Source: Burkholderia contaminans
GTDB taxonomy: Bacteria; Pseudomonadota; Gammaproteobacteria; Burkholderiales; Burkholderiaceae
Assembly: GCF_029633825.1 (NCBI RefSeq)
Contig: NZ_CP090641.1
Location: forward strand, 620,001 to 684,000
DNA length: 64,000 nucleotides
Direction of reading: 5' to 3'
The notes under the pieces are model-generated. The model made no database searches. It was not told the DNA's origin and was given only the letters and a program-made list of their open reading frames with translations. How positions within the stretch are numbered: position 1 is the first letter of the stretch; each line of letters begins with the position of its first letter. Of this stretch, positions 1 through 64,000 are shown piece after piece. The translations under genes were made by a program, and so were the position numbers.

Positions 1-1102
1 CCGGATAGTAAATCCGCTGCATGCCGTCGACGACCACGCGGTCGCCCGCCTGGATCCCTTTCTCGATGATCCGCTCGCCCTCCACCCCGCGGCCGATCGT
101 CACGTCGCGGCGCAGCGCCTTGTCGCCAGGCCCGATCACGTACACGTACTTGCGGTCCTGGTCGGTGAGCACGGCCTTGTCGTCGACGAGCAGCGCATCC
201 TGGTCGCGGCCGCTGACGAGCTGCACGCGCGCATACAGCCCCGGCGTAAACGTATGGTCCGCATTCGGCAGCCGCACGCGCGCGCGGATCGTGCCGGTCT
301 GCGGATCGAGCCGGTTGTCGAGGAAATCGACGGTGCCCGCATGCGGGAAACCCGTCTCGTTCGCGAGGCCCACGCGCACCGGATCGGCGCCGATCGCGCG
401 ATGTTTCGGATCGGCGCGCCGCGCGTTGTAGCGCAGGTAGCTCTGTTCGTCGCAGTCGAAATACACGTAGACGGGGTTCTGCGACACGACGGTCGTCAGC
501 AGCGTGTCGTCCGCGCGCGCCAGGTTGCCGACGGTGGCGACCGCGCGGCCGACGCGGCCCGCGATCGGCGCGCGCACTTCGGTGAAGCCGAGATTGAGCT
601 TCGCGTCGGCGACGGCCGCGTCGGCCGCCTGCAGGTCCGCACGCGCCTGCTCGGCCGTGGCGCGCGCGTTGTCGAGTTCTTCCTGCGACGTCGCATGCGC
701 ATCGATCAGCGTCTGCACGCGCTTGAGCTGCACGTTCGCGAGGCTCGCGGCCGCACGGGCCCGTTGCAGCTGCGCGTTCGCGCGATCGAGCGCGATCCGA
801 TACGGGCGCGGGTCGATCTCGAACAGCAGTGCGCCCTGCGCGACCAGGTCGCCTTCCTTGTAGGCGACGCGCTGCAGATAGCCGCTCACGCGCGGCCGCA
901 GTTCGACCGCGTCGACCGCTTCGACGCGTCCGTTGAATTCGTCCGCGAGGCGGATCGTGCGCGGCGCGATGGTGGCGACGCCGACTTCCGGAAGGGATTG
1001 GGCCGACGATGCGCCTTTGCCGTCGTGACAGCCCGACAACGCCAGCAGGAGTGCACAGGCCGCGCCCAAAGGCGACGTCCTGCGTAGGGATAAGGAGAGC
1101 AT
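1..1102 (-). CDS. RND efflux periplasmic adaptor (membrane fusion protein), partial
   Basis: Periplasmic adaptor that would link an inner-membrane RND pump to an outer-membrane channel. The reading frame starts at an ATG at 1102 and runs off the left edge after about 367 residues, so the C-terminus, and any pump gene beyond it, is missing. The N-terminus is a lipoprotein signal ending in a lipobox (LALSGC, Cys about residue 25). Then follow the biotinyl-lipoyl half with RPRVSGYLQRV, a long alpha-helical hairpin (about residues 100-165), and the second lipoyl half with GFTEVRAPIAGRVGRA. This is the AcrA/MexE architecture. It is divergent from soxR, and a SoxR-type promoter lies directly upstream, so induction by redox-cycling compounds is likely. 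The exact subfamily and substrates cannot be read from the sequence. Confidence 0.93.
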   Translation of the reverse strand, partial: MLSLSLRRTSPLGAACALLLALSGCHDGKGASSAQSLPEVGVATIAPRTIRLADEFNGRVEAVDAVELRPRVSGYLQRVAYKEGDLVAQGALLFEIDPRPYRIALDRANAQLQRARAAASLANVQLKRVQTLIDAHATSQEELDNARATAEQARADLQAADAAVADAKLNLGFTEVRAPIAGRVGRAVATVGNLARADDTLLTTVVSQNPVYVYFDCDEQSYLRYNARRADPKHRAIGADPVRVGLANETGFPHAGTVDFLDNRLDPQTGTIRARVRLPNADHTFTPGLYARVQLVSGRDQDALLVDDKAVLTDQDRKYVYVIGPGDKALRRDVTIGRGVEGERIIEKGIQAGDRVVVDGMQRIYYP

Positions 1103-1132
1103 GATGCCTCGCGACGGGTTAAACTGACGCGC

Positions 1133-1163
1133 AGCATAAAAGTTGAAGTTAACTTCAAGTCAA
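1133..1163 (-). promoter_or_regulatory. SoxR-type promoter for the RND operon
   Basis: Reading the minus strand, TTGACT (1163-1158) is followed by a 19-bp spacer and TATGCT (1138-1133). A spacer of 19-20 bp is the hallmark of MerR/SoxR-activated promoters. A perfect 16-bp palindrome, TTGAAGTTAACTTCAA (1143-1158), fills most of the spacer, where SoxR binds in E. coli soxS. It closely resembles the known sox box, whose core is also centred on GTTAAC. The adaptor ATG lies about 30 nt downstream. Confidence 0.85.
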
Positions 1164-1182
1164 GTTTTCCCGGAGGGGCAAC

Positions 1183-1662
1183 ATGGGTATCCAGGAGACA
1201 CCGCAATGGCCGCTGCTGTCGATTCGCGAAGTGGCCGCGCGCAGCGGCGTGCCGGCGTCGACACTTCGGTTCTACGAGACGCGCGGGCTGATCAAGTCGC
1301 ATCGCAACGGCTCGAGCCACCGCCACTATTCGCGCGCGGTGCTGCGGCTGATCGCGTTCATCGTGTTCGCGCAGAAGATCGGCTATTCGCTCGACGAGAT
1401 CGCCGAGCAGCTCGTCAGCCTGCCCGCCGACACCGCGCCGAGCAACAAGGACTGGCAACGGCTGTCGCGCGGCTGGAAGCAGCGTGTCGCGAGCCGGATC
1501 GAGGAGCTGCAGCGCCTTTACATCAACCTCGACGAATGCATCGGCTGCGGCTGCCTGTCGCTGAAGCGCTGCAAGCTGACGAACCCGGAAGACCGCGCGG
1601 GCCGCAACGGGCCCGGCGCACGGCGCTGGCTCGGCGACAAGCCGCCCACGGATATCGAATGA
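1183..1662 (+). CDS. soxR: Redox-sensing MerR-family activator SoxR
   Basis: Transcription activator of 159 residues that senses redox-cycling compounds through a [2Fe-2S] cluster. The N-terminal MerR helix-turn-helix is plain (IREVAARSGVPASTLRFYE, about residues 12-30), followed by the dimerisation helix. The four cluster cysteines are present in CIGCGCLSLKRC (about residues 125-136), which separates SoxR from other MerR proteins. The ATG at 1183 is preceded by GGAGGGG. It is divergent from the RND adaptor gene. In non-enteric bacteria SoxR usually controls efflux and oxidoreductase genes directly, without SoxS, and this arrangement fits that. Confidence 0.95.
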   Translation: MGIQETPQWPLLSIREVAARSGVPASTLRFYETRGLIKSHRNGSSHRHYSRAVLRLIAFIVFAQKIGYSLDEIAEQLVSLPADTAPSNKDWQRLSRGWKQRVASRIEELQRLYINLDECIGCGCLSLKRCKLTNPEDRAGRNGPGARRWLGDKPPTDIE

Positions 1663-1667
1663 CCGGC

Positions 1668-1784
1668 GGGCCGGGCGCGGCGCGCGACGATCGCCACGCG
1701 GTTCCCGTCTTCGATCGGCCGGCGCGCAGTCGCGAACCCGATGCTGCTAGATCCGCCCTCCCTAATGTTGACAATCGATGACAT
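1668..1784 (-). pseudogene. Remnant of an SDR oxidoreductase N-terminus
   Basis: From the ATG at 1784 the minus strand reads about 39 residues resembling the NAD(P)-binding start of a short-chain dehydrogenase: GGSSSIGFATARR then EDGNRVAIVARR, matching the family pattern TGxxxGIG plus the first beta-alpha-beta unit. The conserved Thr of TGG is replaced by Glu. Similarity stops abruptly where the sequence abuts the end of soxR. It faces the LysR remnant at 1858, as expected for a decayed divergent LysR-SDR pair. The match is short and was judged by eye, so confidence is moderate. Confidence 0.42.
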
Positions 1785-1857
1785 TGGAATTCTGGGCAGC
1801 GCAGTGCGATAGGTAAAACAAGAATTCAGTGATCCAGCGGTACGCGAAAGGCATCGC

Positions 1858-2057
1858 ATGATCGATCTGCGCCGGTTCAGGCGGTTCATCGCGGTCGCCG
1901 ACACGTTCAGCTTCCGGCGCGCGGCCGAGCGGCTGCACATGGCGCAGCCGCCGCTCAGCGCGGCGATGCGCAAGCTCGAGGACGAGCGGGCGTCGACGCG
2001 CTGCGCGACACCACGCGCCACGCGGTGCGCGAACGGGGGCTCGCGCTGGTGACGTGA
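1858..2057 (+). pseudogene. LysR-family regulator remnant with a large internal deletion
   Basis: The first 41 residues are a canonical LysR winged-helix start (FIAVADTFSFRRAAERLH, then QPPLSAAMRKLE). After GAGGAC at about 1980 the frame drifts into nonsense and stops at 2052. In the next frame the last 22 codons read like a LysR C-terminus (VDALRDTTRHAVRERGLAL) and end at TGA 2057. The simplest reading is loss of about 250 internal codons, including the whole effector domain. The product could not work as a regulator. Confidence 0.75.
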
Positions 2058-2072
2058 CCGCCCGCGCGGCGC

Positions 2073-2726
2073 TCAGCCGCCGAGGATGTTGAGCGCGACC
2101 GTGAGCACGGCCTGCTTGAATTCCTGCTGCCGCGTGGGCAGCGACGTGAACTCGCGAATCATGTGGCTGTACGACACGGCCGAGCCGACCGCGCTCGCGA
2201 CCATGAAGAACAGCACGTCGGGATCCGCCGCGCGAATCTCGCCGGCTTCCACTGCCTCCGCCAGCAGCGGGAACATCACGTCGCGGTACGGGCGGACGAG
2301 CCGCTCCTGCAACCGGTCGAGCCGCACGCCCTCCTCGGTCGCCGCCGTCGAGAAAAACATGCCCAGGTCGGGCTCGTCGAACTCGTGCTCGACACACAGC
2401 TCGATCGCGCGCCGCACACGCTCGCGATGCGGCAGCGACGATGTGCGCAGCGCGCGCATCGCGTCGAACATCGGTTCGGCCAGCTCGACGATCTGCTCGA
2501 CCACCGCCAGCCACAGCGTTTCCTTCGTCCCGAAATGGTGCGCGATCAGCGCCGCGTCGACCCCCAGTTCGCGCGCGACTTCGCGCACGCTCGTCGCGTC
2601 GTAGCCACGCTTCGCAAAGGTTCGGCGCGCCGCCCGCAATATCACGTCCGGCCCCACGGACGCCCCGGCCAGCGGCCGTCCTCGCATCCGGCGCTTGGCC
2701 GGCTCGCGCTCAGTGACTTCAGCCAC
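2073..2726 (-). CDS. TetR/AcrR-family repressor
   Basis: Repressor with an N-terminal TetR helix-turn-helix (ILRAARRTFAKRGYDATSVR then LGVDAALIAHHFGTKETL) and a helical ligand-binding C-terminal half. I chose the GTG at 2726 because GGAGAG lies 9 nt before it; an upstream in-frame ATG at 2786 has no ribosome-binding site. The chosen form has 217 residues, usual for the family. It is divergent from the NADH dehydrogenase gene, and a perfect 14-bp palindrome overlaps that gene's leader, so it probably represses the dehydrogenase and perhaps itself. The inducer is unknown. Confidence 0.88.
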   Translation of the reverse strand: MAEVTEREPAKRRMRGRPLAGASVGPDVILRAARRTFAKRGYDATSVREVARELGVDAALIAHHFGTKETLWLAVVEQIVELAEPMFDAMRALRTSSLPHRERVRRAIELCVEHEFDEPDLGMFFSTAATEEGVRLDRLQERLVRPYRDVMFPLLAEAVEAGEIRAADPDVLFFMVASAVGSAVSYSHMIREFTSLPTRQQEFKQAVLTVALNILGG

Positions 2727-2814
2727 GTCTTCCTGCTCTCCTTGAATGATTCGGATACCCCTGTTCCGGCCCCGCTCGAGCGGCATCGAACATCGGGTGA
2801 CCTGCCCCGCTCCG

Positions 2815-2868
2815 TTGACACGCGAAGCCGGGAAGCGCTAGGATCATACCTTATTCATCACGTGATGA
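2815..2868 (+). promoter_or_regulatory. Promoter and candidate TetR operator of the NADH dehydrogenase gene
   Basis: TTGACA (2815-2820), an 18-bp spacer and TAGGAT (2839-2844) form a sigma-70-like promoter. Just downstream, TCATCACGTGATGA (2855-2868) is a perfect 14-bp palindrome placed between the expected transcription start and the ATG at 2876. A bound repressor there would block early elongation or initiation. The neighbouring TetR protein is the obvious candidate; that link is inference. Confidence 0.6.
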
Positions 2869-2875
2869 TTTATAC

Positions 2876-4168
2876 ATGACAACCCCTACACGCATCGTCA
2901 TCGTCGGTGGCGGCATCGCCGGCCTGCAGCTCGCCACCCGCCTGGGCGAGCGCCTCGGCCGGTCCGGGCGCGCCCAAGTGACCATCGTCGACCGCAGCCC
3001 CACCCACATCTGGAAGCCGATGCTGCATACGATCGCGGCCGGTACGCGCGACGTGCAGCAGCAACAGGTGATCTTCCTCGCCCATGCGCGTGATCACGGC
3101 TACGCGTACCAGCCCGGCGAACTGACGGGGCTCGATCGCGCGCGCCGCCGCGTACAGCTCGGCGAGATCCGCTCGCAGGACGGCGAACTCGTGCTCGAAG
3201 CACGCGAACTCGAATACGACGTGCTGATCCTCGCGCTCGGCAGCCAGGCCAACGATTTCGGCGTGCCGGGCGTGCGCGAGCACTGCTATTTCATCGACAG
3301 CCAGAAGCAGGCCGAGACCTTCAACGAAGCATTGCGGATGCGCGTATTTCGCAGCATCGCGCGCGACGAGCCGTTCCGCGTCGCGATCGTCGGCGCCGGC
3401 GCGACCGGCGTGGAACTCGCGGCGGAGCTGAGCCGCCTGCTGGAAGTAGCACAGGCGTATGGCGACGCGACGGTGCGCGAGCGGCTGCAGCTCACGCTGC
3501 TCGAGAGCGGCCCGCGCATCCTCGCCGCGTTTCCGCCGCGGATCTCCGCATCGGCGCAGCGGCGGCTCGAACAGATCGGCTTTCATGTGCTGACGTCCAC
3601 TCGCGTCACATCCGCCGACGCGAACGGCTTTCACTACGGCGACGGTTCGTTTGCGGAAGCGGACCTGATGGTCTGGGCAGCCGGCGTGAAGGCGCCCGAT
3701 TTCATGCAGGCGCTCGACGGGCTCGACACGAATCGCGCGAACCAGATCGTCGTCGGGCCAACGCTGCAGGCAACCGGCGACGAGCACGTGTTCGCGATCG
3801 GCGATTGCGCGAGCCTGCTGCCCGACGGGCACGAACGGCCGCTGCCGCCCACCGCGCAAGTCGCGACGCAGCAGGCCGAGCATCTTGCAAAGCACCTGCC
3901 CGCGTGGCTCGACGGCCAGCCGATTCCGCCGTTCGCATTCCACGATTTCGGCGCGCTCGTGTCGATCAGCGACTACGACGCGTTCGGCACGCTCGGGCAG
4001 TTCGGGTTCTTTCGCGGCGGCTTCATCCAGGGGCGCTTCGCGCAATTCAGCCACCTGATGCTCTACCGGCGGCACCAGCAGGCGCTGCACGGCTTCTCCA
4101 AGGCGACCCTGCTGTGGATCGCCGAACGGATCAACGGCTGCGTGCAGCCGCGCATCCGGCTCTTGTGA
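2876..4168 (+). CDS. ndh: Type II NADH dehydrogenase (NAD(P)/FAD-dependent oxidoreductase)
   Basis: Non-proton-pumping NADH:quinone oxidoreductase of 430 residues, bound peripherally to the inner membrane. It has two Rossmann dinucleotide-binding motifs, IVIVGGGIAGLQLA (about residues 7-20, FAD) and VAIVGAGATGVELAAELSRL (about 168-187, NADH). The second FAD motif is FAIGDCASL near residue 305. The quinone-site segment PPTAQVATQQAEHLAKHL (about 322-340) matches NDH-2 enzymes. The length is typical. Control by a dedicated TetR repressor is less common than for housekeeping ndh, so it may serve a special redox condition; a sulfide:quinone-type relative cannot be fully excluded. The following DUF3331 gene starts 45 bp on. 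Confidence 0.88.
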   Translation: MTTPTRIVIVGGGIAGLQLATRLGERLGRSGRAQVTIVDRSPTHIWKPMLHTIAAGTRDVQQQQVIFLAHARDHGYAYQPGELTGLDRARRRVQLGEIRSQDGELVLEARELEYDVLILALGSQANDFGVPGVREHCYFIDSQKQAETFNEALRMRVFRSIARDEPFRVAIVGAGATGVELAAELSRLLEVAQAYGDATVRERLQLTLLESGPRILAAFPPRISASAQRRLEQIGFHVLTSTRVTSADANGFHYGDGSFAEADLMVWAAGVKAPDFMQALDGLDTNRANQIVVGPTLQATGDEHVFAIGDCASLLPDGHERPLPPTAQVATQQAEHLAKHLPAWLDGQPIPPFAFHDFGALVSISDYDAFGTLGQFGFFRGGFIQGRFAQFSHLMLYRRHQQALHGFSKATLLWIAERINGCVQPRIRLL

Positions 4169-4212
4169 TGCCGCGCGTGGCGGTGTTGCATAACGTTTCG
4201 AGGACAACCGAC

Positions 4213-4611
4213 ATGAACAACCGTTTAGCGCCCTGGCTCGTGACCGTCGCAGCGATCAGCAGCTTCGACATGCCGTCCGTCTCGTGGGGGGCGCCGCGGC
4301 GGCGCAGCGTCACGCGCGACCGGCTGCCGTCGTGGGACGCGACGAGCAAGCCGTCCATCAGCGTGCTCGAGCGGCCCACGGCCGACACCGTGATGATTTC
4401 CTGGCGCGACGCATGCACCGGGCATTACGGTTATCAGAAGTGGCGGCTGTTCACCACGCGCAAGCGCGGCGTGTGTGCGCTGTCGGGCCAGCCGATCGAG
4501 ATCGGCGACAGCGTCTATGCGCCGCAATTGCTCGGCTCGACGCCGGGCAACGCCGCCGCGATGGTGCTGGCCGCGTGCCTCGACGCGGCCCGCTCCGCCG
4601 AGGCGGCCTGA
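4213..4611 (+). CDS. DUF3331 domain protein
   Basis: Protein of 132 residues in a family of unknown function found mostly in Burkholderia. The conserved core is visible: SVLERPTADTVMISWRD, then a GHYG segment and GVCALSGQPIEIGDSVYAPQ. The ATG at 4213 is preceded by GAGGA. An alternative ATG at 4168, overlapping the ndh stop, would add 15 residues but lacks a ribosome-binding site. The CALSG segment with a single nearby Cys is not a recognisable metal site. No function can be assigned. Confidence 0.75.
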   Translation: MNNRLAPWLVTVAAISSFDMPSVSWGAPRRRSVTRDRLPSWDATSKPSISVLERPTADTVMISWRDACTGHYGYQKWRLFTTRKRGVCALSGQPIEIGDSVYAPQLLGSTPGNAAAMVLAACLDAARSAEAA

Positions 4612-4612
4612 A

Positions 4613-4635
4613 GGCCCGGGATTCGACCCGGGGCC
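4613..4635. terminator. Candidate bidirectional terminator hairpin
   Basis: GGCCCGGG (4613-4620), loop ATTCGA, then CCCGGGGCC (4627-4635) forms an 8-bp stem with one bulged G. It sits between the stops of two convergent genes (4611 and 4641), where a shared terminator is expected. There is no T-tract. Confidence 0.5.
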
Positions 4636-4640
4636 CTGCT

Positions 4641-5969
4641 TCAGGCAGAGGTGACGCGATCCGTATCGCGAACCGCCTCGTTCATGCGCGCTTCGGCTTC
4701 CGCATCCAGCCGCGCCGCATTCGCTTCGGCTTCTGCTTCCGGCATCAGCTCGCCTTCCCATTTCGCGACCACCGCGCTGGCGATCGAGTTGCCCACCGCG
4801 TTCGTGGCCGAACGGCCCATGTCGAGGAACGTATCGACGCCGAGAATCAGCAACAGCCCGGCTTCCGGGATGTTGAACTGGTGCAGCGTCGCGGCGATCA
4901 CGACGAGCGACGCGCGCGGCACGCCGGCCATGCCTTTCGACGTCAGCATCAGGATCAGCAGCATCGTGACCTGCGTGCCGAGCGACAGGTGAATGCCGTA
5001 GGCCTGCGCGATGAACAGCGACGCGAACGTGCAGTACATCATCGAGCCGTCGAGGTTGAACGAATAGCCCATCGGCATCACGAAGCTCGAGATCTTGCGG
5101 CGCACGCCGAAACGGTCGAGCGCATCGAGGATCTTCGGATACGCGGCTTCCGAGCTCGCGGTCGCGAACGACAGCATGAACGCTTCCTTGATCAGCACCA
5201 GCAGCCTGAACACGCGGCGGCCGAGGAACAGCAGGCCGGCCGCGACGAGCGTGCCCCACAGCAGGAACAGGCTCAGGTAGAAGTCGCCCATGAACACCGC
5301 GAACTTCAGCAGGATCGACAGCCCGTTGATCGCGACGGTCGACGCCATCGCCGCCAGCACCGCGAGCGGCGCGAGCTTCATCACGTAGCCGGTGATCTTC
5401 AGCATCACGTGCGCGAGCTGGTCGATCGCCGCGACGAGAATCTTGCCGCGTTCGCCGAGCGACGCGAGCGCCACGCCGAAGAACATCGAGAACACGACGA
5501 TCTGCAGGATCTCGTTGTTCGCCATCGCTTCCGCGATCGACTTCGGCACCATGTGGCCGACGAAATCCTTCAGCGTGAACTTGGACGTCGCCAGATGCGC
5601 GGACGCGCCGATATCCGGCAGCGGCAGCCCGAGGTTATCGCCCGGACGCAGCAGGTTCGCCATCAGCAGGCCGAGCAGCAGCGAGATCAGCGACGCGGTG
5701 ACGAACCAGCCGAGCGCCTTCACGAACACGCGCCCCACCGACGACGCGTCGCCCATGTGCGCGATGCCGACGACCAGCGTCGAGAACACCAGCGGGCCGA
5801 TCACCATCTTGATCAGCCGCAGGAACACGTCGGACACCAGCGAGATGTAGCCGGCGATCTCCGCCGCCGACTGTTTGTCCGGCAGTTGCGTATAGATCAT
5901 GTAGCCGATCAGGATGCCGGCCGCCATTGCGAGCAGGATCCAGCCTGCCGCGGACATTCGTTTGTTCAT
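4641..5969 (-). CDS. Dicarboxylate/amino acid:cation symporter
   Basis: Secondary transporter of 442 residues in the DAACS family (DctA/GltP type), inner membrane, with about eight membrane helices and two re-entrant loops. Family signatures are present: the serine-rich hairpin region SFATASSEAAYPKILDAL (about residues 263-280), MPMGYSFNLDGSMMYC (about 295-310), and FLDMGRSATNAVGNSIA near residue 400. Substrates in this family are C4-dicarboxylates or glutamate/aspartate, and the sequence alone does not decide. The C-terminal 40 residues are Ala/Glu-rich and hydrophilic. It is a single-gene unit, convergent with the DUF3331 gene. Confidence 0.9.
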   Translation of the reverse strand: MNKRMSAAGWILLAMAAGILIGYMIYTQLPDKQSAAEIAGYISLVSDVFLRLIKMVIGPLVFSTLVVGIAHMGDASSVGRVFVKALGWFVTASLISLLLGLLMANLLRPGDNLGLPLPDIGASAHLATSKFTLKDFVGHMVPKSIAEAMANNEILQIVVFSMFFGVALASLGERGKILVAAIDQLAHVMLKITGYVMKLAPLAVLAAMASTVAINGLSILLKFAVFMGDFYLSLFLLWGTLVAAGLLFLGRRVFRLLVLIKEAFMLSFATASSEAAYPKILDALDRFGVRRKISSFVMPMGYSFNLDGSMMYCTFASLFIAQAYGIHLSLGTQVTMLLILMLTSKGMAGVPRASLVVIAATLHQFNIPEAGLLLILGVDTFLDMGRSATNAVGNSIASAVVAKWEGELMPEAEAEANAARLDAEAEARMNEAVRDTDRVTSA

Positions 5970-6198
5970 ATCGGAATTCGACGCACGGGAAGAAGTTGAC
6001 GGATGAAAGGCGCGCGTCCCATGCCGTGCCAGGGTGCGCGCGTGGCGAGCCGGTCGTGCCCGGTGTATCGGGCACGAGCGCCGGCGCCGGTCGGGCTCGC
6101 GGATCTCCGCGAACCGACGTGCCGCCGCCGCAATGGCATTCGCGCGAGAGCGAACGCCGTTGCGGGGCAGCGATTCAGCATGAAGCGATCAGGTCAGG

Positions 6199-7950
6199 TC
6201 AGTAACCGATTGCGGAGCCGGCCGGACGGCGCGGGTCGTTGTAGCCGTAGATGAAGCCGACCCGCACGTTCCCGGATACCGACGAATCGTTCCCGGAGCT
6301 CTGGCGGCTCGCCGCTTCGGTGCCCGGCAGGCCGACCATGATCAGTTCGGCGGCACCCCACGGTGTCTGCTCGACCATCTTGTAGCCCATGTTGCGCAGG
6401 ATCGCGAGCGTGTCGGGCGACAGGCCGTAGGTTTCGTAATAGACCTCGTCGGGCAGCCACTGGTGGTGGATGCGCGGCGCGGTGACCGCGTCCTGCGGCG
6501 TCATCCCGTAGTCGATCACGTTCAGCACCGTCTGCAGCGTGATCGTGATGATGCGCGAGCCGCCCGGCGAACCGACCACCATGAACACCTTGCCGTCCTT
6601 CTTCACGATGGTCGGCGCCATCGACGACAACGGACGCTTGCCCGGCGCGATCGAGTTGCGCGTGCCCTGCACGAGGCCGAACAGGTTCTGCGCGCCGACC
6701 TTCACGGTGAAGTCGTCCATCTCGTCGTTCAGGAAGAAGCCCGTGCCCGGCGCGATGACCACGGCGCCGAAGCGGCCGTTGACCGTGTAGGTCGTCGACA
6801 CCGCGTTGCCGTCCTTGTCGATGATCGAGTAGTGGGTCGTCTCCGGCTTCTCGTGCACGCCGACGCCCGGCTGCACGTCGACCGACGGCGTCGCCGTATC
6901 CGAATGGATGCTCTTGCGGATCTGCGCCGCGTATTCCTTGCTCGTCAGCTTCGCGACCGGGTTGTCGATGAAGTTCGGGTCGCCGAGCAGCGTGTTGCGA
7001 TCTTCATACGCGTGGCGCGTCGCTTCGGTCATGTAGTGCACCGCCGCGGCCGAATGGTAGCCGAGCTTGCGCATGTCATACCCTTCGAGGATGTTCAGCG
7101 TCTCGCACATCGTCACGCCGCCCGAGCTCGGCGGCGGGGCCGACACGAGCTCGTAGCCGCGATACGTGCACGTCAGCGGCGCCATGTCCTGCGCGCGGTA
7201 TGACGCGAAATCGGCCGCCGTGATCAGGCCGCCGCCCTTTTTGGCCGCCGCCTCGACGATCTTCGGGATCTCGCCGTGATAGAACGCGTCGGGCCCCTGC
7301 TCCGCGATGCGCTCGAGCGTGCGAGCCAGATCCTTCTGCACCAGGCGGTCGCCCGGCTGCAGCGGCGTGCCGTCCGGCCGCAGGAAGATGCGGGCCGCAT
7401 CCGGGTCCTTCCTGAAGCGGTCGATCGTCGTGTCGAGGATGTCCGTATCGCCGCGCGTCAGCACGAAGCCGTCGCGCGCGAGCCGGATCGCCGGCTCCAT
7501 CACCTGCTTGCGCGTCAGCTTGCCGTACTTGCGCTGCGCGAGATCGAGGCCGGCAACCGTGCCCGGCACGCCGACCGCGCGATAGCCGTACAGGCTGTCG
7601 TCGGGAATGACGTTGCCCTTCGCATCGAGATACATGTTCGCGGACGCCGCAGCCGGCGCGGTTTCGCGGAAATTGATGAAGCGGTCGCGGCCGTCGGCCA
7701 GGTGCACGGTCATGAAACCGCCGCCGCCGATGTTGCCGCAGCACGGATTGGTCACCGCTTGCGCGTAACCGACCGCCACCGCGGCGTCTACCGCGTTGCC
7801 GCCTGCCTTCAGGATGTCGACGCCGATTTGCGACGCGAAATGCTGCGACGAAACGACCATGCCGTTCTTCGCTTCGATCGCGGGGTCCGATGCCGCGAAC
7901 GCGCACACGCTCATGGCCGACAACAGGGTGAGTACTACGAGCCGCCTCAT
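6199..7950 (-). CDS. ggt: Gamma-glutamyltransferase, periplasmic
   Basis: Precursor of 583 residues that hydrolyses glutathione and other gamma-glutamyl compounds or transfers the gamma-glutamyl group. A Sec signal (MRRLVVLTLLSAMSVCAFAA) is followed by the large subunit (KNGMVVSSQHFASQIGVDIL). The autocatalytic cleavage site and nucleophile are the Thr in NAVSTTYTVNGRFG (about residue 387). Small-subunit motifs follow: LNDEMDDF and the oxyanion loop VVGSPGGSRI. The ATG at 7950 has GGAGGATC upstream; the longer frame reaching 8142 would destroy the signal peptide. It is divergent from an RpiR-type regulator, which may control it through the paired sites at 8033-8166. A role in recycling or catabolising periplasmic glutathione is likely. 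Confidence 0.95.
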   Translation of the reverse strand: MRRLVVLTLLSAMSVCAFAASDPAIEAKNGMVVSSQHFASQIGVDILKAGGNAVDAAVAVGYAQAVTNPCCGNIGGGGFMTVHLADGRDRFINFRETAPAAASANMYLDAKGNVIPDDSLYGYRAVGVPGTVAGLDLAQRKYGKLTRKQVMEPAIRLARDGFVLTRGDTDILDTTIDRFRKDPDAARIFLRPDGTPLQPGDRLVQKDLARTLERIAEQGPDAFYHGEIPKIVEAAAKKGGGLITAADFASYRAQDMAPLTCTYRGYELVSAPPPSSGGVTMCETLNILEGYDMRKLGYHSAAAVHYMTEATRHAYEDRNTLLGDPNFIDNPVAKLTSKEYAAQIRKSIHSDTATPSVDVQPGVGVHEKPETTHYSIIDKDGNAVSTTYTVNGRFGAVVIAPGTGFFLNDEMDDFTVKVGAQNLFGLVQGTRNSIAPGKRPLSSMAPTIVKKDGKVFMVVGSPGGSRIITITLQTVLNVIDYGMTPQDAVTAPRIHHQWLPDEVYYETYGLSPDTLAILRNMGYKMVEQTPWGAAELIMVGLPGTEAASRQSSGNDSSVSGNVRVGFIYGYNDPRRPAGSAIGY

Positions 7951-8032
7951 GACGGGATCCTCCAGACAAATGAAACCGTGGCATGCCGGAACGCGACGCC
8001 GCATCGGGGTGTGCCGAAGCGTCAATCGACGC

Positions 8033-8166
8033 TTGTAATAAACAATACATTCCAGCGAGGCCGCGATCATAGCACTCGCTTTTTTGTGCCAAAACCTAGG
8101 GTTATCACTGAACATGGAACGAATATCCGCCGAATTGCTCATTTATAAATGTTTGTTTTATTACAA
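8033..8166. promoter_or_regulatory. Inverted pair of candidate RpiR operators
   Basis: TTGTAATAAA (8033-8042) recurs in exact inverted form as TTTATTACAA (8157-8166), 114 bp apart, in the divergent ggt/rpiR-like intergenic region. Similarity extends to about 16 of 19 positions per copy. The core resembles the TGTAAT half-site recognised by HexR and other RpiR-family proteins. One copy lies on the ggt side and one on the regulator side. Confidence 0.5.
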
Positions 8167-8314
8167 TGAGGAGTGATCCGGTCCACCGAGCGATGCGTCC
8201 CTCTAATTTCGGAGCGTGCACGGCCTGCCTGACCTCGATCGGCTAACATGCGTGGAGTCGCCGGCAGACACCCGTCTGCCGTTTGTCATTCAGATACGAG
8301 AGTTGGAGTGCCCG

Positions 8315-9193
8315 ATGGGGACGAGCATCAGGGCGTTGCTGTTATCCCAGATGGATAGCTTCACGCCGTCGGAACAGAAGGTCGCGCAGGCGTTGCTGGA
8401 CCGCTACCCGAGCCTCGGGCTCGGGCCGATTGCGAGCTTTGCCAAACAGGCGGAAGTGAGCGATCCGACCGTGTTTCGCTTTGTCGTCCGGATCGGCTTT
8501 CCGAATTACTCGTCGTTCCAGCAAGCGCTGTACGGCGAGATCGACACGGCGATGAACTCGCCGCTCGCGCGGATGGATGCGTTCCATTCGTCTGCGGGCA
8601 TGCGCGACAGTCATTCGGCAATTTTCCAGCGGCTGTCCGAGTCGCTGGCGACCACGATCGAAGGGCTCGATGCGACGGCATTCGACGCTGCGGTCGCGCT
8701 GCTGGCGAATCCGGATGTGCGTGTCTTCTGCGGTGGCGGGCGCTACACGGCGCCGCTCGCGTCGCTGTTTTCGTTCACCCTCGCCTATGCGCGGCCCCAT
8801 GTTCAGTATGTCGAACCGAACGTGAACCTCGCGTCGGTCGCGCTGGCGGACATGGGGCCCGGCGACGTGCTCGTCATTTTCGATTTCCGTCGCTATCAAC
8901 GGGACAGCATCCGGTTCGCGCAGGCCGCTCACCAACTCGGCACACGCGTGCTGCTGATCACGGACGAATGGCACTCGCCGATCGGCGAATTTGCCGAGAT
9001 CGTGCTGCGGATCCGGGGGCAGCCGTTCGCGATGCTTCAGACGAACGTGCCGGCGCTCGCGCTCGCCGAAGCGCTCGTGATCGGTGTGACGAATCAACTG
9101 CCGGAGATGGCGCGGCAGCGGATGGAGAAGATCGAACATCTCAACACCGGCGGCATCGGGCAGGACACCAACCAGCGCGATTTGCCCGAATGA
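8315..9193 (+). CDS. MurR/RpiR-family transcriptional regulator
   Basis: Regulator of 292 residues with an N-terminal RpiR helix-turn-helix (TPSEQKVAQALLDRYPSLGL, then ASFAKQAEVSDPTVFRFVVR, about residues 15-65). A C-terminal SIS sugar-phosphate-binding fold follows (CGGGRYTAPLASLFSF and DVLVIFDFRRYQRDS). The start at 8315 follows TTGGAG with good spacing; an upstream ATG at 8216 lacks one. In canonical SIS domains the ligand loop is Ser-rich; here it is GGGRYT and DFRRYQ, so the ligand may not be an ordinary sugar phosphate. It is divergent from ggt, which suggests it controls gamma-glutamyl compound use. It is convergent with the ABC operon downstream. Confidence 0.88.
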   Translation: MGTSIRALLLSQMDSFTPSEQKVAQALLDRYPSLGLGPIASFAKQAEVSDPTVFRFVVRIGFPNYSSFQQALYGEIDTAMNSPLARMDAFHSSAGMRDSHSAIFQRLSESLATTIEGLDATAFDAAVALLANPDVRVFCGGGRYTAPLASLFSFTLAYARPHVQYVEPNVNLASVALADMGPGDVLVIFDFRRYQRDSIRFAQAAHQLGTRVLLITDEWHSPIGEFAEIVLRIRGQPFAMLQTNVPALALAEALVIGVTNQLPEMARQRMEKIEHLNTGGIGQDTNQRDLPE

Positions 9194-9220
9194 CGATGGC
9201 TCGCCATTCGGGCGACGGCT

Positions 9221-10567
9221 TCAGCTCTCGACATCCTCGAGACTGAACACCTCGGTCTTGTCGTTGTACGAGAACACTTCCCCGTAACGCCCCCAGTCGA
9301 TCACCGCATCGAGCGTCTCCTCAGCCGCTTCGTCCGACAGGAAATCCTCCAGCTCCTGCTCGAAGCGCACGCGCGGCGCACGATGGCCCGGACGCTCGTT
9401 CAGCACCTTCCGAATACGCGCAGCAAGCGGCACGTGCTTCAGCAAATGTTCCGCGAACATCAGCTTGCGCTCCTGCGTGCCGAATTCCGCGAACACGCGC
9501 GCAGGCGGCGTCAGGAACACGTCCCCTTCCCGCACGTCCGCGAAACCGAGGTACTGCAGCACTTCGGCGATCGGGAACAGTTCGTCGACTTCCAGATGCA
9601 GCGTGCGCGCGATTTCCGGCATGTCCGCGCGGCCGTGGTACGGCGCCATCGCGAGCGTCTCGATCAGGCCGGCCATCAGGTTGGTCGACACGCGCGGCAT
9701 CCAGCTGCCGAGCTCCAGCCCCTTCTTCGTCGCCTCGTTGGTCTGACGCGCGGTCATCTTCGCGTAGATGTCGTCGACGAGCTTGCGGAAATCGGTGTCG
9801 AGCCGGTTGCGCGGATGCTTGAACGGCACCTTGATCTCGGCGATCACGCGGCCCGGGTTCGACGACAGCACGAGGATCCGGTCGCACATGAACACGGCTT
9901 CCTCGATGTTGTGCGTGACGATCAGCACCGACTTGATCGGCATCCGGCCTTGCGTCCACAGGTCGAGCAAGTCGGTACGCAGCGTCTCGGCCGTCAGCAC
10001 GTCGAGCGCGGAGAACGGCTCGTCCATCAGCAGGATCGTCGGGTCGACGACGAGCGCACGTGCAAAGCCGACGCGCTGGCGCATGCCGCCCGACAGCTCG
10101 CGCGGGTACGCGTTCTCGAAGCCGTCGAGACCGATCAGGTCGATCGCGGCCAGCGCGCGCTCGCGCCGCTCGCGTGCGCCGACGCCGAGCGCTTCGAGGC
10201 CCGCTTCCACGTTCTGCAGCACGGTGAGCCACGGGAACAGCGCGAAGGTCTGGAACACCATCGCGACGCCTTCGGCCGGGCCGGTCAACGGCTTGCCGAG
10301 ATAAGTCACTTCCCCGCCGGTCGGCTCGATCAGCCCGGCGATGATGCGCAGCAGCGTCGACTTGCCCGAGCCGGAACGGCCGAGCAGCCCGACGATCTCG
10401 CCTTCGCGCAGCGACAGGTTCGCATCGTCGAGCACGAGCAATTCGCCCTGCGACTTGTTGAAGCCGCGGTTCACGTGCTCGACGCGCAGGATTTCATCGC
10501 CCAGGCGCGGCGGCTGCAGCGGCTGGGACGGCTTGGCGGGGGCGTTGATAACGGTCGAATTTTGCAT
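9221..10567 (-). CDS. Nitrate/sulfonate-type ABC transporter ATPase with C-terminal AAA-associated domain
   Basis: ATPase of 448 residues. The nucleotide-binding domain fills about residues 25-270: Walker A GRSGSGKST, Q-loop VFQTFALFPWL, signature ELSGGMRQRVGFARAL, Walker B ILLMDEPFSALD, and H-loop VTHNIEEA. About 170 more residues resemble the AAA-associated C-terminal domain (winged-helix-like) found in a subset of NitT/TauT-family ATPases. The start ATG at 10567 is 12 nt after the permease stop, so the two are one operon. No substrate-binding protein gene is adjacent, so the substrate (nitrate, sulfonate, bicarbonate or other) is undetermined. Confidence 0.9.
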   Translation of the reverse strand: MQNSTVINAPAKPSQPLQPPRLGDEILRVEHVNRGFNKSQGELLVLDDANLSLREGEIVGLLGRSGSGKSTLLRIIAGLIEPTGGEVTYLGKPLTGPAEGVAMVFQTFALFPWLTVLQNVEAGLEALGVGARERRERALAAIDLIGLDGFENAYPRELSGGMRQRVGFARALVVDPTILLMDEPFSALDVLTAETLRTDLLDLWTQGRMPIKSVLIVTHNIEEAVFMCDRILVLSSNPGRVIAEIKVPFKHPRNRLDTDFRKLVDDIYAKMTARQTNEATKKGLELGSWMPRVSTNLMAGLIETLAMAPYHGRADMPEIARTLHLEVDELFPIAEVLQYLGFADVREGDVFLTPPARVFAEFGTQERKLMFAEHLLKHVPLAARIRKVLNERPGHRAPRVRFEQELEDFLSDEAAEETLDAVIDWGRYGEVFSYNDKTEVFSLEDVES

Positions 10568-10578
10568 CGCGCTTACTC

Positions 10579-12333
10579 TCAATCGAGACGGAGCCGGGAT
10601 TCCGCGTAGGCGTACATCGGACGCCACAGCAGACGGTTGAACAGGGTAACGAACAGGGACATCACGGCGATGCCCAGGATGATCTTCGGGAAATCGCCGG
10701 CGGCGGTGGTCTGCGCGATGTACGCGCCGAGGCCGTGCGCGACGACCTTCGTGTCGCCCCACTGCACGAACTCGGACACGATGCTCGCGTTCCACGCGCC
10801 GCCCGATGCGGTGATGGCACCCGTCACGTAGTACGGGAAGATGCCGGGCAGGATCGCCTGCCGCCACCACTGCCAGCCGCGGATGCGGAAATTCTTCGTC
10901 GCTTCCTTGTAGTCGTTCGGATAGGACATCGCACCGGCGATCACGTTGAAGAGGATGTACCACTGCGTGCCGAGCACGATCAGCGGCGACAGCCAGATGT
11001 CCGCGTTCAGGTGGAAGTGGACGATCACGATCACGAACACCGGGAACAGCAGGTTCGCCGGGAACGCGGCGAGGAACTGCGCGAGCGGCTGGATCTTCTC
11101 GGCCAGCGCCGGGCGCAAGCCGATCAGCACGCCGAGCGGCACCCAGATCACCGATGCGATCGCGATCAGCACCAGCACGCGCAGCAGCGTGATGAGCCCG
11201 AGCACGAGAACGTGCCCGACTTCGCCCATCGTCACGCCGGTCGCGACGAACGTGACGACGCGCCACACGACGTACAACGTCAACAGGATCACGAACGCGC
11301 CCCACACGATGTCGCCGATGCGCGACGTGCCGCGCGACGATGCACCGCGCGCACGCGTGCCTTTCAGCGACGGAAAGCGCAGCGGAATCCGCGCGGCCTG
11401 CGACAGCAGCCAGCCGGCCGGCACGAGCAGCTGATGGATCAGGTGCGTGCGGCGCATCATGTCGAGCAGCCAGGATTGCGGCGCATCGCCCGACGCGGTG
11501 TTCTCCATCCGGAACTTGTCGGCCCACGCGACGAGCGGACGGAACAGGAACTGGTCATAGGCGAGGATCACGACCGACATCGCGACGATCACCCAGCCCA
11601 CCGCGCCGAGATTCTTGTCGGAGATCGCCTGCGCGAGATATGCGCCGATGCCCGGCAGCGTGATGGTCTGGTTGCCGACGGTGATCGCTTCCGATGCGAC
11701 GACGAAGAACCAGCCGCCCGACATCGACATCATCATGTTCCAGATCAGGCCCGGCATCGAGAACGGCACCTCGAGCTTCCAGAAGCGTTGCCACGGCGTC
11801 AGGTGAAAACCGCGCGACACCTCGCTCAGGTCGCGCGGCACCGTGCGCAGCGACTGGTAGAAGCTGAACGTCATGTTCCACGCCTGGCTCGTGAAGATCG
11901 CGAAGATCGCGGCCAGCTCCGCACCGAGCACGCGGCCCGGAAACAGCGCGAGGAAGAACGTGACGGTAAACGAGATGTATCCGAGCACCGGCACCGACTG
12001 CAGGATGTCGAGGATCGGGATCAGCACCATGCCCGCGCGGCGGCTTTTCGCGGCGAGCGTGCCGTAGACGAGCGTGAACGTGAGCGATGCGACCATCGCG
12101 GCGAGCATCCGCAGCGTGGTGCGCAACGCGTATTCGGGCAGGTTCGACGGATCGAGCGTGATCTTCTGCGTCTGCAGCACGCCGATCGGCGCCATCGTCT
12201 GGTGGAAGCCGACGATCGCCATCGCGAGTATGCCGATGATCAACGGAAACGCGACCGCGTCCCAGCGATTGGGGAGCACGCGCCACGCGGATGCATTCGC
12301 GGTGCGATTCGGATCGAAGAAACTGATATCCAT
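10579..12333 (-). CDS. Double-length ABC transporter permease (NitT/TauT type)
   Basis: Permease of 584 residues made of two fused BPD_transp_1 domains. The first EAA-type loop is EVSRGFHLTPWQRFWKLEVP (about residues 175-194) and the second EATKNFRIRGWQWWRQAILP (about 480-499). The halves are joined by a hydrophilic linker (about residues 280-335, rich in Arg/Ser/Gly). A single polypeptide therefore supplies both permease halves. About 12 membrane helices are expected. It is first in a two-gene operon with the ATPase and lacks a linked binding protein. Confidence 0.9.
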   Translation of the reverse strand: MDISFFDPNRTANASAWRVLPNRWDAVAFPLIIGILAMAIVGFHQTMAPIGVLQTQKITLDPSNLPEYALRTTLRMLAAMVASLTFTLVYGTLAAKSRRAGMVLIPILDILQSVPVLGYISFTVTFFLALFPGRVLGAELAAIFAIFTSQAWNMTFSFYQSLRTVPRDLSEVSRGFHLTPWQRFWKLEVPFSMPGLIWNMMMSMSGGWFFVVASEAITVGNQTITLPGIGAYLAQAISDKNLGAVGWVIVAMSVVILAYDQFLFRPLVAWADKFRMENTASGDAPQSWLLDMMRRTHLIHQLLVPAGWLLSQAARIPLRFPSLKGTRARGASSRGTSRIGDIVWGAFVILLTLYVVWRVVTFVATGVTMGEVGHVLVLGLITLLRVLVLIAIASVIWVPLGVLIGLRPALAEKIQPLAQFLAAFPANLLFPVFVIVIVHFHLNADIWLSPLIVLGTQWYILFNVIAGAMSYPNDYKEATKNFRIRGWQWWRQAILPGIFPYYVTGAITASGGAWNASIVSEFVQWGDTKVVAHGLGAYIAQTTAAGDFPKIILGIAVMSLFVTLFNRLLWRPMYAYAESRLRLD

Positions 12334-12414
12334 CGGTAGCGTCTTGTGTTGAATTGAAAATCGATGGGTCCGGCCGCGTGTCGCGCAGCCGGGCGTCGCG
12401 CCTCCCGGCGCGGA

Positions 12415-14004
12415 TCAGAACAGCCCGTGCAGCGCCCAGTACAGGGCAGCCGACAGCGCGATCGAGGCAGGCAAGGTCAGCACCCACGCGAGCACGAGGT
12501 TGCGCACGGTATCCCAGCGCAGGCCCGCGCCGCTGGCCGTCATCGTCCCAGCCACGCCCGACGCGAGCACGTGCGTCGTCGATACCGGCAGCCCGTAGGC
12601 GTCGGCCATCCCGATCGTCAGCATCGCGACGGCCTCGGCCGACGCGCCCTGCCCATATGTCAGGTGCGACTTGCCGATCTTCTCGCCGACCGTCACGACG
12701 ATCCGCTTCCAGCCGACCATCGTGCCGAGGCCGAGCGCGATCGCGACGGCGACCTTCACCCAGGTCGGGATGAATTTCGTCGCGCGGTCCATCTGCTTCT
12801 TGAACGCCTCGAGCGCGCTCGCGTCCTCGACCGAGAACGCCGGCGCCTTCGCCTTCTCCATCAGCCGGATCGCCTCGGACGCGACGTACATGTTGTTGCG
12901 TACGTTGTCGACGAGGTTCTGCGGCACGCTCGAGATGCCGCCGGCCTGCGCGACCTGGTCGGCGATGGTGTCGGTGAGCTTGCCCAGTGCGGGAATCGTC
13001 GCCGGCGTCAGCTTGTGCGTGCGCACGTATGCCTCGACGTCGGCGCGCGGGTCGGCCGTCCGGGCAGCCGGGTCCGCATACTTGACGAGCGTCGTCGATG
13101 CGTGGCGCGCCACCGCGACGAACGTGCTCGTCTGATCGGGCGTCACGGCCTTGTTCAGCGCATACGCGGTCGGCATCACGCCGATCAGGATCAGCATGAT
13201 CAGCCCCATGCCCTTCTGCCCGTCGTTCGAGCCGTGCGCGAACGACACGCCCGTGCACGTTAGGATCAGCAGCAGGCGGATCCAGAACGGCGGCGGCTTG
13301 TTGCCCTTCGGCTCCTGGTACAGCGCCGGCACGCGCACGAGCGCCTTCAGCAGCAGCAGCACGAGCGCGGACAACACGAAGCCGATCAGCGGCGAGAACA
13401 GCAGCGCCTTGCCGACACCGAGCGCCTGGTTCCAGTCGACGCCGCTCGTGCCCGACGGGCCGCTGACGATCTGGTTCATCAGGCCGACGCCGATGATCGA
13501 ACCGACGAGCGTGTGCGAACTCGACGACGGCAACCCGAAATACCAGGTCGCGAGATTCCACGTGACGGCCGCGATCAGCAGCGAGAACACCATCGCGAAG
13601 CCCGAGCCGCTGCCGACCTGCAGGATCAGCTCGACCGGCAGCAACTGCAGGATGCCGAACGCGACCGCGCCGCTCGACACGAGCACGCCGAACAGGTTCC
13701 AGAGGCCCGACCAGACAACCGCCAGGTGCGGGTCGAGCGAATGCGTATAGATGACGGTCGCGACCGCGTTCGCGGTGTCGTGGAAGCCGTTCACGAACTC
13801 GAAGCCTAGCGCGATCAGCAGCGCGACGATCAGCAGCAGGAACGGAAGGACCGAGCTCTCCTTGACGGGACTGAGATCGGCGCTCAGATGGATACCGACA
13901 TAGACGATGCCGCAGGCAATGATCAGAAAAAACAGCGCGAGGCTGATGACGCGCGTGCGGCTGCTGACCGCACCGCTGGTTTCCGTTGCCGCGAGATTCG
14001 GCAT
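12415..14004 (-). CDS. pit: Inorganic phosphate transporter, Pit family
   Basis: Low-affinity metal-phosphate/H+ symporter of 529 residues. Both PiT signature repeats are visible: FEFVNGFHDTANAVATVIYT (about residues 48-67) and SFAHGSNDGQKGMGLIML (about 265-282), as well as PSSSSHTLVGSIIGVGL and VSTTHVLASG. A hydrophilic loop of about 150 residues separates the two membrane halves (about residues 300-420), as in E. coli PitA. The ATG at 14004 follows GGAG. A 17-bp direct repeat 50 nt upstream resembles a Pho box. Confidence 0.94.
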   Translation of the reverse strand: MPNLAATETSGAVSSRTRVISLALFFLIIACGIVYVGIHLSADLSPVKESSVLPFLLLIVALLIALGFEFVNGFHDTANAVATVIYTHSLDPHLAVVWSGLWNLFGVLVSSGAVAFGILQLLPVELILQVGSGSGFAMVFSLLIAAVTWNLATWYFGLPSSSSHTLVGSIIGVGLMNQIVSGPSGTSGVDWNQALGVGKALLFSPLIGFVLSALVLLLLKALVRVPALYQEPKGNKPPPFWIRLLLILTCTGVSFAHGSNDGQKGMGLIMLILIGVMPTAYALNKAVTPDQTSTFVAVARHASTTLVKYADPAARTADPRADVEAYVRTHKLTPATIPALGKLTDTIADQVAQAGGISSVPQNLVDNVRNNMYVASEAIRLMEKAKAPAFSVEDASALEAFKKQMDRATKFIPTWVKVAVAIALGLGTMVGWKRIVVTVGEKIGKSHLTYGQGASAEAVAMLTIGMADAYGLPVSTTHVLASGVAGTMTASGAGLRWDTVRNLVLAWVLTLPASIALSAALYWALHGLF

Positions 14005-14052
14005 GAAGGGGCTCCGGAGAGGTGACTCGGAGTGGCAGGCTATCGATCGGTC

Positions 14053-14069
14053 GTGACGCAAATGTGACG
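14053..14069 (-). promoter_or_regulatory. Possible Pho-box-like direct repeat upstream of pit
   Basis: On the minus strand CGTCAC-ATTTG-CGTCAC is a direct repeat with 11-bp periodicity, the spacing of PhoB half-sites (CTGTCAT repeats), but it matches only the GTCA core. It starts about 50 nt before the pit ATG. The adjoining GTGACGTGTCAC (14064-14075) is an inverted repeat and offers another reading. Confidence 0.35.
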
Positions 14070-14259
14070 TGTCACTTACAAGACATTGACGAGACGTCCA
14101 CCAGAACGCCTGCGCCGCCTGCCGACCCGCAAACACGGGTGTTCGACCTTGTAACTCTCGGGAATAAATCCGCCGCTGCGCCGGTATGGCACGCGAAGGC
14201 GCCGGCTTATTCCAGGACGATCCGGCCGTCCGGTTTCGTCATACGAATGCGAGGCTCAC

Positions 14260-15204
14260 ATGTCTTCATCGACCCCCACCAACCCGTCGCGCCGCAAGGC
14301 GCTGCAATGCATGGCCTTCGGCGGCCTCGGCACGCTGTTTACGCTGTCGGGCGGCATCCTGACGCCGTTCGACCTCGCGCTCGCGCAGACCGGGGACGCG
14401 CTCCCGGCCAACGCGGGCCGCCCGCTGTTCGTGCAGGTCAGCGACACGCACATCGGCTTCAACAAGGACGCGAACCCCGACGTATCGGCCACGCTGAAGC
14501 AGACGATCGACCTCGTCAACGGCATGCCGGCGATGCCCGCGCTGGCCATCCATACCGGCGACATCACGCACCTGTCCAAGCCCGAGGAGTTCGACCACGC
14601 GTCGCAACTGCTCTCCGCGCTGCGCGTGCCGGAACTGCATACGGTGCCCGGCGAGCACGACGTCACCGACGGTTCGGGCGCCGAATATTTCGGCCGGTTC
14701 GGCAAGGCGTCGGACAATCGCGGCTACTACAGCTTCGATCACGCGGGCGTGCACTTCATCGGCCTCGTCAACGTGATGCACTTCAAGCCGAACGGGCTCG
14801 GCAGCTTCGGCGACGACCAGCTCGCGTGGCTCGAGCAGGATCTCAAGGGCCGCTCGTCGAGCACGCCGATCGTCGTGTTCTCGCACATGCCGATGTGGAC
14901 CATCTACGAGCCGTGGGGCTGGGGCACCGGCGACGCGCCGCAGACGATGGCGCTGCTGCGCCGCTTCGGCTCGGTCACCGTGTTGAACGGGCACATCCAC
15001 CAGATCGTGTCGAAGGTCGAGGGCAACGTGACGTTCCACACGGCGCGCTCCACCGCGTTCCCGCAACCGACGGCCGGCAACGGCCCGGGCCCCGTGCCGC
15101 TCACCGTGCCGCGCGACCGGCTGCCGTCGATGCTCGGCGTGACGACCGTCGAATTCGCGGGCCATCCGGTCGCGTCGTCGCTGCACGATGCGACGCTGGC
15201 CTGA
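14260..15204 (+). CDS. Exported calcineurin-like metallophosphoesterase
   Basis: Secreted phosphoesterase of 314 residues. A Tat-like signal (PSRRKALQCMAFGGLG) precedes a cleavage region near LALAQ (about residues 38-42). The metal-binding motifs of the calcineurin fold appear in order: VQVSDTHIG (D-x-H), HTGDITH (GD), VPGEHDVTD (normally GNHD; here Glu replaces Asn), FSHMPMW (H), and LNGHIHQ (GHxH). The GEHD variant occurs in some periplasmic phosphoesterases, so activity is likely. The cupredoxin gene begins 25 bp downstream, so the two are probably co-transcribed and act together in the periplasm. Confidence 0.88.
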   Translation: MSSSTPTNPSRRKALQCMAFGGLGTLFTLSGGILTPFDLALAQTGDALPANAGRPLFVQVSDTHIGFNKDANPDVSATLKQTIDLVNGMPAMPALAIHTGDITHLSKPEEFDHASQLLSALRVPELHTVPGEHDVTDGSGAEYFGRFGKASDNRGYYSFDHAGVHFIGLVNVMHFKPNGLGSFGDDQLAWLEQDLKGRSSSTPIVVFSHMPMWTIYEPWGWGTGDAPQTMALLRRFGSVTVLNGHIHQIVSKVEGNVTFHTARSTAFPQPTAGNGPGPVPLTVPRDRLPSMLGVTTVEFAGHPVASSLHDATLA

Positions 15205-15229
15205 CGCACCGAACCCCAGGGAGACCGAC

Positions 15230-15562
15230 ATGACCCGCTTCAAGCCATCCAGCCTCATCGCGGCGCTGCTCCTGTGCGCCACCGCCCCGCTCACCGCGTT
15301 CGCGCAGGGCCCCGACGGCACGCTCGTGACGATCCGCAATTTCATGTTTTCGCCGATGTCGACGACGATCAAGGCCGGCACGACGATCACGTGGAAGAAC
15401 CTCGACGCGGAGCCGCACACCGTCGTCAACGACGCCGGCATCTTTCATTCGAAGGCGCTCGACCAGGACGAAACGTACGCGTTCCGCTTCGACAAGCCGG
15501 GCGTCTACAAGGTGTTCTGCGGGATTCACCCGTACATGAAGGAGACCATCACGGTCGAATGA
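15230..15562 (+). CDS. Periplasmic cupredoxin (amicyanin/plastocyanin-like)
   Basis: Small blue-copper protein of 110 residues with a Sec signal (AALLLCATAPLTAFAQ). Type 1 copper ligands are all present: His in EPHTVV (about residue 66), then Cys, His and Met in VFCGIHPYMKE (about 94-104), with the short amicyanin-type ligand loop. Likely a periplasmic electron carrier. The ATG at 15230 follows CAGGGAG. It is directly downstream of the exported phosphoesterase, a pairing whose purpose is unknown. Confidence 0.9.
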   Translation: MTRFKPSSLIAALLLCATAPLTAFAQGPDGTLVTIRNFMFSPMSTTIKAGTTITWKNLDAEPHTVVNDAGIFHSKALDQDETYAFRFDKPGVYKVFCGIHPYMKETITVE

Positions 15563-15619
15563 CGCGGCGCGTCACGACACGCGCTCGAGGGTCGGAAGGG
15601 TCTGGCGTCGAATCAAGCG

Positions 15620-15647
15620 GGGCCGCCCGTTGCACTGCGGGCGGCCC
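15620..15647 (+). terminator. Strong GC hairpin after the cupredoxin gene
   Basis: GGGCCGCCCG (15620-15629), an 8-nt loop and CGGGCGGCCC (15638-15647) form a perfect 10-bp stem about 58 nt after the stop codon. No T-tract follows, so intrinsic termination is only suggested. Confidence 0.5.
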
Positions 15648-15722
15648 TGCGCCGCCGATCGCCTAAACTGGATCGAACCGTTCGGCGAACCCGACCCACC
15701 CTCACACGCAGCGAGGCCAGCC

Positions 15723-16862
15723 ATGACCGCGAGCCAGCCGGCACGCATGGATCTTCCCGGGCAAGTGGTGCTCGTGCTCCAGGGCGGCGGCGCACTGGGC
15801 GCATTCCAGCTCGGCGTCTTTCAGGCGATGGACGAAGCCGGCATCCGGCCCGACTGGGTGGTCGGCACGTCGATCGGCGCGATCAACGCGGCGCTGATCG
15901 CCGGGAATCCGCCCGCGCAGCGTTACGAGAAGCTGTCGGCATTCTGGCGGCGCGTGACCGAACGGACCCGTTTCGACACGGCACCGCTGCTGCCCGGCTG
16001 GAACCGGACGCTGGCCGAGCTGATGATCATCGGCGGCGGCATCGCGGGATTCTTCCAGTCCAATCCGGCCTCGTGGCTCGGGCCGATGGTCCGACTCGGC
16101 GTCGATCGCGCGTCGTATTACCGGATCGCGCCGCTGCGCGACACCCTGGCGTCGCTGATCGATCCCGACCTGCTGAACGCGGGCCACCCGCGCCTGACCG
16201 TCAGCGCGGTCAATGCGTGCTCGGGCACGATGCGCTATTTCGATTCACGCGATACGCGACTGGCGCTCGAGCACATCATGAGCTCCGGCGCGCTGCCGCC
16301 CGCGTTCCCAGCGATCAGGATCGACGGCGAGCCGTACTGGGACGGCGGCGTGTATTCGAACACGCCGGTCGAGGTCGTGCTCGACGACAATCCGCGCCGC
16401 AGTTCGATCATCTTCTCGGTCCAGATGTGGAACCCGGCCGGCCCCGAGCCCGAGAGCATCTGGCAGGTGTCGGAGCGGCAGAAGGACATCCAGTACGCGA
16501 GCCGCACCGACAGCCACATCGCGCGGCAGCAGCAGATCCACCGGCTGCGCCACGTGATCCGCGAGCTGGCGCGGCACGTGCCGGAGGCCGAACGCGCGTC
16601 GCCGGCCGTGCGCCGGCTCGCCGCGTGGGGATGCGAAACCACGATGCATCTGATCAAGCTCGCGGCGCCGCGACTCGCCGACGACAATCAGTTCAAGGAC
16701 ATCGATTTCACGCCGGCCGGCATCGCGGCCCGCCGGCAGGCCGGCTACGAGGCCGCGCAACGGGCCATCGCGGCGCGTCCGTGGGAGACACCGACGGACC
16801 CGACGGAAGGCCTGACGGTATTCGACGCCAGCGGGCCGCCGATCACGGAGGGTCCGGCATGA
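15723..16862 (+). CDS. Patatin-like phospholipase with DUF3734-type C-terminus
   Basis: Lipid acyl hydrolase of 379 residues. The patatin oxyanion motif LQGGGALGAFQLG (about residues 17-29), the nucleophile elbow VGTSIGAINA (Ser of GTSIG, about residue 48), and the catalytic Asp in YWDGGVYSNTP (about 203-213) are all intact. The C-terminal 120 residues (QKDIQYASRTDSHIARQQQI onward) match the DUF3734 extension of proteobacterial patatins. It has no signal peptide, so it acts in the cytosol or at the inner membrane. In related genomes this family often neighbours polyhydroxybutyrate genes, but none is seen here. Confidence 0.9.
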   Translation: MTASQPARMDLPGQVVLVLQGGGALGAFQLGVFQAMDEAGIRPDWVVGTSIGAINAALIAGNPPAQRYEKLSAFWRRVTERTRFDTAPLLPGWNRTLAELMIIGGGIAGFFQSNPASWLGPMVRLGVDRASYYRIAPLRDTLASLIDPDLLNAGHPRLTVSAVNACSGTMRYFDSRDTRLALEHIMSSGALPPAFPAIRIDGEPYWDGGVYSNTPVEVVLDDNPRRSSIIFSVQMWNPAGPEPESIWQVSERQKDIQYASRTDSHIARQQQIHRLRHVIRELARHVPEAERASPAVRRLAAWGCETTMHLIKLAAPRLADDNQFKDIDFTPAGIAARRQAGYEAAQRAIAARPWETPTDPTEGLTVFDASGPPITEGPA

Positions 16863-16946
16863 CGCGCGCCGCCCCGATCTCGCGCCGACGGCACCGGCGC
16901 GATCACACGCGCCCGGCGGCCTGAAGGCAGGCCTGGCCGGCCGCAT

Positions 16947-18170
16947 TCACCTCGACCATCGCCACGCCGTTAAGCGCGGGGGGCCGGACGACGTAGCCGT
17001 GCGCATGTCCGGCGCCGTGCCGAAAACGACCGGACACGATTGCGGCAACGCCTGCCCGAACAGCACGGCCAGCCCGCAAGCGGACGTGAACATGCCGAGG
17101 CCGTCATGCCCGACGCCCGGCACTTCGACGACCTGCTGCGCGAGATCGTCAGGATGCCGCTTCTTCAGATAGTCGAAATACGCGAGCCCGCGTGCGAGCC
17201 GGTACGGGCCTTGCGCCATGGCCGCGCATGAGCGGTCGATGAAGTGGGTGTAAGGGTTCGTGTCGGCCTGGCCGAGCAGGTACACGACATGACGCGCGAC
17301 ATAGCGTGTTTCAAGATCGCGCACGTCCTGCGACGCAACGTAAGGCGGGGCCGACTTCAGCCCGTATTTCCACTGGGTCGCGCTCGGGCAGGTTCCGTCT
17401 GCGATCGCCTGGCCGTCCGGCCGTTCGTCGTCGAAATACAGGTAGCTCGACGGGTTCGCGACCACATAGCGCACCGCGATGCCGGCCCGCTCCAGCGCAT
17501 CGCCTTCATGCCCGGCCACCGCGTAACGCTGCAGCAACTGCGCGCCGGCGGAATGGCCGATCACGACCACGGTCGACAACGCGGGATACAAGCCGCGGTC
17601 GGCGAAATGCGCGAGCAATGCATCGAGTGCGGTGAACGAACTGATCGGGGCCGGCTGCCGGGCCGGTTCGCCGCCCTTCCATCCTTCCTGGGTCCAGGCG
17701 AGCGTCGGCGCGGGCAGCGAGAACGCACGCGTATCGGCGCGCGTCAGGAATTGCGGCGCGACGACCATCGTGCCCCGGCCCGCCGCACCGGCCTTCCCGA
17801 CGACCTTGAGCCCCGATGCGTAATAAGCGTCGGCATTGCGCAGCGTGCCGTGAATCACGATGAACACACGCGTGACGTCGGGTGCCGCCTTGTCGACGGG
17901 ATGGTCGGCATAGACGGGCAAGATCGCGCTGCCCTGCGGCGTGTCGACGGTCAGGCGCTGGTCGGCGACCGCCTTCACCGGTGCTTCCAGACGTTCGCGC
18001 TGGGTGGGCGTGACGGCTTCGGCCGGACGCGCGCCGCCCAGCGCGCCGATGGCTGCCGCGACCGGAATCGCGAACGCCAGGGTCCGGGCGGCCGGCAACA
18101 CACGTGAGCGCCGGATGCTTGCGAAGGCAACGGAAATGAGTGACATGGCGACGGATCGAGTGGCGGACAT
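16947..18170 (-). CDS. Exported alpha/beta-hydrolase
   Basis: Hydrolase of 407 residues. The N-terminus (from the ATG at 18170) carries Arg residues and a hydrophobic stretch (LAFAIPVAAAIGALGG) ending in ARPAEA, a likely Sec signal. The catalytic Ser lies in VVVIGHSAGAQLLQ (G-x-S-x-G); an oxyanion segment HGTLRNADAYY precedes it, and the His is probably that in EVPGVGHDGLG. There are several Cys in the C-terminal half, suggesting disulfides. The start is uncertain: ATGs at 18170 and 18146 both lack a good ribosome-binding site. It is downstream of an MFS gene and may be co-transcribed. The substrate is unknown; an esterase or lipase-like role is possible. Confidence 0.8.
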   Translation of the reverse strand: MSATRSVAMSLISVAFASIRRSRVLPAARTLAFAIPVAAAIGALGGARPAEAVTPTQRERLEAPVKAVADQRLTVDTPQGSAILPVYADHPVDKAAPDVTRVFIVIHGTLRNADAYYASGLKVVGKAGAAGRGTMVVAPQFLTRADTRAFSLPAPTLAWTQEGWKGGEPARQPAPISSFTALDALLAHFADRGLYPALSTVVVIGHSAGAQLLQRYAVAGHEGDALERAGIAVRYVVANPSSYLYFDDERPDGQAIADGTCPSATQWKYGLKSAPPYVASQDVRDLETRYVARHVVYLLGQADTNPYTHFIDRSCAAMAQGPYRLARGLAYFDYLKKRHPDDLAQQVVEVPGVGHDGLGMFTSACGLAVLFGQALPQSCPVVFGTAPDMRTATSSGPPRLTAWRWSR

Positions 18171-18231
18171 GACTTTAACGGCGATGGTCGCAGAATCCGT
18201 CGCGCGCGGCCGGCCCGTTGCGTCATCCGGC

Positions 18232-19596
18232 TCAGTCGGCCGGCTCGGAAACCCGCCCGGCGTCGGCGCGGGTTTCATGCGCATCGCCGCACGGCGTGTT
18301 CCGGCCCCCTGCCGTCGGTGGCCCGTTGCCCGCCGCCACGGCGAGCAACGGGCGCTCGGGATGGACGAACAGCCACAGCACCGCGCCGCAAGCGGCCGCG
18401 GCACCGATCACGAACATCCCGCTGCCCCAGCTGCCGGTGACCTTGACGACGAGCGCGAGCGCCATCGGGCCCGCGACGTTCGACAACGCGCCCCACACGT
18501 TGGTCCAGCCCGACATCACGCCGGCGAACGGCCGCCCGAGATCCTGCGCGGCCGACCAGACGACGACCTGCACGAACCCGACGGCCGCAAACGACAGGCA
18601 CAGCAGCGCGATCACCGCCGCCATCGCCTGCGCGCGGGACGCGGCGACCAGCGCCAGCGCGCTCACGACGAATCCCGCCACCGCGACCGGCGTGCGTGCC
18701 CAGTAGATCGAACCCGTTTTCTTCAGCAACCGGTCGCTGACGGTGCCCGCGACGAATACCGCCACGAACACGGCAACCCACGGCAGCGATGCGACCATCC
18801 CCATCGCCTTCAGCGACAGTCCGCGCGCATGCATCAGGTAGGTCGGCAGCCACACCGTGTAGAAGCTCTGGATCAGCACGAGAAGGAAATACTGGACGCC
18901 GAAGATCCAGAAGCGTCCCAATCGCAGGCAGCGCATGAGCGAACCCGACACGACCGTGTCGCCGGGCGGCTGGCCGGCCGCGATGTAGTCCGCCTCGGCC
19001 TGCGTGATGAGCGGATGCGACGCCGGCGCATCGCGGTAGCCGAACCACCAGATGGCACCCAGCAGCAGGCCGAGCGCGCCGAATCCATAGAAGACGGCAT
19101 GCCAGCCGAAATGGACGATCGTCCACGCTGTGAGCGGCGCCGACACGATCGGCCCCAGATACAGTCCCGCGAGCAGCGCCGCATTGCCTTTTGCGCGCTC
19201 GCCGGCCGGAAACCAGCGCTTGAGCGCGACGACGCTGCTCGACCAGTCGGCCGACTGCGCGCCGCCGAGCACCAGCCGGCAACCGAACAGCCAGGCAAAC
19301 GCGCTGCCGAACGGCGTGACGATCATCATCAGCGACCACAGCGTGCTCGTGCCGAACAGCACGCCGCGCGAGCCGAAGCGTTCGGCCGCGCGCCCCGCCG
19401 GCATCTGGCCGATCGCATAGGCCCAGAAGTAAATCGTCAGGATCATCGACATCTCGACGATCGACAGGCCGAGTTCGCCCTGGATCGTCGGTGCGGCCAC
19501 GGCCATCGCCGCACGATCGAGCGTCATCACGAAGGTCAGCGGCGCGAGCAGAAACGCGACGATCTTCCAGCGGAGATGGTTCACGTGGCGCGGCAT
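18232..19596 (-). CDS. MFS transporter, anion:cation symporter type
   Basis: Inner-membrane transporter of 454 residues with about 12 helices. The MFS loop motifs appear as GQMPAGRAAERFGSRGVL (between helices 2 and 3) and VAGTVSDRLLKKTG in the second half. RWFPAGERAKGNAALLAGLY matches the ACS family (GlpT/GudP/ExuT-like), which imports organic anions such as sugar acids. The ATG at 19596 follows GGGAG. The last 30 residues are hydrophilic and Gly/Ala-rich. It lies between a HAD phosphatase and an exported hydrolase in one direction. Confidence 0.88.
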   Translation of the reverse strand: MPRHVNHLRWKIVAFLLAPLTFVMTLDRAAMAVAAPTIQGELGLSIVEMSMILTIYFWAYAIGQMPAGRAAERFGSRGVLFGTSTLWSLMMIVTPFGSAFAWLFGCRLVLGGAQSADWSSSVVALKRWFPAGERAKGNAALLAGLYLGPIVSAPLTAWTIVHFGWHAVFYGFGALGLLLGAIWWFGYRDAPASHPLITQAEADYIAAGQPPGDTVVSGSLMRCLRLGRFWIFGVQYFLLVLIQSFYTVWLPTYLMHARGLSLKAMGMVASLPWVAVFVAVFVAGTVSDRLLKKTGSIYWARTPVAVAGFVVSALALVAASRAQAMAAVIALLCLSFAAVGFVQVVVWSAAQDLGRPFAGVMSGWTNVWGALSNVAGPMALALVVKVTGSWGSGMFVIGAAAACGAVLWLFVHPERPLLAVAAGNGPPTAGGRNTPCGDAHETRADAGRVSEPAD

Positions 19597-19618
19597 CGTG
19601 CGGCTCCCGAATCCGGCG

Positions 19619-20311
19619 TCAGGCATCGTGCGGGCCGCACGCTTGGCCCGGATCGCGCTGCATGTGCTGCACGATCGCGGCCAGGTCGCCGATATGCGTC
19701 GCGACCGCCTGCTTGCCCGCACGCGCCCATTCGTCGAATGACGTCATCCCGCTTACCGCGCCGACGAACGCCACGCCGGCCCGCTCGGCCGCCTGTGCGT
19801 CCACTGCGTGGTCGCCGACATAGACCGCAGCGTGTGCCGGCAGATCGAGCCGCGCCAGTGCCTGCACGAGCCCTTCGGGATCCGGCTTGTGACGCTGCAC
19901 GTCTTCCCCGCCGATCAGCACGTCGACGAGTGACTGCAACCCGTTACGCTCGAGAATCGCCTCGATCCGGTAGCGAAACTTCGACGACACGATCGCGACG
20001 GCGAGCCCTTGCGCCCGCAACCAGGCAAACAGCGGCGGCACCTCGGGATAAATGCGGGTGCCGGGCACCATGATCGCGTCGGCACGCGCCACGAAATGCC
20101 GCGCGAACGCGTCGGCCCGCGCCGGTTCGGTTTCGCCCGTCAACGCGCGGAACATCTGCGGCAGTGTCAGCCCGATCACCGCACCGATCTGCGCGGGTGT
20201 CGCGCCGGCTGCCCCAAGCTGATGCAACGCGTATTCCGTGCATTCGATGATCGCCGCGGACGAATCCGCCAGCGTCAGGTCGAAGTCGAATATGACGGCC
20301 CGCACACGCAT
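19619..20311 (-). CDS. HAD-superfamily hydrolase (phosphoglycolate phosphatase-like)
   Basis: Phosphatase of 230 residues. HAD motif I is FDFDLTLADS (nucleophile first Asp), motif II is the Ser in AIVSSKFRYR, motif III is the Lys in QRHKPDPEG, and motif IV is VYVGDHAVDAQAA. The helical cap sits between motifs I and II, as in Gph/PgmB types. The ATG at 20311 has GAGGAG upstream. The MFS gene starts 22 nt after its stop, so an operon is likely. The substrate cannot be told. Confidence 0.9.
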   Translation of the reverse strand: MRVRAVIFDFDLTLADSSAAIIECTEYALHQLGAAGATPAQIGAVIGLTLPQMFRALTGETEPARADAFARHFVARADAIMVPGTRIYPEVPPLFAWLRAQGLAVAIVSSKFRYRIEAILERNGLQSLVDVLIGGEDVQRHKPDPEGLVQALARLDLPAHAAVYVGDHAVDAQAAERAGVAFVGAVSGMTSFDEWARAGKQAVATHIGDLAAIVQHMQRDPGQACGPHDA

Positions 20312-20394
20312 GAAAGGACTCCTCAGGCAAACATGGACCATGCCCGACGCATGCCCCGGAATGACGTTGCGATGCGCGCCCGCGCATCGAGCGG

Positions 20395-20763
20395 TCAGCG
20401 TGACTGACCGGATTGCTCGCGATCGGCCGCGTCCAGCCCTTCCGGATCGCGCTTCGCCCATTGTCTTGCCCACCCCAGCAACGGCTGCAGCGCCGCTTCG
20501 AGCCGCCGGCCTTCGGCCGTCATGCAGTAGCCGCCCTCGCCATGCTCCACGAGGCCCGACGCCTTGAGCTCGGCCAGCCGCGTGTTGAGCAGGCGCGCAT
20601 TCGTTTCGCAGGCTTCCTGCAGTGCGCGGAACGTCAGCGGCTCGCCGCGCAGTTCCCACAGGATGCGCAGCGCAGTGCGCCGCCCGAGCAGATCCAGCAC
20701 GACCATGATGGGCCGTCCCGTCTTCGATCCGCGAACGCGTTGTCCGATTTTTGGTGTGGTCAT
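20395..20763 (-). CDS. HxlR-type winged-helix regulator
   Basis: Small regulator of 122 residues. The HxlR/ArsR-like winged helix is visible in VVLDLLGRRTALRILWELRG, TFRALQEACETNARLLNTRL and LKASGLVEHGEGGYCMTAEG. It is a little unusual for HxlR in lacking the early conserved Cys. The start ATG at 20763 directly abuts a dyad repeated 60 bp away, so autoregulation is likely. It is divergent from a carboxymuconolactone-decarboxylase-family gene, its probable target. Confidence 0.85.
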   Translation of the reverse strand: MTTPKIGQRVRGSKTGRPIMVVLDLLGRRTALRILWELRGEPLTFRALQEACETNARLLNTRLAELKASGLVEHGEGGYCMTAEGRRLEAALQPLLGWARQWAKRDPEGLDAADREQSGQSR

Positions 20764-20840
20764 GCTGTACTTTTTAAAGCAATCGACAGACGGCGTCAAT
20801 TACTTGAATCGCACTTCTACTCTGCTTTACTTTTTAAAGC
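20764..20840. promoter_or_regulatory. Two copies of an HxlR operator-like dyad, 60 bp apart
   Basis: GCTTTA-N5-TAAAGC is a perfect inverted repeat at 20824-20840. A near-identical copy with one mismatch (GCTGTA-N5-TAAAGC) lies at 20764-20780, touching the hxlR-like start codon. The 14-mer TACTTTTTAAAGCA is identical in both. The copies are 60 bp apart in one of the most AT-rich spots of the window. Confidence 0.65.
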
Positions 20841-20888
20841 ACCACGCCTACGCTTCCACGCATGCATCGTCTCAGGCACGAGGCTCAC

Positions 20889-21485
20889 ATGACTCAGCGC
20901 ATTGCATCCGCATCACCACCGTTCGCTCCCCACATCGCAGCCGCGATCGAACGGATCATGCAGGGCCGACCACCGCTGCGACTCTTCACCACGGTCGCAC
21001 GCGATCCGCGCCTGTTCACGAAATTCTTTGCCGCCGGCCTGCTGGACAAGGGCCATCTCGACATCCGGCAACGCGAGATCGTCATCGATCGCACCACCGC
21101 GCTTTGCGGGTCCGAATATGAATGGGGCGTGCATGTGGCCGTGTTCGCACGGGCGGCGAAGCTGACCGGCGAGCAGACCGGATCGTTGGCTCACGGTTCG
21201 GCCGACGATGCATGCTGGAACGATGACGACCGGTTGCTGATCCGGATGTGCGATGCGCTGCATCGGCACTGCGATATCGACGATGGCCTGTGGCACGCGC
21301 TGAGTCGGCGTTTCAGCGACGAGGCGCTGCTTGAGCTACTGATGCTTGCCGGCTTCTATCGGACGGTGAGCTATCTCGCGAATGCACTGCGCCTGCCGAT
21401 GGAGGCGCATGCGGCGCGATTTCCGGCTCGTGCGTCGGGATGTGCGTTCGATTCCCCCGATTTGCCAACCGAGGATCGAACGTGA
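20889..21485 (+). CDS. Carboxymuconolactone decarboxylase-family protein
   Basis: All-helical protein of 198 residues in the CMD/AhpD family. The core is LDIRQREIVIDRTTALCGSE followed by YEWGVHV (about residues 61-87). The EYEW..H pattern is typical of CMD-like proteins that lack the two-Cys peroxidase motif of AhpD. The ATG at 20889 follows GAGG; an upstream ATG at 20862 is weaker. It is divergent from the HxlR regulator and shares its operator region. Downstream, a truncated gene begins with GTG overlapping its stop (GTGA). The reaction is unknown; detoxification or ring-cleavage product handling is typical. Confidence 0.87.
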   Translation: MTQRIASASPPFAPHIAAAIERIMQGRPPLRLFTTVARDPRLFTKFFAAGLLDKGHLDIRQREIVIDRTTALCGSEYEWGVHVAVFARAAKLTGEQTGSLAHGSADDACWNDDDRLLIRMCDALHRHCDIDDGLWHALSRRFSDEALLELLMLAGFYRTVSYLANALRLPMEAHAARFPARASGCAFDSPDLPTEDRT

Positions 21486-21604
21486 TTACCGAAATCGTCT
21501 TCTTCAAGCTGCAACCCGGCATCGATGTCGCCACGCTGAAGGCGCGCTGCGAAAGCACTGCATCGAAGCGGGCGCAGAGTCCGGATTTGCTGCGTGCCGC
21601 AGCG
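21482..21604 (+). pseudogene. Truncated monooxygenase-like gene (YdhR-type alpha/beta barrel)
   Basis: A GTG at 21482 overlaps the stop of the preceding gene (GTGA). The first 38 codons read ITEIVFFKLQPGIDVATLKA then SKRAQSPDLLR, resembling the start of a small ferredoxin-like monooxygenase of about 100 residues. Similarity ends at about 21600. Beyond that, the frame merely runs antisense through the end of the binding-protein gene on the other strand (stop at 21606). The 3' two-thirds is missing, so the breakpoint marks the edge of a rearranged segment. Confidence 0.6.
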
Positions 21605-21605
21605 A

Positions 21606-22676
21606 TCAGTCGATCGCCGGAATCCACGCGGCCGTCGCCGCGTCGCTCGCACGAAACGCCGGAAACTTCGCGCCGAGTTCGGCCACGGTATGAATGTCGT
21701 TCTTCACGAGATCGTCGCGCGTGATCAGCGCCGGCTTGACCGCGATGCGCGCGCCCGGGTTTTGTCCTGCGACCAGCAGCGCCGCGGCCCGCACCGACAC
21801 CGCACCGACGACCGCCGGATTGGTCGCGGCCGTCGCGACCCACGGGCTGTTCGGCGCGCGGATGGCCTCGATGTCGGCCGTCGACACGTCCGCGCTGTAG
21901 ATACGGATTTTCGACGAGAGCCGGGCCTCGTCCGCCGCGAGCTTTGCGCCGCGCGCGAACTCGTCGTACGGCGCGAACACCACACGAATGTCGGGATTCG
22001 CGCGATACACGGCCGCCGCCTGGTTCGCGACCGATTGCGCGATCGGATTGTCGACGGTGCCCCAGCGCGCCTTTTCCTGCACCTTCGGATGCGCGCGCTT
22101 GAAGTCGCGCCACGCGGCATCGCGCCGGTCGAGCGGCGCGAATCCGGCCACGTACACGTACCCTGCCGCGAACGCGTCGCCGTTGTCCTTCACGGCCTGA
22201 TCCAGCAGCAGGTTCGCGAGGTCGCGATCGTTCTGCTCGATCTGCGGCACCTTCGGATTGGCGAGATCGACGTCGAACGCGACCACCTTGATGCCCTTGT
22301 CCAGCGCGCGCTGCACGACGTCCTTCAGCGATTCCGGCAAGCCGTGATTGACGATGATCGCGGACACACCGATGCTGATCGCCTGCTGAATCTGCTCACG
22401 CTGCTCGGCCGCATCCTGCCGCCCTTCGTAGATGCGCAGATCGACGCCGAGCGCGCGTGCCTGCTTCTGCGCGCCGGCTTCGTAGGCCTGGAAGAAATCG
22501 CCGGTCGACAGGTAGTTGACGAGCGCGATCTTCACGCCGCCCTTGTCGAACGGCGCGGGCGCGCCCTTGAGCGGGCCGGCGTGTGCGGTGGGCATACCGA
22601 GCGCGAGTGCGGCGCCCAATACGAGTGCACCGAGTTTCGGTTCGAGGCGCGACTTTCGGCGAAGCAACGAGCGCAT
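21606..22676 (-). CDS. Sugar-type ABC transporter periplasmic binding protein
   Basis: Solute-binding protein of 356 residues, cluster B (RbsB-like, peripla_BP_4). An Arg-rich start and a hydrophobic segment (LGALVLGAALALGMPTAHA) form the signal peptide. The binding fold follows: VKIALVNYLSTGDFFQAYEA, ISIGVSAIIVNHGLPES, KGIKVVAFDVDLANP. It is the last gene of the rbs-type set here; 167 bp separate it from the permease, so it may have its own promoter. The ligand is unknown. The neighbouring monooxygenase suggests that it need not be a sugar. Confidence 0.86.
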   Translation of the reverse strand: MRSLLRRKSRLEPKLGALVLGAALALGMPTAHAGPLKGAPAPFDKGGVKIALVNYLSTGDFFQAYEAGAQKQARALGVDLRIYEGRQDAAEQREQIQQAISIGVSAIIVNHGLPESLKDVVQRALDKGIKVVAFDVDLANPKVPQIEQNDRDLANLLLDQAVKDNGDAFAAGYVYVAGFAPLDRRDAAWRDFKRAHPKVQEKARWGTVDNPIAQSVANQAAAVYRANPDIRVVFAPYDEFARGAKLAADEARLSSKIRIYSADVSTADIEAIRAPNSPWVATAATNPAVVGAVSVRAAALLVAGQNPGARIAVKPALITRDDLVKNDIHTVAELGAKFPAFRASDAATAAWIPAID

Positions 22677-22843
22677 GGCGTGTCTGTCTCCGTACAGGAC
22701 GATATCGGCTCAATCTATCAGCACGGCACGCGAACTCAAACCGACCGATTCGGCAATCGATATTACTTTGGATAACAAACGGTCCCGCCTGCGGATTCTC
22801 CGACCCCGTCCATGCCCGAACCGAGTCTCGGCGACCTCACGCA

Positions 22844-23902
22844 TCACGCCCTGGCGTCCGCGCGGCGACCGATGCCGAACGTAAATGCGAGGGCCAGCAC
22901 CAGCAGCACGCCCTTGATGAAGTCCTGCATATAGTAGGGAGCGTTCAGCATCGTCAGCCCGTTGAGCAGCACGCCGACGAACACCGCGCCGACGACCGTG
23001 CCGAACACGTTCGGCCGCTTCGCGCCCCACACCGCGTAACCGATCAGCGCGGCCGCCACCGCATCGAGCAGCAGCGAGTGGCCCGCGCTCACGTCGCCGC
23101 GGCCGACCCGCGCGGCGATCAGCACGCCGCCCAGCGAAGCGATCGCGCCCGACACGACATACGCGGCGACCCGGTAGCGCGCGGCCGGCGCGCCGGCCAG
23201 CCGCGCGGCCGTCTCGTTGCCGCCAATCGCGTAGATCACGCGGCCCCAGCGCGTCGCCTCCATCGTCACGCAGGCCAGCACCGTCACCGCCGCGAGTAGC
23301 AGGACCGGCAACGGGACGACGTCGAACACGCGCAGCCGGCCGAGCGCGAGAAAGGCGTCGGGGAAGACGCCCGTCGCGTCCGTGCCGTCGGGCAGCACGG
23401 AGCCGGTCGCGAGCGAACGGCCGCCGGTCGGGATCAACTGCAGGCCGGCCAGCAGGAACAGCGTGCCGAGCGTCGCGAGCTGGTCGGGCACGCGCAGCCA
23501 CGTAATCAGCAAGCCGTTGAACACGCCGGCAGCCACGCCGAGCACGACGCAGGCGAGCACGGCCGCCCATGCACTGCCGTGCCAGACGACCAGCACGTAG
23601 CTCGCGGCCATCTGCGCGGTCGCGGCCACGCTGCCGACCGACAGGTCGAAACCGCCGGCCGCGAGCGTGACCGTCACGCCGATGCCGAGCAACGCGACGA
23701 TCGACACCGCCTGCAGGATGCTGAACAGATTATCGACGTTCAGGAACGCGGGCTCCCTGAGCGCGAACACGACCACGAGGACGGCCAGCACGAGCAGGAT
23801 GCCGGTTCGTTCGAGCGTATCGCGGAGACGGGCCGGCCAGGGGCGCGACGACCGTTCGACGGGAACGGCAGGACGCACTGCGGAGGAAGTCACGGGTTTC
23901 AT
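22844..23902 (-). CDS. Sugar-type ABC transporter permease (RbsC-like)
   Basis: Permease of 352 residues in the BPD_transp_2 family, about ten helices. Family features are seen in GFDLSVGSVAATAQMAASYV, ATLGTLFLLAGLQLIPTGGR, AIGGNETAARLAGAPAARYR and GTVVGAVFVGVLLNGLTML. Its ATG at 23902 overlaps the stop of the ATPase frame (ATGA), so translation is coupled. The partner ATPase gene carries a frameshift, so the importer may be inactive unless another ATPase substitutes. Confidence 0.88.
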   Translation of the reverse strand: MKPVTSSAVRPAVPVERSSRPWPARLRDTLERTGILLVLAVLVVVFALREPAFLNVDNLFSILQAVSIVALLGIGVTVTLAAGGFDLSVGSVAATAQMAASYVLVVWHGSAWAAVLACVVLGVAAGVFNGLLITWLRVPDQLATLGTLFLLAGLQLIPTGGRSLATGSVLPDGTDATGVFPDAFLALGRLRVFDVVPLPVLLLAAVTVLACVTMEATRWGRVIYAIGGNETAARLAGAPAARYRVAAYVVSGAIASLGGVLIAARVGRGDVSAGHSLLLDAVAAALIGYAVWGAKRPNVFGTVVGAVFVGVLLNGLTMLNAPYYMQDFIKGVLLVLALAFTFGIGRRADARA

Positions 23903-25460
23903 GAGCAGGCACCCACGATGGAAGAAGTCGGAGGCAGGCAATCGAGCGTCGCGCGATCGAACCGCACGATACGATCGGCGATCTCGGCGGCTTCCTCGAG
24001 ATCGCTGACGAACACGATCGTCGTGCGCTCATGCGCATGACGCCGCAACGTATCGACGATATCGGCGCGCGCCCCGGCATCGATGCCCTGGAACGGCTCG
24101 TCGAGCAGCAACAGCCGCGCCGGCTCGGCGTGCCAGCGCGCGAGCACGACCTTCTGCTGGTTGCCGCCGGACAGGTGGGCGACGCGGTCGTCGGGGCCTT
24201 CGCAGCGAATCCCGAACCGCGCGATCGCCGCCGCGGCGGCCGTGCGTTCGCGCGCTCGACGCACCGCGCCGCTCGCGAACCAGCGCGACAGGAACGGAAA
24301 GCCGATCGTGCCCGCGATCGATGCGAACGGGACGCTGTCGGGAAACAACGACGTGCGCCAGCGATCCTCGCCGGCGGGAATACGCCGGCGCGAATCGCGT
24401 CGGCGGGCGTTCGTGGCCGCCACGGCCGGCCGTCGAGCGTCATCTCGCCGGCCGCCGCCCGCACGGCGCCGAAGATCGTCCGCGCGAAGCGCGACTTGCC
24501 GCCGCCGACCGGGCCCGCGATCGCGACGATCTCGCCGCGCCGGACGTCGAGATCGAACGGCGTACTGGTCGGCGTCAGCCGGATCTGCCGCACGCTGAAG
24601 CCTGATCCGGGCCCGGATTCGGCCTGCGCGGCCTGCTCCGGCGCGAGGGCACGCGCTCGCGGCAGCGGCCGCCCGATCATCGTTTCCACCGCGGCGTCGA
24701 AATCGATCGGCGCGGCCAGGTCGGCGACGATCCGGCCGTCGCGGACGATCGCCGCGCGATCGGCAATGCGGCGCAAATCGCCGAGCCGATGCGACACCAG
24801 CAGGATCGCGACGCCGTCGCGACGCAACGCGTCCACCAGCACGAACAGCCGCTCGGCCTCCGCTGCGGACAGGCTGGCGGTCGGTTCGTCGAGAATCAGC
24901 AACGACGGCTGCCCGGCCAGCGCGCGCGCCAGGGTCACGCGCTGCTGGTCGGCCAGCGACAGCGAGGCCAGCGGCGCCGCCAGATCGACATCGAGCCCGA
25001 CCCGTGCGGCGAGCGACAGCGCCGCGGCACGCCGCGCGGCCGGCGGTGCGCGCCACGGCGAGGCCGGGTCGCATAACCGGTCCAGCAGCAGGTTGTCGGC
25101 GATCGACAGCGTCGGCACGACGGCGTCGGCCACCGACTGGTGCACGGTCGCGACGCCGAGCCGCTTGGCCGCGTGCGGCGACGCCGGCCGATACGGGTCG
25201 CCGCGCAGCGTCAGCGTGCCGCCGTCTGCTTGCAGCGCGCCGCTCAGGATCTTGACGAAGGTCGACTTGCCGGCGCCGTTCGCGCCCATCAGCGCGACGA
25301 CTTCACCCGCGCCGATCGACAGGTCGAGTGCCGCCAGCGCGACGGTCGCGTCGAAGCGTTTCGCGATGCCCGTGGCGCTCAGGACCGGCGACGACGCCGA
25401 TCGATGGGGTCGATCTTCGCGCCGCGTCGCGTCCATGGTTTCGTTCGTCGCGCCGTTCAT
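23899..25460 (-). pseudogene. Sugar-type ABC ATPase (RbsA-like), frameshifted
   Basis: Two tandem ATPase domains are encoded, as in RbsA, but the frame breaks. Codons from 25460 give the first domain (Walker A GANGAGKST, signature LSLADQQRVTLARAL, Walker B LLILDEPTA) and the start of the second (GPVGGGKSR). At a CCC run (minus strand, 24378-24376) one base is missing. The sequence GVFP should continue AGEDRWR but reads PARIAGA instead. The remaining coding sequence lies in the other frame (HLSGGNQQKVVLARWHAEP, LLLLDEPFQGIDAG) and ends at 23899, overlapping the permease start. Either a real recent mutation or a homopolymer sequencing error. Everything else looks conserved. Confidence 0.85.
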
Positions 25461-25562
25461 GCCGAAAGATTCCGGTCGGCACGACGCGGTTGCTGCAGGA
25501 ACAGTACGTCATCGATCATGTCACGCCACTCCGATGAAAGTCGTCCGGCATTGATCGGCTGG

Positions 25563-26944
25563 TCAGCCCGCTTCAGCCACGGGAAACCGGAACGAAGCGC
25601 CATAGGCCGTGTCCGGCAGGCGGTCACGCCCGCTCAACCGCGAACGGAAGGTGCCGCTCGCCGGCGTCGTGCGGTACAGGCCGCGCTTCTTCAGTTCCGG
25701 CACGATCAGTTCGGCGAAATCGTCGAGCGTGCCCGGGCTGATCAGCGGATTGAGCATGTAGCCGCTCGTCGTCGACTGCTGTGCGTGCTCGGCGAGCTGG
25801 TCCGCGACTTCGTCCGGCGAGCCGACGAGGATCAGGTCGGTGCCGCGCGTGACGCTCGCGAACTTGCGCCGCACGTCGCCGGCGGTGAGCGGCTTGCCGC
25901 TGCCGTCCGGCCGCACCACGTAGGACGTCAGCCCTTCCGTCTGCGTCGTCAGCGGTTCGTCGTCCGCATAGCGGTCGATGTCGATGCCGGTGTCGCCCGC
26001 ATAGCTGACGAGCTGCGCGCGCTGGTGATAGTGCTGCTGCAGCGTGTGATATTTCTCCTTCGCGTCGCTCGACGTGCGCGCCGTCACGATCCGCAGCACC
26101 GTCAGCGACTTCACGTCGTCCGCCGCCCGGCCGCGTTCGGCCGCGAGCCGCCGAATCTCGTCGAGGCCCGTGCGAATCTCGTGCGGATTCGACTTCGCGA
26201 CGAACACCACCTCCGCGTGCTTCGCCGCGAACTCGCGCCCCGCCCCGACCAGCCGGCCTGGATCAGCACCGGCGAGCGCTGCGGCGACGGCGCGCAGACG
26301 TGCGGCCCCTGCACGCGATAATGCGTGCCGTCGTGCGCGATCGGTCGCACGCGGTCGCCGCGCGCATAGCGCGGCGCGTGCTTGTCGGCGACGACCGCGT
26401 CGTCCGCCCAGCTGCCTTCCCACAGTTTGTAGGCGACGTCGAGAAACTCCTCCGCGCGCGCATAGCGTTCATCGTGGCCGATCATTCGGTCGAGCCCGAA
26501 ATTGCGCGCCGCGCTCGTCAGGTAGGACGTCACGATGTTCCAGCCGATCCGGCCGTTGCTCAGGTGATCGAGCGTGCTGAAACGGCGCGCGAGCGCGAAC
26601 GGGTGCTCGTAGGTCGTGCTCGCGGTCACCCCGAACGCGAGCCGCTCGGTCTGCGCGACGAGCGCCGGAATCAGCATCATCGGATCGTTCGCGGGCGCCT
26701 CGACCGCCCACTGGACCGCCGCGTCGGCCGACCCACCATAGATGTCGTACAGGCCAAGCACGTCCGCGAAGAACAGCATGTCGAGATCGGCCTGCTCGGC
26801 CGTGCGCGCGAGGTTCGACCAGAACGCGAGCGTATTCGCGCGCAGCCGCTCGTCGGCGGGATGAGTCCACAGGCTCGGCGCGCCGCCGCAGCCGACACTG
26901 GCTTGTTCATACAGGGAAAACAGCAAGGGGCGAGGATCGGACAT
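25563..26944 (-). pseudogene. LLM-class flavin monooxygenase (NtaA/DmoA family), frameshifted
   Basis: FMNH2-dependent monooxygenase of the bacterial luciferase-like fold, about 460 residues if intact. The first part, from the ATG at 26944, has typical family segments: FFADVLGLYDIYGG, NDPMMLIPALVAQTERLAFG, HLSNGRIGWNIVTS, GTHYRVQGPHVCAPSPQRSP and VLIQAGWSG. One G is missing from a G run (minus strand, 26246-26243): WSG should continue AGREFAAKHAEVVF, but the frame reads RGASSRR. The correct continuation lies in the next frame down to 25563. These enzymes oxidise small S- or N-containing compounds, and neighbouring importers would supply the substrate. A natural mutation and a sequencing error are both possible. 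Confidence 0.85.
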
Positions 26945-26969
26945 CGTCGAAATCGGTACCAGGCAGGAG

Positions 26970-27737
26970 TCAGTTGGGTGCCGCCCACGCGCCCGACGAC
27001 GCACGGCGGCGCCGTACGGGCAGGCGGTCGTCGGTCGTGCGCGTCAGGTAGCGATTGACGTGCTTCTCGAGACGGGCGGCGGGAATGGTCAGCAGCGCGA
27101 CCAGCACGACATAGACGATCGCCGCACCGGCCAGCGGTTCGTATACGCGCAACGTCTCGAAGCGCAATGTATTGGCCGTGCCCATCACGTCGAACACGGT
27201 CACGGTCGACGCGAGGACGGTCGATTTCAGCAGCAGGATCGCCTCGCCGGTGAGCGCGGGCAGCGCAAGCCGCCATGCGCGCGGGCCGACGATGCGGCGC
27301 AGCACCTGCACGCGCTTCATCCCGTAGGCATGGCCGGCCTCGATCTCGCCGGCCGGCACGCCGGCGATCGCGCCGCGCAGGATCGTCGCGACGTACGCGC
27401 TCTCGTTCACGCTCAACGCGACGATCGCGTACCAGAACGCGTCGCGCAGCAGAGGCGACGCCCAGCTGTCGCGCATCCATTCACGCGGGACGATCTGGCC
27501 GAATCCGTAGTAAAGCAGATAGAGCTGTACGAGCAGCGGCGTGCCGCGGATCAGCATGAGCCAGCTGCGCGCGGACCAGCGCAACGGCGTATGGCGCGCA
27601 CCGGCGGCGAGCGCGAGCGGCACGCCCAGCAGCAGGCTGGCCGCACCCGACACAAGCGTCAGCGCGAGCGTGGTCGGCACCGCGGCGAGCAGCTTCGGCA
27701 TCACCGTGTCGAGCAGGAAAGGCAGCGAGAAGATCAT
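26970..27737 (-). CDS. Amino-acid-type ABC transporter permease
   Basis: Permease of 255 residues, HisM/GlnP class (His/Glu/Gln/Arg permease family). The N-terminal family signature GTPLLVQLYLLYYGFG and the EAA loop EIEAGHAYGMKRVQVLRRIV are clear; about five helices. Its ATG at 27737 overlaps the stop of the upstream permease (ATGA). The C-terminal 20 residues are Arg-rich. It precedes the flavin monooxygenase gene by 25 bp. No ATPase gene of this class is in the cluster. Confidence 0.9.
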   Translation of the reverse strand: MIFSLPFLLDTVMPKLLAAVPTTLALTLVSGAASLLLGVPLALAAGARHTPLRWSARSWLMLIRGTPLLVQLYLLYYGFGQIVPREWMRDSWASPLLRDAFWYAIVALSVNESAYVATILRGAIAGVPAGEIEAGHAYGMKRVQVLRRIVGPRAWRLALPALTGEAILLLKSTVLASTVTVFDVMGTANTLRFETLRVYEPLAGAAIVYVVLVALLTIPAARLEKHVNRYLTRTTDDRLPVRRRRASSGAWAAPN

Positions 27738-28468
27738 GTGGTCGCGCGCCTCGTGCCGCGATTCACATGCCGTTCGAGCGCCGCGAAGAGGCCGCTCGAC
27801 GTAATGCTCAACAGCAGGAACAGTGCGGCCGTGACGAGGTAGAAGAATACGTAGTGCCGCGTCGCGCCGGCCGCGAGCTGGCTCGCCTTCAGCAGATCCG
27901 TAAACGAACCGAGCACGCTGATGAACGACGCGTCCTTGGTCGCGTTCAGCCACACGTTGCCGACGCCCGGCAACGCAAGCCGCGAGGCAGCCGGAAGCCG
28001 GATACGCGCGAACGTCTGCCATGGCGTCATCCCGTACGCGTGCGCGGCTTCGATCTGGCCGACCGGCACGTTGACGAGCGCCGCGCGGAAGATGTCGGTG
28101 AGATACGCGCCCTGGATGAAACCGAGCGACAGTGCGGCGACGACGAACGGGTCGAACGCGAAGTCCCCGGATACGAGGCCGCTGGTGCGCAGCGCGTTCT
28201 CGATGGCCGGTGCGACCGCGTAGAACGCGAGCAGCAGGCACAACAGTTCGGGCAGCGCGCGCACGAGCGTCGTATAGAGCCGCGCCGGCCACACGAGCGC
28301 TGCGTGGCGCGACAGCTTGCCGAGCGCGCCGGCGATACCGAGCAGCACGCCGGTGCAGAACGACGCCGCGGCGACGCCGAACGTCAGCGCGAACGCGCCC
28401 GCGAACACGCGGCCGTAGCCGCCGTCGCCGAATGCGAGCAGCGCGAGCAGCGAATCGTCCGCGGCCAT
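27734..28468 (-). CDS. Amino-acid-type ABC transporter permease
   Basis: Permease of 244 residues, HisQ/GlnP class, paired with the next gene to form a heterodimeric channel. Signatures: LVRALPELLCLLLAFY near residue 68, SLGFIQGAYLTDIFRAAL, and the EAA loop QIEAAHAYGMTPWQTFARIR. The start is 4 nt after the binding-protein stop (28473), so the three are tightly linked. Confidence 0.9.
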   Translation of the reverse strand: MAADDSLLALLAFGDGGYGRVFAGAFALTFGVAAASFCTGVLLGIAGALGKLSRHAALVWPARLYTTLVRALPELLCLLLAFYAVAPAIENALRTSGLVSGDFAFDPFVVAALSLGFIQGAYLTDIFRAALVNVPVGQIEAAHAYGMTPWQTFARIRLPAASRLALPGVGNVWLNATKDASFISVLGSFTDLLKASQLAAGATRHYVFFYLVTAALFLLLSITSSGLFAALERHVNRGTRRATT

Positions 28469-28472
28469 GGGG

Positions 28473-29276
28473 TCAGCGGCCCTTCTCGATCGTGCCTTTC
28501 AGGTTCGGATAGCGGGCGGTGATCGCATCCCACGTGCCGTCCTGCTGCAGTTGCGCGATCGCGGTCGACAGCTTGCCGCGCAGCGCATCACCGTGCCGCA
28601 CGCCCGCGCCAACGCCGAGGCCCAGCACCGGATCGTCCGCGCACGTGGCCTTGACCTCGAAGTCCTTGCCGTCGCGCGACGCGAGGAACGCCGTGAACAA
28701 CCCTTTGCCTTCCTGCACGTAGTCGACGCGGCCGGACACCAGATCGGCGAGCGCATTGTCGAACTTGTCGAACGCCTTGATCTGCGCGTCCTGCTTGAAG
28801 CGGGCGTCGAGGAAGGCCGAGAAGTTGGTGCCGGCCTCGACGCCGATCACGCGGCCCTTGAAGGTCGCGGGAGCCGCGCAGTCGACACGGCGCCGGTCGC
28901 TTTTCGCGCCGACGAACACCGTCGGCGATTCGTAATACGCACGGCTGAAATCGATGGCTTTCTGCCGCTCGCCGGTGATCGTCATCGACGACCAGATCAC
29001 GTCGATCTTGCGGTTCTGCAACGCCGGAATCAGGCCGTCCCACGCGATGTCGGTGAGTTCGCACCGCACGTTCAGCTTGCCGCACGCGGCATCGAGCACG
29101 TCGACTTCCCAGCCTTTCCACTTGCCGGAGGCATCCTTCGAAAAGAACGGGGGGTACGACTCGGCGTCGATGCCGACGCGCAACGTCGGCTGGGCCGCAT
29201 GGGAAACCGGCACTAGGCCCAGCACGAACAGCGCGGCCGCGGCACGGCGGACCCTGGAACGCATCAAACGATTCAT
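28473..29276 (-). CDS. Amino-acid-type ABC transporter binding protein
   Basis: Periplasmic binding protein of 267 residues, family 3 (cystine/lysine/glutamine type). Signal peptide RRAAAALFVLGLVPVSHA; then LRVGIDAESYPPFFSKDASG, KGWEVDVLDAACGKL, and DIAWDGLIPALQNRKIDVIW with MTITGERQKAIDFSRAYYES, the signature of the family. First gene of a unit with two permeases and the flavin monooxygenase. This set resembles the B. subtilis yxe operon layout (binding protein, permease, ATPase, NtaA-family monooxygenase) used for modified cysteine, but lacks the ATPase; a sulfur-compound substrate is inference. Confidence 0.9.
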   Translation of the reverse strand: MNRLMRSRVRRAAAALFVLGLVPVSHAAQPTLRVGIDAESYPPFFSKDASGKWKGWEVDVLDAACGKLNVRCELTDIAWDGLIPALQNRKIDVIWSSMTITGERQKAIDFSRAYYESPTVFVGAKSDRRRVDCAAPATFKGRVIGVEAGTNFSAFLDARFKQDAQIKAFDKFDNALADLVSGRVDYVQEGKGLFTAFLASRDGKDFEVKATCADDPVLGLGVGAGVRHGDALRGKLSTAIAQLQQDGTWDAITARYPNLKGTIEKGR

Positions 29277-29424
29277 GTGGCGAATTTCTGGAATAACGTC
29301 GGAACGACCGGCGGTGCAGCCGGCAGGAGGCCAGACTGTAATGCCCGCCGATGCGTGTACCAAATGGTTATTTTCGCGATGGATATCTGATTGCGCGATA
29401 TGCGCGGAACCGCGCAGCGTCTGG

Positions 29425-29584
29425 CGTCCACGCACGGGGCACCCCGCTCGGCCTGCTTCAACGCGCAGGCGATCTGTTCGTCGGTGAACTCGCTCTTCTT
29501 CATGGCATGACCTCGTTGTCTCGATGACAGCGTCATGCCGGCACTTTCCACTTTCCACCGGGACAGTTTTGTGGGCTGGGGTCA
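29425..29584 (-). mobile_element. IS3-family insertion sequence remnant (orfA start)
   Basis: From an ATG at 29503 the minus strand reads MKKSEFTDEQIACALKQAER, a hallmark start of IS3-family OrfA (usual form MKKSRFTEEQIAFALKQAE). Similarity ends after about 23-28 codons; the rest of orfA and all of orfB are gone. Upstream, TGACCCC at 29584-29578 followed by ACAAAACTGTCCC may be the element's terminal region. The remnant sits just upstream of the ABC binding-protein gene and marks one edge of the rearranged 21.6-29.6 kb block. The whole gene-free stretch 29277-29692 otherwise holds only the ArsR-side promoter region. Confidence 0.7.
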
Positions 29585-29618
29585 GCTATCAACCCCATTG
29601 CCAGCAGTGCTTTCAAAC

Positions 29619-29638
29619 ATATCGCAAAATTCCGATAT
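29619..29638. promoter_or_regulatory. Candidate ArsR-family operator
   Basis: ATATCG (29619-29624), 8 bp, CGATAT (29633-29638) is a perfect 6-bp inverted repeat around an AT-rich core, 55 bp before the ArsR-family start codon. Such dyads in front of ArsR genes are usual autoregulatory sites. Confidence 0.55.
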
Positions 29639-29692
29639 AAGATTCGCCCATCGACGATACCTTGTTGCCCGACCGAAACGCCCCACCCCTCC

Positions 29693-30001
29693 ATGCCGAC
29701 CGAACTCGACATCGACGCGATCCTGAAAGCGCTCTCGAACCCCGTGCGCCGGGAAATCCTCAACTGGCTGAAAACGCCGGGCGAGCATTTCCCGAACCAG
29801 ACGCTGCCGTATGAACACGGCGTCTGCGCGGGCCAGATCGACGCGCGCTGCGGGCTGTCGCAGTCGACGGTCTCCGCGCACCTCGCGACGCTCCAGCGCG
29901 CGGGGCTCGTGACGTCGACACGGATCGGCCAGTGGGCGTTCTTTCAGCGCAACGAGGCCGTCATCGACGCATTTCACGACGCCCTGCGCCGCGAACTCTA
30001 G
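29693..30001 (+). CDS. ArsR-family winged-helix regulator
   Basis: Regulator of 102 residues. It shows the ArsR fold: ILKALSNPVRREILNWLKTP at the start and the recognition helix in CGLSQSTVSAHLATLQRAGL. Only scattered Cys residues (GVCAGQIDARCG) and no CVC metal box are present, so it probably senses an organic electrophile or redox state rather than a metal. It directly precedes the Old Yellow Enzyme gene (82 bp) and likely represses both. Regulators of this type commonly sit upstream of ene-reductases in Burkholderia and Pseudomonas. Confidence 0.87.
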   Translation: MPTELDIDAILKALSNPVRREILNWLKTPGEHFPNQTLPYEHGVCAGQIDARCGLSQSTVSAHLATLQRAGLVTSTRIGQWAFFQRNEAVIDAFHDALRREL

Positions 30002-30083
30002 TCAACACGGCCGAACCGGCCATGCGGAGCGCTGTCGCCCATGACGCGACGGTTTCCCGCCTTTCGTGAAGAGGTTATTTGCC

Positions 30084-31145
30084 ATGCCCACCCTGTTCGA
30101 TCCCGTCGCCCTCGGCGACCTGACCCTGCCGAACCGCATCGTGATGGCGCCGCTCACCCGCTCCCGTGCCGGTGCGACGCGCGTGCCGAACGCACTGATG
30201 GCCCGCTACTACGCCGAGCGCGCGACGGCCGGCCTGATCATCACCGAAGCAACGTCGGTCACGCCTCAGGGCGTCGGCTACGCGGATACCCCCGGCATCT
30301 GGTCCGACGAGCAGGTCGAGGGCTGGAAACAGGTGACGCAGGCCGTGCATGCGGCCGGTGGGCGCATCGTGCTGCAACTCTGGCACGTCGGCCGGATCTC
30401 CGACCCGGTGTTCCTGAACGGCGACCTGCCGGTCGCGCCGAGCGCGATCGCCGCGGGCGGCCACGTGAGCCTCGTGCGTCCGCAGCGCCCGTACGTGACG
30501 CCGCGCGCACTCGAGCTCGACGAAATCCCGGGCATCGTCGCCGCGTACCGCAAGGGCGCGGAGAACGCGAAAGCGGCCGGCTTCGACGGCGTCGAAATCC
30601 ACGGTGCGAACGGCTACCTGCTCGACCAGTTCCTGCAGGACAGCACCAACCACCGCACCGATGCATACGGCGGCCCGATCGAGAATCGCGCACGCCTGCT
30701 GCTCGAAGTGGTCGATGCGGCGATCGACGTGTGGGGCGCCGGCCGCGTCGGCGTGCACCTTGCCCCGCGCGGCGACGCGCACACGATGGGCGATTCCGAT
30801 CCGGCGGCAACGTTCGGTTATGTCGCGCGCGAACTCGGCCGTCGCAAGATCGCGTTCATCTTCACGCGTGAGTCGTATTCGGGCGATCACCTGAGCCCGC
30901 GCCTGAAGGAAGCGTTCGGCGGCCCGCTGATCGCGAACGAGCAGTTCACGTTCGACACCGCGCAGGCCGCGCTCGCAAGCGGCAACGCCGACGCGATCGC
31001 ATGGGGCAAGCTGTTCATCGCGAACCCCGACCTGCCGCGCCGCCTCGAACTCGGCGCACCGCTCAACAAGCCGGTGCCGGAAACGTTCTACGCGGAAGGC
31101 GAAACGGGTTATACCGATTACCCGGCGCTGAGCGACGCGGCCTGA
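30084..31145 (+). CDS. nemA: Alkene reductase, Old Yellow Enzyme family (NemA-like)
   Basis: FMN-containing, NADPH-dependent ene-reductase of 353 residues that reduces N-ethylmaleimide, enones or nitro compounds. TIM-barrel motifs: LPNRIVMAPLTRSRAG (about residues 14-29), LQLWHVGRISDP (about 95-106), the substrate-binding His/Asn pair in EIHGANGYLLDQFLQD (about 171-186), and STNHRTDAYGG. The ATG at 30084 follows GAGG. It is controlled, most likely, by the ArsR-type repressor just upstream. The exact substrate cannot be read; the gene symbol is by family only. Confidence 0.9.
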   Translation: MPTLFDPVALGDLTLPNRIVMAPLTRSRAGATRVPNALMARYYAERATAGLIITEATSVTPQGVGYADTPGIWSDEQVEGWKQVTQAVHAAGGRIVLQLWHVGRISDPVFLNGDLPVAPSAIAAGGHVSLVRPQRPYVTPRALELDEIPGIVAAYRKGAENAKAAGFDGVEIHGANGYLLDQFLQDSTNHRTDAYGGPIENRARLLLEVVDAAIDVWGAGRVGVHLAPRGDAHTMGDSDPAATFGYVARELGRRKIAFIFTRESYSGDHLSPRLKEAFGGPLIANEQFTFDTAQAALASGNADAIAWGKLFIANPDLPRRLELGAPLNKPVPETFYAEGETGYTDYPALSDAA

Positions 31146-31163
31146 CGGCCCGGCAGCGCGTGT

Positions 31164-31691
31164 TCAGCGGCGCACGTCCGCCCGCATGAACACGCGCTGC
31201 GTCTCGTCGAGCCCAAGGGCGACGTGGTGCGCGCGGATCTCGCGCAGCATGTCGTCGAGCGTGGCGTCGTCGACGATGCTGAAACCGAGGCGCGCGTAGT
31301 ACGGCGCATTCCACGGCGCGTCGCGAAACGTCGACAGCACGATCTCCGCGATCCCCTCCTGCGCCGCGCGCGCCGTCACCTGTTCGATCAGGCGCGCGCC
31401 GATCCGCTGTCCGGCATGCGACGGCGCGACATCCAGTTCTTCCAGGTAAAGCCGCTGCGCATCGAGCAGCCGGTAGAACGCAAATCCAACGCACGCCCCC
31501 TGCTCATCGACCGCCACATACGCGCGACCGTCGTCGATACGCACGAGCACGGCCGCCGCATCGGTCGGCTCGCCTTCGGCGATGTGGGTCATGCCGATTG
31601 CGCGGAACCGCTGCGCGGCGGCGACTTCGACGGCGGCCATCGCGGCCGCGTCTTCCCGCGTGGCGGGACGGATCAGGATCGATGCAGTCAT
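31164..31691 (-). CDS. GNAT-family N-acetyltransferase
   Basis: Acetyltransferase of 175 residues. The acetyl-CoA-binding region is LYLEELDVAPSHAGQRIGAR followed by LIEQVTARAAQEG, with the Q/RxxGxG/A-type motif given by QRIGA. The later YYARLGFSIVDD segment is typical of motif B. The start is taken as the ATG at 31691; a GTG one codon earlier is possible. It is convergent with the ene-reductase gene (18-bp gap). Substrate unknown. Confidence 0.85.
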   Translation of the reverse strand: MTASILIRPATREDAAAMAAVEVAAAQRFRAIGMTHIAEGEPTDAAAVLVRIDDGRAYVAVDEQGACVGFAFYRLLDAQRLYLEELDVAPSHAGQRIGARLIEQVTARAAQEGIAEIVLSTFRDAPWNAPYYARLGFSIVDDATLDDMLREIRAHHVALGLDETQRVFMRADVRR

Positions 31692-31779
31692 CACGGCAAT
31701 TCAGGCAGGCAGTCTGGAACGGCCGTCACTATAATCGAAACCTCATACGTTTCGAACGCCCCCACCCAAGAGGTTCGTC

Positions 31780-32391
31780 ATGGCTTTGTCCGCGCTCGCC
31801 GTCTTCGCCGTCACCCTGCTCGTCACCGCCGGCACGCCCGGGCCGAGCGTCGCCGCGCTGGTCGCGCGCGTGCTGACGAACGGCGTGCGGGACGTGTTGC
31901 CGTTCCTCGCGGCCATGTGGCTCGGCGAAGCGCTGTGGCTCACGCTCGCGGTCGCGGGGTTGTCCGCGTTCGCGCGCACGTTCGCGGCCGGGCTGATCGT
32001 GCTGAAGCTGCTCGGCGTCGCGTACCTGCTGTTCCTCGCGTGGAAGATGTGGACGGCACCGACCGCGACCGGCGACGACGACCTGCCGCGCGGCCAGTCG
32101 CCGTGGCGCATGTTCGTCGCGGGAATGCTCGTTACGCTCGGCAACCCGAAGATCATGGTGTTCTATCTCGCGCTGCTGCCGACGATCGTCGATCTCTCGC
32201 ACGTCGGTGTCACTGCGTGGGCCGAGCTGGTCGGCACGATGCTCGCGGTCCTGATCCTTGCCGACTGCGTCTGGTCGCTGCTGGCGTCACGCGCACGAGC
32301 GTTCCTGACGTCGGCGCGAGCCAAGCGGTTCGCCAACCGCACGAGCGCGACCGCGATGGCCGGTGCGGCGGTGGCGATCGCGACGCGCTGA
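31780..32391 (+). CDS. LysE-family amino acid exporter
   Basis: Inner-membrane exporter of 203 residues with about six helices. Family marks: the start VTLLVTAGTPGPSVAALVAR (GPxxxxV motif), then GVRDVLPFLAAMWLGEALWL, KLLGVAYLLFLAWKMW and VTLGNPKIMVFYLALLPTIV, the conserved NPK segment. The ATG at 31780 follows AGAGG. A TATAAT at 31730-31735 could be its -10 box. It is divergent from the GNAT gene. Substrate unknown (RhtB/LysE type, amino acids or homoserine lactone). Confidence 0.88.
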   Translation: MALSALAVFAVTLLVTAGTPGPSVAALVARVLTNGVRDVLPFLAAMWLGEALWLTLAVAGLSAFARTFAAGLIVLKLLGVAYLLFLAWKMWTAPTATGDDDLPRGQSPWRMFVAGMLVTLGNPKIMVFYLALLPTIVDLSHVGVTAWAELVGTMLAVLILADCVWSLLASRARAFLTSARAKRFANRTSATAMAGAAVAIATR

Positions 32392-32448
32392 GCGCATCTG
32401 TCCGGCGCACGTCGCGCCGCGCCCCTCCAATTGCCCCGGGGAATCGAC

Positions 32449-33405
32449 ATGAAGACCTGGCTCTCGGCTGCCCTGCTCTGCCTGTCCGCCACGGTCGCGC
32501 ATGCGGCCGGCCTCAAGTTCGTCACCATCCCTGCCGACGCGGCCGGCCCCGAGTTGCGCGCGGTCATCTGGACGCCGTGCGCGGCGCCCGCGCAGTCGCT
32601 CACGATCGGCCCGTTCCTGCTGAAAGGGCAACGCAACTGCCCGACCGTCGGCGACAAGCTGCCGCTCGTCGTGATTTCGCACGGCCACGCCGGCACGTAC
32701 TTCGGGCATCACGACCTCGCCGAAACGCTCGCCGACGCGGGCTACGTCGTCGCGGCGATCAACCATCCCGGCGACACGCATACCGACATGAGCCGCGCGG
32801 CCGACCTGCGGGAGCTGGTCGAGCGGCCGGAGGACATCAAGCGCCTGGTCGACTACATGCTGGCCAACGGGCCCGACGCCGCGCATGTCGATCCCGCCCG
32901 GATCGGCTTCTTCGGCTTCTCGCGCGGCGGCTATACGGGCCTCGTGCTGGCCGGCGCCAATCCGGATTTCGTCCACGCGCACGTGGCCTGCCCGGACCCG
33001 ACCTGGCTGATCTGCAAGCAGATCCGCGACCACGACCTGCCGCGCCAGCCGCTGACGCACGATCCGCGGATCAAGGCCTACGTGATCGCCGACCCGATGA
33101 ACGAATTCCCGACCGCCGATACGCTGAAGGACGTGCACGCGCCGATCCAGCTGTGGGGATCCGAAGCGGGCGGCGACGGCGTGGAGCCGGAAACCGTCTC
33201 CGCGCTGGCCGGCATGCTGCCGAAACGGCCGGAATTCCACGTCGTGCCCCACTCCGCGCATTTCGCGTTTCTCGCGCCGTGCTCCGACCAACTGGCGCAG
33301 GTCTCGCCTGAAGTCTGTACCGATGCGAAGGGATTCGATCGCGCGGCCTTCCACGAAACGCTCGATGCGAAGGCGCTCGCGTTCTTCAGCGCGAATCTGC
33401 GCTAA
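32449..33405 (+). CDS. Exported alpha/beta-hydrolase (dienelactone hydrolase-like)
   Basis: Hydrolase of 318 residues with a short Sec signal (LSAALLCLSATVAHAA). The oxyanion region LPLVVISHGHAGTYFGHHDL, the nucleophile elbow FFGFSRGGYTG (Ser) and the His in VVPHSAHFAF outline the catalytic triad. Similar proteins are annotated as predicted dienelactone hydrolases or platelet-activating-factor-acetylhydrolase-like. Cys pairs near CAAPAQ, CPTV and CPDP...LICK may form disulfides. The ATG at 32449 follows GGGGAA. Its stop overlaps the stop of the convergent PI-PLC gene. Confidence 0.85.
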   Translation: MKTWLSAALLCLSATVAHAAGLKFVTIPADAAGPELRAVIWTPCAAPAQSLTIGPFLLKGQRNCPTVGDKLPLVVISHGHAGTYFGHHDLAETLADAGYVVAAINHPGDTHTDMSRAADLRELVERPEDIKRLVDYMLANGPDAAHVDPARIGFFGFSRGGYTGLVLAGANPDFVHAHVACPDPTWLICKQIRDHDLPRQPLTHDPRIKAYVIADPMNEFPTADTLKDVHAPIQLWGSEAGGDGVEPETVSALAGMLPKRPEFHVVPHSAHFAFLAPCSDQLAQVSPEVCTDAKGFDRAAFHETLDAKALAFFSANLR

Positions 33406-34322
33406 CAGCGAAACGTCTTGCGCCAGACGCCCGGCGCCGGCACATGGTCGTTGCACGCGATCAGCGCGCGCACCAGCGCCCAGTCGTCGTCGTCGCAGAA
33501 GTCGAGCAGCATCGTGCCATACGGGCCGGGCTGCTCGCGCAGCCGCTCGGCCAGCCGCGCATGAATGCCCCGCACCCTGCCGTCGCCGTGCGCGACCACC
33601 GACGGATTCGCGCCCATCCCGGTCCCGCTGCAGAAGTTGATCGCCCAGCGGCCGCTGTCCGGCGACGGCAGGTCCGTCAGCAGCGTGTCGATCGCACGCC
33701 ACTTCCAGCCGATCGACGCGGCCACCGGCACGCGGTATTCGTCCTGGATCACGAATGCGCCGTCGGGATGATCGATCGTGAAGGTCGCGTTGTCGGGCCA
33801 CGCGGTCAGGTCGATGCCGAGCGGCCGGCTGCTGCGAAAACGCCGCAGCAGCACGATCGCGCCGCGCACGTCGCCGAGCGTGGGCAGCGTGCCGCCGGCA
33901 TGCCAGCGCAGCCGCGGATGCCGCGCACGATGCGCGTCGAACGTCGCATCGAAACTGCGCGTGCAAGCATGGGCCGGCCATTCATCCTTCACCGACATTA
34001 CGATGCATTCGCGCGGATGCGCTTCGAGAAAACGCGCACAGGTTGCCAGCACGTCGTCGAACGTCATGCCGAGCGCGATGCCGCCGTGATGGATGTCGAA
34101 CGCATCGCGCACGTGCCGGCAGCGGATGTCGAGCAGCCGCACGCCATGCGCGAGCTGGGCATCGAGCGGCGCACGCTGGGTGCGCACGAGCCCGTCGTCG
34201 ACGGTATACGCACAGGTGTCATGGCTGCCCGGTAGGGTCAGCGTATGCAGCAGTCGCGCATCGTCGAGCGCCGACATCCAGTCGGCGGGCGGCATGCACG
34301 TATCGTGGCTCGAAGGGATCAT
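33402..34322 (-). CDS. Phosphatidylinositol-specific phospholipase C X-domain protein
   Basis: Protein of 306 residues with the bacterial PI-PLC X domain. The first catalytic-region motif is LTLPGSHDTCAYTVDD (about residues 29-44), and the second catalytic His lies in DAFDIHHGGIALGMTFDDVL (about 81-100). LEAHPRECIVMSVKDEW and WAINFCSGTGMGANPS follow, as in the family. No signal peptide is visible. The start is uncertain: ATG 34322 lies only 6 nt from the divergent lacI-like ATG, and ATG 34295 is an alternative. Neither has a good ribosome-binding site. A cytosolic location would be unusual for PI-PLC. Confidence 0.8.
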   Translation of the reverse strand: MIPSSHDTCMPPADWMSALDDARLLHTLTLPGSHDTCAYTVDDGLVRTQRAPLDAQLAHGVRLLDIRCRHVRDAFDIHHGGIALGMTFDDVLATCARFLEAHPRECIVMSVKDEWPAHACTRSFDATFDAHRARHPRLRWHAGGTLPTLGDVRGAIVLLRRFRSSRPLGIDLTAWPDNATFTIDHPDGAFVIQDEYRVPVAASIGWKWRAIDTLLTDLPSPDSGRWAINFCSGTGMGANPSVVAHGDGRVRGIHARLAERLREQPGPYGTMLLDFCDDDDWALVRALIACNDHVPAPGVWRKTFRC

Positions 34323-34328
34323 GAATCG

Positions 34329-35351
34329 ATGAATGACAAGGAAAGAAAGCCGTGGGTCACGGCATCGGATGTCGCGGCGCGCGCCGGCGTGTCGCGCTCC
34401 GCGGTGTCGCGTGCGTTCTCGCCGACAGCGAGTATCGCCCCGCAGACGCGTGAACGCGTGATGGTCGCCGCGCGCGCGCTCGGCTACCAGGTCAACCTGA
34501 TCGCGCGCGACATGATCACGCAGCGCAGCAGCATGATCGGCGTCGTGACGGCCGGGTTCGAGAATCCGTTTCGCGCACGGCTGCTGTCGGACCTGATGGC
34601 CGCGCTCGGGCAGCGCGCGCTCACGCCGCTCGTGACCAATGCGGAAGATCCGCGCCAGGTCCGGCAATCGCTCGAACAGTTGCTCAGCTACCGGATCGCG
34701 GGCCTCGTGATGACGTCCGCGTCGCCGCCGCTGTCGGTGGCGCAGCAGTATCTCGAACACCGGATCCCGGTCGTGATGATCAACCGCGAGGCGAACCTGC
34801 CGGGCGCGGACATCGTCGTCAGCGACAACGCGGCGGGCGCCGCCCATGCGGCGCAGCGGCTCGTGCGGGCCGGCGCGCGCCGGCTCGCGTTCGTCGGGCC
34901 GCTCGGCGCGAGCTACAGCGCGCAGTCGCGTGCTACCGCGTTCGAGCATGCGATCGGGCGCGGCGATGCATTCGACTCGACACTCGCACACGTGCTCGAC
35001 ACGCCGTCCGACACCCATGCAAGCGGCGTCGAAGCCGCGCGGCAACTGTTCGCGAACGGCAAGCGGCCCGACGGCGTGTTCTGCTCGTCGGACCTGCTCG
35101 CGCTCGGCGTGATCGACGTGGCGCGCAGCGAATTCGGGCTGCGCGTGCCGGACGACGTGCGCGTGATCGGCTTCGACGACATCCCGGCCGCCGAATACGA
35201 CGCGTATCGGCTCACGACGCTGCGACAGGACACGCGCGGCCTCGCGCACGCGGCGATCGACCTGCTCGCCGACCGGATGCAGACGTTCGACGGCCCGTCG
35301 CGCACGCGCATCGTGACGGTCACGCAGGTGGTGCGGGCCAGCTGCGCATAA
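34329..35351 (+). CDS. LacI-family transcriptional repressor
   Basis: Repressor of 340 residues. The N-terminal helix-turn-helix and hinge are VTASDVAARAGVSRSAVSRA and ARALGYQVNLIARDMITQRS. The periplasmic-binding-like effector domain follows, with GVFCSSDLLALGVIDVAR and VIGFDDIPAAEYDAYRLTTL. It is convergent with, and next to, the sugar ABC operon (permeases 35384-37110, binding protein 37145-38383). It most likely binds the perfect 22-bp palindrome at 38422-38443. Its start lies within a few bases of the divergent PI-PLC start. Confidence 0.9.
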   Translation: MNDKERKPWVTASDVAARAGVSRSAVSRAFSPTASIAPQTRERVMVAARALGYQVNLIARDMITQRSSMIGVVTAGFENPFRARLLSDLMAALGQRALTPLVTNAEDPRQVRQSLEQLLSYRIAGLVMTSASPPLSVAQQYLEHRIPVVMINREANLPGADIVVSDNAAGAAHAAQRLVRAGARRLAFVGPLGASYSAQSRATAFEHAIGRGDAFDSTLAHVLDTPSDTHASGVEAARQLFANGKRPDGVFCSSDLLALGVIDVARSEFGLRVPDDVRVIGFDDIPAAEYDAYRLTTLRQDTRGLAHAAIDLLADRMQTFDGPSRTRIVTVTQVVRASCA

Positions 35352-35383
35352 CCAGGGGAGATCGGGCGCGGCGGCGCCGCGCG

Positions 35384-36244
35384 TCACTTCAGCCCGCCCG
35401 CGAACCCGCGCAGCAGGTAGCGCTGCACATAGCCGGCCACGGCCAGCGTGGGCAGCGATGCCATCAGCCCCGCGCTCATCAGGTCGCCCCAGTCGATGCC
35501 GTTCTCCGTCACATAGCCGGCAATCGCGAGCGGCAGCGTGAAGCGGCTCGGCGTCGACACGAACAGCAGCGCGATCAGGAATTCGTTCCACGCGGCGATG
35601 AACACGAAGATCGCGGTCGCGATCAGCCCCGGCGCGCACAGCGGCAGCACGATCTGCACGAGGCGTCGAGCAAGCCCCGCGCCGTCGATGCAGGCGGCTT
35701 CCTCGTATTCGATCGGCACGTCGCGCACGAACGCGAGCAGCATCCAGATCGCCATCGGCAGCGCGTAGATCTGGTACGCGAGCATCAGGCCGAGCGTCGA
35801 ATCGAGCAGGTGCAGCCGCTTCGCGAGCGCGAACAGCGGCACCGCGATCGTGATCGGCGGCATCAGCTTCAACGCGAGCACGAGCACCAGGAACAGCAGG
35901 TCCAGCCGCGCCGGAAAACGCAGCCGCACGAGCGCGTACGCGGCCGGAAACGCGAGCGCCAGCGCGAGCAGCGTCGTGCCGAAGCCGACCAGCAGCGAAT
36001 TGAACAGCGGCGCGCCGATGCCGTTGGACCATACCGACGCGAAATGCTCGAAGGTCGGCGCGGCCGGCCAGATCCGCAACGGATGATCGAGCCGTTCGAG
36101 TGTCGGCATGAACGCCGCGCCGGCCATCCACAGGCACGGCAGCAGCAACAGCGCGAGCGCGGCGATGCGCAACGCCCACGGCATCGCGCGACCGAATGCG
36201 GCGCCCGTTCGCGCGCCCGTGATGCGAGCGGGTTGCGCCGTCAT
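35384..36244 (-). CDS. Carbohydrate ABC transporter permease (MalG type)
   Basis: Permease of 286 residues, BPD_transp_1 (CUT1 class), about six helices. The EAA loop reads EYEEAACIDGAGLARRLVQI followed by VLPLCAPGL, typical of MalG/UgpE. Its ATG at 36244 overlaps the stop of the MalF-type gene (ATGA). Last gene of the operon; no CUT1 ATPase follows, so a shared ATPase from elsewhere (MsmK/UgpC type) would be needed. Confidence 0.9.
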   Translation of the reverse strand: MTAQPARITGARTGAAFGRAMPWALRIAALALLLLPCLWMAGAAFMPTLERLDHPLRIWPAAPTFEHFASVWSNGIGAPLFNSLLVGFGTTLLALALAFPAAYALVRLRFPARLDLLFLVLVLALKLMPPITIAVPLFALAKRLHLLDSTLGLMLAYQIYALPMAIWMLLAFVRDVPIEYEEAACIDGAGLARRLVQIVLPLCAPGLIATAIFVFIAAWNEFLIALLFVSTPSRFTLPLAIAGYVTENGIDWGDLMSAGLMASLPTLAVAGYVQRYLLRGFAGGLK

Positions 36245-37110
36245 GCGCGCCGCTTGCGAACCGTCTGCCATACGTACCCCGAGACCAGCAGCGCGGACGC
36301 CGCGAGCATCAGCACCGACGCGGCGCTCGCCGGGCCGACGTTGAAGAAGCGGAAGCCCGTGTCGTAGATATAGGTCGACAAAGTCTGCGTCGCGTTGCCG
36401 GGGCCGCCGCCCGTCAGCGCATAGACCTTGTCGAACAGCTTGAACGTGTCGATCGAACGCAGCAGCAGCGCAAGGCCGATCTGCGGCGCCGCGAGCGGCA
36501 GCGTGATGTCGCGCAGGCATTGCCACTCGCTCGCGCCGTCGGTGCGCGCGGCTTCGTACAGCTCCTGCGGGATCGACTGCAGCCCGGCGAGCACGATCAG
36601 GAACGCCATCGGCGTCCACTGCCACACGTCGACGAGCGCGAGCGACCACAGCGCGAGATGCGGATCGGACAGCCAGCGCACGCCTTCGACGCCGAACGCC
36701 GCGAGCAGCGCATTCAGGAAGCCGTCGAAGTTGAGCCAGTTGCGCCAGATCGCCGAGCACACGAGCGTGGACAGCATCATCGGCAGGATCGCGAGCGGCA
36801 GCGCGATGCGTCGCCCCGGAAACGCACGCACGAACAGCAGCGCGAGGCCGAAGCCCAGCGCGACTTCGGCGAGCGACGCGACGATCGTGAAGCGCAGCGT
36901 GTTGCCGAAGCCGGCCGTGAACGCGTCGTCGCCGAGCACCGCGCGATAGTTCGCGAGCCCGGTAAACGCGCGCCGGCCGGCCGAGTAGTCGACCCGGCAG
37001 AACGAATCGATCAGCACCTGCGCGACCGGATACAGCGCGAGCGCGGCGAGCACCAGCAGCGCGGGCCCGAGCAGCGCGACGAACGGCAGGCTGCGGCCGA
37101 AGGCTTTCAT
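36241..37110 (-). CDS. Carbohydrate ABC transporter permease (MalF/UgpA type)
   Basis: Permease of 289 residues, CUT1 class. Features: LPFVALLGPALLVLAALALY at the N-terminus, FTGLANYRAVLGDDAF, and the EAA loop ELYEAARTDGASEWQCLRDI followed by TLPLAAPQIG. Near the C-terminus DKVYALTGGGPGNATQTLST is a strong CUT1 signature. The start is 34 nt after the binding-protein stop, so they form one operon. Confidence 0.91.
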   Translation of the reverse strand: MKAFGRSLPFVALLGPALLVLAALALYPVAQVLIDSFCRVDYSAGRRAFTGLANYRAVLGDDAFTAGFGNTLRFTIVASLAEVALGFGLALLFVRAFPGRRIALPLAILPMMLSTLVCSAIWRNWLNFDGFLNALLAAFGVEGVRWLSDPHLALWSLALVDVWQWTPMAFLIVLAGLQSIPQELYEAARTDGASEWQCLRDITLPLAAPQIGLALLLRSIDTFKLFDKVYALTGGGPGNATQTLSTYIYDTGFRFFNVGPASAASVLMLAASALLVSGYVWQTVRKRRA

Positions 37111-37144
37111 GCGCTGTGTTCCGGCGAGGGTTGGAGACGCGCGG

Positions 37145-38383
37145 TCACTTGCCGGCCGCGGCCGTCGCCTGCGCGATCTTCTGCTGCGCCTGGCGCAGCG
37201 CGGCGTCGGGCGCGGCCTGCCCGGTCAGCGCGAGCTGCAGCTGGTCGCCGAGAATGCTCTCGACCTGCTGCCAGTCGTTCACGCGCGGCCGCGCACGGCC
37301 GGCTTCGAGCGCCTTCAGCTGATCCGGATACCAGCGGTACTGGCGCACCAGCGCCGGATCGTTGAACACGCTGCGGCGGGTCGGCGGAATGCCGATGCCG
37401 GCAAGGCGCGTCTGCGTGTCGCGTGCGGTCAGGTACGCGAGGAAATCCTGCGCGAGCTTCGCGTGCGGCGCGTCCTTCGGGATGCCCATCTGCCAGATGC
37501 CGAGCATCGGCGCCGGGCCCGCGGTCTGCCCGGGCGGCGGCTGCAGCGCGATCTGGCCGACCACGCGCGACTGCTTCGGATCGTCGAGCGCCGGCACCCA
37601 CGCCGGCCACACCTCGATCGACTGCGCGGCCGTGCCGCGCTGCAGCGCGTCGCGTACTTCGGCCGCGCCATATACGTCGACGTCCTTCGGCGCGGATGCC
37701 TTCAGCGCGAGGAAGGTCTTCAGCGCCGCCTGCGCTTCGCGAGAATCGATCGTCACGTTGCCGGCACGGTCGAACACGTCACCGCCGTAGGCCCACAGGA
37801 TCGGCAGGAAGCCCGTCACGACCGGGTTGCCCTTCGTGCCGCGGAACACGACGCCCGACACGCTCTTGTCCGCGCCGCCGACGGTCTGCGCGATCTTCAG
37901 CACGTCGTCCCAGTTGCGCGGCGGCTGCAGCTTGTACTTCGCGAGCAGGTCCTTGCGGTACGCGAACATTTCGACGTTGCCGACGATCGGCAGCGCGTAC
38001 AGCGCACCGGCCGCGTTGCGGCCGAGCGCGACGGCGGACGGCACGAGATCGGCGTCGGCAAGCGACGCGGGCAGCGGCTTCAACCAGCCGTTGCCGATGA
38101 ATTCGGGCGCCCACGTGTCATCCATCATCACGAGGTCGTATGCACCGGTGCCTTCGCGCATCGACAGCTTGAGCTTCTGGTACAGGTTCGCGTTCGGCAG
38201 CTTGAGCAGCTCGATCTCGGTGCCCGGGTGCAGCTTGTTGAAGCCGGCGACGGCGTCGGCCAGCCCCTTGCCGTAGATGTCGTCGCGGCCTGCGATGACG
38301 AGATCCGCGGCAACGGCGTGCGTGGCGGCGAAGGACAGCGCAAGGGCGGCGGACAGCGCGCGCAGGCGGCTCAGCAAGGTCAT
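37145..38383 (-). CDS. Carbohydrate ABC transporter binding protein (family 1)
   Basis: Periplasmic binding protein of 412 residues, SBP_bac_1 family. Signal peptide ALSAALALSFAATHAVAA; core segments VAGFNKLHPGTEIELLKLP, DLVMMDDTWAPEFIGNGWL and ALPIVGNVEMFAYRKDLLAK. FLPILWAYGGDVFD and GPAPMLGIWQMGIPKDAP match CUT1 binding proteins. The ATG at 38383 follows GAGAGA. First gene of the operon; the 22-bp palindrome lies 39 nt upstream, in a good place for a LacI-type operator. Sugar ligand unknown. Confidence 0.9.
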   Translation of the reverse strand: MTLLSRLRALSAALALSFAATHAVAADLVIAGRDDIYGKGLADAVAGFNKLHPGTEIELLKLPNANLYQKLKLSMREGTGAYDLVMMDDTWAPEFIGNGWLKPLPASLADADLVPSAVALGRNAAGALYALPIVGNVEMFAYRKDLLAKYKLQPPRNWDDVLKIAQTVGGADKSVSGVVFRGTKGNPVVTGFLPILWAYGGDVFDRAGNVTIDSREAQAALKTFLALKASAPKDVDVYGAAEVRDALQRGTAAQSIEVWPAWVPALDDPKQSRVVGQIALQPPPGQTAGPAPMLGIWQMGIPKDAPHAKLAQDFLAYLTARDTQTRLAGIGIPPTRRSVFNDPALVRQYRWYPDQLKALEAGRARPRVNDWQQVESILGDQLQLALTGQAAPDAALRQAQQKIAQATAAAGK

Positions 38384-38421
38384 GAGGTCTCTCTCGTTCG
38401 GCGTGGTGGCGGGACGGCCAG

Positions 38422-38443
38422 GCGTTGCACACGTGTGCAACGC
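38422..38443. promoter_or_regulatory. LacI-type operator: perfect 22-bp palindrome
   Basis: The core CGTTGCACACGTGTGCAACG (38423-38442), extended by G and C on its flanks, is a perfect 22-bp palindrome with a central CpG, the form expected of LacI/GalR-family operators. It is 39 nt upstream of the sugar binding-protein start and within the same locus as the only LacI-family gene of the window. Confidence 0.82.
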
Positions 38444-38658
38444 GGGAGATGCGTGTGGCCGCCTGTTGCGAACGCCATTGTTCACGCCGATCGTTAAGAA
38501 TTTATGGCACACGGCGATCACCGGTGCGCGGCGCCTGCCGAGCGCTTGCCACAGCGAGCCGGGCGGCAACCCGGCCGCCCGCCACCCACCTGCTGCTCAC
38601 CGCCCGTTGCGCGTCGCCGGCCGCCCGCGTTCCGCGCGCCGTGTCCCGTGCCCTGCGC

Positions 38659-39867
38659 TTAAAAGTTCACACGAATGCCGGCCATCACCGCCAGTTGCCG
38701 GCTCGAGTTGCTGTTCGCGAGCACCGGAATCTGCGCGTAGTTCACCGCGTTGCCGTCCGCGTCGGTGCCGAGCCCCTTCCCGCTCGCGATCTGGCCGATC
38801 GCGACCGCATACAGCGCCGTGCGCTTCGACAGGCTGTAGTTCGTGCCGACGTTCACCTGGTGGAACCGCGTCGTGCCGCGCCCGTCGGTATGCACGGCGT
38901 TGAAGATATAGGCGACGCCGCCCTGCAGCGCGGGCGTGAACATGTACGTGGCGTTCACCTCGCCGATATCGAACGTGAACGCCTGCGTGCGCGGCTGTGC
39001 GGCGGTCGAGAAATAGCGGCTGTCGCCGAGGCGCGTATGCGTATAGGTGAGCGCGATCGTCGCGTCGCCGAACGTGACCGACCCGCCCGCGCCGAACGCG
39101 CGCATCGAGCCGGCGTCCTGCAACAGGCAGACCATCGCGCCCGGGTTGCTGCACGCGAAATCGCCGATATAGCCGGTCGCGCCGCCGAGCGCCGCGTCGA
39201 GCGGCTGGTGCAGGTCGAGGTAGCCGATCGAGAATGCAACCGGCGCGCGCGTGTACGTCGCGGCGACCGCATAGCCGCGCTTTGCGGAGAAATCGCCGGC
39301 CTGCCCGCCGAAGCTGAACGTGCCGCCGAACGTGAGGCCGTTGAAATCGGCGCTGGTGAACTTCACCGCGTTGTTGAAGTTGAACGCGGCGTTCAGGTTG
39401 TCGACGTCGCCGAGGTGCGAGCCGTACGGCGTCGACCAGTTGTTGCTCGACACGTACGCACCGAGCATGTCGGTGTACGAGTCGTACTGGCGGCCGAGGC
39501 CGAGCGTGCCGATGCCGTCCTGGCGCAGCCCGACCCATGCCTGCCGGCTGAAGGCCGTGCCGCCCTGCAGCGCCTGCCCGTTCGCGGACAGAAACTGCTG
39601 CTCGAGCGTGAACACTGCATTGAGCCCGCCGCCAAGCGGCTCGGCACCCTGGAAGCCGAACCGCGACGGCACGAGGTTGCCGCCGCCCATCTGCCACGCA
39701 TGGCCGCCGCCCGTGCTGCCGTCGGCGCGCGTGAACTGCTGGTTCGTCGAGTAGATGATGCCGGTATCCACGGTGCCGTACAGCGTCACGCTGCCCGAGG
39801 TCTGCGCATGTGCGTGCATGCAGCCCAGCGTCGCCGCAGCCGCGGCCAGTCGTCGTCCAATCTTCAT
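38659..39867 (-). CDS. General trimeric porin (Gram-negative porin family)
   Basis: Outer-membrane porin of 402 residues. Short signal (LAAAAATLGCMHAHAQ), then the classic start SSVTLYG-like SGSVTLYGTVDTGIIY, SRFGFQGAEPLGGGLNAVFT, AFSRQAWVGLRQDGIGTLGL and GRQYDSYTDM. It ends in the C-terminal Phe of beta-barrel proteins (GIRVNF). The ATG at 39867 follows GAGGGGCGGG. A CAAATCGGCAAA element shared with the amine-catabolism genes lies 100 nt upstream, so it probably belongs to that regulon and lets the substrate through the outer membrane. Confidence 0.93.
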   Translation of the reverse strand: MKIGRRLAAAAATLGCMHAHAQTSGSVTLYGTVDTGIIYSTNQQFTRADGSTGGGHAWQMGGGNLVPSRFGFQGAEPLGGGLNAVFTLEQQFLSANGQALQGGTAFSRQAWVGLRQDGIGTLGLGRQYDSYTDMLGAYVSSNNWSTPYGSHLGDVDNLNAAFNFNNAVKFTSADFNGLTFGGTFSFGGQAGDFSAKRGYAVAATYTRAPVAFSIGYLDLHQPLDAALGGATGYIGDFACSNPGAMVCLLQDAGSMRAFGAGGSVTFGDATIALTYTHTRLGDSRYFSTAAQPRTQAFTFDIGEVNATYMFTPALQGGVAYIFNAVHTDGRGTTRFHQVNVGTNYSLSKRTALYAVAIGQIASGKGLGTDADGNAVNYAQIPVLANSNSSRQLAVMAGIRVNF

Positions 39868-39966
39868 GTCCCGCCCCTCTGTTGTCATCGATTCGCAGTG
39901 CAGATCGATGGAGTTGTCGATATGGGTGACAGGACTCTATCCAGCGAAAATTCAGGACCTCTATCG

Positions 39967-39978
39967 CAAATCGGCAAA
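39967..39978 (-). promoter_or_regulatory. Shared regulon element, copy 1 (porin)
   Basis: Coding-strand TTTGCCGATTTG, continuing CGATAG, 100 nt upstream of the porin start. Identical 12-mers precede the APC permease operon and the LuxR gene; a 9-of-12 match precedes the aldehyde dehydrogenase gene. Confidence 0.7.
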
Positions 39979-40034
39979 CAGTCGCATGTGTTGCCCGCGA
40001 GGTTGCCCGGCGGCGCCGTCGCGGCGCGCGCGTG

Positions 40035-40973
40035 TCATTCGGGGCGCGTCGTCTGCGACGGCAGCTCGCCGAACAGGTCGCGATACTCGCGCGCGAAATA
40101 GCCGAGGTGCGTGAACCCCCAGCTCGCGGCGGCCTCGCCGACGCCGAGCTGCTGCACGGGCGTCGTGCGCAGCAAGCGGCGCACCGCGTTCAGCCGGATC
40201 GTGCGCAGATAGCCGACCGGCGTGACGTCGGCCACGCGCTGGAAACTCGTTTGCAGCGTGCGGCGGCTGCAGCGCAGCGCGCGGCACAGTTCGAGCACGG
40301 TGACGGGTTCCTCGGGGCGGTCGCGCAGATGCTTCTCGCAACGGCTCACGATGTCGCTGTAGGTGGCGTGCGTGATGTCGCGGCGCTCGACGCCGATGCC
40401 CTGCTCGAGCGCATCGAGGAACATGCCGAGCATCGCGTCGCGGAACATCTTGCGGGTGGCCGCGTATTCGAGGTGGCCCGGGTTGCGCTGCGCATCGTCG
40501 ATCAGCGACGACAGCCGCACGCCGAGCGCGACGCCCTGCTCGTCGGACAGCCGCGTCACGTGGCGCAGCTTGCGTGCGCCGGATGCGCCGAATTCGGCTT
40601 CGCACAGCTCGTCGACCATGTCGGACGCCGCGCTGATCCCGACGAGCCCCATCCCTTCCGGCGTGTGGAATTCGAAATCCTCGCCCGCGCGCAGCGCGAG
40701 CAGCGCGTAGCCGTCGACGGGCTGGCCCTGGAACGTGCCCGCGAGCGGCACGGACAGCGGCACCGCGAGCGACGTGCGCCCGGCCGGCGCGAGCCCGGTT
40801 TGCGCGACACGCCGGTTGGTCGTTTCGCGGAAGAAGTGGAAATCGTCGTACAGCACCTGCGTGACGGTGCCCTTGAAGCGGCCCGGCGTCATCTGGCGGT
40901 AGACCTGATGCCAGCCCGCGATCGCGAGCCCGTGATCGTGCACGTCTTCGTGTGAGCGTGACTGGAACAGCAT
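40035..40973 (-). CDS. AraC-family transcriptional regulator (EutR/FeaR-like)
   Basis: Regulator of 312 residues. The N-terminal 190 residues are a sensing domain (TQVLYDDFHFFRETTNRRVA, LAVPLSVPLAGTFQGQ). The C-terminal AraC DNA-binding domain follows, with VTVLELCRALRCSRRTLQTS, RVADVTPVGYLRTIRLNAVR and EAAASWGFTHLGYFAREYRD. I chose ATG 40973, which sits 6 nt after GGAG; an ATG at 41030 would add 19 Arg-rich residues. It lies downstream of the permease and DUF3156-like genes in one direction, so it is probably in their operon. It likely responds to the amine or its aldehyde. Confidence 0.88.
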   Translation of the reverse strand: MLFQSRSHEDVHDHGLAIAGWHQVYRQMTPGRFKGTVTQVLYDDFHFFRETTNRRVAQTGLAPAGRTSLAVPLSVPLAGTFQGQPVDGYALLALRAGEDFEFHTPEGMGLVGISAASDMVDELCEAEFGASGARKLRHVTRLSDEQGVALGVRLSSLIDDAQRNPGHLEYAATRKMFRDAMLGMFLDALEQGIGVERRDITHATYSDIVSRCEKHLRDRPEEPVTVLELCRALRCSRRTLQTSFQRVADVTPVGYLRTIRLNAVRRLLRTTPVQQLGVGEAAASWGFTHLGYFAREYRDLFGELPSQTTRPE

Positions 40974-41033
40974 CGGCATCTCCGGTAAAACCCCTAAACG
41001 CGGCCGCCGGTTCCCGGCGCGCAACGCCATAGC

Positions 41034-41621
41034 TTACCCGTGCAAAATCCTGCGTAGTGCGGTTTCGAACGCGAGACAGGCCGCCGACAGCGCGCCGGCC
41101 TGCTCGCCCGTCAGGCGAACGTAGCGGCGGAACGACGGCATCCGGTTCACGACCTCGCTGCCGCCGAACGGCACGATCGCGAGCGTCCAGCGGCCGTCGC
41201 GTGCATCGATCGTACAGTGGGTCAGGTGCAGCGGCCGCAGCGCGTCGGCCAGCGACGGTTCGGCGACCAGCGCGGCCACCGCATCGACGAATCCGGGGTC
41301 GCATCCCGGCACGGCCACCGCGTCGATACCCGTGCTGCGCAGCCAGCCGGTCTGGCGCACGCGCGCGCTGCCCCGCATGGCCGGGCCGCACGCGGTGGCC
41401 GCCACCTTCACGCTGACCGTATGCATCAGGAACTGGCGGTCGACCCGCTCGTCGATGGTCACGCGCACGCCGTTCGGCAGCCGGGCCGTCAGACCGGCAG
41501 CTCCGTCGGCCTCGCGCTCGGCGCGCAGGTCGGCCAGCACGCGCGCGGCGAGCGCGCCGGGCCGATGGCTGGGCGGCGGTGCATCGGGCGCTGCGCGCCA
41601 GCGGGCGAGCGCGAGCTTCAC
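41034..41621 (-). CDS. Uncharacterised protein, DUF3156-like
   Basis: Protein of 195 residues starting at a GTG (41621) that overlaps the permease stop (GTGA), so translation is coupled. There is no signal peptide or membrane segment. Recognisable blocks are VDRQFLMHTVSVKVAATACG, VRQTGWLRSTGIDAVAVPG and GGSEVVNRMPSFRRYVRLTG. They resemble the DUF3156 family, which I recall beside amine or ethanolamine permeases in pseudomonads; this is from memory. Tight coupling suggests it helps the permease or the first catabolic step. It is not an ethanolamine ammonia-lyase subunit. Confidence 0.6.
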   Translation of the reverse strand: MKLALARWRAAPDAPPPSHRPGALAARVLADLRAEREADGAAGLTARLPNGVRVTIDERVDRQFLMHTVSVKVAATACGPAMRGSARVRQTGWLRSTGIDAVAVPGCDPGFVDAVAALVAEPSLADALRPLHLTHCTIDARDGRWTLAIVPFGGSEVVNRMPSFRRYVRLTGEQAGALSAACLAFETALRRILHG

Positions 41622-43120
41622 GATGCAACGTGCTCGTTGCGCAGCACTTCCTCGACCGGCACCGGCCTGAACGGATGCCGGCGCTGCACGACGAGCGTCC
41701 AGAACAGCGCGTACAGCGCGGTGAGCCCGAGCATCGCGCCGAACGGCACGTAGATGTCGCGCGCGTTCATGCCCGGCGGCGTGATGTACCAGATCGCCAG
41801 GATGATGCCGACGCTCGATACGATCTGCGGCAGCGGGAACAGCGGCGAACGGTACGGGCGCGGCAGGTCCGGGCGACGAATCCGCAGCATCACGACCGAT
41901 GCGGTGACGAGCAGGTACGCGGTGCCCCACGCGCAGGTCGCGGCGAGCACGAGGTGCAGGATGCTGTCGAGGTTGCCGTTGATCAGCCACGCGTGGAAGA
42001 TCGGCACGATCGCCGACGCGACGATGCCGACCACCGGCGTCTTGAAGCGCGGGTGCAGGTACGCGAAGCAGCGCGGCAGCGCGCCGTCGATCGCCATCCC
42101 GTACAGGATGCGCGGCAGCCCGGCCATCAGCGTGTTGATCGTCGCGGCGCCGGCGCACAGGAACGCGATGCCGAACCACACGCGGCCGAACGGGCCCAGC
42201 ACCTGCAGCGCGAACGCGGGAATCGCGCCCGGCGTGTCGAGCAGGTGCGTGAGGCCGTCGGGGCTCACCGGCACGTTCGCGACCTGGCGGCGGATCGCCG
42301 CGCCGTACAGGAACATGCAGATCGCGACGCCGACGAGGCCCAGCGCCATCGCGCGCGGAATCGTCTTGCCCGGCGCCTTCATTTCCGGCGCGAGCGGCGT
42401 GACGAACTCGCAGCCGACGAACATGAACATCGCCATCCCGACCAGCGACAGCACGGCCGGCACCGACGTGCCGACTTCCGAGCCGCCGAACCAGCCGTCG
42501 AGATGCACGGCCGGCGCGGCCGCGAGCCCGAGGATCCCGAAGATCATCAGCGACAGCCACATGCCGGCGGTCAGCACGATCTCGAGCTTGCTGAACACCT
42601 TGATGCCGATGATGTTGGTGATCGCGAACGTGACGACGAGGCCGACGCCGACGAGCCACGAGCTGTTGTGCTTCTCGAATGCCGCATTCAGCGATTCGAA
42701 ATTGACGAGCGCCATGATGCCGCTCAGGATCGTTTCCGCCGTGCCGGCGAACACGTGCACGAGGAAATACGCGGAGATCGTGCCGGTGATCGCCCAGAAG
42801 CGGCCGAGCCCGCACGACAGGTAATCGTAAACCGAGCCGGCCGTCGGCAGCATCGCGGCGGCTTCGGAGAAGGTCGTCGCCTGCGCCTGCATCATCACGA
42901 ACGCGATGATCATCGCGATCGCGAACGCCCAGCCGCCCATCCCGAAGCCCGACGTCGCGGTGAGAATCACCGGGCTCGCCATGATGAGGCCGACGGCGCT
43001 CGCCAGCGCGGTCGGAAAGCCGACCGCACCCGCCTTCAGCGCCGTTCCGCCGCCTGCTTCAGCCGGCGTGCCGGCGGGCGTGTCGCCCGCTGCGCCGGTA
43101 ACTCCTGACCATCCCGACAT
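41618..43120 (-). CDS. APC-superfamily amine/amino acid permease (ethanolamine permease-like)
   Basis: Inner-membrane permease of 500 residues with about 12 helices. APC features: VGLIMASPVILTATSGFGMG (first helix), TTFSEAAAMLPTAGSVYDYL, MFMFVGCEFVTPLAPEMKAP (helix 6 region) and GLPRILYGMAIDGALPRCFA. The ATG at 43120 follows AAGGAGA; a TTG five codons earlier is unlikely. The first 20 residues are Gly/Thr/Ala-rich. It heads a unit with the DUF3156-like and AraC genes, and the shared element lies 173 nt upstream. It probably imports the amine degraded by the neighbouring aminotransferase and dehydrogenase. Confidence 0.87.
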   Translation of the reverse strand: MSGWSGVTGAAGDTPAGTPAEAGGGTALKAGAVGFPTALASAVGLIMASPVILTATSGFGMGGWAFAIAMIIAFVMMQAQATTFSEAAAMLPTAGSVYDYLSCGLGRFWAITGTISAYFLVHVFAGTAETILSGIMALVNFESLNAAFEKHNSSWLVGVGLVVTFAITNIIGIKVFSKLEIVLTAGMWLSLMIFGILGLAAAPAVHLDGWFGGSEVGTSVPAVLSLVGMAMFMFVGCEFVTPLAPEMKAPGKTIPRAMALGLVGVAICMFLYGAAIRRQVANVPVSPDGLTHLLDTPGAIPAFALQVLGPFGRVWFGIAFLCAGAATINTLMAGLPRILYGMAIDGALPRCFAYLHPRFKTPVVGIVASAIVPIFHAWLINGNLDSILHLVLAATCAWGTAYLLVTASVVMLRIRRPDLPRPYRSPLFPLPQIVSSVGIILAIWYITPPGMNARDIYVPFGAMLGLTALYALFWTLVVQRRHPFRPVPVEEVLRNEHVAS

Positions 43121-43292
43121 CCCTGTCTCCTTCAAGTGTCGAACCGGGCCGCCGCCCCGCCGGCGGCCCGGGTTCCCTGCCTTGCGGTCAGCCCGGGGCG
43201 GCGCTTCGGCGCTTCGTTACCCGGGCTCCTTGTCGATCAAACGTCGATCCGATGTCGAAAAAATACGCAGGCAAAATAATCCGGTCATAGCC

Positions 43293-43304
43293 CAAATCGG
43301 CAAA
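43293..43304 (-). promoter_or_regulatory. Shared regulon element, copy 2 (APC permease operon)
   Basis: Coding-strand TTTGCCGATTTG followed by GGCT, 173 nt upstream of the permease ATG, in the 228-bp gap after the aminotransferase gene. The nearby AT-rich stretch (GCAAAATAAT, 43271-43280) could be promoter sequence. Confidence 0.7.
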
Positions 43305-43348
43305 CCGGCGGCAGCCGCGCTGCCCGCCGCCGGTGGGCCGTCGCGCGA

Positions 43349-44689
43349 TCACGCGAACGGCACGGCCTCGAAGCCCGCCGCGAGCGCGTCGACGATCCGG
43401 TCGAGCTGCTCGCGCTGGATCACGAGCGGCGGCGACAGGATGATCTTCGTGCCGACCGGGCGCACCAGCACGCCATTCTCGCGCGCGACTTCCGCGACCG
43501 CGTTCGCATAGCCCGAAAGCGGGTCGATCGGCTCGCGCGTGTCCTTGTTCGCGACGAGGTCGAGCGCGAGCATCAGGCCCTTGCCGCGCACCTCGCCGAC
43601 CGCCGCGAAGCGTTCCGCGAACGGCTTCAATGCTTCGAGCAGGTACGCGCCCTGCTTCGCCGCGTTGGCCGGCAGGTCTTCCTTCACGACGATGTCGAGG
43701 CTCGCGATCGCGGCCGCGCAGGCGACCGGATGGCCCGCATACGTGTAGCCGTGCATGATCGCGCCGCCGAAATCGGCGTTCGCGGCGAACGCGTCCTCGA
43801 TCCGAGCGTTCACGACCGTCGCGCCGAGCGGCACGTAGCCCGACGAGATCCCCTTCGCGAGACACATGATGTCCGGACGCACGCCCCAGCCGCGGCTGCC
43901 GAACAGGCTGCCGCTGCGGCCGAAGCCCGTCACGACTTCGTCGGCGATCAGCAGGACGCCGTAGCGGTCGCACACCTCGCGCACGAGCGGCCAGTAGTTG
44001 GCCGGCGGCACGATCACGCCGCCCGCGCCCTGGATCGGCTCCGCGATGAACGCGGCCACCGTGTCGGGGCTCTGGAACTGGATCTCGCGTTCCAGCATCT
44101 CCGCGCAGATCCGGCCGAGTTCTTCGGGATCCTGCGTGAACGGGTTGCGATACAGCCACGGCGTCTCGACGTGGAAGCAACCCGGCAGGTTCGGCTCGTA
44201 GTTGCGGCGGAATACCGTGTTGCCGTTCACCGACGCACCGCCGAAGTGCGTACCGTGATAACCCTGCTTCAGCGAGATGAACTTCGTGCGGTCGGCCTGG
44301 CCGCGCACCTTCCAGTACTGGCGCGCGATCTTCAGCGCGGTCTCGATCGAGTCGGAGCCGCCCGAGCTGTACAGCACGCGGCGCATGCCCTCCGGTTCGA
44401 GCAGGTCGATCACCTTCTTCGACAGCTCCTCCGCGCGCGGATGCGAAATGCCGTCGAACAGCTGGAAGTATTCGAGTTCGTCGAGCTGGTGCACGATCGC
44501 GTCCTTCACTTCCTGGCGGTTGTGGCCGACGTTCACGTTCCACAGGCCCGCGACGCCGTCGACGAGCTTCCGCCCTTCTTCGTCGAACACGTAGCAGCCG
44601 TCGCCGCGCACGATGCGGATCGGCTTGCGCTGTTTCATCTCGTTCGGGTGCAGCATCGGGTGCCAGAATTTCGCTTCGTTGTAGCTCAT
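43349..44689 (-). CDS. Class III (omega) aminotransferase
   Basis: PLP-dependent aminotransferase of 446 residues, likely moving an amino group from an amine to pyruvate or a keto acid and yielding an aldehyde. Motifs: DGVAGLWNVNVGHNRQEV, LYSSGGSDSIETALKIARQY (PLP phosphate site), FIAEPIQGAGGVIVPP, VLLIADEVVTGFGRSGSLFG (Asp pairing with the pyridine N), and the Schiff-base Lys in CLAKGISSGYVPLGA (about residue 283). The ATG at 44689 follows GGAG. Forty-two bases separate it from the aldehyde dehydrogenase gene, so one operon is likely. Close relatives act on beta-alanine, putrescine, taurine or aromatic amines; the substrate is open. Confidence 0.9.
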   Translation of the reverse strand: MSYNEAKFWHPMLHPNEMKQRKPIRIVRGDGCYVFDEEGRKLVDGVAGLWNVNVGHNRQEVKDAIVHQLDELEYFQLFDGISHPRAEELSKKVIDLLEPEGMRRVLYSSGGSDSIETALKIARQYWKVRGQADRTKFISLKQGYHGTHFGGASVNGNTVFRRNYEPNLPGCFHVETPWLYRNPFTQDPEELGRICAEMLEREIQFQSPDTVAAFIAEPIQGAGGVIVPPANYWPLVREVCDRYGVLLIADEVVTGFGRSGSLFGSRGWGVRPDIMCLAKGISSGYVPLGATVVNARIEDAFAANADFGGAIMHGYTYAGHPVACAAAIASLDIVVKEDLPANAAKQGAYLLEALKPFAERFAAVGEVRGKGLMLALDLVANKDTREPIDPLSGYANAVAEVARENGVLVRPVGTKIILSPPLVIQREQLDRIVDALAAGFEAVPFA

Positions 44690-44731
44690 TGCAGTCTCCA
44701 CTGTGGGATCGTTCGAGGTTGATGCCGCGCG

Positions 44732-46234
44732 TCAGTGCGCGATGCAGACGGATTTGGTTTCGGTGAAGCCTTCGATCGCGTACTGGCCGAATTCACGGCC
44801 GATGCCCGATTGCTTGTAGCCGCCGAACGGCATCGACGGGTCGAGCGGGATATGGCAGTTCACCCATACGGTGCCGGCCTCGATCTGCGGCACGAGGTTC
44901 ATCACGCGCTTCAGGTCGTTGCTCCAGATGCTGGCGGCGAGGCCGTACGGCGACGCGTTCGCGAGGCGCACCGCGTCGGCCGCGTCGTCGAACGGCACGA
45001 CGACGATCACCGGGCCGAACACTTCGTCGCGCACGATCGCGCTGTCCGGATCCGGATCGGCGATCACGGCCGGCTTCACGTAGTAGCCGGGCAGGTCGTC
45101 GGCCGGCGTGCCGCCCGCGAGGAACGTCAGGCCCGCGCGGCGCGCACCCTCGATGTGCTGGACGACCTTGTCGCGGTGGTGCGCGGACACCAGCGGGTTG
45201 ATCTGCGCGGTCGTGTCGAGGCCCGCGCCGAGCTTCATCGACTGCGCGACGCCCGCGAGGCCGTCGGCGAGCTGTGCGAACTTGCTGCGATGCACATAGA
45301 TGCGCGAAGCGGCCGCGCACACCTGCCCCTGGTTGAAGAACGCGCCGGCCGCGACACCGTCGAGCGCCTGCGCGACGTCGATGTCGTCGAGCATCACGAT
45401 CGGGTTCTTGCCGCCGAGCTCGAGCGAGAAGCGCGTCATGTTCTGCACGGCCGCCGCACCGACCAGCTTGCCGGTCGCGGTCGAGCCCGTGAACGAGATC
45501 TTCGCGATCGACGGGTGGCTCGCGAGCGCGGCACCACACACGCGGCCGCCGGTGACGACGTTGAACACGCCTGGCGGCACGCCGGCTTCGAGTGCGAGCT
45601 CGGCCAGACGCAATGCCGTGAGCGGCGTTTCCGGCGACGGCTTCAGCACGATCGTGCAGCCGGCCGCGAGCGCAGGGATCAGCTTCCACACCGCGATCAT
45701 CAGCGGGAAATTCCACGGCACGATCGCGGCGACCACGCCGACCGGCTCCTTGCGCGTATAGGCCGTATAGCGCGCGCCGGGCGGGAACGGGATCGACACG
45801 TCGAGCGTCTGGCCGGTGATCTTGGTCGCCCAGCCGGCCATGTAGCGCACGTATTCGACGCTCGCGCCGACCTCGATCGCGCGCGACACGTGGATCGACT
45901 TGCCCTGGTTCAGCGTTTCGAGCTGCGCGAGCGTTTCGGCGTCGCGTTCGATCAGGTCGGCGAGTTTCAGCAGGATGCGTTCGCGGTCGGCCGGACGCAG
46001 GCCGCTCCACACGCGGGTGTCGAATGCGTGCTTCGCGCTGGCGACCGCGCGGTCGACGTCGCGTTCGTCGGCGTCCGCGACGGTCGCAAGCCGCTCGCCC
46101 GTCGCGGGGTCGTACACGTCGAGCCGCGCGGCCGTGTGCGCGGGCTGCATTTCACCGTCGATGAAGAGGCCGAAATCGCGCGCAACGAAGGTGCGCACGG
46201 TGTCGCTGACGGCGACGAAATTCGTGGTGCTCAT
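44732..46234 (-). CDS. Aldehyde dehydrogenase (phenylacetaldehyde dehydrogenase-like)
   Basis: NAD(P)-dependent dehydrogenase of 500 residues. Motifs: VVAAIVPWNFPLMIAVWKLI, ISFTGSTATGKLVG (cofactor loop), the general-base Glu in SLELGGKNPIVM and the catalytic Cys in FFNQGQVCAAASRIYV. The end AGTVWVNCHIPLDPSMPFGG with GREFGQYAIEGFTETKSV matches the family. Overall wording is closest to FeaB/StyD-type phenylacetaldehyde dehydrogenases, but betaine-aldehyde or aminoaldehyde types are similar. With the aminotransferase just downstream it would turn an amine into an acid in two steps. A degenerate copy of the shared element lies 94 nt upstream. Confidence 0.9.
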   Translation of the reverse strand: MSTTNFVAVSDTVRTFVARDFGLFIDGEMQPAHTAARLDVYDPATGERLATVADADERDVDRAVASAKHAFDTRVWSGLRPADRERILLKLADLIERDAETLAQLETLNQGKSIHVSRAIEVGASVEYVRYMAGWATKITGQTLDVSIPFPPGARYTAYTRKEPVGVVAAIVPWNFPLMIAVWKLIPALAAGCTIVLKPSPETPLTALRLAELALEAGVPPGVFNVVTGGRVCGAALASHPSIAKISFTGSTATGKLVGAAAVQNMTRFSLELGGKNPIVMLDDIDVAQALDGVAAGAFFNQGQVCAAASRIYVHRSKFAQLADGLAGVAQSMKLGAGLDTTAQINPLVSAHHRDKVVQHIEGARRAGLTFLAGGTPADDLPGYYVKPAVIADPDPDSAIVRDEVFGPVIVVVPFDDAADAVRLANASPYGLAASIWSNDLKRVMNLVPQIEAGTVWVNCHIPLDPSMPFGGYKQSGIGREFGQYAIEGFTETKSVCIAH

Positions 46235-46327
46235 GGGCGTCTCGAGGATTGTCGTGGCTGGACCGCATGCGCACGGGCACGCGGGCGTCGTTCCACTGTA
46301 TCGACGAGGGATTGCGCGAGGTGAGCG

Positions 46328-46339
46328 CAAATTGGCAGC
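46328..46339 (-). promoter_or_regulatory. Shared regulon element, copy 4 (degenerate, aldehyde dehydrogenase)
   Basis: Coding-strand GCTGCCAATTTG followed by CGCTCAC, 94 nt upstream of the dehydrogenase ATG. Nine of 12 core positions match, and the GCTCAC extension is shared with the copy upstream of the LuxR gene. Confidence 0.5.
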
Positions 46340-46514
46340 GCGTGGGCGCTGGGGGGCGGGTTCCAACCCTGCGGGGTGGCGGCGGTCGACGCGGAACGCC
46401 GGCTGCGGGAGCGGTGCCGGTCAGCCGCTGACGTTCAGCAACACGAGTAGTGCTTGATATTCATCAGTCGGCGATCACGCAGGTTCGAATTCCGGATCGC
46501 AATTATCCGATGAA

Positions 46515-47255
46515 TTACAGGAACAACGCCCCGACCAGTTCCGTGCGGTTCGACACGCCGAGCTTGCGGTACATGCGCATCAGGTGCGTCTTGACGGTCG
46601 GCTGGCCCAGCGCGAGATCGCGGGCGATCTCCTTGTTCGAGCGGCCGTCGCGCACGAGGCGCGCGATCTGCTCCTCGCGGTACGTCAGCCGCTCCTCGCA
46701 GCCGATCCGGTGGATCCCGCGCCGCGCGCGCAGCAGCGGGCTCAGCGCGGCTTCGGCCACGGGCTGCAGCCGCGCGAGCGCGTCGATCTCGCCGGGCGCG
46801 AACCGCCCGCCCGTGCTGTTGCCGGCCGCGCCGCCGCGCGTGTCGGCCGCCCCGAAGCGCAGCAGCGAGAACGCGCCGACCGTGCGGCCGGCGTCGCGCA
46901 GCCAGATCTCGACGACGTCGGCCACGTCGTGCCGCCGCAGGAAACGGGTCCAGTACGCGGACGCGTCGCGTCTTTCGTCAGGCAATTGGGAAGCGAGCGT
47001 GACGACCGCGCGCTCGCCTGCCGCGCAGCGCGACGGATGCAGCGGATCGAGCATCCGGTAGCGCGCGACATAGGTGCGATGCATCGATTCCGGCATCCCG
47101 AACAGCTCGAAATCGGCCGGTTCGCCGCTCTGGTCGAGCCGGTAGAACACGATCGCGGACGGACTCGCGAACGCGTCGAACGCGTCCACGCAAGCACGCA
47201 GCGCGCGCAGCCAGTCGGCGGCGGCCGGGTCGGCGGGTTCGGATGGGGTCGGCAT
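46515..47255 (-). CDS. LuxR-family regulator (solo, GerE-type output)
   Basis: Regulator of 246 residues. The C-terminal LuxR/GerE helix-turn-helix is clear: LTYREEQIARLVRDGRSNKE then PTVKTHLMRMYRKLGVSNRT (about residues 192-235). The N-terminal 170 residues show no receiver Asp and no autoinducer-binding signature; a GAF/PAS-like sensor is possible. It stands at the head of the amine-catabolism cluster in its own unit, with the exact shared element 81 nt upstream. It is therefore the leading candidate (with the AraC protein) to bind that element and to autoregulate. Confidence 0.87.
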   Translation of the reverse strand: MPTPSEPADPAAADWLRALRACVDAFDAFASPSAIVFYRLDQSGEPADFELFGMPESMHRTYVARYRMLDPLHPSRCAAGERAVVTLASQLPDERRDASAYWTRFLRRHDVADVVEIWLRDAGRTVGAFSLLRFGAADTRGGAAGNSTGGRFAPGEIDALARLQPVAEAALSPLLRARRGIHRIGCEERLTYREEQIARLVRDGRSNKEIARDLALGQPTVKTHLMRMYRKLGVSNRTELVGALFL

Positions 47256-47335
47256 GGTGGAATCGGCTGGCGGGCGAACGTCACGAAGATCGAAGTTCGG
47301 GCCAGCCTACCGGCGCCGAAAAGCGCCGGTGAGCA

Positions 47336-47347
47336 CAAATCGGCAAA
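47336..47347 (-). promoter_or_regulatory. Shared regulon element, copy 3 (LuxR gene)
   Basis: Coding-strand TTTGCCGATTTG followed by TGCTCAC, 81 nt upstream of the luxR-type start. Between it and the gene a perfect 8-bp hairpin (ACCGGCGC at 47309-47316, GCGCCGGT at 47323-47330) lies in the probable leader. Confidence 0.7.
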
Positions 47348-47425
47348 TCGTCCCGGTCCGGCCGGTACGGCGGGTTCACCCTCCTGCCGGGACGATGGAG
47401 GCGCGCGGCCGGGCACGCGCCCGAT

Positions 47426-48307
47426 TCAGCGTGCGTTCGCGGCGAACGTGTCGCAGGCGCTCAGTTCGCCCGATTGCATCCCGCGCCGCAGCCAGTACAC
47501 GCGTTGGTCGCTGGTGCCGTGCGTGAAGCTCTCCGGTACGACATAGCCCTGCCCTTGCTGCTGCAGCCGGTCGTCGCCGATCGCGGCGGCGGCCTTCAGC
47601 CCCTGCTCGAAATCGCCGGGTTCCATCAGCCGCTGGTTCGCGCGCTGCGCGTTGTTCGCCCACACGCCGGCAAAGCAGTCGGCCTGCAGTTCCATCCGCA
47701 CCGACAGCGCATTCGAGTGCGCCTGGCTCGCCCGCCGGCGCGCCGCGTCGACCTTGTCGGAGATGCCGAGCAGGTTCTGCACGTGGTGGCCGACTTCGTG
47801 CGCGATCACATAAGCCTGCGCGAAATCGCCGCCCGCGCCGAAACGCGTGCGCAGTTCGTTGTAGAAACCGAGATCGATATACACCTTGCGGTCGCCCGGG
47901 CAGTAGAACGGCCCCATAGCAGTCTGGCCCGTGCCGCATGCGGTCGGCGTCGAGTTCGTGAACATCACGAGCGTCGGCGGCTGGTACTGCGCGTGCAGTT
48001 GAGTATTGAACACGCCCGTCCACGTACGCTCGATATTGCCGAGCACCTTGCGCGTGAACACCGCACCCGTGTCGTTCGCCTGCTCGCCCTGCCGCTGCGC
48101 GGGCGCGGGCTGCGCCTGCTGCTGGCGGCCCTGCAGCGCCGAGGCGCCTTCGAGTATCACGCGCGGGTCGATCCCGAAGAAATACGACGCGGCGAACGCA
48201 ACCACGATCGTGCCGATGCCGATCGTCGCGCCGCGCCCGCCGCCGAACCCGCCTGCGCCGCGGCGATCCTCGACGTTCGTGCTTTCCGTTTCGTCGTCCA
48301 GCCTCAT
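47426..48307 (-). CDS. ypfJ: Neutral zinc metallopeptidase (YpfJ family)
   Basis: Membrane-anchored metallopeptidase of 293 residues. One N-terminal helix (ATIGIGTIVVAFAASYFFGI, about residues 27-46) anchors it, followed by a Gln/Ala-rich linker. The catalytic domain has AQAYVIAHEVGHHVQNLLGI (HEXXH zinc site, about residue 168). The third ligand is probably the Glu in MELQADCFAGVWANN, and TSDQRVYWLRRGMQSG closes the family signature. The biological substrate is unknown. It stands alone, next to the amine cluster but transcribed from its own upstream region. Confidence 0.9.
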   Translation of the reverse strand: MRLDDETESTNVEDRRGAGGFGGGRGATIGIGTIVVAFAASYFFGIDPRVILEGASALQGRQQQAQPAPAQRQGEQANDTGAVFTRKVLGNIERTWTGVFNTQLHAQYQPPTLVMFTNSTPTACGTGQTAMGPFYCPGDRKVYIDLGFYNELRTRFGAGGDFAQAYVIAHEVGHHVQNLLGISDKVDAARRRASQAHSNALSVRMELQADCFAGVWANNAQRANQRLMEPGDFEQGLKAAAAIGDDRLQQQGQGYVVPESFTHGTSDQRVYWLRRGMQSGELSACDTFAANAR

Positions 48308-48706
48308 AGCCGGCCCCTCCCTGTTCTTGTCGATGGTCCGGCGCGCGAGCGCGCAACCGGGCGATAGGTTGTCGTGACACGATCCCCGGCCGATGCAGCG
48401 CGCGCGTCGGGTGCGCGCTCCTGCCGGGATCGCCGGCCTGCCGCTCCGCTCGCACGACGGAATCGGCCGGCCGATGCGCCGCGCGTCGATGCGCGGCCCG
48501 CCCGCGCTATTCTGCCGGGCTTTCGTGACTTATCGCAAAAATGTGGAGGATAGAGCGATTCGGCGCCGCACATCGTCAGCCTTTGCAAAATGGTCCGCTG
48601 CCGCGCCGGCCGCCCGGATACCGCCCGCGTTCATCCTTTTGGCGGATACCGGCGCTCGCAGGGGCCGCCTAAAGTGACCGGAAACGACCCCTTTCCGGAG
48701 CACGAC
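48308..48706. other. Divergent intergenic region, 399 bp
   Basis: Gene-free region between the metallopeptidase and the SDR gene. It must hold both promoters, but no clear -35/-10 pair is obvious. A direct repeat GGATACCG occurs at 48616-48623 and 48644-48651 (28 bp apart), on the SDR side. No RNA gene or convincing small reading frame is seen. Confidence 0.4.
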
Positions 48707-49498
48707 ATGACCCACCCGCAACCCCGCACGATCGTGATCACCGGCGCGGGCACCGGTATCGGCGCCGCGTGCGCGCGCCGCTTCGCCCGCCGCGGCGACC
48801 GCGTCGTGCTGATCGGGCGGCGCCGGGCGCCGCTCGACGCGCTGGCCGCCGAAACGGGCGGCCTCGCGCTGGCCGGCGATGCCGCGAGCACCGCCGACTG
48901 GGCCGGCTTCCTGCCGCGGATCGCCGAACGCTTCGGCCGCGTCGACGCGCTCGTCGCGTGCGCGGGCGGCCACGGCCTCGGCCGCGCGGACGAAACCGAC
49001 GACGCGCAATGGCGCGACGCGATGCACGCGAACCTCGACACCGCGTTCGTCAGCGCGCGCGCGTGCCTGCCCGACCTGATCGCGCAGCGCGGCAGCATCG
49101 TGCTGGTCGCGTCGATCGCCGCGCTCGCGGCCGGCCCCAGCGTGTGCGGCTATACGGTCGGCAAGCATGCGCTGCTCGGGCTCGCGCGGTCGCTCGCACG
49201 CGACTACGGGCCGCACGGCGTGCGGGCGAACGCGGTATGCCCCGGCTGGGTCCGCACGCCGATGGCCGACGCGGAGATGGAGCCGCTGATGTCGGCACAC
49301 GGCGACACGCTCGACGGTGCGTATGCGCGCGTCAGCGCCGACGTGCCGCTGCGGCGCGCGGCAGACCCGGACGAGATCGCGGCCGTGTGCGCGTTCCTCA
49401 CGTCGCCGGACGCGTCTTTCGTGACCGGCGCGACGCTCGTCGCCGACGGCGGCGCGATGGTCGTCGACGTGCCGACGCTCGCGTTCGACAAGCTTTGA
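48707..49498 (+). CDS. SDR-family oxidoreductase
   Basis: Short-chain dehydrogenase of 263 residues. Cofactor motif VITGAGTGIGAACARRFARR (TGxxxGIG), then LVACAGGHG in place of NNAG, the catalytic Ser in VLVASIAALAA and the Tyr/Lys in CGYTVGKHALLG. NAVCPGWVRTPMAD and TGATLVADGGAMV complete the fold. The Arg after the second beta-strand (LIGRRRAPL) favours NADP(H). The ATG at 48707 follows CCGGAG. It precedes a LysR gene and a catabolic operon on the same strand and may belong to that pathway. Substrate unknown. Confidence 0.9.
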   Translation: MTHPQPRTIVITGAGTGIGAACARRFARRGDRVVLIGRRRAPLDALAAETGGLALAGDAASTADWAGFLPRIAERFGRVDALVACAGGHGLGRADETDDAQWRDAMHANLDTAFVSARACLPDLIAQRGSIVLVASIAALAAGPSVCGYTVGKHALLGLARSLARDYGPHGVRANAVCPGWVRTPMADAEMEPLMSAHGDTLDGAYARVSADVPLRRAADPDEIAAVCAFLTSPDASFVTGATLVADGGAMVVDVPTLAFDKL

Positions 49499-49698
49499 TG
49501 TGCGCGGGGGGCGCCGCTCGCGTGACGTACGCGTCGCGGGCGGCGTTGCGTGAACGTGTGCCTGCCCCTTCACCGCCCGCCCACGTACCCACCGCCGCAC
49601 ACGCAACGCGTCTCCCGTTTATTTCCCGCCCCTGAAAATCCGCTACCATCGACCGATCCCGCCGCCCCGCCCGGCACCGCCTCACCGCTCGGACTTCG

Positions 49699-50733
49699 AT
49701 GAACATCCGGTTTCTTGAAACCTTCGTCTGGCTCGCGAAGCTGGAAAACTTCCGGCTCACGGCCGAAAAACTGCACACCACACAGGCCGCCGTATCGAGC
49801 CGCATCGCGTCGCTCGAGGAGGCATTCGACGTACGCCTGTTCGACCGCAACACGCGCTCGGCCACGCTCACGCCCGCCGGGCGCCGCATGCTCGCGTACG
49901 CGGAGCGAATCGTGCGGCTCGACGGCGAAATGCGCCGCGACATCGATGCGGCGAGCGACGCGGGCCTGATCCGGATCGGCGTGATCGAATCGATCGTGCA
50001 CAGCTGGTTCCCCGCGCTGATGGCGCAACTGCGCGAGCGCTATCCACGCCTAGACGTCGAGATCACGAGCGACACGACGCTGCACCTGATCCGCCTGCTG
50101 AGCACCGACGGCGTCGACCTGATCCTGCAGACAGACCCGGTGCCGGGCCCCGATTTCACGAACCTGCCGCTGTGCGAATTCCCGGTGCGCTGGGCGGCCA
50201 GCCCGCGCCTCGGGCTCGGCGGCCAGCCGCTCGACGTCGCGCGCCTGGCCGAATTCCCGATCATCAGCTTCTCGCGCCACTCGGGGCCGCACGCGACGAT
50301 CGAGCGGCTGTTCGCGGCCGTCGAGCGGCCGGCCAGCATCAACTGCATCACGTCGGTCGCCGCGATGATCCGCCTCGTCGCCGACGGCTTCGGCGTGGCC
50401 GCGCTGCCGCCCGCGATCATCGGGCGCGAGCTGCACGAAGGCGCGCTCGAACTGCTCGACGTCGAACCCGAATTCCCCGCGCTGCCGCTCGTCGCGACGT
50501 ACCGCAGCCAGGGCTTGCCGGTGGCCGCGCGCATCGCGGAACTGGCCAGCGAAGTCGCGCGTGCGATGTCGGCCGCCGCGAATCACGCAAAGACGGCCGC
50601 GCCCGATACCGTGGGCAAAGCACTCGCCCGTCCGGCGACGAAGGCAAATACCCGAGCGAAAGCACCCGCAAAAGCGAAGCGCACGACGCAATCCGCCCCG
50701 CCTCCCGCGCAACTCCGCCCGCGCCGCTCATAA
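49699..50733 (+). CDS. LysR-family transcriptional regulator with a basic Ala/Lys/Pro-rich tail
   Basis: Regulator of 344 residues. The helix-turn-helix is NFRLTAEKLHTTQAAVSSRI (about residues 17-36), followed by the usual linker helix (RLFDRNTRSATLTPAGRRML) and a full effector-binding domain to about residue 295. The last 45-50 residues are a low-complexity tail rich in Ala, Lys, Arg, Pro and Thr, absent from ordinary LysR proteins. It is followed by a three-gene unit in the same direction, which it likely controls together with the upstream SDR gene. Confidence 0.9.
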   Translation: MNIRFLETFVWLAKLENFRLTAEKLHTTQAAVSSRIASLEEAFDVRLFDRNTRSATLTPAGRRMLAYAERIVRLDGEMRRDIDAASDAGLIRIGVIESIVHSWFPALMAQLRERYPRLDVEITSDTTLHLIRLLSTDGVDLILQTDPVPGPDFTNLPLCEFPVRWAASPRLGLGGQPLDVARLAEFPIISFSRHSGPHATIERLFAAVERPASINCITSVAAMIRLVADGFGVAALPPAIIGRELHEGALELLDVEPEFPALPLVATYRSQGLPVAARIAELASEVARAMSAAANHAKTAAPDTVGKALARPATKANTRAKAPAKAKRTTQSAPPPAQLRPRRS

Positions 50734-50833
50734 GAAAACCTGTTCACCGCGAATTTGTTTTCTTGTTGGACGGGCGCGGCCCGTCTTCGGGAAACTGGGT
50801 TCCTGACATCCCCCCGTCACGAGGAACCCCGCG

Positions 50834-51517
50834 ATGACCCGCCTTACCCTTCCGCACGGCCAGCTTTGCGTCTGGACGGATATCGACCCCGCGCACGAAG
50901 CCGATTTCAACGCGTGGTACGACCGCGAGCACATGCAGGAACGTGTCGCGATTCCCGGCTTCACGCATGCGCGGCGCTTTCGCGCGACCGATCGCGGCCC
51001 GCGCAAGTACCTCGCGCTGTACGTGACGAACGCGCTCGACGTGTTCCATGGCGACGCGTACCGACGCGCGTTCACTCAGCAGACCGCGTGGTCGCTCGCG
51101 AACTTCGAGCGCATGACGGGCACGCAGCGACGCGTCGGAGAACTGACGATCGAGGCCGGCGACGGCGAAGGCGCGCATCTCGCACTGTTCGTGCTGCCGC
51201 CGGATCGCATCGACGTGCCGCACCTGCGCAAGCGCTTCGACGACGTGCTGCACGAACCGGGGATCCACGCCGCGCGACTCTTTCGCACCGCGCCCGAACT
51301 GTCCGCGCCGATCGGCGCCGATGCGGCCGCCCGCCCGGCCGCCGATGCGCTCGTGCTGATCGAAGGCAGCGATGCGGCCGCGACGCGCCGCGTCGCCGCC
51401 ACGCTCGCCGGCCACGACGACGTGCGCACCTTCGACCTGATGTGGCGCGCCGCCGCCCCGCTGCATGTAACGCGCAGCGACGTCGAAGCCGAGCCCGCAG
51501 CCGCGCTGCCCGCCTGA
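50834..51517 (+). CDS. Dimeric alpha/beta-barrel (EthD-like) protein
   Basis: Protein of 227 residues, apparently with two ferredoxin-like halves. The first has LCVWTDIDPAHEADFNAWYD followed by REHMQERVAIPGFTHARRF, a pattern seen in EthD/DUF4286-like and small monooxygenase-fold proteins (WY..EH is the conserved core). The second half (ALFVLPPDRIDVPHLRKRFD) is weaker. No signal peptide. It is the first gene after the LysR regulator and is followed by an MFS importer and a DUF2848 protein. A catalytic or chaperone role in breakdown of an aromatic or keto compound is guesswork. Confidence 0.65.
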   Translation: MTRLTLPHGQLCVWTDIDPAHEADFNAWYDREHMQERVAIPGFTHARRFRATDRGPRKYLALYVTNALDVFHGDAYRRAFTQQTAWSLANFERMTGTQRRVGELTIEAGDGEGAHLALFVLPPDRIDVPHLRKRFDDVLHEPGIHAARLFRTAPELSAPIGADAAARPAADALVLIEGSDAAATRRVAATLAGHDDVRTFDLMWRAAAPLHVTRSDVEAEPAAALPA

Positions 51518-51596
51518 TCGCCCGCGCCGGCCGCACCGCACGCACGCTGCCCGCCAGCGCAGCGGCCCGGCGCTTCATCCCGTTCCCCGTCACGAC

Positions 51597-52916
51597 ATGC
51601 CCGACACCATGAGCACTCTCGCCCAGCCCGCCGCCCACGCGCCCCGCCGCGTCCGCAACAGCCGACTCGCGACCGCGAGCATGATCGGCACGTCGCTCGA
51701 GTGGTACGACTTCACGATCTACAACACGCTCGCCGCGCTCGTCTTCAACCACCTGTTCTTTCCGTCGGTCGATCCGCTGGCCGGCACGATCCTCGCGTTC
51801 TCGACCTATGCGGTCGGCTACGTATCGCGCCCGCTCGGCGGTTTCGTGTTCGGCAATCTCGGCGACCGCATCGGCCGCCGTGCGGTGCTGATGCTCACAC
51901 TGGTGCTGATGGGCGTGACGACCGCGTTGATGGGCGCGCTGCCGACCTACGCGCAGGCCGGCATCCTGAGCCCGATCCTGCTCGTCGCGCTGCGCTTCGT
52001 GCAGGGCGTCGCGCTCGGCGGCGAATGGGCCGGCGCGGTGCTGCTGTCGGTCGAGCACGGCGACCAGAAGCGACGCGGGCTGTCCGCATCGTGGACGCAG
52101 ATCGGCCCGTCGTTCGGCACGCTGCTCGGCACCGGCTGCATCGCGCTCGTGACGCTGTCGACCACGTCCGGCGACTTCCTGTCGTGGGGCTGGCGCGTAC
52201 CGTTCGCGGCCAGCGCACTGCTCGTCGTGTTCGGCTTCTGGCTGCGACGCGGCGTCGACGAAACGCCGCAGTTCGAGCAGCTCGCCGAATCGCACGCGAC
52301 CGCCGAGGTGCCCGTCGCCGACGTGCTGAAGTACCACTGGAAGCGCCTGCTGATCGCGGGTGGCTCGCGGATCGGCTCGGACGTGCTGTATGCGCTGATC
52401 GTCGTGTTCACGCTCACCTACGTGACGACCGTGCTGCATCTGTCGCGCCCCGTCGCCTTGACGGCCGTGATGATCGGCACGGCCTGCAACGCGCTCGCGG
52501 TGCCGTTCTTCGGCGCGCTGTCGGACCGCTTCGGCCGCCGGCCTGTGTATCTCGCCGGCGCGCTCGCGGGCATCGTGTGGGCGTTCGTGTTCTTCACGCT
52601 GCTCGATTCGGCGCGCCCCGGTGCGATCGTCGCGGCCGTCGCGATCGGCCTCGTGATCCACGCGGTGATGTACGGCCCGCAGGGCGCGTTCGTGACCGAA
52701 CAGTTCCCGACCCGCGTGCGCTATGCGGGCTCGTCGCTCGCGTACACGCTCGCCGGCATCGTCGGCGGCGGCTTCGCGCCGCTCGTGATTGCCGCGCTGT
52801 TCCGGCAGACGGGCACGACGACGGCCGTGTCGCTGTATGTCGTCGCCGCGCTCGTCGTCACGTCGATCGCGCTCGTCGTCGCACGCGAAACCGCGCACAA
52901 GCCGCTCGCGGATTGA
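51597..52916 (+). CDS. MFS transporter, metabolite:H+ symporter type
   Basis: Inner-membrane importer of 439 residues with about 12 helices. Signatures of the MHS family (ShiA, KgtP, ProP): MIGTSLEWYDFTIYNTLAAL (helix 1), FGNLGDRIGRRAVLMLTLVL (loop 2-3), RFVQGVALGGEWAGAVLLSV (helix 4), GALSDRFGRRPVYLAGALAG and FVTEQFPTRVRYAGSSLAYT. Substrates in this family are small organic acids or compatible solutes. The start may be 51597 or 51609; neither has a clear ribosome-binding site. It is the middle gene of a unit with the EthD-like and DUF2848 genes. Confidence 0.9.
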   Translation: MPDTMSTLAQPAAHAPRRVRNSRLATASMIGTSLEWYDFTIYNTLAALVFNHLFFPSVDPLAGTILAFSTYAVGYVSRPLGGFVFGNLGDRIGRRAVLMLTLVLMGVTTALMGALPTYAQAGILSPILLVALRFVQGVALGGEWAGAVLLSVEHGDQKRRGLSASWTQIGPSFGTLLGTGCIALVTLSTTSGDFLSWGWRVPFAASALLVVFGFWLRRGVDETPQFEQLAESHATAEVPVADVLKYHWKRLLIAGGSRIGSDVLYALIVVFTLTYVTTVLHLSRPVALTAVMIGTACNALAVPFFGALSDRFGRRPVYLAGALAGIVWAFVFFTLLDSARPGAIVAAVAIGLVIHAVMYGPQGAFVTEQFPTRVRYAGSSLAYTLAGIVGGGFAPLVIAALFRQTGTTTAVSLYVVAALVVTSIALVVARETAHKPLAD

Positions 52917-52969
52917 ACGTCGCCGCCAGCAAGCCGTTTCATTCTTTCGCACTTCAAACGGATACCCGC

Positions 52970-53671
52970 ATGCCAACCCTGTTGTTCAACGTGATTTCCC
53001 GGCAACGCGCGCCGGCCACCGTCGACGTCGAAATCCAGCGCGTCGTGATCGCCGGCTGGGCCGGCCGCGATCCGGCCGCGATCCAGGCGCATATCGACGA
53101 ACTCGCGGCGCTCGGCGTCGCGCCGCCGTCGACCACGCCCTGCTTCTATCGCGTGTCGGCCGCGCTGCTCACGCAGGCGCCCGCGATCGGCGTGCTCGGC
53201 GCACGCTCGGGCGGCGAGATCGAATGCGTGCTGGTCGACAGCGCGGCCGGCACGCTCGTGACCGTCGGCTCCGATCATACGGATCGTGAGGTCGAAGCCT
53301 ACGGCGTCGCGGTGTCGAAGCAGGTGTGCGCGAAACCGCTCGGCCACGACGCGTGGCTTTACGCGGACGTCGCGGATCACTGGGATGCGATCGAGATGCG
53401 TTCGTGGCTGATTTCTCGCGATGGCGAGCGGACGGCATACCAGCATGGCGCGGTGAATGGCCTGCTTGCGCCCGAGGTGCTGTGGCAGCGCTTCGACGGT
53501 TGCCGGACGATGCCCGCGCGCGGCGCGATGTATGGCGGCACGGTTGCCGTGCATGGCCCGATCGCGGCGATGGGCGACGGGGATGCGTTCGAGATGGAAC
53601 TGCACGATCCGGTGCTCGGGCGCAGCCTTCGGCACCGCTATGCAGTGGAGGTGTTGCCGATCGTCGCGTAG
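52970..53671 (+). CDS. DUF2848 family protein
   Basis: Protein of 233 residues. The DUF2848 core is recognisable: VVIAGWAGRDPAAIQAHIDE, LAALGVAPPSTTPCFYRVSA, then GSDHTDREVEAYGVAVSKQV CAKPLG and FEMELHDPVLGRSLRHRYAV. These features recall the fumarylacetoacetate-hydrolase-like fold (GSDHTDR), so a hydrolase acting on a small keto acid or amide is possible, but no activity is known to me. The ATG at 52970 is 53 bp after the MFS stop; an operon with it is likely. Confidence 0.8.
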   Translation: MPTLLFNVISRQRAPATVDVEIQRVVIAGWAGRDPAAIQAHIDELAALGVAPPSTTPCFYRVSAALLTQAPAIGVLGARSGGEIECVLVDSAAGTLVTVGSDHTDREVEAYGVAVSKQVCAKPLGHDAWLYADVADHWDAIEMRSWLISRDGERTAYQHGAVNGLLAPEVLWQRFDGCRTMPARGAMYGGTVAVHGPIAAMGDGDAFEMELHDPVLGRSLRHRYAVEVLPIVA

Positions 53672-53737
53672 CGGACAATGAGCAAGTGCGCGGCACACGG
53701 GCGCGACAGCATTCCGCGGCCGCGCCAGCCGCCGCTA

Positions 53738-53875
53738 TTACGGCTGAAAGCAGTGATAGTCCGGAAAATTGAACTGCGAGTTGTTGCAATACAGCACCCC
53801 GGCCAGGTCGGTGCACCCGCTCAAAGCGAACATCATTGCCCCCGCAACCGACACTTTCCATCCGAAATGCAACAT
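53738..53875 (-). CDS. Small putative lipoprotein
   Basis: Protein of 45 residues too short for most gene finders. The start MLHFGWKVSVAGAMMFALSG leads straight to a lipobox Cys (FALSGC, residue 21), giving a mature peptide of 25 residues with two more Cys (VLYCNNSQFN and DYHCFQP). The ATG at 53875 follows GGGGG. The mature part could form one disulfide. No family is recognised. It is isolated between a convergent operon end and the epimerase gene. Confidence 0.55.
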   Translation of the reverse strand: MLHFGWKVSVAGAMMFALSGCTDLAGVLYCNNSQFNFPDYHCFQP

Positions 53876-54023
53876 TGCGCCCCCGTTTTCGCTTTCTCGA
53901 CATGAGCCGACATGATGCGCATCGGACGTGCCCGGGTATGTGGAGAATTGTTGCCCCGCAGGTTTTGCGCTTCTCCATCGTGCCGGCCCGTGCCAGAGCA
54001 CGGACTCCGGCACGGGCCGTTGC

Positions 54024-55007
54024 TCACTTGAGACACCCGAGCCCCGCCAGCGTCGCCTCCACCGCCGTGTCGAGCGGCGTCACGGGCTCCCGGCCGAGCA
54101 CCGCGGTCACCCGCGTGTTGTCGAGCCGGACCGGCTCGCGCCACAGGTAGCGCATCTCGAGCAGTTCGCGCAGCGTCGTGACGAACGGCGCCGCGGCCCA
54201 CACGAACCACCACGGGAACTTGCGCACCGTCGGGCGCAGCCCGTGCCGCTGCGCGATGCGGCGCACGGCCTCCGCCATCTGCGTGCCGTCCGCATCCCAA
54301 TGCCCGCCCAGGTGAAAGCGCGCGAACGGCTCCAGCGTGTCGCGCCGCTCGATCAGTTCGACCATCGCGCGCGCGGCGTCCGGCACATACGACCATTGGT
54401 GTCCGATGCCGGCCCGCCCCGGCACGCTGATGGACGCAACCGGCTGACCGGCCTTGACGAACCCCGCCGCAAACCAGCTGTTGCCGGTGAGCTTCGGCCC
54501 GAAGAAATCGCCGGCGCGCACGATGATCGTGCGAACGCCCTGCCCGGCCGCATCCTGCAGCCGGCGCTCCAGTTCGACGCGGATCGCGCCCTTGCGCGTC
54601 GACGGATGCTGCGGCGCATCTTCGACCAGCACTGGAAACGCATCGGGCCCGTAGTTGTAGACGGTGCCCGGCAGCACGATGGTCGCCCGCTCCGCCTTCG
54701 CCGCCGCGATCGTGTTGTCGATCATCGGCAGCACCTGCCCGGCCCAGTTCCGGTAGCCCGGCGGATTCACCGCGTGCACGATCACGCTGCAGCCGCGCGC
54801 GGCCCGGACGACCGCGTCGCGGTCCATCGCGTCGCCGCGGATCCAGGTGATGCCGTCGCGCTCCGCGACTTCGGCGTCGAGCCCGCGCTTCAACCCGCGC
54901 ACCAGCCAGCCCGCATCGCGCAACTGCCGCGCGACTTCGCCGCCAATTCCGCCGCTCGCGCCGAGCACGAGTGCCTGTCGTTGCGTCCCGCCTGCATGGG
55001 TCGTCAT
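54024..55007 (-). CDS. NAD-dependent epimerase/dehydratase-family protein
   Basis: Extended/atypical SDR of 327 residues. Cofactor motif ALVLGASGGIGGEVARQLRD (GxxGxxG form), then VVRAARGCSVIVHAVNPPGY; the usual YxxxK active site is not obvious, though VLPGTVYNYGPDAFP supplies a Tyr and GDFFGPKLTGNSWF follows. The strong AAGGAGAGC before ATG 55007 fixes the start. It is divergent from a LysR gene, whose start codon is covered by an inverted repeat, and is probably its target. It could be a reductase or an NmrA-like redox sensor. Confidence 0.85.
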   Translation of the reverse strand: MTTHAGGTQRQALVLGASGGIGGEVARQLRDAGWLVRGLKRGLDAEVAERDGITWIRGDAMDRDAVVRAARGCSVIVHAVNPPGYRNWAGQVLPMIDNTIAAAKAERATIVLPGTVYNYGPDAFPVLVEDAPQHPSTRKGAIRVELERRLQDAAGQGVRTIIVRAGDFFGPKLTGNSWFAAGFVKAGQPVASISVPGRAGIGHQWSYVPDAARAMVELIERRDTLEPFARFHLGGHWDADGTQMAEAVRRIAQRHGLRPTVRKFPWWFVWAAAPFVTTLRELLEMRYLWREPVRLDNTRVTAVLGREPVTPLDTAVEATLAGLGCLK

Positions 55008-55096
55008 TGCCGCTCTCCTTGAGTGAATGTCCGTGATGACATGCATTCTGGCGCGGCTTCAGCTACCAAGGAATTGCCGAACCTGATGGATCAGCT

Positions 55097-55110
55097 ATAC
55101 ATTTATGTAT
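55097..55110. promoter_or_regulatory. Inverted repeat covering the LysR start codon
   Basis: ATACAT-TT-ATGTAT is a perfect 6-bp inverted repeat that overlaps the LysR ATG (55109) and lies in the 101-bp divergent gap to the epimerase gene. Likely a LysR binding site; autorepression by steric block of initiation is possible. Confidence 0.5.
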
Positions 55111-56011
55111 GGCCATCGATCTGAACTGGGAACGCTACCGCACCTTCCTCGCCGTACTGACGGAAGGCTCGTTGTCGGGCGCTGCGCGCGCCCTCGGCAT
55201 CACGCAGCCAACCGCCGGCCGCCACGTCGCGGCGCTCGAGGCCGCATTCGGCCAGACGCTGTTCACGCGATCGCCGTCCGGCCTGCTGCCGACCGAGGCG
55301 GCGCTCGCGCTGCGCGGCCACGCGGAGGCGCTGCGCAGCGCGGCGGCCGCGTTCGAGCGCGCGGCCGCGAGCCACGGCGCCGGCGTGCGCGGCATCGTGC
55401 GGATCTCGGCCAGCGACGTGATCGCCGTCGAAGTGCTGCCGCCGGTTCTCGCGCAGTTGCGGCGCGACCATCCGGGGCTCGTCATCGAACTGGTGCCGAC
55501 CGATCGCATCCAGGACGTCCTCAAGCGCGAGGCCGACATCGCGATCCGGATGGCGCCGCCCACGCAGGAGGCGCTCGTTGCGCGGCGCATCGGCGAAATC
55601 GACATCGGCCTGTATGCGCGCGACGACTACCTGGCGCGCAACGGTGCACCCACGACGATCGACGAACTCGCGCATCACGCGCTGATCGGCTTCGACACGG
55701 TCACGCCGTTCATCCGCTCCGCGGGCCGCGGCATGCCGCTGTGGAAGCGCGATGCGTTCTCGCTGCGCACCGACAGCAACCTCGCGCAGCTCGCGATGAT
55801 CCGTGCCGGCTTCGGGATCGGCTTCTGCCAGAGCGGGCTCGCGAAACGCGACGCGCGGCTCGTACGCGTGCTGCCGGACAAGCTCGCGATGCAGCTGGAA
55901 ACCTGGGTCGTGATGCACGAGGACCTGCGGTCGAGCCCGCGCTGCCGCGCGGTGTTCGACGCGCTGGCCGACGGGCTGCGTGCGTATGTGAACGGCGAAG
56001 CCATCGAATAG
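55109..56011 (+). CDS. LysR-family transcriptional regulator
   Basis: Regulator of 300 residues. The helix-turn-helix is SLSGAARALGITQPTAGRHV (about residues 19-38), with the linker RSPSGLLPTEAALALRGHAE and a complete effector domain (ISASDVIAVEVLPPVLAQLR; FGIGFCQSGLAKRDARLVRV). It is divergent from the epimerase-family gene and presumably regulates it. No ribosome-binding site is apparent before the ATG; the message may be nearly leaderless because the inverted repeat overlaps the start. Confidence 0.9.
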   Translation: MAIDLNWERYRTFLAVLTEGSLSGAARALGITQPTAGRHVAALEAAFGQTLFTRSPSGLLPTEAALALRGHAEALRSAAAAFERAAASHGAGVRGIVRISASDVIAVEVLPPVLAQLRRDHPGLVIELVPTDRIQDVLKREADIAIRMAPPTQEALVARRIGEIDIGLYARDDYLARNGAPTTIDELAHHALIGFDTVTPFIRSAGRGMPLWKRDAFSLRTDSNLAQLAMIRAGFGIGFCQSGLAKRDARLVRVLPDKLAMQLETWVVMHEDLRSSPRCRAVFDALADGLRAYVNGEAIE

Positions 56012-56062
56012 ACGATTCGCGGCGACGGTCACGAACAAAGTGAACGAAGCGCCCGCGCGGCG

Positions 56063-56383
56063 CTATTCGTAGATTTTCCCGGCGAACAGGATGTCCGCCA
56101 TGCGCCGCCACGGGTTGTCGGGCACGTCGTAGAAACGCAGCCCTTCCTCCGACGCCTCAGCCCAGTCGACCATCGCGTCCAGGTACGCGCCGATCGAGTG
56201 GTTTTCCCAGCCGAGCGCGGCGCGGGAGTACGGCGACGGCGGCACGTCGGCCTCGAGCTGGCGCTCCGTGTTCCAGTCGTGGCCGAGCACGCGCAGGAAG
56301 TGGATCAGCGAGCGTTCGTCGACCACGCGCTCCAGCGCATCCTGCAGCTTCGCGGCCATCTGGCGTTGCAGTTCGTCGTTCAT
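56063..56383 (-). CDS. Small uncharacterised protein (DUF7660-like)
   Basis: Acidic protein of 106 residues, no signal or membrane segment. It shows SLIHFLRVLGHDWNTERQLE, WENHSIGAYLDAMVDWAEAS and NPWRRMADILFAGKIYE. The pattern of a W-N/H-x-I-x-x-Y/F-L-x-A-M helix recalls the DUF7660 family, whose function is unknown. It lies between two LysR genes and is convergent with the first. Assignment is from memory and tentative. Confidence 0.6.
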   Translation of the reverse strand: MNDELQRQMAAKLQDALERVVDERSLIHFLRVLGHDWNTERQLEADVPPSPYSRAALGWENHSIGAYLDAMVDWAEASEEGLRFYDVPDNPWRRMADILFAGKIYE

Positions 56384-56440
56384 TTTTTGTCCCCTGGCGC
56401 GCCTCTCACTACGCGCCGCCGCAAATCGTGCGGCCCGGTT

Positions 56441-57313
56441 CTACATCAGCAATTGCCGCGACAGCACCTCGCGCGCCTGCGTGACGGCTTCGCGTTCGCC
56501 GGACATCGGCGGCGTCAGCGAAAACACCGCGTCGGGCAGCGGCGGCAGCCGGTATTTCGCGCCGAGCCGCATCATGCCCTCGCCGATCGCCGACGCGCAC
56601 AGGCAGCCCACGCCGAGCCCCGCCGCCAGCATCGACTGCAGCCCCGCGACCCCCGACGCGCTGTGCACGAGCCGGTACGGCATGTGCTGCTCGTCGAGCG
56701 AGCGCACCGCGACCTGATGCATCATGCAGTCGTCCGGCAGCAGCACGAGCGGCAGCGGCTCGGGCAACTGCTCGGCGAGGGCGGGCGATGCGACCCACGA
56801 CAGCGGCTCGCGCCGCAGCACCCAGCGCGTATCGGCCGACGCCGGCCGGAACGGCCCGCTCGACAGGTTCATCACCACGCCGAGATCGACCTGCCCGCGC
56901 GCATGCGCCGCTTCGATATCCGCGCTCTTCATCGCGCTGACGTGCAGGCTCAATTGCGGGTAGCACTCCCGCAGCCGCGCGAGCAGCCCCGCGACTTCGT
57001 TGGTCCGGTAGTAATCGGTGATCGCGACGCGCAGCTCGCCCTTGATCGCCTGACCGCGCACTTCGTCGAACGCGGCCTCGTTCAGCGCGACGATGCGCCG
57101 CGCGTGCTGCAGCAGCCGCGAGCCGGCCGGAGTCGGCTCGACCCCGCGCTTGCTGCGCACGAACAGCGGCACGCCGGCGCGCGATTCGAGCTTGCGCACC
57201 TGCTCGCTGACCGTCGACTGCGACAGGTGCAGCAGCGGCGCGGCGGCCGTCAGGCTGCCGGCATCCGCGACCGCCGCGAAAGTACGCAACTGATCCAGGT
57301 CGAACCCACGCAT
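56441..57313 (-). CDS. LysR-family transcriptional regulator
   Basis: Regulator of 290 residues. The helix-turn-helix is SLTAAAPLLHLSQSTVSEQV (about residues 18-37), followed by the linker VRSKRGVEPTPAGSRLLQHA and an effector domain with VASPALAEQLPEPLPLVLLP. I chose ATG 57313, which is 6 nt after GGAGG; the ATG two codons earlier is only 0-1 nt from it. It is divergent from a DHA2-type exporter, and an 8-bp inverted repeat lies in the gap, suggesting control of drug or solute efflux. Confidence 0.88.
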   Translation of the reverse strand: MRGFDLDQLRTFAAVADAGSLTAAAPLLHLSQSTVSEQVRKLESRAGVPLFVRSKRGVEPTPAGSRLLQHARRIVALNEAAFDEVRGQAIKGELRVAITDYYRTNEVAGLLARLRECYPQLSLHVSAMKSADIEAAHARGQVDLGVVMNLSSGPFRPASADTRWVLRREPLSWVASPALAEQLPEPLPLVLLPDDCMMHQVAVRSLDEQHMPYRLVHSASGVAGLQSMLAAGLGVGCLCASAIGEGMMRLGAKYRLPPLPDAVFSLTPPMSGEREAVTQAREVLSRQLLM

Positions 57314-57324
57314 CGCCATCCTCC

Positions 57325-57347
57325 ATCCATCGAATAACCCGATGGAT
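57325..57347. promoter_or_regulatory. Inverted repeat between LysR and DHA2 exporter genes
   Basis: ATCCATCG (57325-57332), 7-bp spacer, CGATGGAT (57340-57347): a perfect 8-bp inverted repeat 12 nt upstream of the LysR start. It fits the T-N11-A form of LysR sites (T at 57330, A at 57342) and is a likely autoregulatory and target operator. Confidence 0.55.
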
Positions 57348-57483
57348 GCTACCACCAATTCCCGCTTTTCCGATTCATCGTCACCACCCAGAATGGGGGT
57401 CAATCGCCCGTCCATGGCCGAACCGGTGCTCCCGGCGTCGCGTCCGCCGTGAATGTGGCACTCATTCTTTCGGACTTGCTTCC

Positions 57484-58944
57484 ATGACGAACGACACCCT
57501 TGCTCCCTGCGTGCCGGCCGGCACGGCCGCCGCGGCGACGCCGCGCAGCCATCACGGCTGGGCGCTGGTGGTCCTGCTGGTTGGCGCGATTTTGCCGCCG
57601 CTCGACTACTTCATTGTGAATCTCGCGCTGCCGGCCATCCGCGACGGCATCGGCGCGCGCCCGGCCGAGCTGCAGCTGGTCGTGTCCGCGTATGCGTGCG
57701 CGAACGCGGTCGTGCAGATCACCGGCGGCCGGCTCGGCGACCTGTACGGCCGCAAGCGGATGTTCATGATCGGGATGGCCGGCTTCGTCGTCGCGTCGAC
57801 GCTGTGCGGGCTTGCCGGCAGCGGCGCGGTGCTGGTCGGCGGCCGTGTGCTGCAGGGCCTGTTCGCCGCGATCCTCGCGCCGCAGGTGCTCGCGACGATC
57901 CGCAGTGTGTTCAGCCCGCAGGAGCAGGTGCGCGTGATGGGCTTCTACGGTTTCGTGTTCGGTCTCGCAGCCGTGATCGGCCAGCTCGGCGGCGGCGCGT
58001 TGATCAGCCTGCATCCGTTCGGGCTCGGCTGGCGCGCGATCTTCCTCGTCAACCTGCCGATCGGCATCCTCGCGCTGATCGGCAGCTGGCGCTTCATCCC
58101 GGAAAGCCGGCCGCCGAAAGGCCAGCGCATCGACGTGCCGGGCATGGCGCTGCTGTCGCTGTTCCTGCTGATGCTCGTGTACCCGCTCACGCACGGTCGC
58201 GAGGCCGGCTGGCCGCTGTGGATGGTCGCGTGCCTCGTCGGCGCGCTGCCGATGCTCGGTGCGCTGCTGGCGGTCGAGGCGCGCCGCCTCGCGGGCGGCC
58301 ACGATCCGCTGCTCGACGTGCGCCTGTTCAGCAACCCCGTCGTCGCGCTCGGGCTCGTGCTGGCGTTCCTGTTCTATACGCTGAGCGCGTTTTTCCTGAG
58401 TTACGGGATCTACCTGCAGGGCTGCCTGAACTGGTCGCCGCTCGCGTCGGGGCTCGCGATCCTGCCGCTCGGGCTCGGCTTCCTGTCGAGCCCGCTGCTG
58501 ATGCCGCGACTCGTCGGCCGGTTCGGCGGCTATCGCGTGCTCACGCTGGGCTTCGCGATGCTCGCGGCCGGCGTCGCGACGGCCGCCGCGCTGGCGGGTG
58601 CAGCCACGCCGGGCGCCGGCTTTTACGTAGGGATCGCGGCGATCGGGATCGGCCAGGGCCTCGTGCTGCCGTCGGTCGTACGGATCGTGCTCGCGGAAGT
58701 CGAAACGGCCCGCGCGGGTGTGGCATCCGGCATGGTCACCGCGATGCTGCAGATCGGTGCGGCCGTCGGCGCCGCGACGATCGGCGGCGTGTTCTTCGCG
58801 CGGCTCGGCGTGCATCCGGCTGCGATCGACTACGTGCAGGGGTTCCGGACGTCGATGTTCACGCTGACGGTGGTGTTGCTGGTGTGCGTCGCATTGTCGA
58901 CGGCGCTCGGGCCGCTGCATCGGCGGCTGCATGCCGGCGCGTAA
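57484..58944 (+). CDS. MFS exporter, DHA2 (EmrB/QacA) type
   Basis: Drug:H+ antiporter-like protein of 486 residues with about 14 helices. Marks: AILPPLDYFIVNLALPAIRD (motif D1 in helix 1), GRLGDLYGRKRMFMIGMAGF (motif A), LVGGRVLQGLFAAILAPQVL (motif B) and VFGLAAVIGQLGGGALISLH (motif C). The ATG at 57484 lies in a divergent 170-bp gap with a LysR regulator. The ribosome-binding site is weak; an in-frame upstream extension would run through the operator and is unlikely. Substrate unknown. Confidence 0.9.
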   Translation: MTNDTLAPCVPAGTAAAATPRSHHGWALVVLLVGAILPPLDYFIVNLALPAIRDGIGARPAELQLVVSAYACANAVVQITGGRLGDLYGRKRMFMIGMAGFVVASTLCGLAGSGAVLVGGRVLQGLFAAILAPQVLATIRSVFSPQEQVRVMGFYGFVFGLAAVIGQLGGGALISLHPFGLGWRAIFLVNLPIGILALIGSWRFIPESRPPKGQRIDVPGMALLSLFLLMLVYPLTHGREAGWPLWMVACLVGALPMLGALLAVEARRLAGGHDPLLDVRLFSNPVVALGLVLAFLFYTLSAFFLSYGIYLQGCLNWSPLASGLAILPLGLGFLSSPLLMPRLVGRFGGYRVLTLGFAMLAAGVATAAALAGAATPGAGFYVGIAAIGIGQGLVLPSVVRIVLAEVETARAGVASGMVTAMLQIGAAVGAATIGGVFFARLGVHPAAIDYVQGFRTSMFTLTVVLLVCVALSTALGPLHRRLHAGA

Positions 58945-59012
58945 CCGGACAGGGATGGCCGCGGCGGCATGAGCCGGATCGTCGATGGCGCAGGCACGCG
59001 CCGGCGCCCGGT

Positions 59013-59210
59013 TCAATGATGCTGCTTGCGTTGCGCTTGCCGCGCCTCCCATTCGGCCAGTTCGATGCGATAGCGCGCAAGCGCTTCGTCGTATAAGTCG
59101 AAAACGCACGGCGAGCAGCCGCTGTTGCAGCAGTCTTCCTGCTCGGGTTGGACAGGCGGGGTCGGACGGGGATCGTCGACGGACGGATCGTCTGAAGCTT
59201 GGTTCGGCAC
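59013..59210 (-). CDS. Oxidoreductase-like domain protein
   Basis: Small protein of 65 residues. The N-terminal third is Pro/Asp-rich; then comes EDCCNSGCSPCVFDLYDEAL, the cysteine-rich hallmark of the oxidoreductase-like family (four Cys in CC-x3-C-x2-C), followed by a helix (RYRIELAEWEARQAQRKQ). The start is probably the GTG at 59210. The Cys cluster suggests metal or Fe-S binding. The role is not known; eukaryotic relatives are mitochondrial. It is convergent with the DHA2 exporter gene. Confidence 0.75.
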   Translation of the reverse strand: MPNQASDDPSVDDPRPTPPVQPEQEDCCNSGCSPCVFDLYDEALARYRIELAEWEARQAQRKQHH

Positions 59211-59354
59211 GGCATGTTCCGGTGATATGGAACGCTCAGTATAGGGCGATCCAGGCCGCCGCCGCTGCCAGCCGGACGGACGGGGCAACGACGAACTCCG
59301 CCATAATGCCGCGATGGCCGGGTACCCCCGTACCCGCCCCACAGGAGCCGCACG

Positions 59355-59777
59355 ATGGCCGAAGCAGTGAATCCGCCGGAAGTCTGGGCGCCGTTCGGCG
59401 CGTTCTCGATGGCCGTGATCCAGGGCGACGGCCGGATCGTGCATCTGAAGGGGCAGGTGGCGCTCGATCGCAACGGCCAGGTGGTCGGCCACGGCGACAT
59501 GCGCACGCAGGTACGCCAGACGCTCGACAACATCCGCGCCGTGCTCGCCACGATGGGCGGACAGATGCAGGACGTGATCTCGCTCGTGCACTACGCGACC
59601 GACATCGATGCCTTCATGCAGGCCGGCGACGTCCGCAAGTCGTACTTCGCCGAGCCCTATCCCGTGACGACGACCGTCCAGGTCGAGCGTCTCTACCATC
59701 CCGACCTGCTGATCGAGATCACCGCTGTTGCCGAGATTCCGCTGGAGCGTTTTCGGCGGCCTGCATTGCGCGCGTGA
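59355..59777 (+). CDS. RidA-family enamine/imine deaminase-like protein
   Basis: Protein of 140 residues with the RidA/YjgF fold. Segments: GDGRIVHLKGQVALDRNGQV (strand-turn with the G-x-V pattern), DMRTQVRQTLDNIRAVLATM (helix), MQDVISLVHYATDIDAFMQA, and FAEPYPVTTTVQVERLYHPD LLIEI near the end. The archetypal Arg of RidA (R-x-A near residue 105) is not in its usual place (TTTVQVERL), so it may belong to a subfamily without classic deaminase activity. The ATG at 59355 follows AGGAG. No operon partner. Confidence 0.85.
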   Translation: MAEAVNPPEVWAPFGAFSMAVIQGDGRIVHLKGQVALDRNGQVVGHGDMRTQVRQTLDNIRAVLATMGGQMQDVISLVHYATDIDAFMQAGDVRKSYFAEPYPVTTTVQVERLYHPDLLIEITAVAEIPLERFRRPALRA

Positions 59778-59864
59778 AGCGGCGATGTGGCGATGTGGTA
59801 CCGCGCCCTATGACGCGCCGGCCGTAGCCTTCCCGACCGGCGCGCCTGCCGACACCCCGCGTGC

Positions 59865-61256
59865 TTACTTCACCTGCGCGCCCGGCTTCGCTGCGCCCGC
59901 CCCCGCCTTGTCGGCCAGCGGCTGCCACGCGGCGCCGAGCGAATACCAGTCGACGCGGCGCGTGAGCGTCATGATGCCGGCGAGAATCGCGAACAGCAGC
60001 AGCGAACCGAGCATCAGCGCGTTGTCTTCCGACAGCAGCAGCCCGTAGAGCGCCGCGTACAGCACCGCGAGCAGCGCCGCGAACACCGCCCCGCGCTTCA
60101 CGCTGTGCAGCACGAACGACAGGTAGAAGGCAAGCAACCCGATGCAGGCGCCGCTCGCCGCGAGATACGCATACGCGAACTTGATGTGTTCGGACAGGCT
60201 CAGCAGCAACAGGAAGAACAGTGCGAGCGACAGACCGACCAGCGTGTACTGGATCGGGTGAATGCGCAGCCGCTTCACGAGCTCGTACATGAAGAAGCTC
60301 GCGAACGTGAGCATCACGAACAGCGCGCCGTACTTTGTCGCACGCTCGGCCTGTAAATAGACATTCACGGGTTCGATCACCGACACCGACGCCATTTCGA
60401 TCGCGCCCTCCCCGTCGCCGGAGGCGATCTGCCCACGCGCCTTCGTGTTGAACGACGTCACGCGCCAGTTGCCGGTGAAGCCGCGCGCATCGACCGTGCG
60501 GTTGTTCGGCAGGAATGCGCCGTCGAAACTCGGATGCGGCCACGTCGATTTCAGCGAGAAATCGTTCTGGTCGCCCACCGGCGCAAAGGCGACGGAATCC
60601 GCACCGCGCAACGGCAGGTCGACGCTGAACGGCACGACCGCCCCTGTGTTTGCGTCCGCCAGCGCCGCGAGATCGACGTTCGCGTGCACGCCCTGGCGCA
60701 GGCTGTCCAGCCGCGTGCCCTGCTCGACGTCGAAGCGCGCGCCGCCGATGCGCAGATCGGGTTGCGCGGTCAGCCCGCGGATGTCGCCGATGCCGATCGA
60801 CACATAGGCTTCGTCGACCTTGAAGCTCACATGACCGTCGGCTTGCGGCAGTTTCTTCAGGTCCGGCAACGGCAGCGTGCCCGTCATCCGGCTTGCCAGC
60901 TCGTACACCAGCGCCTTGTGAATGCCGCGATAGCGGACGCTGGTCGTCAGTGTGCCGTCGACGTTCAGCGTCTTCGGAAACACGAGCAGGCGCTTCGTCT
61001 CGCTGCGCAGGCTCGTCTTCGTCGCGCCGCCGGCCGGCGAATCGTCGCGCACCCGCGTGACTTCCGTGTAATGCACGACGAGCACGGGGCCCGCCACCGT
61101 CTGCGGCCCCGCATAGCTCGACCAGATGCTCTGCAGCGCATCGCGTCGATACGCGGAGCGTTCCTGCACGATGCTTTGCACCATCTGCAGCGGGATCAGG
61201 ATCAGCAGCGCGAGAACCGCGGTGATCGCGAATTTGAACAACAGGACTCGATTCAT
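59865..61256 (-). CDS. creD: Cell envelope integrity protein CreD
   Basis: Inner-membrane protein of 463 residues. One N-terminal helix (FKFAITAVLALLILIPLQMV) is followed by a periplasmic domain of about 290 residues (VHYTEVTRV, TLNVDGTLTTSVRYRGIHKA, SGDGEGAIEMASV). About five C-terminal helices follow, with YGALFVMLTFASFFMYELVK, IHPIQYTLVGLSLALFFLLL and LSEHIKFAYAYL, the classic CreD signature. In E. coli and Aeromonas creD is the main target of CreBC and affects envelope stress and beta-lactam response. Five CreB-type half-sites lie 49 nt upstream. The start lacks a clear ribosome-binding site. Confidence 0.93.
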   Translation of the reverse strand: MNRVLLFKFAITAVLALLILIPLQMVQSIVQERSAYRRDALQSIWSSYAGPQTVAGPVLVVHYTEVTRVRDDSPAGGATKTSLRSETKRLLVFPKTLNVDGTLTTSVRYRGIHKALVYELASRMTGTLPLPDLKKLPQADGHVSFKVDEAYVSIGIGDIRGLTAQPDLRIGGARFDVEQGTRLDSLRQGVHANVDLAALADANTGAVVPFSVDLPLRGADSVAFAPVGDQNDFSLKSTWPHPSFDGAFLPNNRTVDARGFTGNWRVTSFNTKARGQIASGDGEGAIEMASVSVIEPVNVYLQAERATKYGALFVMLTFASFFMYELVKRLRIHPIQYTLVGLSLALFFLLLLSLSEHIKFAYAYLAASGACIGLLAFYLSFVLHSVKRGAVFAALLAVLYAALYGLLLSEDNALMLGSLLLFAILAGIMTLTRRVDWYSLGAAWQPLADKAGAGAAKPGAQVK

Positions 61257-61305
61257 GGCCGACAAGTACCGGAGTAAAAGGGTACGGTCAGCATGAGCCG
61301 CGCCG

Positions 61306-61354
61306 GTGAAGCGCGATTGAAGCCGATGTGAAGCGAATGTGTGGCGAGCGTGAA
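61306..61354 (-). promoter_or_regulatory. Array of five CreB half-sites upstream of creD
   Basis: On the minus strand, TTCAC (61354-61350), CACAC (61343-61339), TTCAC (61332-61328), TTCAA (61321-61317) and TTCAC (61310-61306) follow one another, each separated by exactly 6 bp. The known CreB box (cre/blr tag) is TTCAC-N6-TTCAC. Three perfect and two degenerate half-sites give an 11-bp phased array ending 49 nt before the creD ATG, within the 104-bp creC-creD gap. Confidence 0.87.
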
Positions 61355-61360
61355 GCGCGC

Positions 61361-62812
61361 TCAGGCCGCCGACGGCAGCGTGAGCGTCGCGCACGCGCCG
61401 CCTTCGTCGCGGTTCGCGAGCGAGACCTGGCCACGGTGCAGCATCGCGACCTCGCGGACGAAACACAGCCCGAGGCCCGTGCTGCGATCCTGGCCGTCGG
61501 GACGCGGCAGCGAATAGAAGCGCTCGAACACGCGCGCCAGTGCGTAGTCGGGCACGCCGGGGCCGTCGTCGGCCACGCGCACGATCGCGACCTGCGCCCG
61601 GCCCGCCGACTGCCGTTCGAGCGCGATGCGGATCGTGCTGCCCTGCGGCGCGAAATCCAGCGCGTTGTCGAGCAGGTTGCCGAGCGCCTGGCGCAGCAGG
61701 AACGGATCGCCTTCGACGACTGCCGGATCGGCCGCATCGTTCGCGTCGATCCGCAGGCTCACGCCGCGCTGCCGCGCGCGCGGCTCGATATCATCGACGA
61801 GCTGTTCGAGCACCGGCCGCAGCGCGACCGGTTCGCGCACCGACAGGCGCTGCTTCTGCTCGACTTCCGCGAGCGCGAGCAGCTTGCGGATCATCTGTTC
61901 GAGGCGGCCGGCCTGGCGACGGATGTTCTCGGTGAAGCGCTGCCGGTTCGCCACCGGCATGTCTTCCTGCAACAACTCGGCCGCGCCGCTGATTGCAGCC
62001 AGCGGGCTCTTCATCTCGTGCGTGAGCGTGTGGATGTAGGTCTCGACGTACTGCCGGTCCTCCAGCCGCTGATGCATGCTTTCCACCGCGCGCCCGAGTT
62101 CGGCCAGTTCGCTCGCGCCCTGCAGCGGCATGTCGGCCCGCTCGCCTGCCGCAATCGCGCGTGCATAGCGCTGCAGTCGCCGCAGCCCGACCACCAGCCA
62201 CCACGTGCAGGCCACGCCGATCAGGATCGCGCCGCCCATCAGCAAGGCGCCATACAGCATGATCTTGCGCTGGCTGCGCGCGATGAACGGCGCGACCGTC
62301 TGGTTCGGCTTCGCGATCGTCAGCACGCCGATGATCGCGTTGCCGTGCCGGATCGGCGCCGCCACGTGCATCACGGTGCTGCTGTCGTCGTTCGGATCGC
62401 TGCGCGTGCTGCGCGCGCCGTACTCGCCGCGCAGCGTCCGGTACACGTCGTTCCAGCGCGAATAGTCCTGCCCGACCGCGCGGCCGGACGAGTCGTAGCG
62501 CACGATGCCGTGCGCGTCGGTGATGTAGAGACGGTAGCCGATCGCGTTCTTCTGCACGCCCCACACGTTCGCGCTGACCGGGTGTTCGTGCAGGTTCGAA
62601 AGCTGCCGCGCGAAAGCGCCGTCGGCGATGTGGCCGCTCGCCATGTCGTCGGCGGCCAGCGTCGCGAGCACTTGCGCGGTATCGACGAGCGTGTCCTCCA
62701 TCGCCTCGCGCACGCCCGGCTTCACCTCCTGCACGAACACGCGCAGCGTGATCAGGGCAGCCAGGCCGACGATCAGGAAAAAGCCGAAGAAGATGCGCAG
62801 GCCGATATGCAT
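61361..62812 (-). CDS. creC: Sensor histidine kinase CreC
   Basis: Inner-membrane sensor kinase of 483 residues. Two helices (FFGFFLIVGLAALITLRVFV near residue 10 and GALLMGGAILIGVACTWWLV near 190) flank a periplasmic sensor of about 160 residues. HAMP then the kinase core follow: H-box IHTLTHEMKSPLAAISGAAE (His about residue 269), N-box LLDNALDF, and G-boxes DDGPGVPDYA and STGLGLCFV. Its start is 15 nt after the creB stop, so they are co-transcribed. It phosphorylates CreB; the signal in E. coli relates to growth on fermentable carbon or to peptidoglycan damage in other species. Confidence 0.94.
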   Translation of the reverse strand: MHIGLRIFFGFFLIVGLAALITLRVFVQEVKPGVREAMEDTLVDTAQVLATLAADDMASGHIADGAFARQLSNLHEHPVSANVWGVQKNAIGYRLYITDAHGIVRYDSSGRAVGQDYSRWNDVYRTLRGEYGARSTRSDPNDDSSTVMHVAAPIRHGNAIIGVLTIAKPNQTVAPFIARSQRKIMLYGALLMGGAILIGVACTWWLVVGLRRLQRYARAIAAGERADMPLQGASELAELGRAVESMHQRLEDRQYVETYIHTLTHEMKSPLAAISGAAELLQEDMPVANRQRFTENIRRQAGRLEQMIRKLLALAEVEQKQRLSVREPVALRPVLEQLVDDIEPRARQRGVSLRIDANDAADPAVVEGDPFLLRQALGNLLDNALDFAPQGSTIRIALERQSAGRAQVAIVRVADDGPGVPDYALARVFERFYSLPRPDGQDRSTGLGLCFVREVAMLHRGQVSLANRDEGGACATLTLPSAA

Positions 62813-62827
62813 GGACGGTGCCGGTCG

Positions 62828-63532
62828 TTACGGTTGCAGCGAATAGCCCATTCCGCGATGCGTGCGGATCGGGTCGCGTTCGGGGTCGATCGCGCGCAGC
62901 TTCGCGCGCAATGTCTTGATGTGCGTGTCGACCGTGCGGTCGGCCGAGTCGAATGCCTCGTGCCACACGAGGTCCATCAGTTGTTCGCGCGAGTAGATGC
63001 GCCCCGGATGCCGGACCAGCAGCGCCAGCAGCCCGAATTCGTAGCGCGTGAGGTCCAGTGCCTGGCCGAGCCACGATACGCGCGCGCCGTCGATGTCGAG
63101 CGTGAAGCCCGGTGCGATGGACGCAGCCGGCACGGGTACGGGTGCCGCTTCGGACGCGGCCGTCCGGTGGAAGCGCCGCAGGATCACGCGCACCCGCGCC
63201 GCCAGCTCACGCGGCGAAAACGGCTTGATCACGTAATCGTCGGCGCCGATCTCGAGCCCGACGATCCGGTCGATTTCATCGTGCCGCGCGGTGAGGAAGA
63301 TCACCGGTATATCGGAGAACGTGCGCAGCCGCCGGCACACCTCGAAGCCGCTGAGATCCGGCAGGCCGACGTCGAGCACGACGAGATCGAAGCGCGTGTC
63401 GCGCAGGTGGTCGAGCGCCGCCTGGCCGAGCGTGCAGTGGACGGTCTGCATGCCGTCGGTACCGAGGGCGTAGATGATCGTGTCCGCAATCGCCACTTCA
63501 TCTTCGACGATCAGGATAGTGGGCTGATGCAT
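62828..63532 (-). CDS. creB: Response regulator CreB
   Basis: OmpR-class regulator of 234 residues. The receiver has ILIVEDEVAIADTIIYALGT (acidic pocket), the phospho-acceptor Asp in FDLVVLDVGLPDLSGFEVCR, the Thr in PVIFLTARHDEID and the Lys in DDYVIKPFSPRE. A winged-helix output domain follows (LDLTRYEFGLLALLVRHPGR; DSADRTVDTHIKTLRAKLRA). The ATG at 63532 is preferred over one at 63577. It would bind TTCAC repeats, as found before creD. The creA gene, next to creB in E. coli, is absent; an SDR gene lies upstream instead. Confidence 0.94.
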   Translation of the reverse strand: MHQPTILIVEDEVAIADTIIYALGTDGMQTVHCTLGQAALDHLRDTRFDLVVLDVGLPDLSGFEVCRRLRTFSDIPVIFLTARHDEIDRIVGLEIGADDYVIKPFSPRELAARVRVILRRFHRTAASEAAPVPVPAASIAPGFTLDIDGARVSWLGQALDLTRYEFGLLALLVRHPGRIYSREQLMDLVWHEAFDSADRTVDTHIKTLRAKLRAIDPERDPIRTHRGMGYSLQP

Positions 63533-63617
63533 GGTCTCAGGCTGGGCTCGCGCAATCCGGTGCGACATTGTACGCACGGCCGGCCGCGGTGCGAGCCCCT
63601 GCCCTTGCCCCGCCGCG

Positions 63618-64000
63618 CTATGCCACGCGGCCGGTCACCGGAATCGACGCGCCGGTGATCGCCTGCGCATCGGCCGACAGCAGGAAGCCGATCGTCGCCG
63701 CGATCTGCTCAGGCCTCACCCAGCGCGTGAAATCCGCGTCCGGCATGTCTGCGCGGTTCGGCGGCGTATCGATGATGCTCGGCAGGATCGCGTTCACCGT
63801 CACGCCGCGGTCGAGCAGTTCGGCCGCCAGCGCCTCGGTGAGCCGCGCGACGCCGGCCTTTGCGGCCGCGTATGCGCCCATCCCCGCGCCGGCCTTGAAC
63901 GCCGCGCCCGCGCCGATGTTGACGATGCGCCCGGCCGGGTTCGCCAGCAGGTGCGGCAGCGCGGCCTTCGATGCGTTCAGCGCGGTCTTCACGTTCAGTT
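63618..64000 (-). CDS. SDR-family oxidoreductase, partial (N-terminus beyond the window)
   Basis: The visible 127 residues are the C-terminal part of a short-chain dehydrogenase. They include LNVKTALNASKAALPHLL, the catalytic Ser region RIVNIGAGAAFKAG (Ala/Gly where Ser is usual), the Tyr/Lys in GMGAYAAAKAGVARL and VNAILPSIIDTPPNRADMPD. The end VTGRVA follows the typical ITGASIPV. The usual catalytic Ser (here IGAGAAF) seems replaced, so activity is uncertain. The start and cofactor motif lie to the right. It ends 85 bp upstream of creB on the same strand. Confidence 0.88.
   Translation of the reverse strand, partial: LNVKTALNASKAALPHLLANPAGRIVNIGAGAAFKAGAGMGAYAAAKAGVARLTEALAAELLDRGVTVNAILPSIIDTPPNRADMPDADFTRWVRPEQIAATIGFLLSADAQAITGASIPVTGRVA

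Follow-up and report, generated by a model that had tools for sequence, protein, structure and literature searches.

A conserved, promoter-spaced element upstream of a Burkholderia contaminans catabolic cluster and its probable recognition by an EutR-like AraC protein

Introduction

In Burkholderia contaminans, a predicted amine-catabolism cluster encoding a porin, a permease, a dehydrogenase, an aminotransferase and two regulators carries the same short sequence in front of each of its predicted transcription units, which raises the question of which protein reads it. A first-pass annotation of the window, i.e., the whole 64-kb stretch of DNA analysed here, had taken this sequence for the binding site of either the LuxR solo or the AraC protein of the cluster. 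The genes concerned are:

38659..39867, minus strand: Gram-negative porin gene, 402 aa (PF13609)
40035..40979, minus strand: AraC-family (EutR-like) regulator gene, 314 aa (HTH_18), predicted binder of the element
41034..41621, minus strand: DUF3156 gene (PF11354, 4.5e-39, which bears out the earlier assignment)
41618..43120, minus strand: APC-type amino acid/amine permease gene (PF13520)
43349..44689, minus strand: class III aminotransferase gene (NF005683 subfamily, above cut-off)
44732..46234, minus strand: aldehyde dehydrogenase gene (nearest model phenylacetaldehyde dehydrogenase StyD, below its cut-off)
46515..47255, minus strand: luxR, LuxR-type regulator, 246 aa (GerE above cut-off), likely target of the regulon

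The AraC protein has a C-terminal AraC-type double HTH (HTH_18 71.2 bits for a cut-off of 33.6; PDB profile matches 3mn2 and 3oio), whose DNA-binding helices are nearly invariant over 20 sequences, and its structure model shows an N-terminal barrel sensor domain, with CuxR and ToxT among the nearest solved folds. The LuxR protein, for which a structured sensor domain is predicted, scores 15.1 with the Autoind_bind profile (cut-off 23). A search with this protein gave 1233 matches; the 120 listed are all at least 89% identical over the match and come from Burkholderia where named, so that there is no distant relative among the matches listed.

Results

The repeated sequence and its four copies

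The 12-mer CAAATCGGCAAA is found exactly at 39967-39978, 43293-43304 and 47336-47347, as previously reported, with no other exact copy in the window. These are also the only three exact copies in the whole genome (9,436,857 bases, 7 contigs), where the reversed control pattern is absent; the scattering through coding DNA genome-wide that could have undermined the proposal is thus not seen. With the base composition of the window, 0.23 copies are expected per genome and 0.00018 per 7.4 kb, against three observed, in agreement with the earlier view that such a recurrence is very unlikely by chance. With up to two mismatches, the four matches in the window are not above chance (shuffle mean 2.88), and the strength of the case therefore rests on the exact copies and on a longer element. 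Likewise, the one-mismatch 12-mer is by itself unspecific, since it gives 33 extra sites genome-wide versus 12 for the control.

This longer element is asymmetric, spans about 19 bp (YTGCCRATTTGNGCTMAC), has the 12-mer as its core and was derived with the degenerate fourth copy included. Its four copies, scored with a matrix trained on the luxR, permease and porin sites of relatives, are the following, distances being given to the start codon:

47329..47347, minus strand: copy 1, TTTGCCGATTTGTGCTCAC, 81 nt before luxR; 30.8 bits; 12-mer exact
46321..46339, minus strand: copy 2, GCTGCCAATTTGCGCTCAC, 94 nt before the dehydrogenase gene; 16.3 bits; 12-mer 9/12
43286..43304, minus strand: copy 3, TTTGCCGATTTGGGCTATG, 173 nt before the permease gene; 31.4 bits; 12-mer exact
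39960..39978, minus strand: copy 4, TTTGCCGATTTGCGATAGA, 100 nt before the porin gene; 32.6 bits; 12-mer exact

All four are non-coding and in the same orientation, and each predicted transcription unit (porin; permease-DUF3156-AraC; dehydrogenase-aminotransferase; LuxR) has one, as had been proposed. The extension of the match downstream is also as described, with GCTCAC in two copies and GCTATG in one, the porin copy having GATAGA. The 9/12 copy at 46328-46339 proves to be real, an orthologous copy being found before aldh in relatives, where it is the best match in 33/33 Burkholderia loci and reaches at least 14 bits in 32 of them (9.4 in the remaining one, L134).

A near-fixed distance to a -10-like hexamer

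Downstream of each of the four copies, at 27-28 nt from the 12-mer, lies a -10-like TAnnnT hexamer, a feature absent from the first-pass annotation:

47304..47309, minus strand: TAGGCT, offset 27 from copy 1
46295..46300, minus strand: TACAGT, offset 28 from copy 2
43260..43265, minus strand: TATTTT, offset 28 from copy 3
39934..39939, minus strand: TAGAGT, offset 28 from copy 4

This spacing would place each copy at about -51 to -33. The same distance is seen in relatives: among 93 distinct upstream sites that reach 10 bits in the 46 loci outside the training group (see below), 81 have TAnnnT at an offset of 27 or 28, and no other single offset accounts for more than three. It is not universal: it holds for 86/103 sites of at least 14 bits, and the oxidase-gene sites of five luxR-less loci lack TAnnnT at 27-28. 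The putative operator is thus asymmetric, of fixed orientation and at a near-fixed distance from the hexamer, with exceptions before oxidase genes. It has no dyad symmetry, 87% of 1000 column-permuted matrices equalling or exceeding it in palindromic character, and no second conserved half-site occurs within 40 nt upstream of it. A tandem direct-repeat AraC site was rejected on the latter ground and because the element has no internal direct repeat, 40% of 1000 permuted matrices doing as well.

The gap-free pattern TGCCRATTTGBGMTM has five matches in the genome, four of which are the copies of the cluster. The fifth (C3:1457558) overlaps the 3' end of an ORF beginning like a CoA-transferase and has TAnnnT at offset 24 instead of 27-28; it was therefore rejected as a further target. 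The 14 kb around a second EutR-like AraC gene of this genome (34%, C2:1030333) contain no strong site, the best match being of 13.9 bits.

Conservation in relatives

The Burkholderia-trained matrix was applied to 46 loci outside the training group, which were retrieved via AraC similarity, include near relatives and belong in part to species with an earlier-viewed locus (e.g., L170, L176, L180, L190 and L202). It places 88 matches scoring 14 bits or more in front of annotated genes, distributed over 44 of the loci, whereas 60 column-permuted control matrices give on average 0.2 matches and at most five on the same loci. The element is thus conserved upstream of orthologous genes, and the earlier proposal that a shared cis element joins the four units into one predicted regulon is maintained. 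Sites of at least 12 bits within 300 nt are found for aldh (69/87), luxR (52/59), porin (37/49), permease (33/42), oxidase (11/23) and second permease (8/24) genes, and for none of 79 araC genes; since they also take in operon members and mis-set starts, these counts are probably lower bounds for promoters.

The cluster occurs in Burkholderia, Paraburkholderia, Caballeronia, Trinickia and Chromobacteriaceae, and LuxR relatives are found near AraC from Burkholderia through Aquitalea, Vogesella and Pseudogulbenkiania. Where araC is associated with other genes (permease, FAD oxidase, porin), sites are found there too, and units lying 16-18 kb or 2.3 Mb away from it also have them. The element is specific enough for finding further members, such as FAD-oxidase units and units far from araC, and for predicting promoters closely.

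The element follows AraC rather than LuxR

Co-occurrence was assessed in 150 genomes of the family, using the gap-free pattern and a 42% identity line for AraC, both chosen after several of the same genomes had been viewed. The element is present in 21/21 genomes with AraC at 42% identity or more versus 10/129 others (Fisher 2e-18), the latter comprising 0/8 genomes with only 35-39% AraC relatives and 10/121 without any AraC match. Four of these 10 genomes were inspected, and the pattern lies inside mechanically called ORFs in all four. This co-occurrence is not causation, the cluster being inherited largely as a block.

LuxR is found in 17 of the 150 genomes, all of them AraC-positive, and no genome among the 150 carries LuxR without AraC. 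Three AraC-positive genomes (G112, G137 and G171), in which LuxR matches are restricted genome-wide to the C-terminal DNA-binding part (E 1e-5), retain the element in front of genes for a dehydrogenase, a permease or an oxidase. Another genome, G076, has two LuxR relatives, a weak one of nearly full length (35%, E 7e-13) and one over residues 83-242 (34%, E 1e-9). In G154, some 2.3 Mb of the contig separate luxR from araC, yet luxR still has the element and the -10 spacing. At the level of loci, every one of the 19 without luxR contains one or more 14-bit sites, and in 17 such a site is assigned to a listed gene; for five of the 19 (L178, L184, L185, L186 and L189), a second locus retrieved from the strain does carry luxR.

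Discussion

These results point to the element being, very probably, the operator of the EutR-like AraC protein (40035-40979), which would activate the four units in a class II manner. In this predicted scheme, the AraC protein would bind each copy as one asymmetric site of about 19 bp and recruit RNA polymerase to the -10-like hexamer. The inducer, presumably sensed by the N-terminal barrel domain, could be an amine or its aldehyde or acid product. The four units would then be switched on together, with a positive loop on araC, as this gene lies within the predicted permease-DUF3156-araC unit; the dehydrogenase-aminotransferase unit would convert the amine to the aldehyde and then to the acid, and luxR would provide a second regulator, downstream of AraC. 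The porin could, as first suggested, be the entry route of the presumed amine substrate.

Of the two binders envisaged at first, AraC is thus the one retained. Direct binding by the LuxR solo, which would activate its own gene and the catabolic units, could be suspected from the position of luxR in the cluster, with the element in front of it, from the restriction of LuxR to AraC-positive genomes and from the fact that LuxR-type activators often bind near -42. The element nevertheless persists in the three genomes and the 19 loci described above and lacks a dyad, so that LuxR as the main binder is very unlikely and was rejected. As the element tracks AraC, the LuxR solo is more likely a target of the regulon than the binder of the element; it may itself recognise some other sequence or give AraC aid.

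A form of such aid, in which AraC binds the element and an AraC-controlled LuxR binds over or beside it as co-activator or repressor, would fit the lasting proximity of the two genes and the predicted LuxR sensor domain. We consider it quite improbable, however, because no column is conserved beyond the site edge within 40 nt upstream and because exact 5-nt inverted repeats present in at least two promoters of one locus are only GC-rich. No second dyad for LuxR was retained from this search, the best being TCGCG with gap 0, in 9/59 luxR-positive loci. The element could finally serve another, unlinked regulator, global or housekeeping, its association with AraC reflecting block inheritance, as genes and sites are mostly inherited together. 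Several observations make this last explanation extremely unlikely: the concentration of the gap-free pattern in AraC-positive genomes, its location inside called ORFs in the four inspected exceptions, and the way in which sites accompany araC into other gene sets and to distant units.

Recognition by AraC, the preferred reading, is of a known kind. MarA/SoxS-type class II activators of the AraC family use one asymmetric site of about 20 bp next to -35, and the present element is likewise asymmetric, in one orientation, at a near-fixed distance from the -10 and likely to overlap the -35. MarA is stand-alone and has no N-terminal barrel sensor domain, whereas such a domain is modelled in the cluster AraC. 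The latter resembles EutR, the regulator of ethanolamine utilisation, by its amine-related setting and by a nearly full-length match to the EutR model of NCBIfam; at 173.4 bits for a cut-off of 319 (NF007522), it is however not EutR by this model. Moreover, the eut ammonia-lyase is not found among the eight cluster proteins scanned, and the cluster encodes a transaminase/dehydrogenase route instead.

By its enzyme set, the cluster can be compared to the histamine catabolism genes hin1 (hinABCD) of Pseudomonas putida U and hinDAC of P. aeruginosa, which include an APC-type permease (HinA), an aminotransferase (hinC), an aldehyde dehydrogenase (hinD) and regulators (PMC8231116). In P. aeruginosa, control is exerted by HinK, a LysR-type regulator that has an operator of its own, and neither an AraC-type regulator nor a porin is named in the hin set in the parts of that account consulted, which give no regulator class for HinB and HinJ (PMC8231116). 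Histamine was not retained as the substrate, the enzyme set being only analogous; there is no Pseudomonas among the NF005683 control genomes. As for LuxR, solos sensing non-AHL signals include PipR, which responds to an ethanolamine derivative, and CepR2, which lies beside an AraC gene (PMC10134790, as far as consulted). The cluster LuxR is similar to such solos by its GerE HTH, a model fold matching CviR, RhlR and SdiA, and the absence of LuxI among the eight cluster proteins scanned; it differs from PipR and CepR2 in that its gene lies in a catabolic cluster, with the predicted AraC element in its promoter.

No published account of the element was found among the matches listed by a literature text search with the 12-mer, its complement and two 11-mers, nor did these include a title on Burkholderia or on AraC/LuxR regulation; no description of the site was found either among the matches listed for EutR, AraC, amine and LuxR regulation. 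The putative operator and its regulon are best described as new, and the regulator as of a known kind. An uncharacterised catabolic cluster thereby gains a putative operator absent from the searched literature, a likely regulator and a compact regulon. As the LuxR-type regulator is placed under likely AraC control, its role becomes directly testable. One tentative possibility is a two-step sensory circuit, kept from Burkholderia to Chromobacteriaceae, in which an amine-responsive AraC would induce uptake, breakdown and a LuxR-type solo receptor via one rigidly placed operator; the pairing of the two regulators persists even with luxR displaced by about 2.3 Mb. If such a circuit exists, the cell would become receptive to a second signal, coming from the host or from neighbours, solely in the presence of the amine.

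The 12-mer in its own genome and across the genus

All three exact 12-mer copies reported in the first-pass annotation are confirmed in the window, where they lie, with a degenerate fourth copy, in a cluster on the minus strand.

Features of the cluster, in minus-strand order
neutral zinc metallopeptidase gene
47336-47347: exact 12-mer, before luxR
46515..47255: luxR
46328-46339: degenerate copy (9/12), before the dehydrogenase gene
aldehyde dehydrogenase gene
class III aminotransferase gene
43293-43304: exact 12-mer, before the permease gene
APC permease gene
DUF3156 gene
40035-40979: gene of the EutR-like AraC regulator
39967-39978: exact 12-mer, before the porin gene
porin gene

These are the only exact copies in the whole 9,436,857-base genome, which holds none of the reversed control pattern, so that the genome-wide scatter named as counting against a regulatory site is not seen; from the base composition of the window, 0.23 copies would be expected per genome and 0.00018 in 7.4 kb. 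When one mismatch is allowed, 33 further sites appear genome-wide (12 for the reversed control), and with two mismatches the count in the window is not above that of shuffles. Specificity therefore requires a longer element.

Within the genus, 61 of 65 genomes carry the exact 12-mer, many in 2-3 copies with the luxR, permease and porin spacing (among the matches listed, to G042). Among the four genomes lacking it, AraC relatives at E 1e-30 are absent from G027 and reach only 31-38% in G063 and G064, and G015 has an AraC 54% identical and a cluster with two variant sites. G014 has one exact copy, yet an AraC relative of 39% only. In at least five genomes (G004, G020, G033, G035, G041), some or all matches belong to an 8-bp tandem repeat, TTTGCCGA, whose arrays yield many exact matches unrelated to the operator.

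Tandem arrays of TTTGCCGA
G004:C8:269935-270010
G033:C2:398682-398725
G035:C2:1094215-1094290
also in G020 and G041

An extended element at a near-constant distance from a -10-like hexamer

In the sites of 33 Burkholderia loci, the match extends beyond the 12-mer, and a -10-like hexamer, TAnnnT, follows at a near-constant distance. A 19-column matrix was trained on 22 distinct sites of these loci, from luxR, permease and porin only, and run on the other 46 of 79 loci, fetched through AraC similarity (Paraburkholderia, Caballeronia, Trinickia, one Ralstonia MAG, Neisseriales and some strains labelled Burkholderia). It gives 103 matches of at least 14 bits, none of them inside annotated cluster genes; 88 precede an annotated gene by at most 320 nt, spread over 44 of the 46 loci, as against a mean of 0.2 and a maximum of 5 upstream matches for 60 column-permuted matrices. 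Conservation upstream of orthologous genes thus holds outside the training group. The 9/12 copy of the earlier annotation also stands: it scores 16.3 bits though excluded from training, and its orthologues are the top match before the dehydrogenase gene in 33/33 Burkholderia loci, reaching 14 bits or more in 32 of them.

Among 93 distinct upstream sites scoring 10 bits or more, 81 have a TAnnnT that begins 27 or 28 nt past the 12-mer, each other offset accounting for at most 3; so do 86 of the 103 matches of at least 14 bits. All four copies in the window fit this spacing (TAGGCT, TACAGT, TATTTT, TAGAGT). Exceptions include the sites in front of the oxidase gene in five loci that lack luxR. 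Counting the T of TAnnnT as -12 would place the element at about -51 to -33. Elsewhere in the same genome, a 24.7-bit match (G000:C3:1457558; L210:4057-4075), whose TAnnnT lies at offset 24 and not at 27-28, overlaps the 3' end of an ORF starting like a CoA-transferase; G003 and G046 have similar matches of 23.6 bits.

Gene content of the predicted regulon

A site of at least 12 bits is carried by 210 of 363 scanned upstream regions, the misses including genes with mis-set starts. The site is absent upstream of araC in 79/79, most simply because araC would be an inner operon gene. The element persists while the genes around it differ between loci. In Paraburkholderia and Trinickia, an FAD-dependent DAO-family oxidase often replaces or joins the aminotransferase, and is often also behind a copy of the element. 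In Neisseriales loci that include both araC and the dehydrogenase gene, the two are divergent and the site occupies the gap between them. G076 and G112 have, 16-18 kb away from araC, a permease-oxidase unit whose site has a correct -10; this unit is likely an extra regulon member.

Sites of the distant permease-oxidase unit in G076 and G112
L213:6193-6211, 29 bits
L214:6042-6060, 29 bits

In G137 (L111, around 1-4826), the cluster adjoins ORFs which, by eye, we take to resemble MMPL/RND, DUF1302 and DUF1329 genes; if so, they would suggest a different substrate.

The aminotransferase falls within NF005683, above the cut-off; StyD is the nearest model of the aldehyde dehydrogenase, below the StyD cut-off, and EutR that of the AraC protein, below the NCBIfam cut-off. 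From these family matches, a predicted amine to aldehyde to acid route is a fair reading. The same genome holds a second NF005683 aminotransferase above cut-off (G000:C3:1289407-1290753, L221), without the exact 12-mer there. It also holds a second EutR-like AraC (34%; G000:C2:1030333-1031241, L219), near a gene resembling a dehydrogenase by its N-terminus; as no strong copy of the element is found nearby, this second AraC probably reads a different site.

AraC rather than LuxR as the predicted binder

The element had been proposed as the binding site of either LuxR or AraC. The structure model of AraC (mean pLDDT 90.5) has a strand-rich domain at the N-terminus, which matches cupin barrels, and a C-terminal helical HTH part; its top fold matches are CuxR and ToxT, with a poor overall superposition (TM-score to query at most 0.42, full-length chains). 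That of LuxR (mean pLDDT 83.5) matches CviR, RhlR and SdiA (whole-chain TM-score below 0.5), and LuxR is therefore likely a LuxR-type receptor; its D70 and P71 are conserved without exception in 14/14 sequences.

AraC relatives (E 1e-50) are found in 29 of 150 family genomes and LuxR relatives (E 1e-30) in 17, all among the 29, so that the sample offers no genome with LuxR and without AraC. A gap-free pattern of the element is present in 21/21 genomes with an AraC at least 42% identical, in 0/8 where AraC relatives reach only 35-39%, and in 10/121 others (21/21 vs 10/129, Fisher 2e-18, the pattern and the 42% line having been chosen after some of the same genomes had been viewed). In four of the 10 exceptional genomes, the pattern site was examined and lies inside a mechanically called open reading frame in 4/4. 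Four AraC-positive genomes that gave no LuxR match at E 1e-30, G076, G112, G137 and G171, were searched once more with the threshold relaxed to E 1e-5: in the last three, matches are confined to the C-terminal part with the DNA-binding domain, and G076 yields two relatives, a weak near-full-length one (35%) and a second that covers residues 83-242 (34%). In all four, the element persists in front of dehydrogenase, permease or oxidase genes. Similarly, luxR is missing from the fetched flank in 19 of 46 loci (for five of these, the strain has luxR in another of the fetched loci), and at least one site is present in 19/19 (assigned in 17). In G154, luxR lies about 2.3 Mb from araC, still with a 29-bit site plus -10. 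Finally, as the element is asymmetric and without a conserved partner half-site, a single AraC protein, with its two HTH motifs, would suit it better than a LuxR dimer. The AraC half of the proposal is thus retained, the element tracking AraC at 42% identity or more, and the LuxR half is not, the element being asymmetric and kept without luxR. This comparative evidence largely settles the choice of regulator: AraC is likely the binder and luxR likely a target.

Relation to known systems

The predicted regulon would work like those of class II AraC-family activators. By its score under the NCBIfam cut-off, its AraC protein does not count as EutR. The catabolic part of the cluster resembles hinABCD/hinDAC of Pseudomonas; the hin genes of P. 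aeruginosa are controlled by HinK, of LysR type, via another operator (PMC8231116), unlike the AraC and element predicted here. Among known LuxR solos, PipR responds to an ethanolamine derivative and CepR2 adjoins an araC gene (PMC10134790). Our literature search found no published description of the element. The element is real and well conserved, new to the literature as far as searched, and predicted to be an operator of a kind already known.
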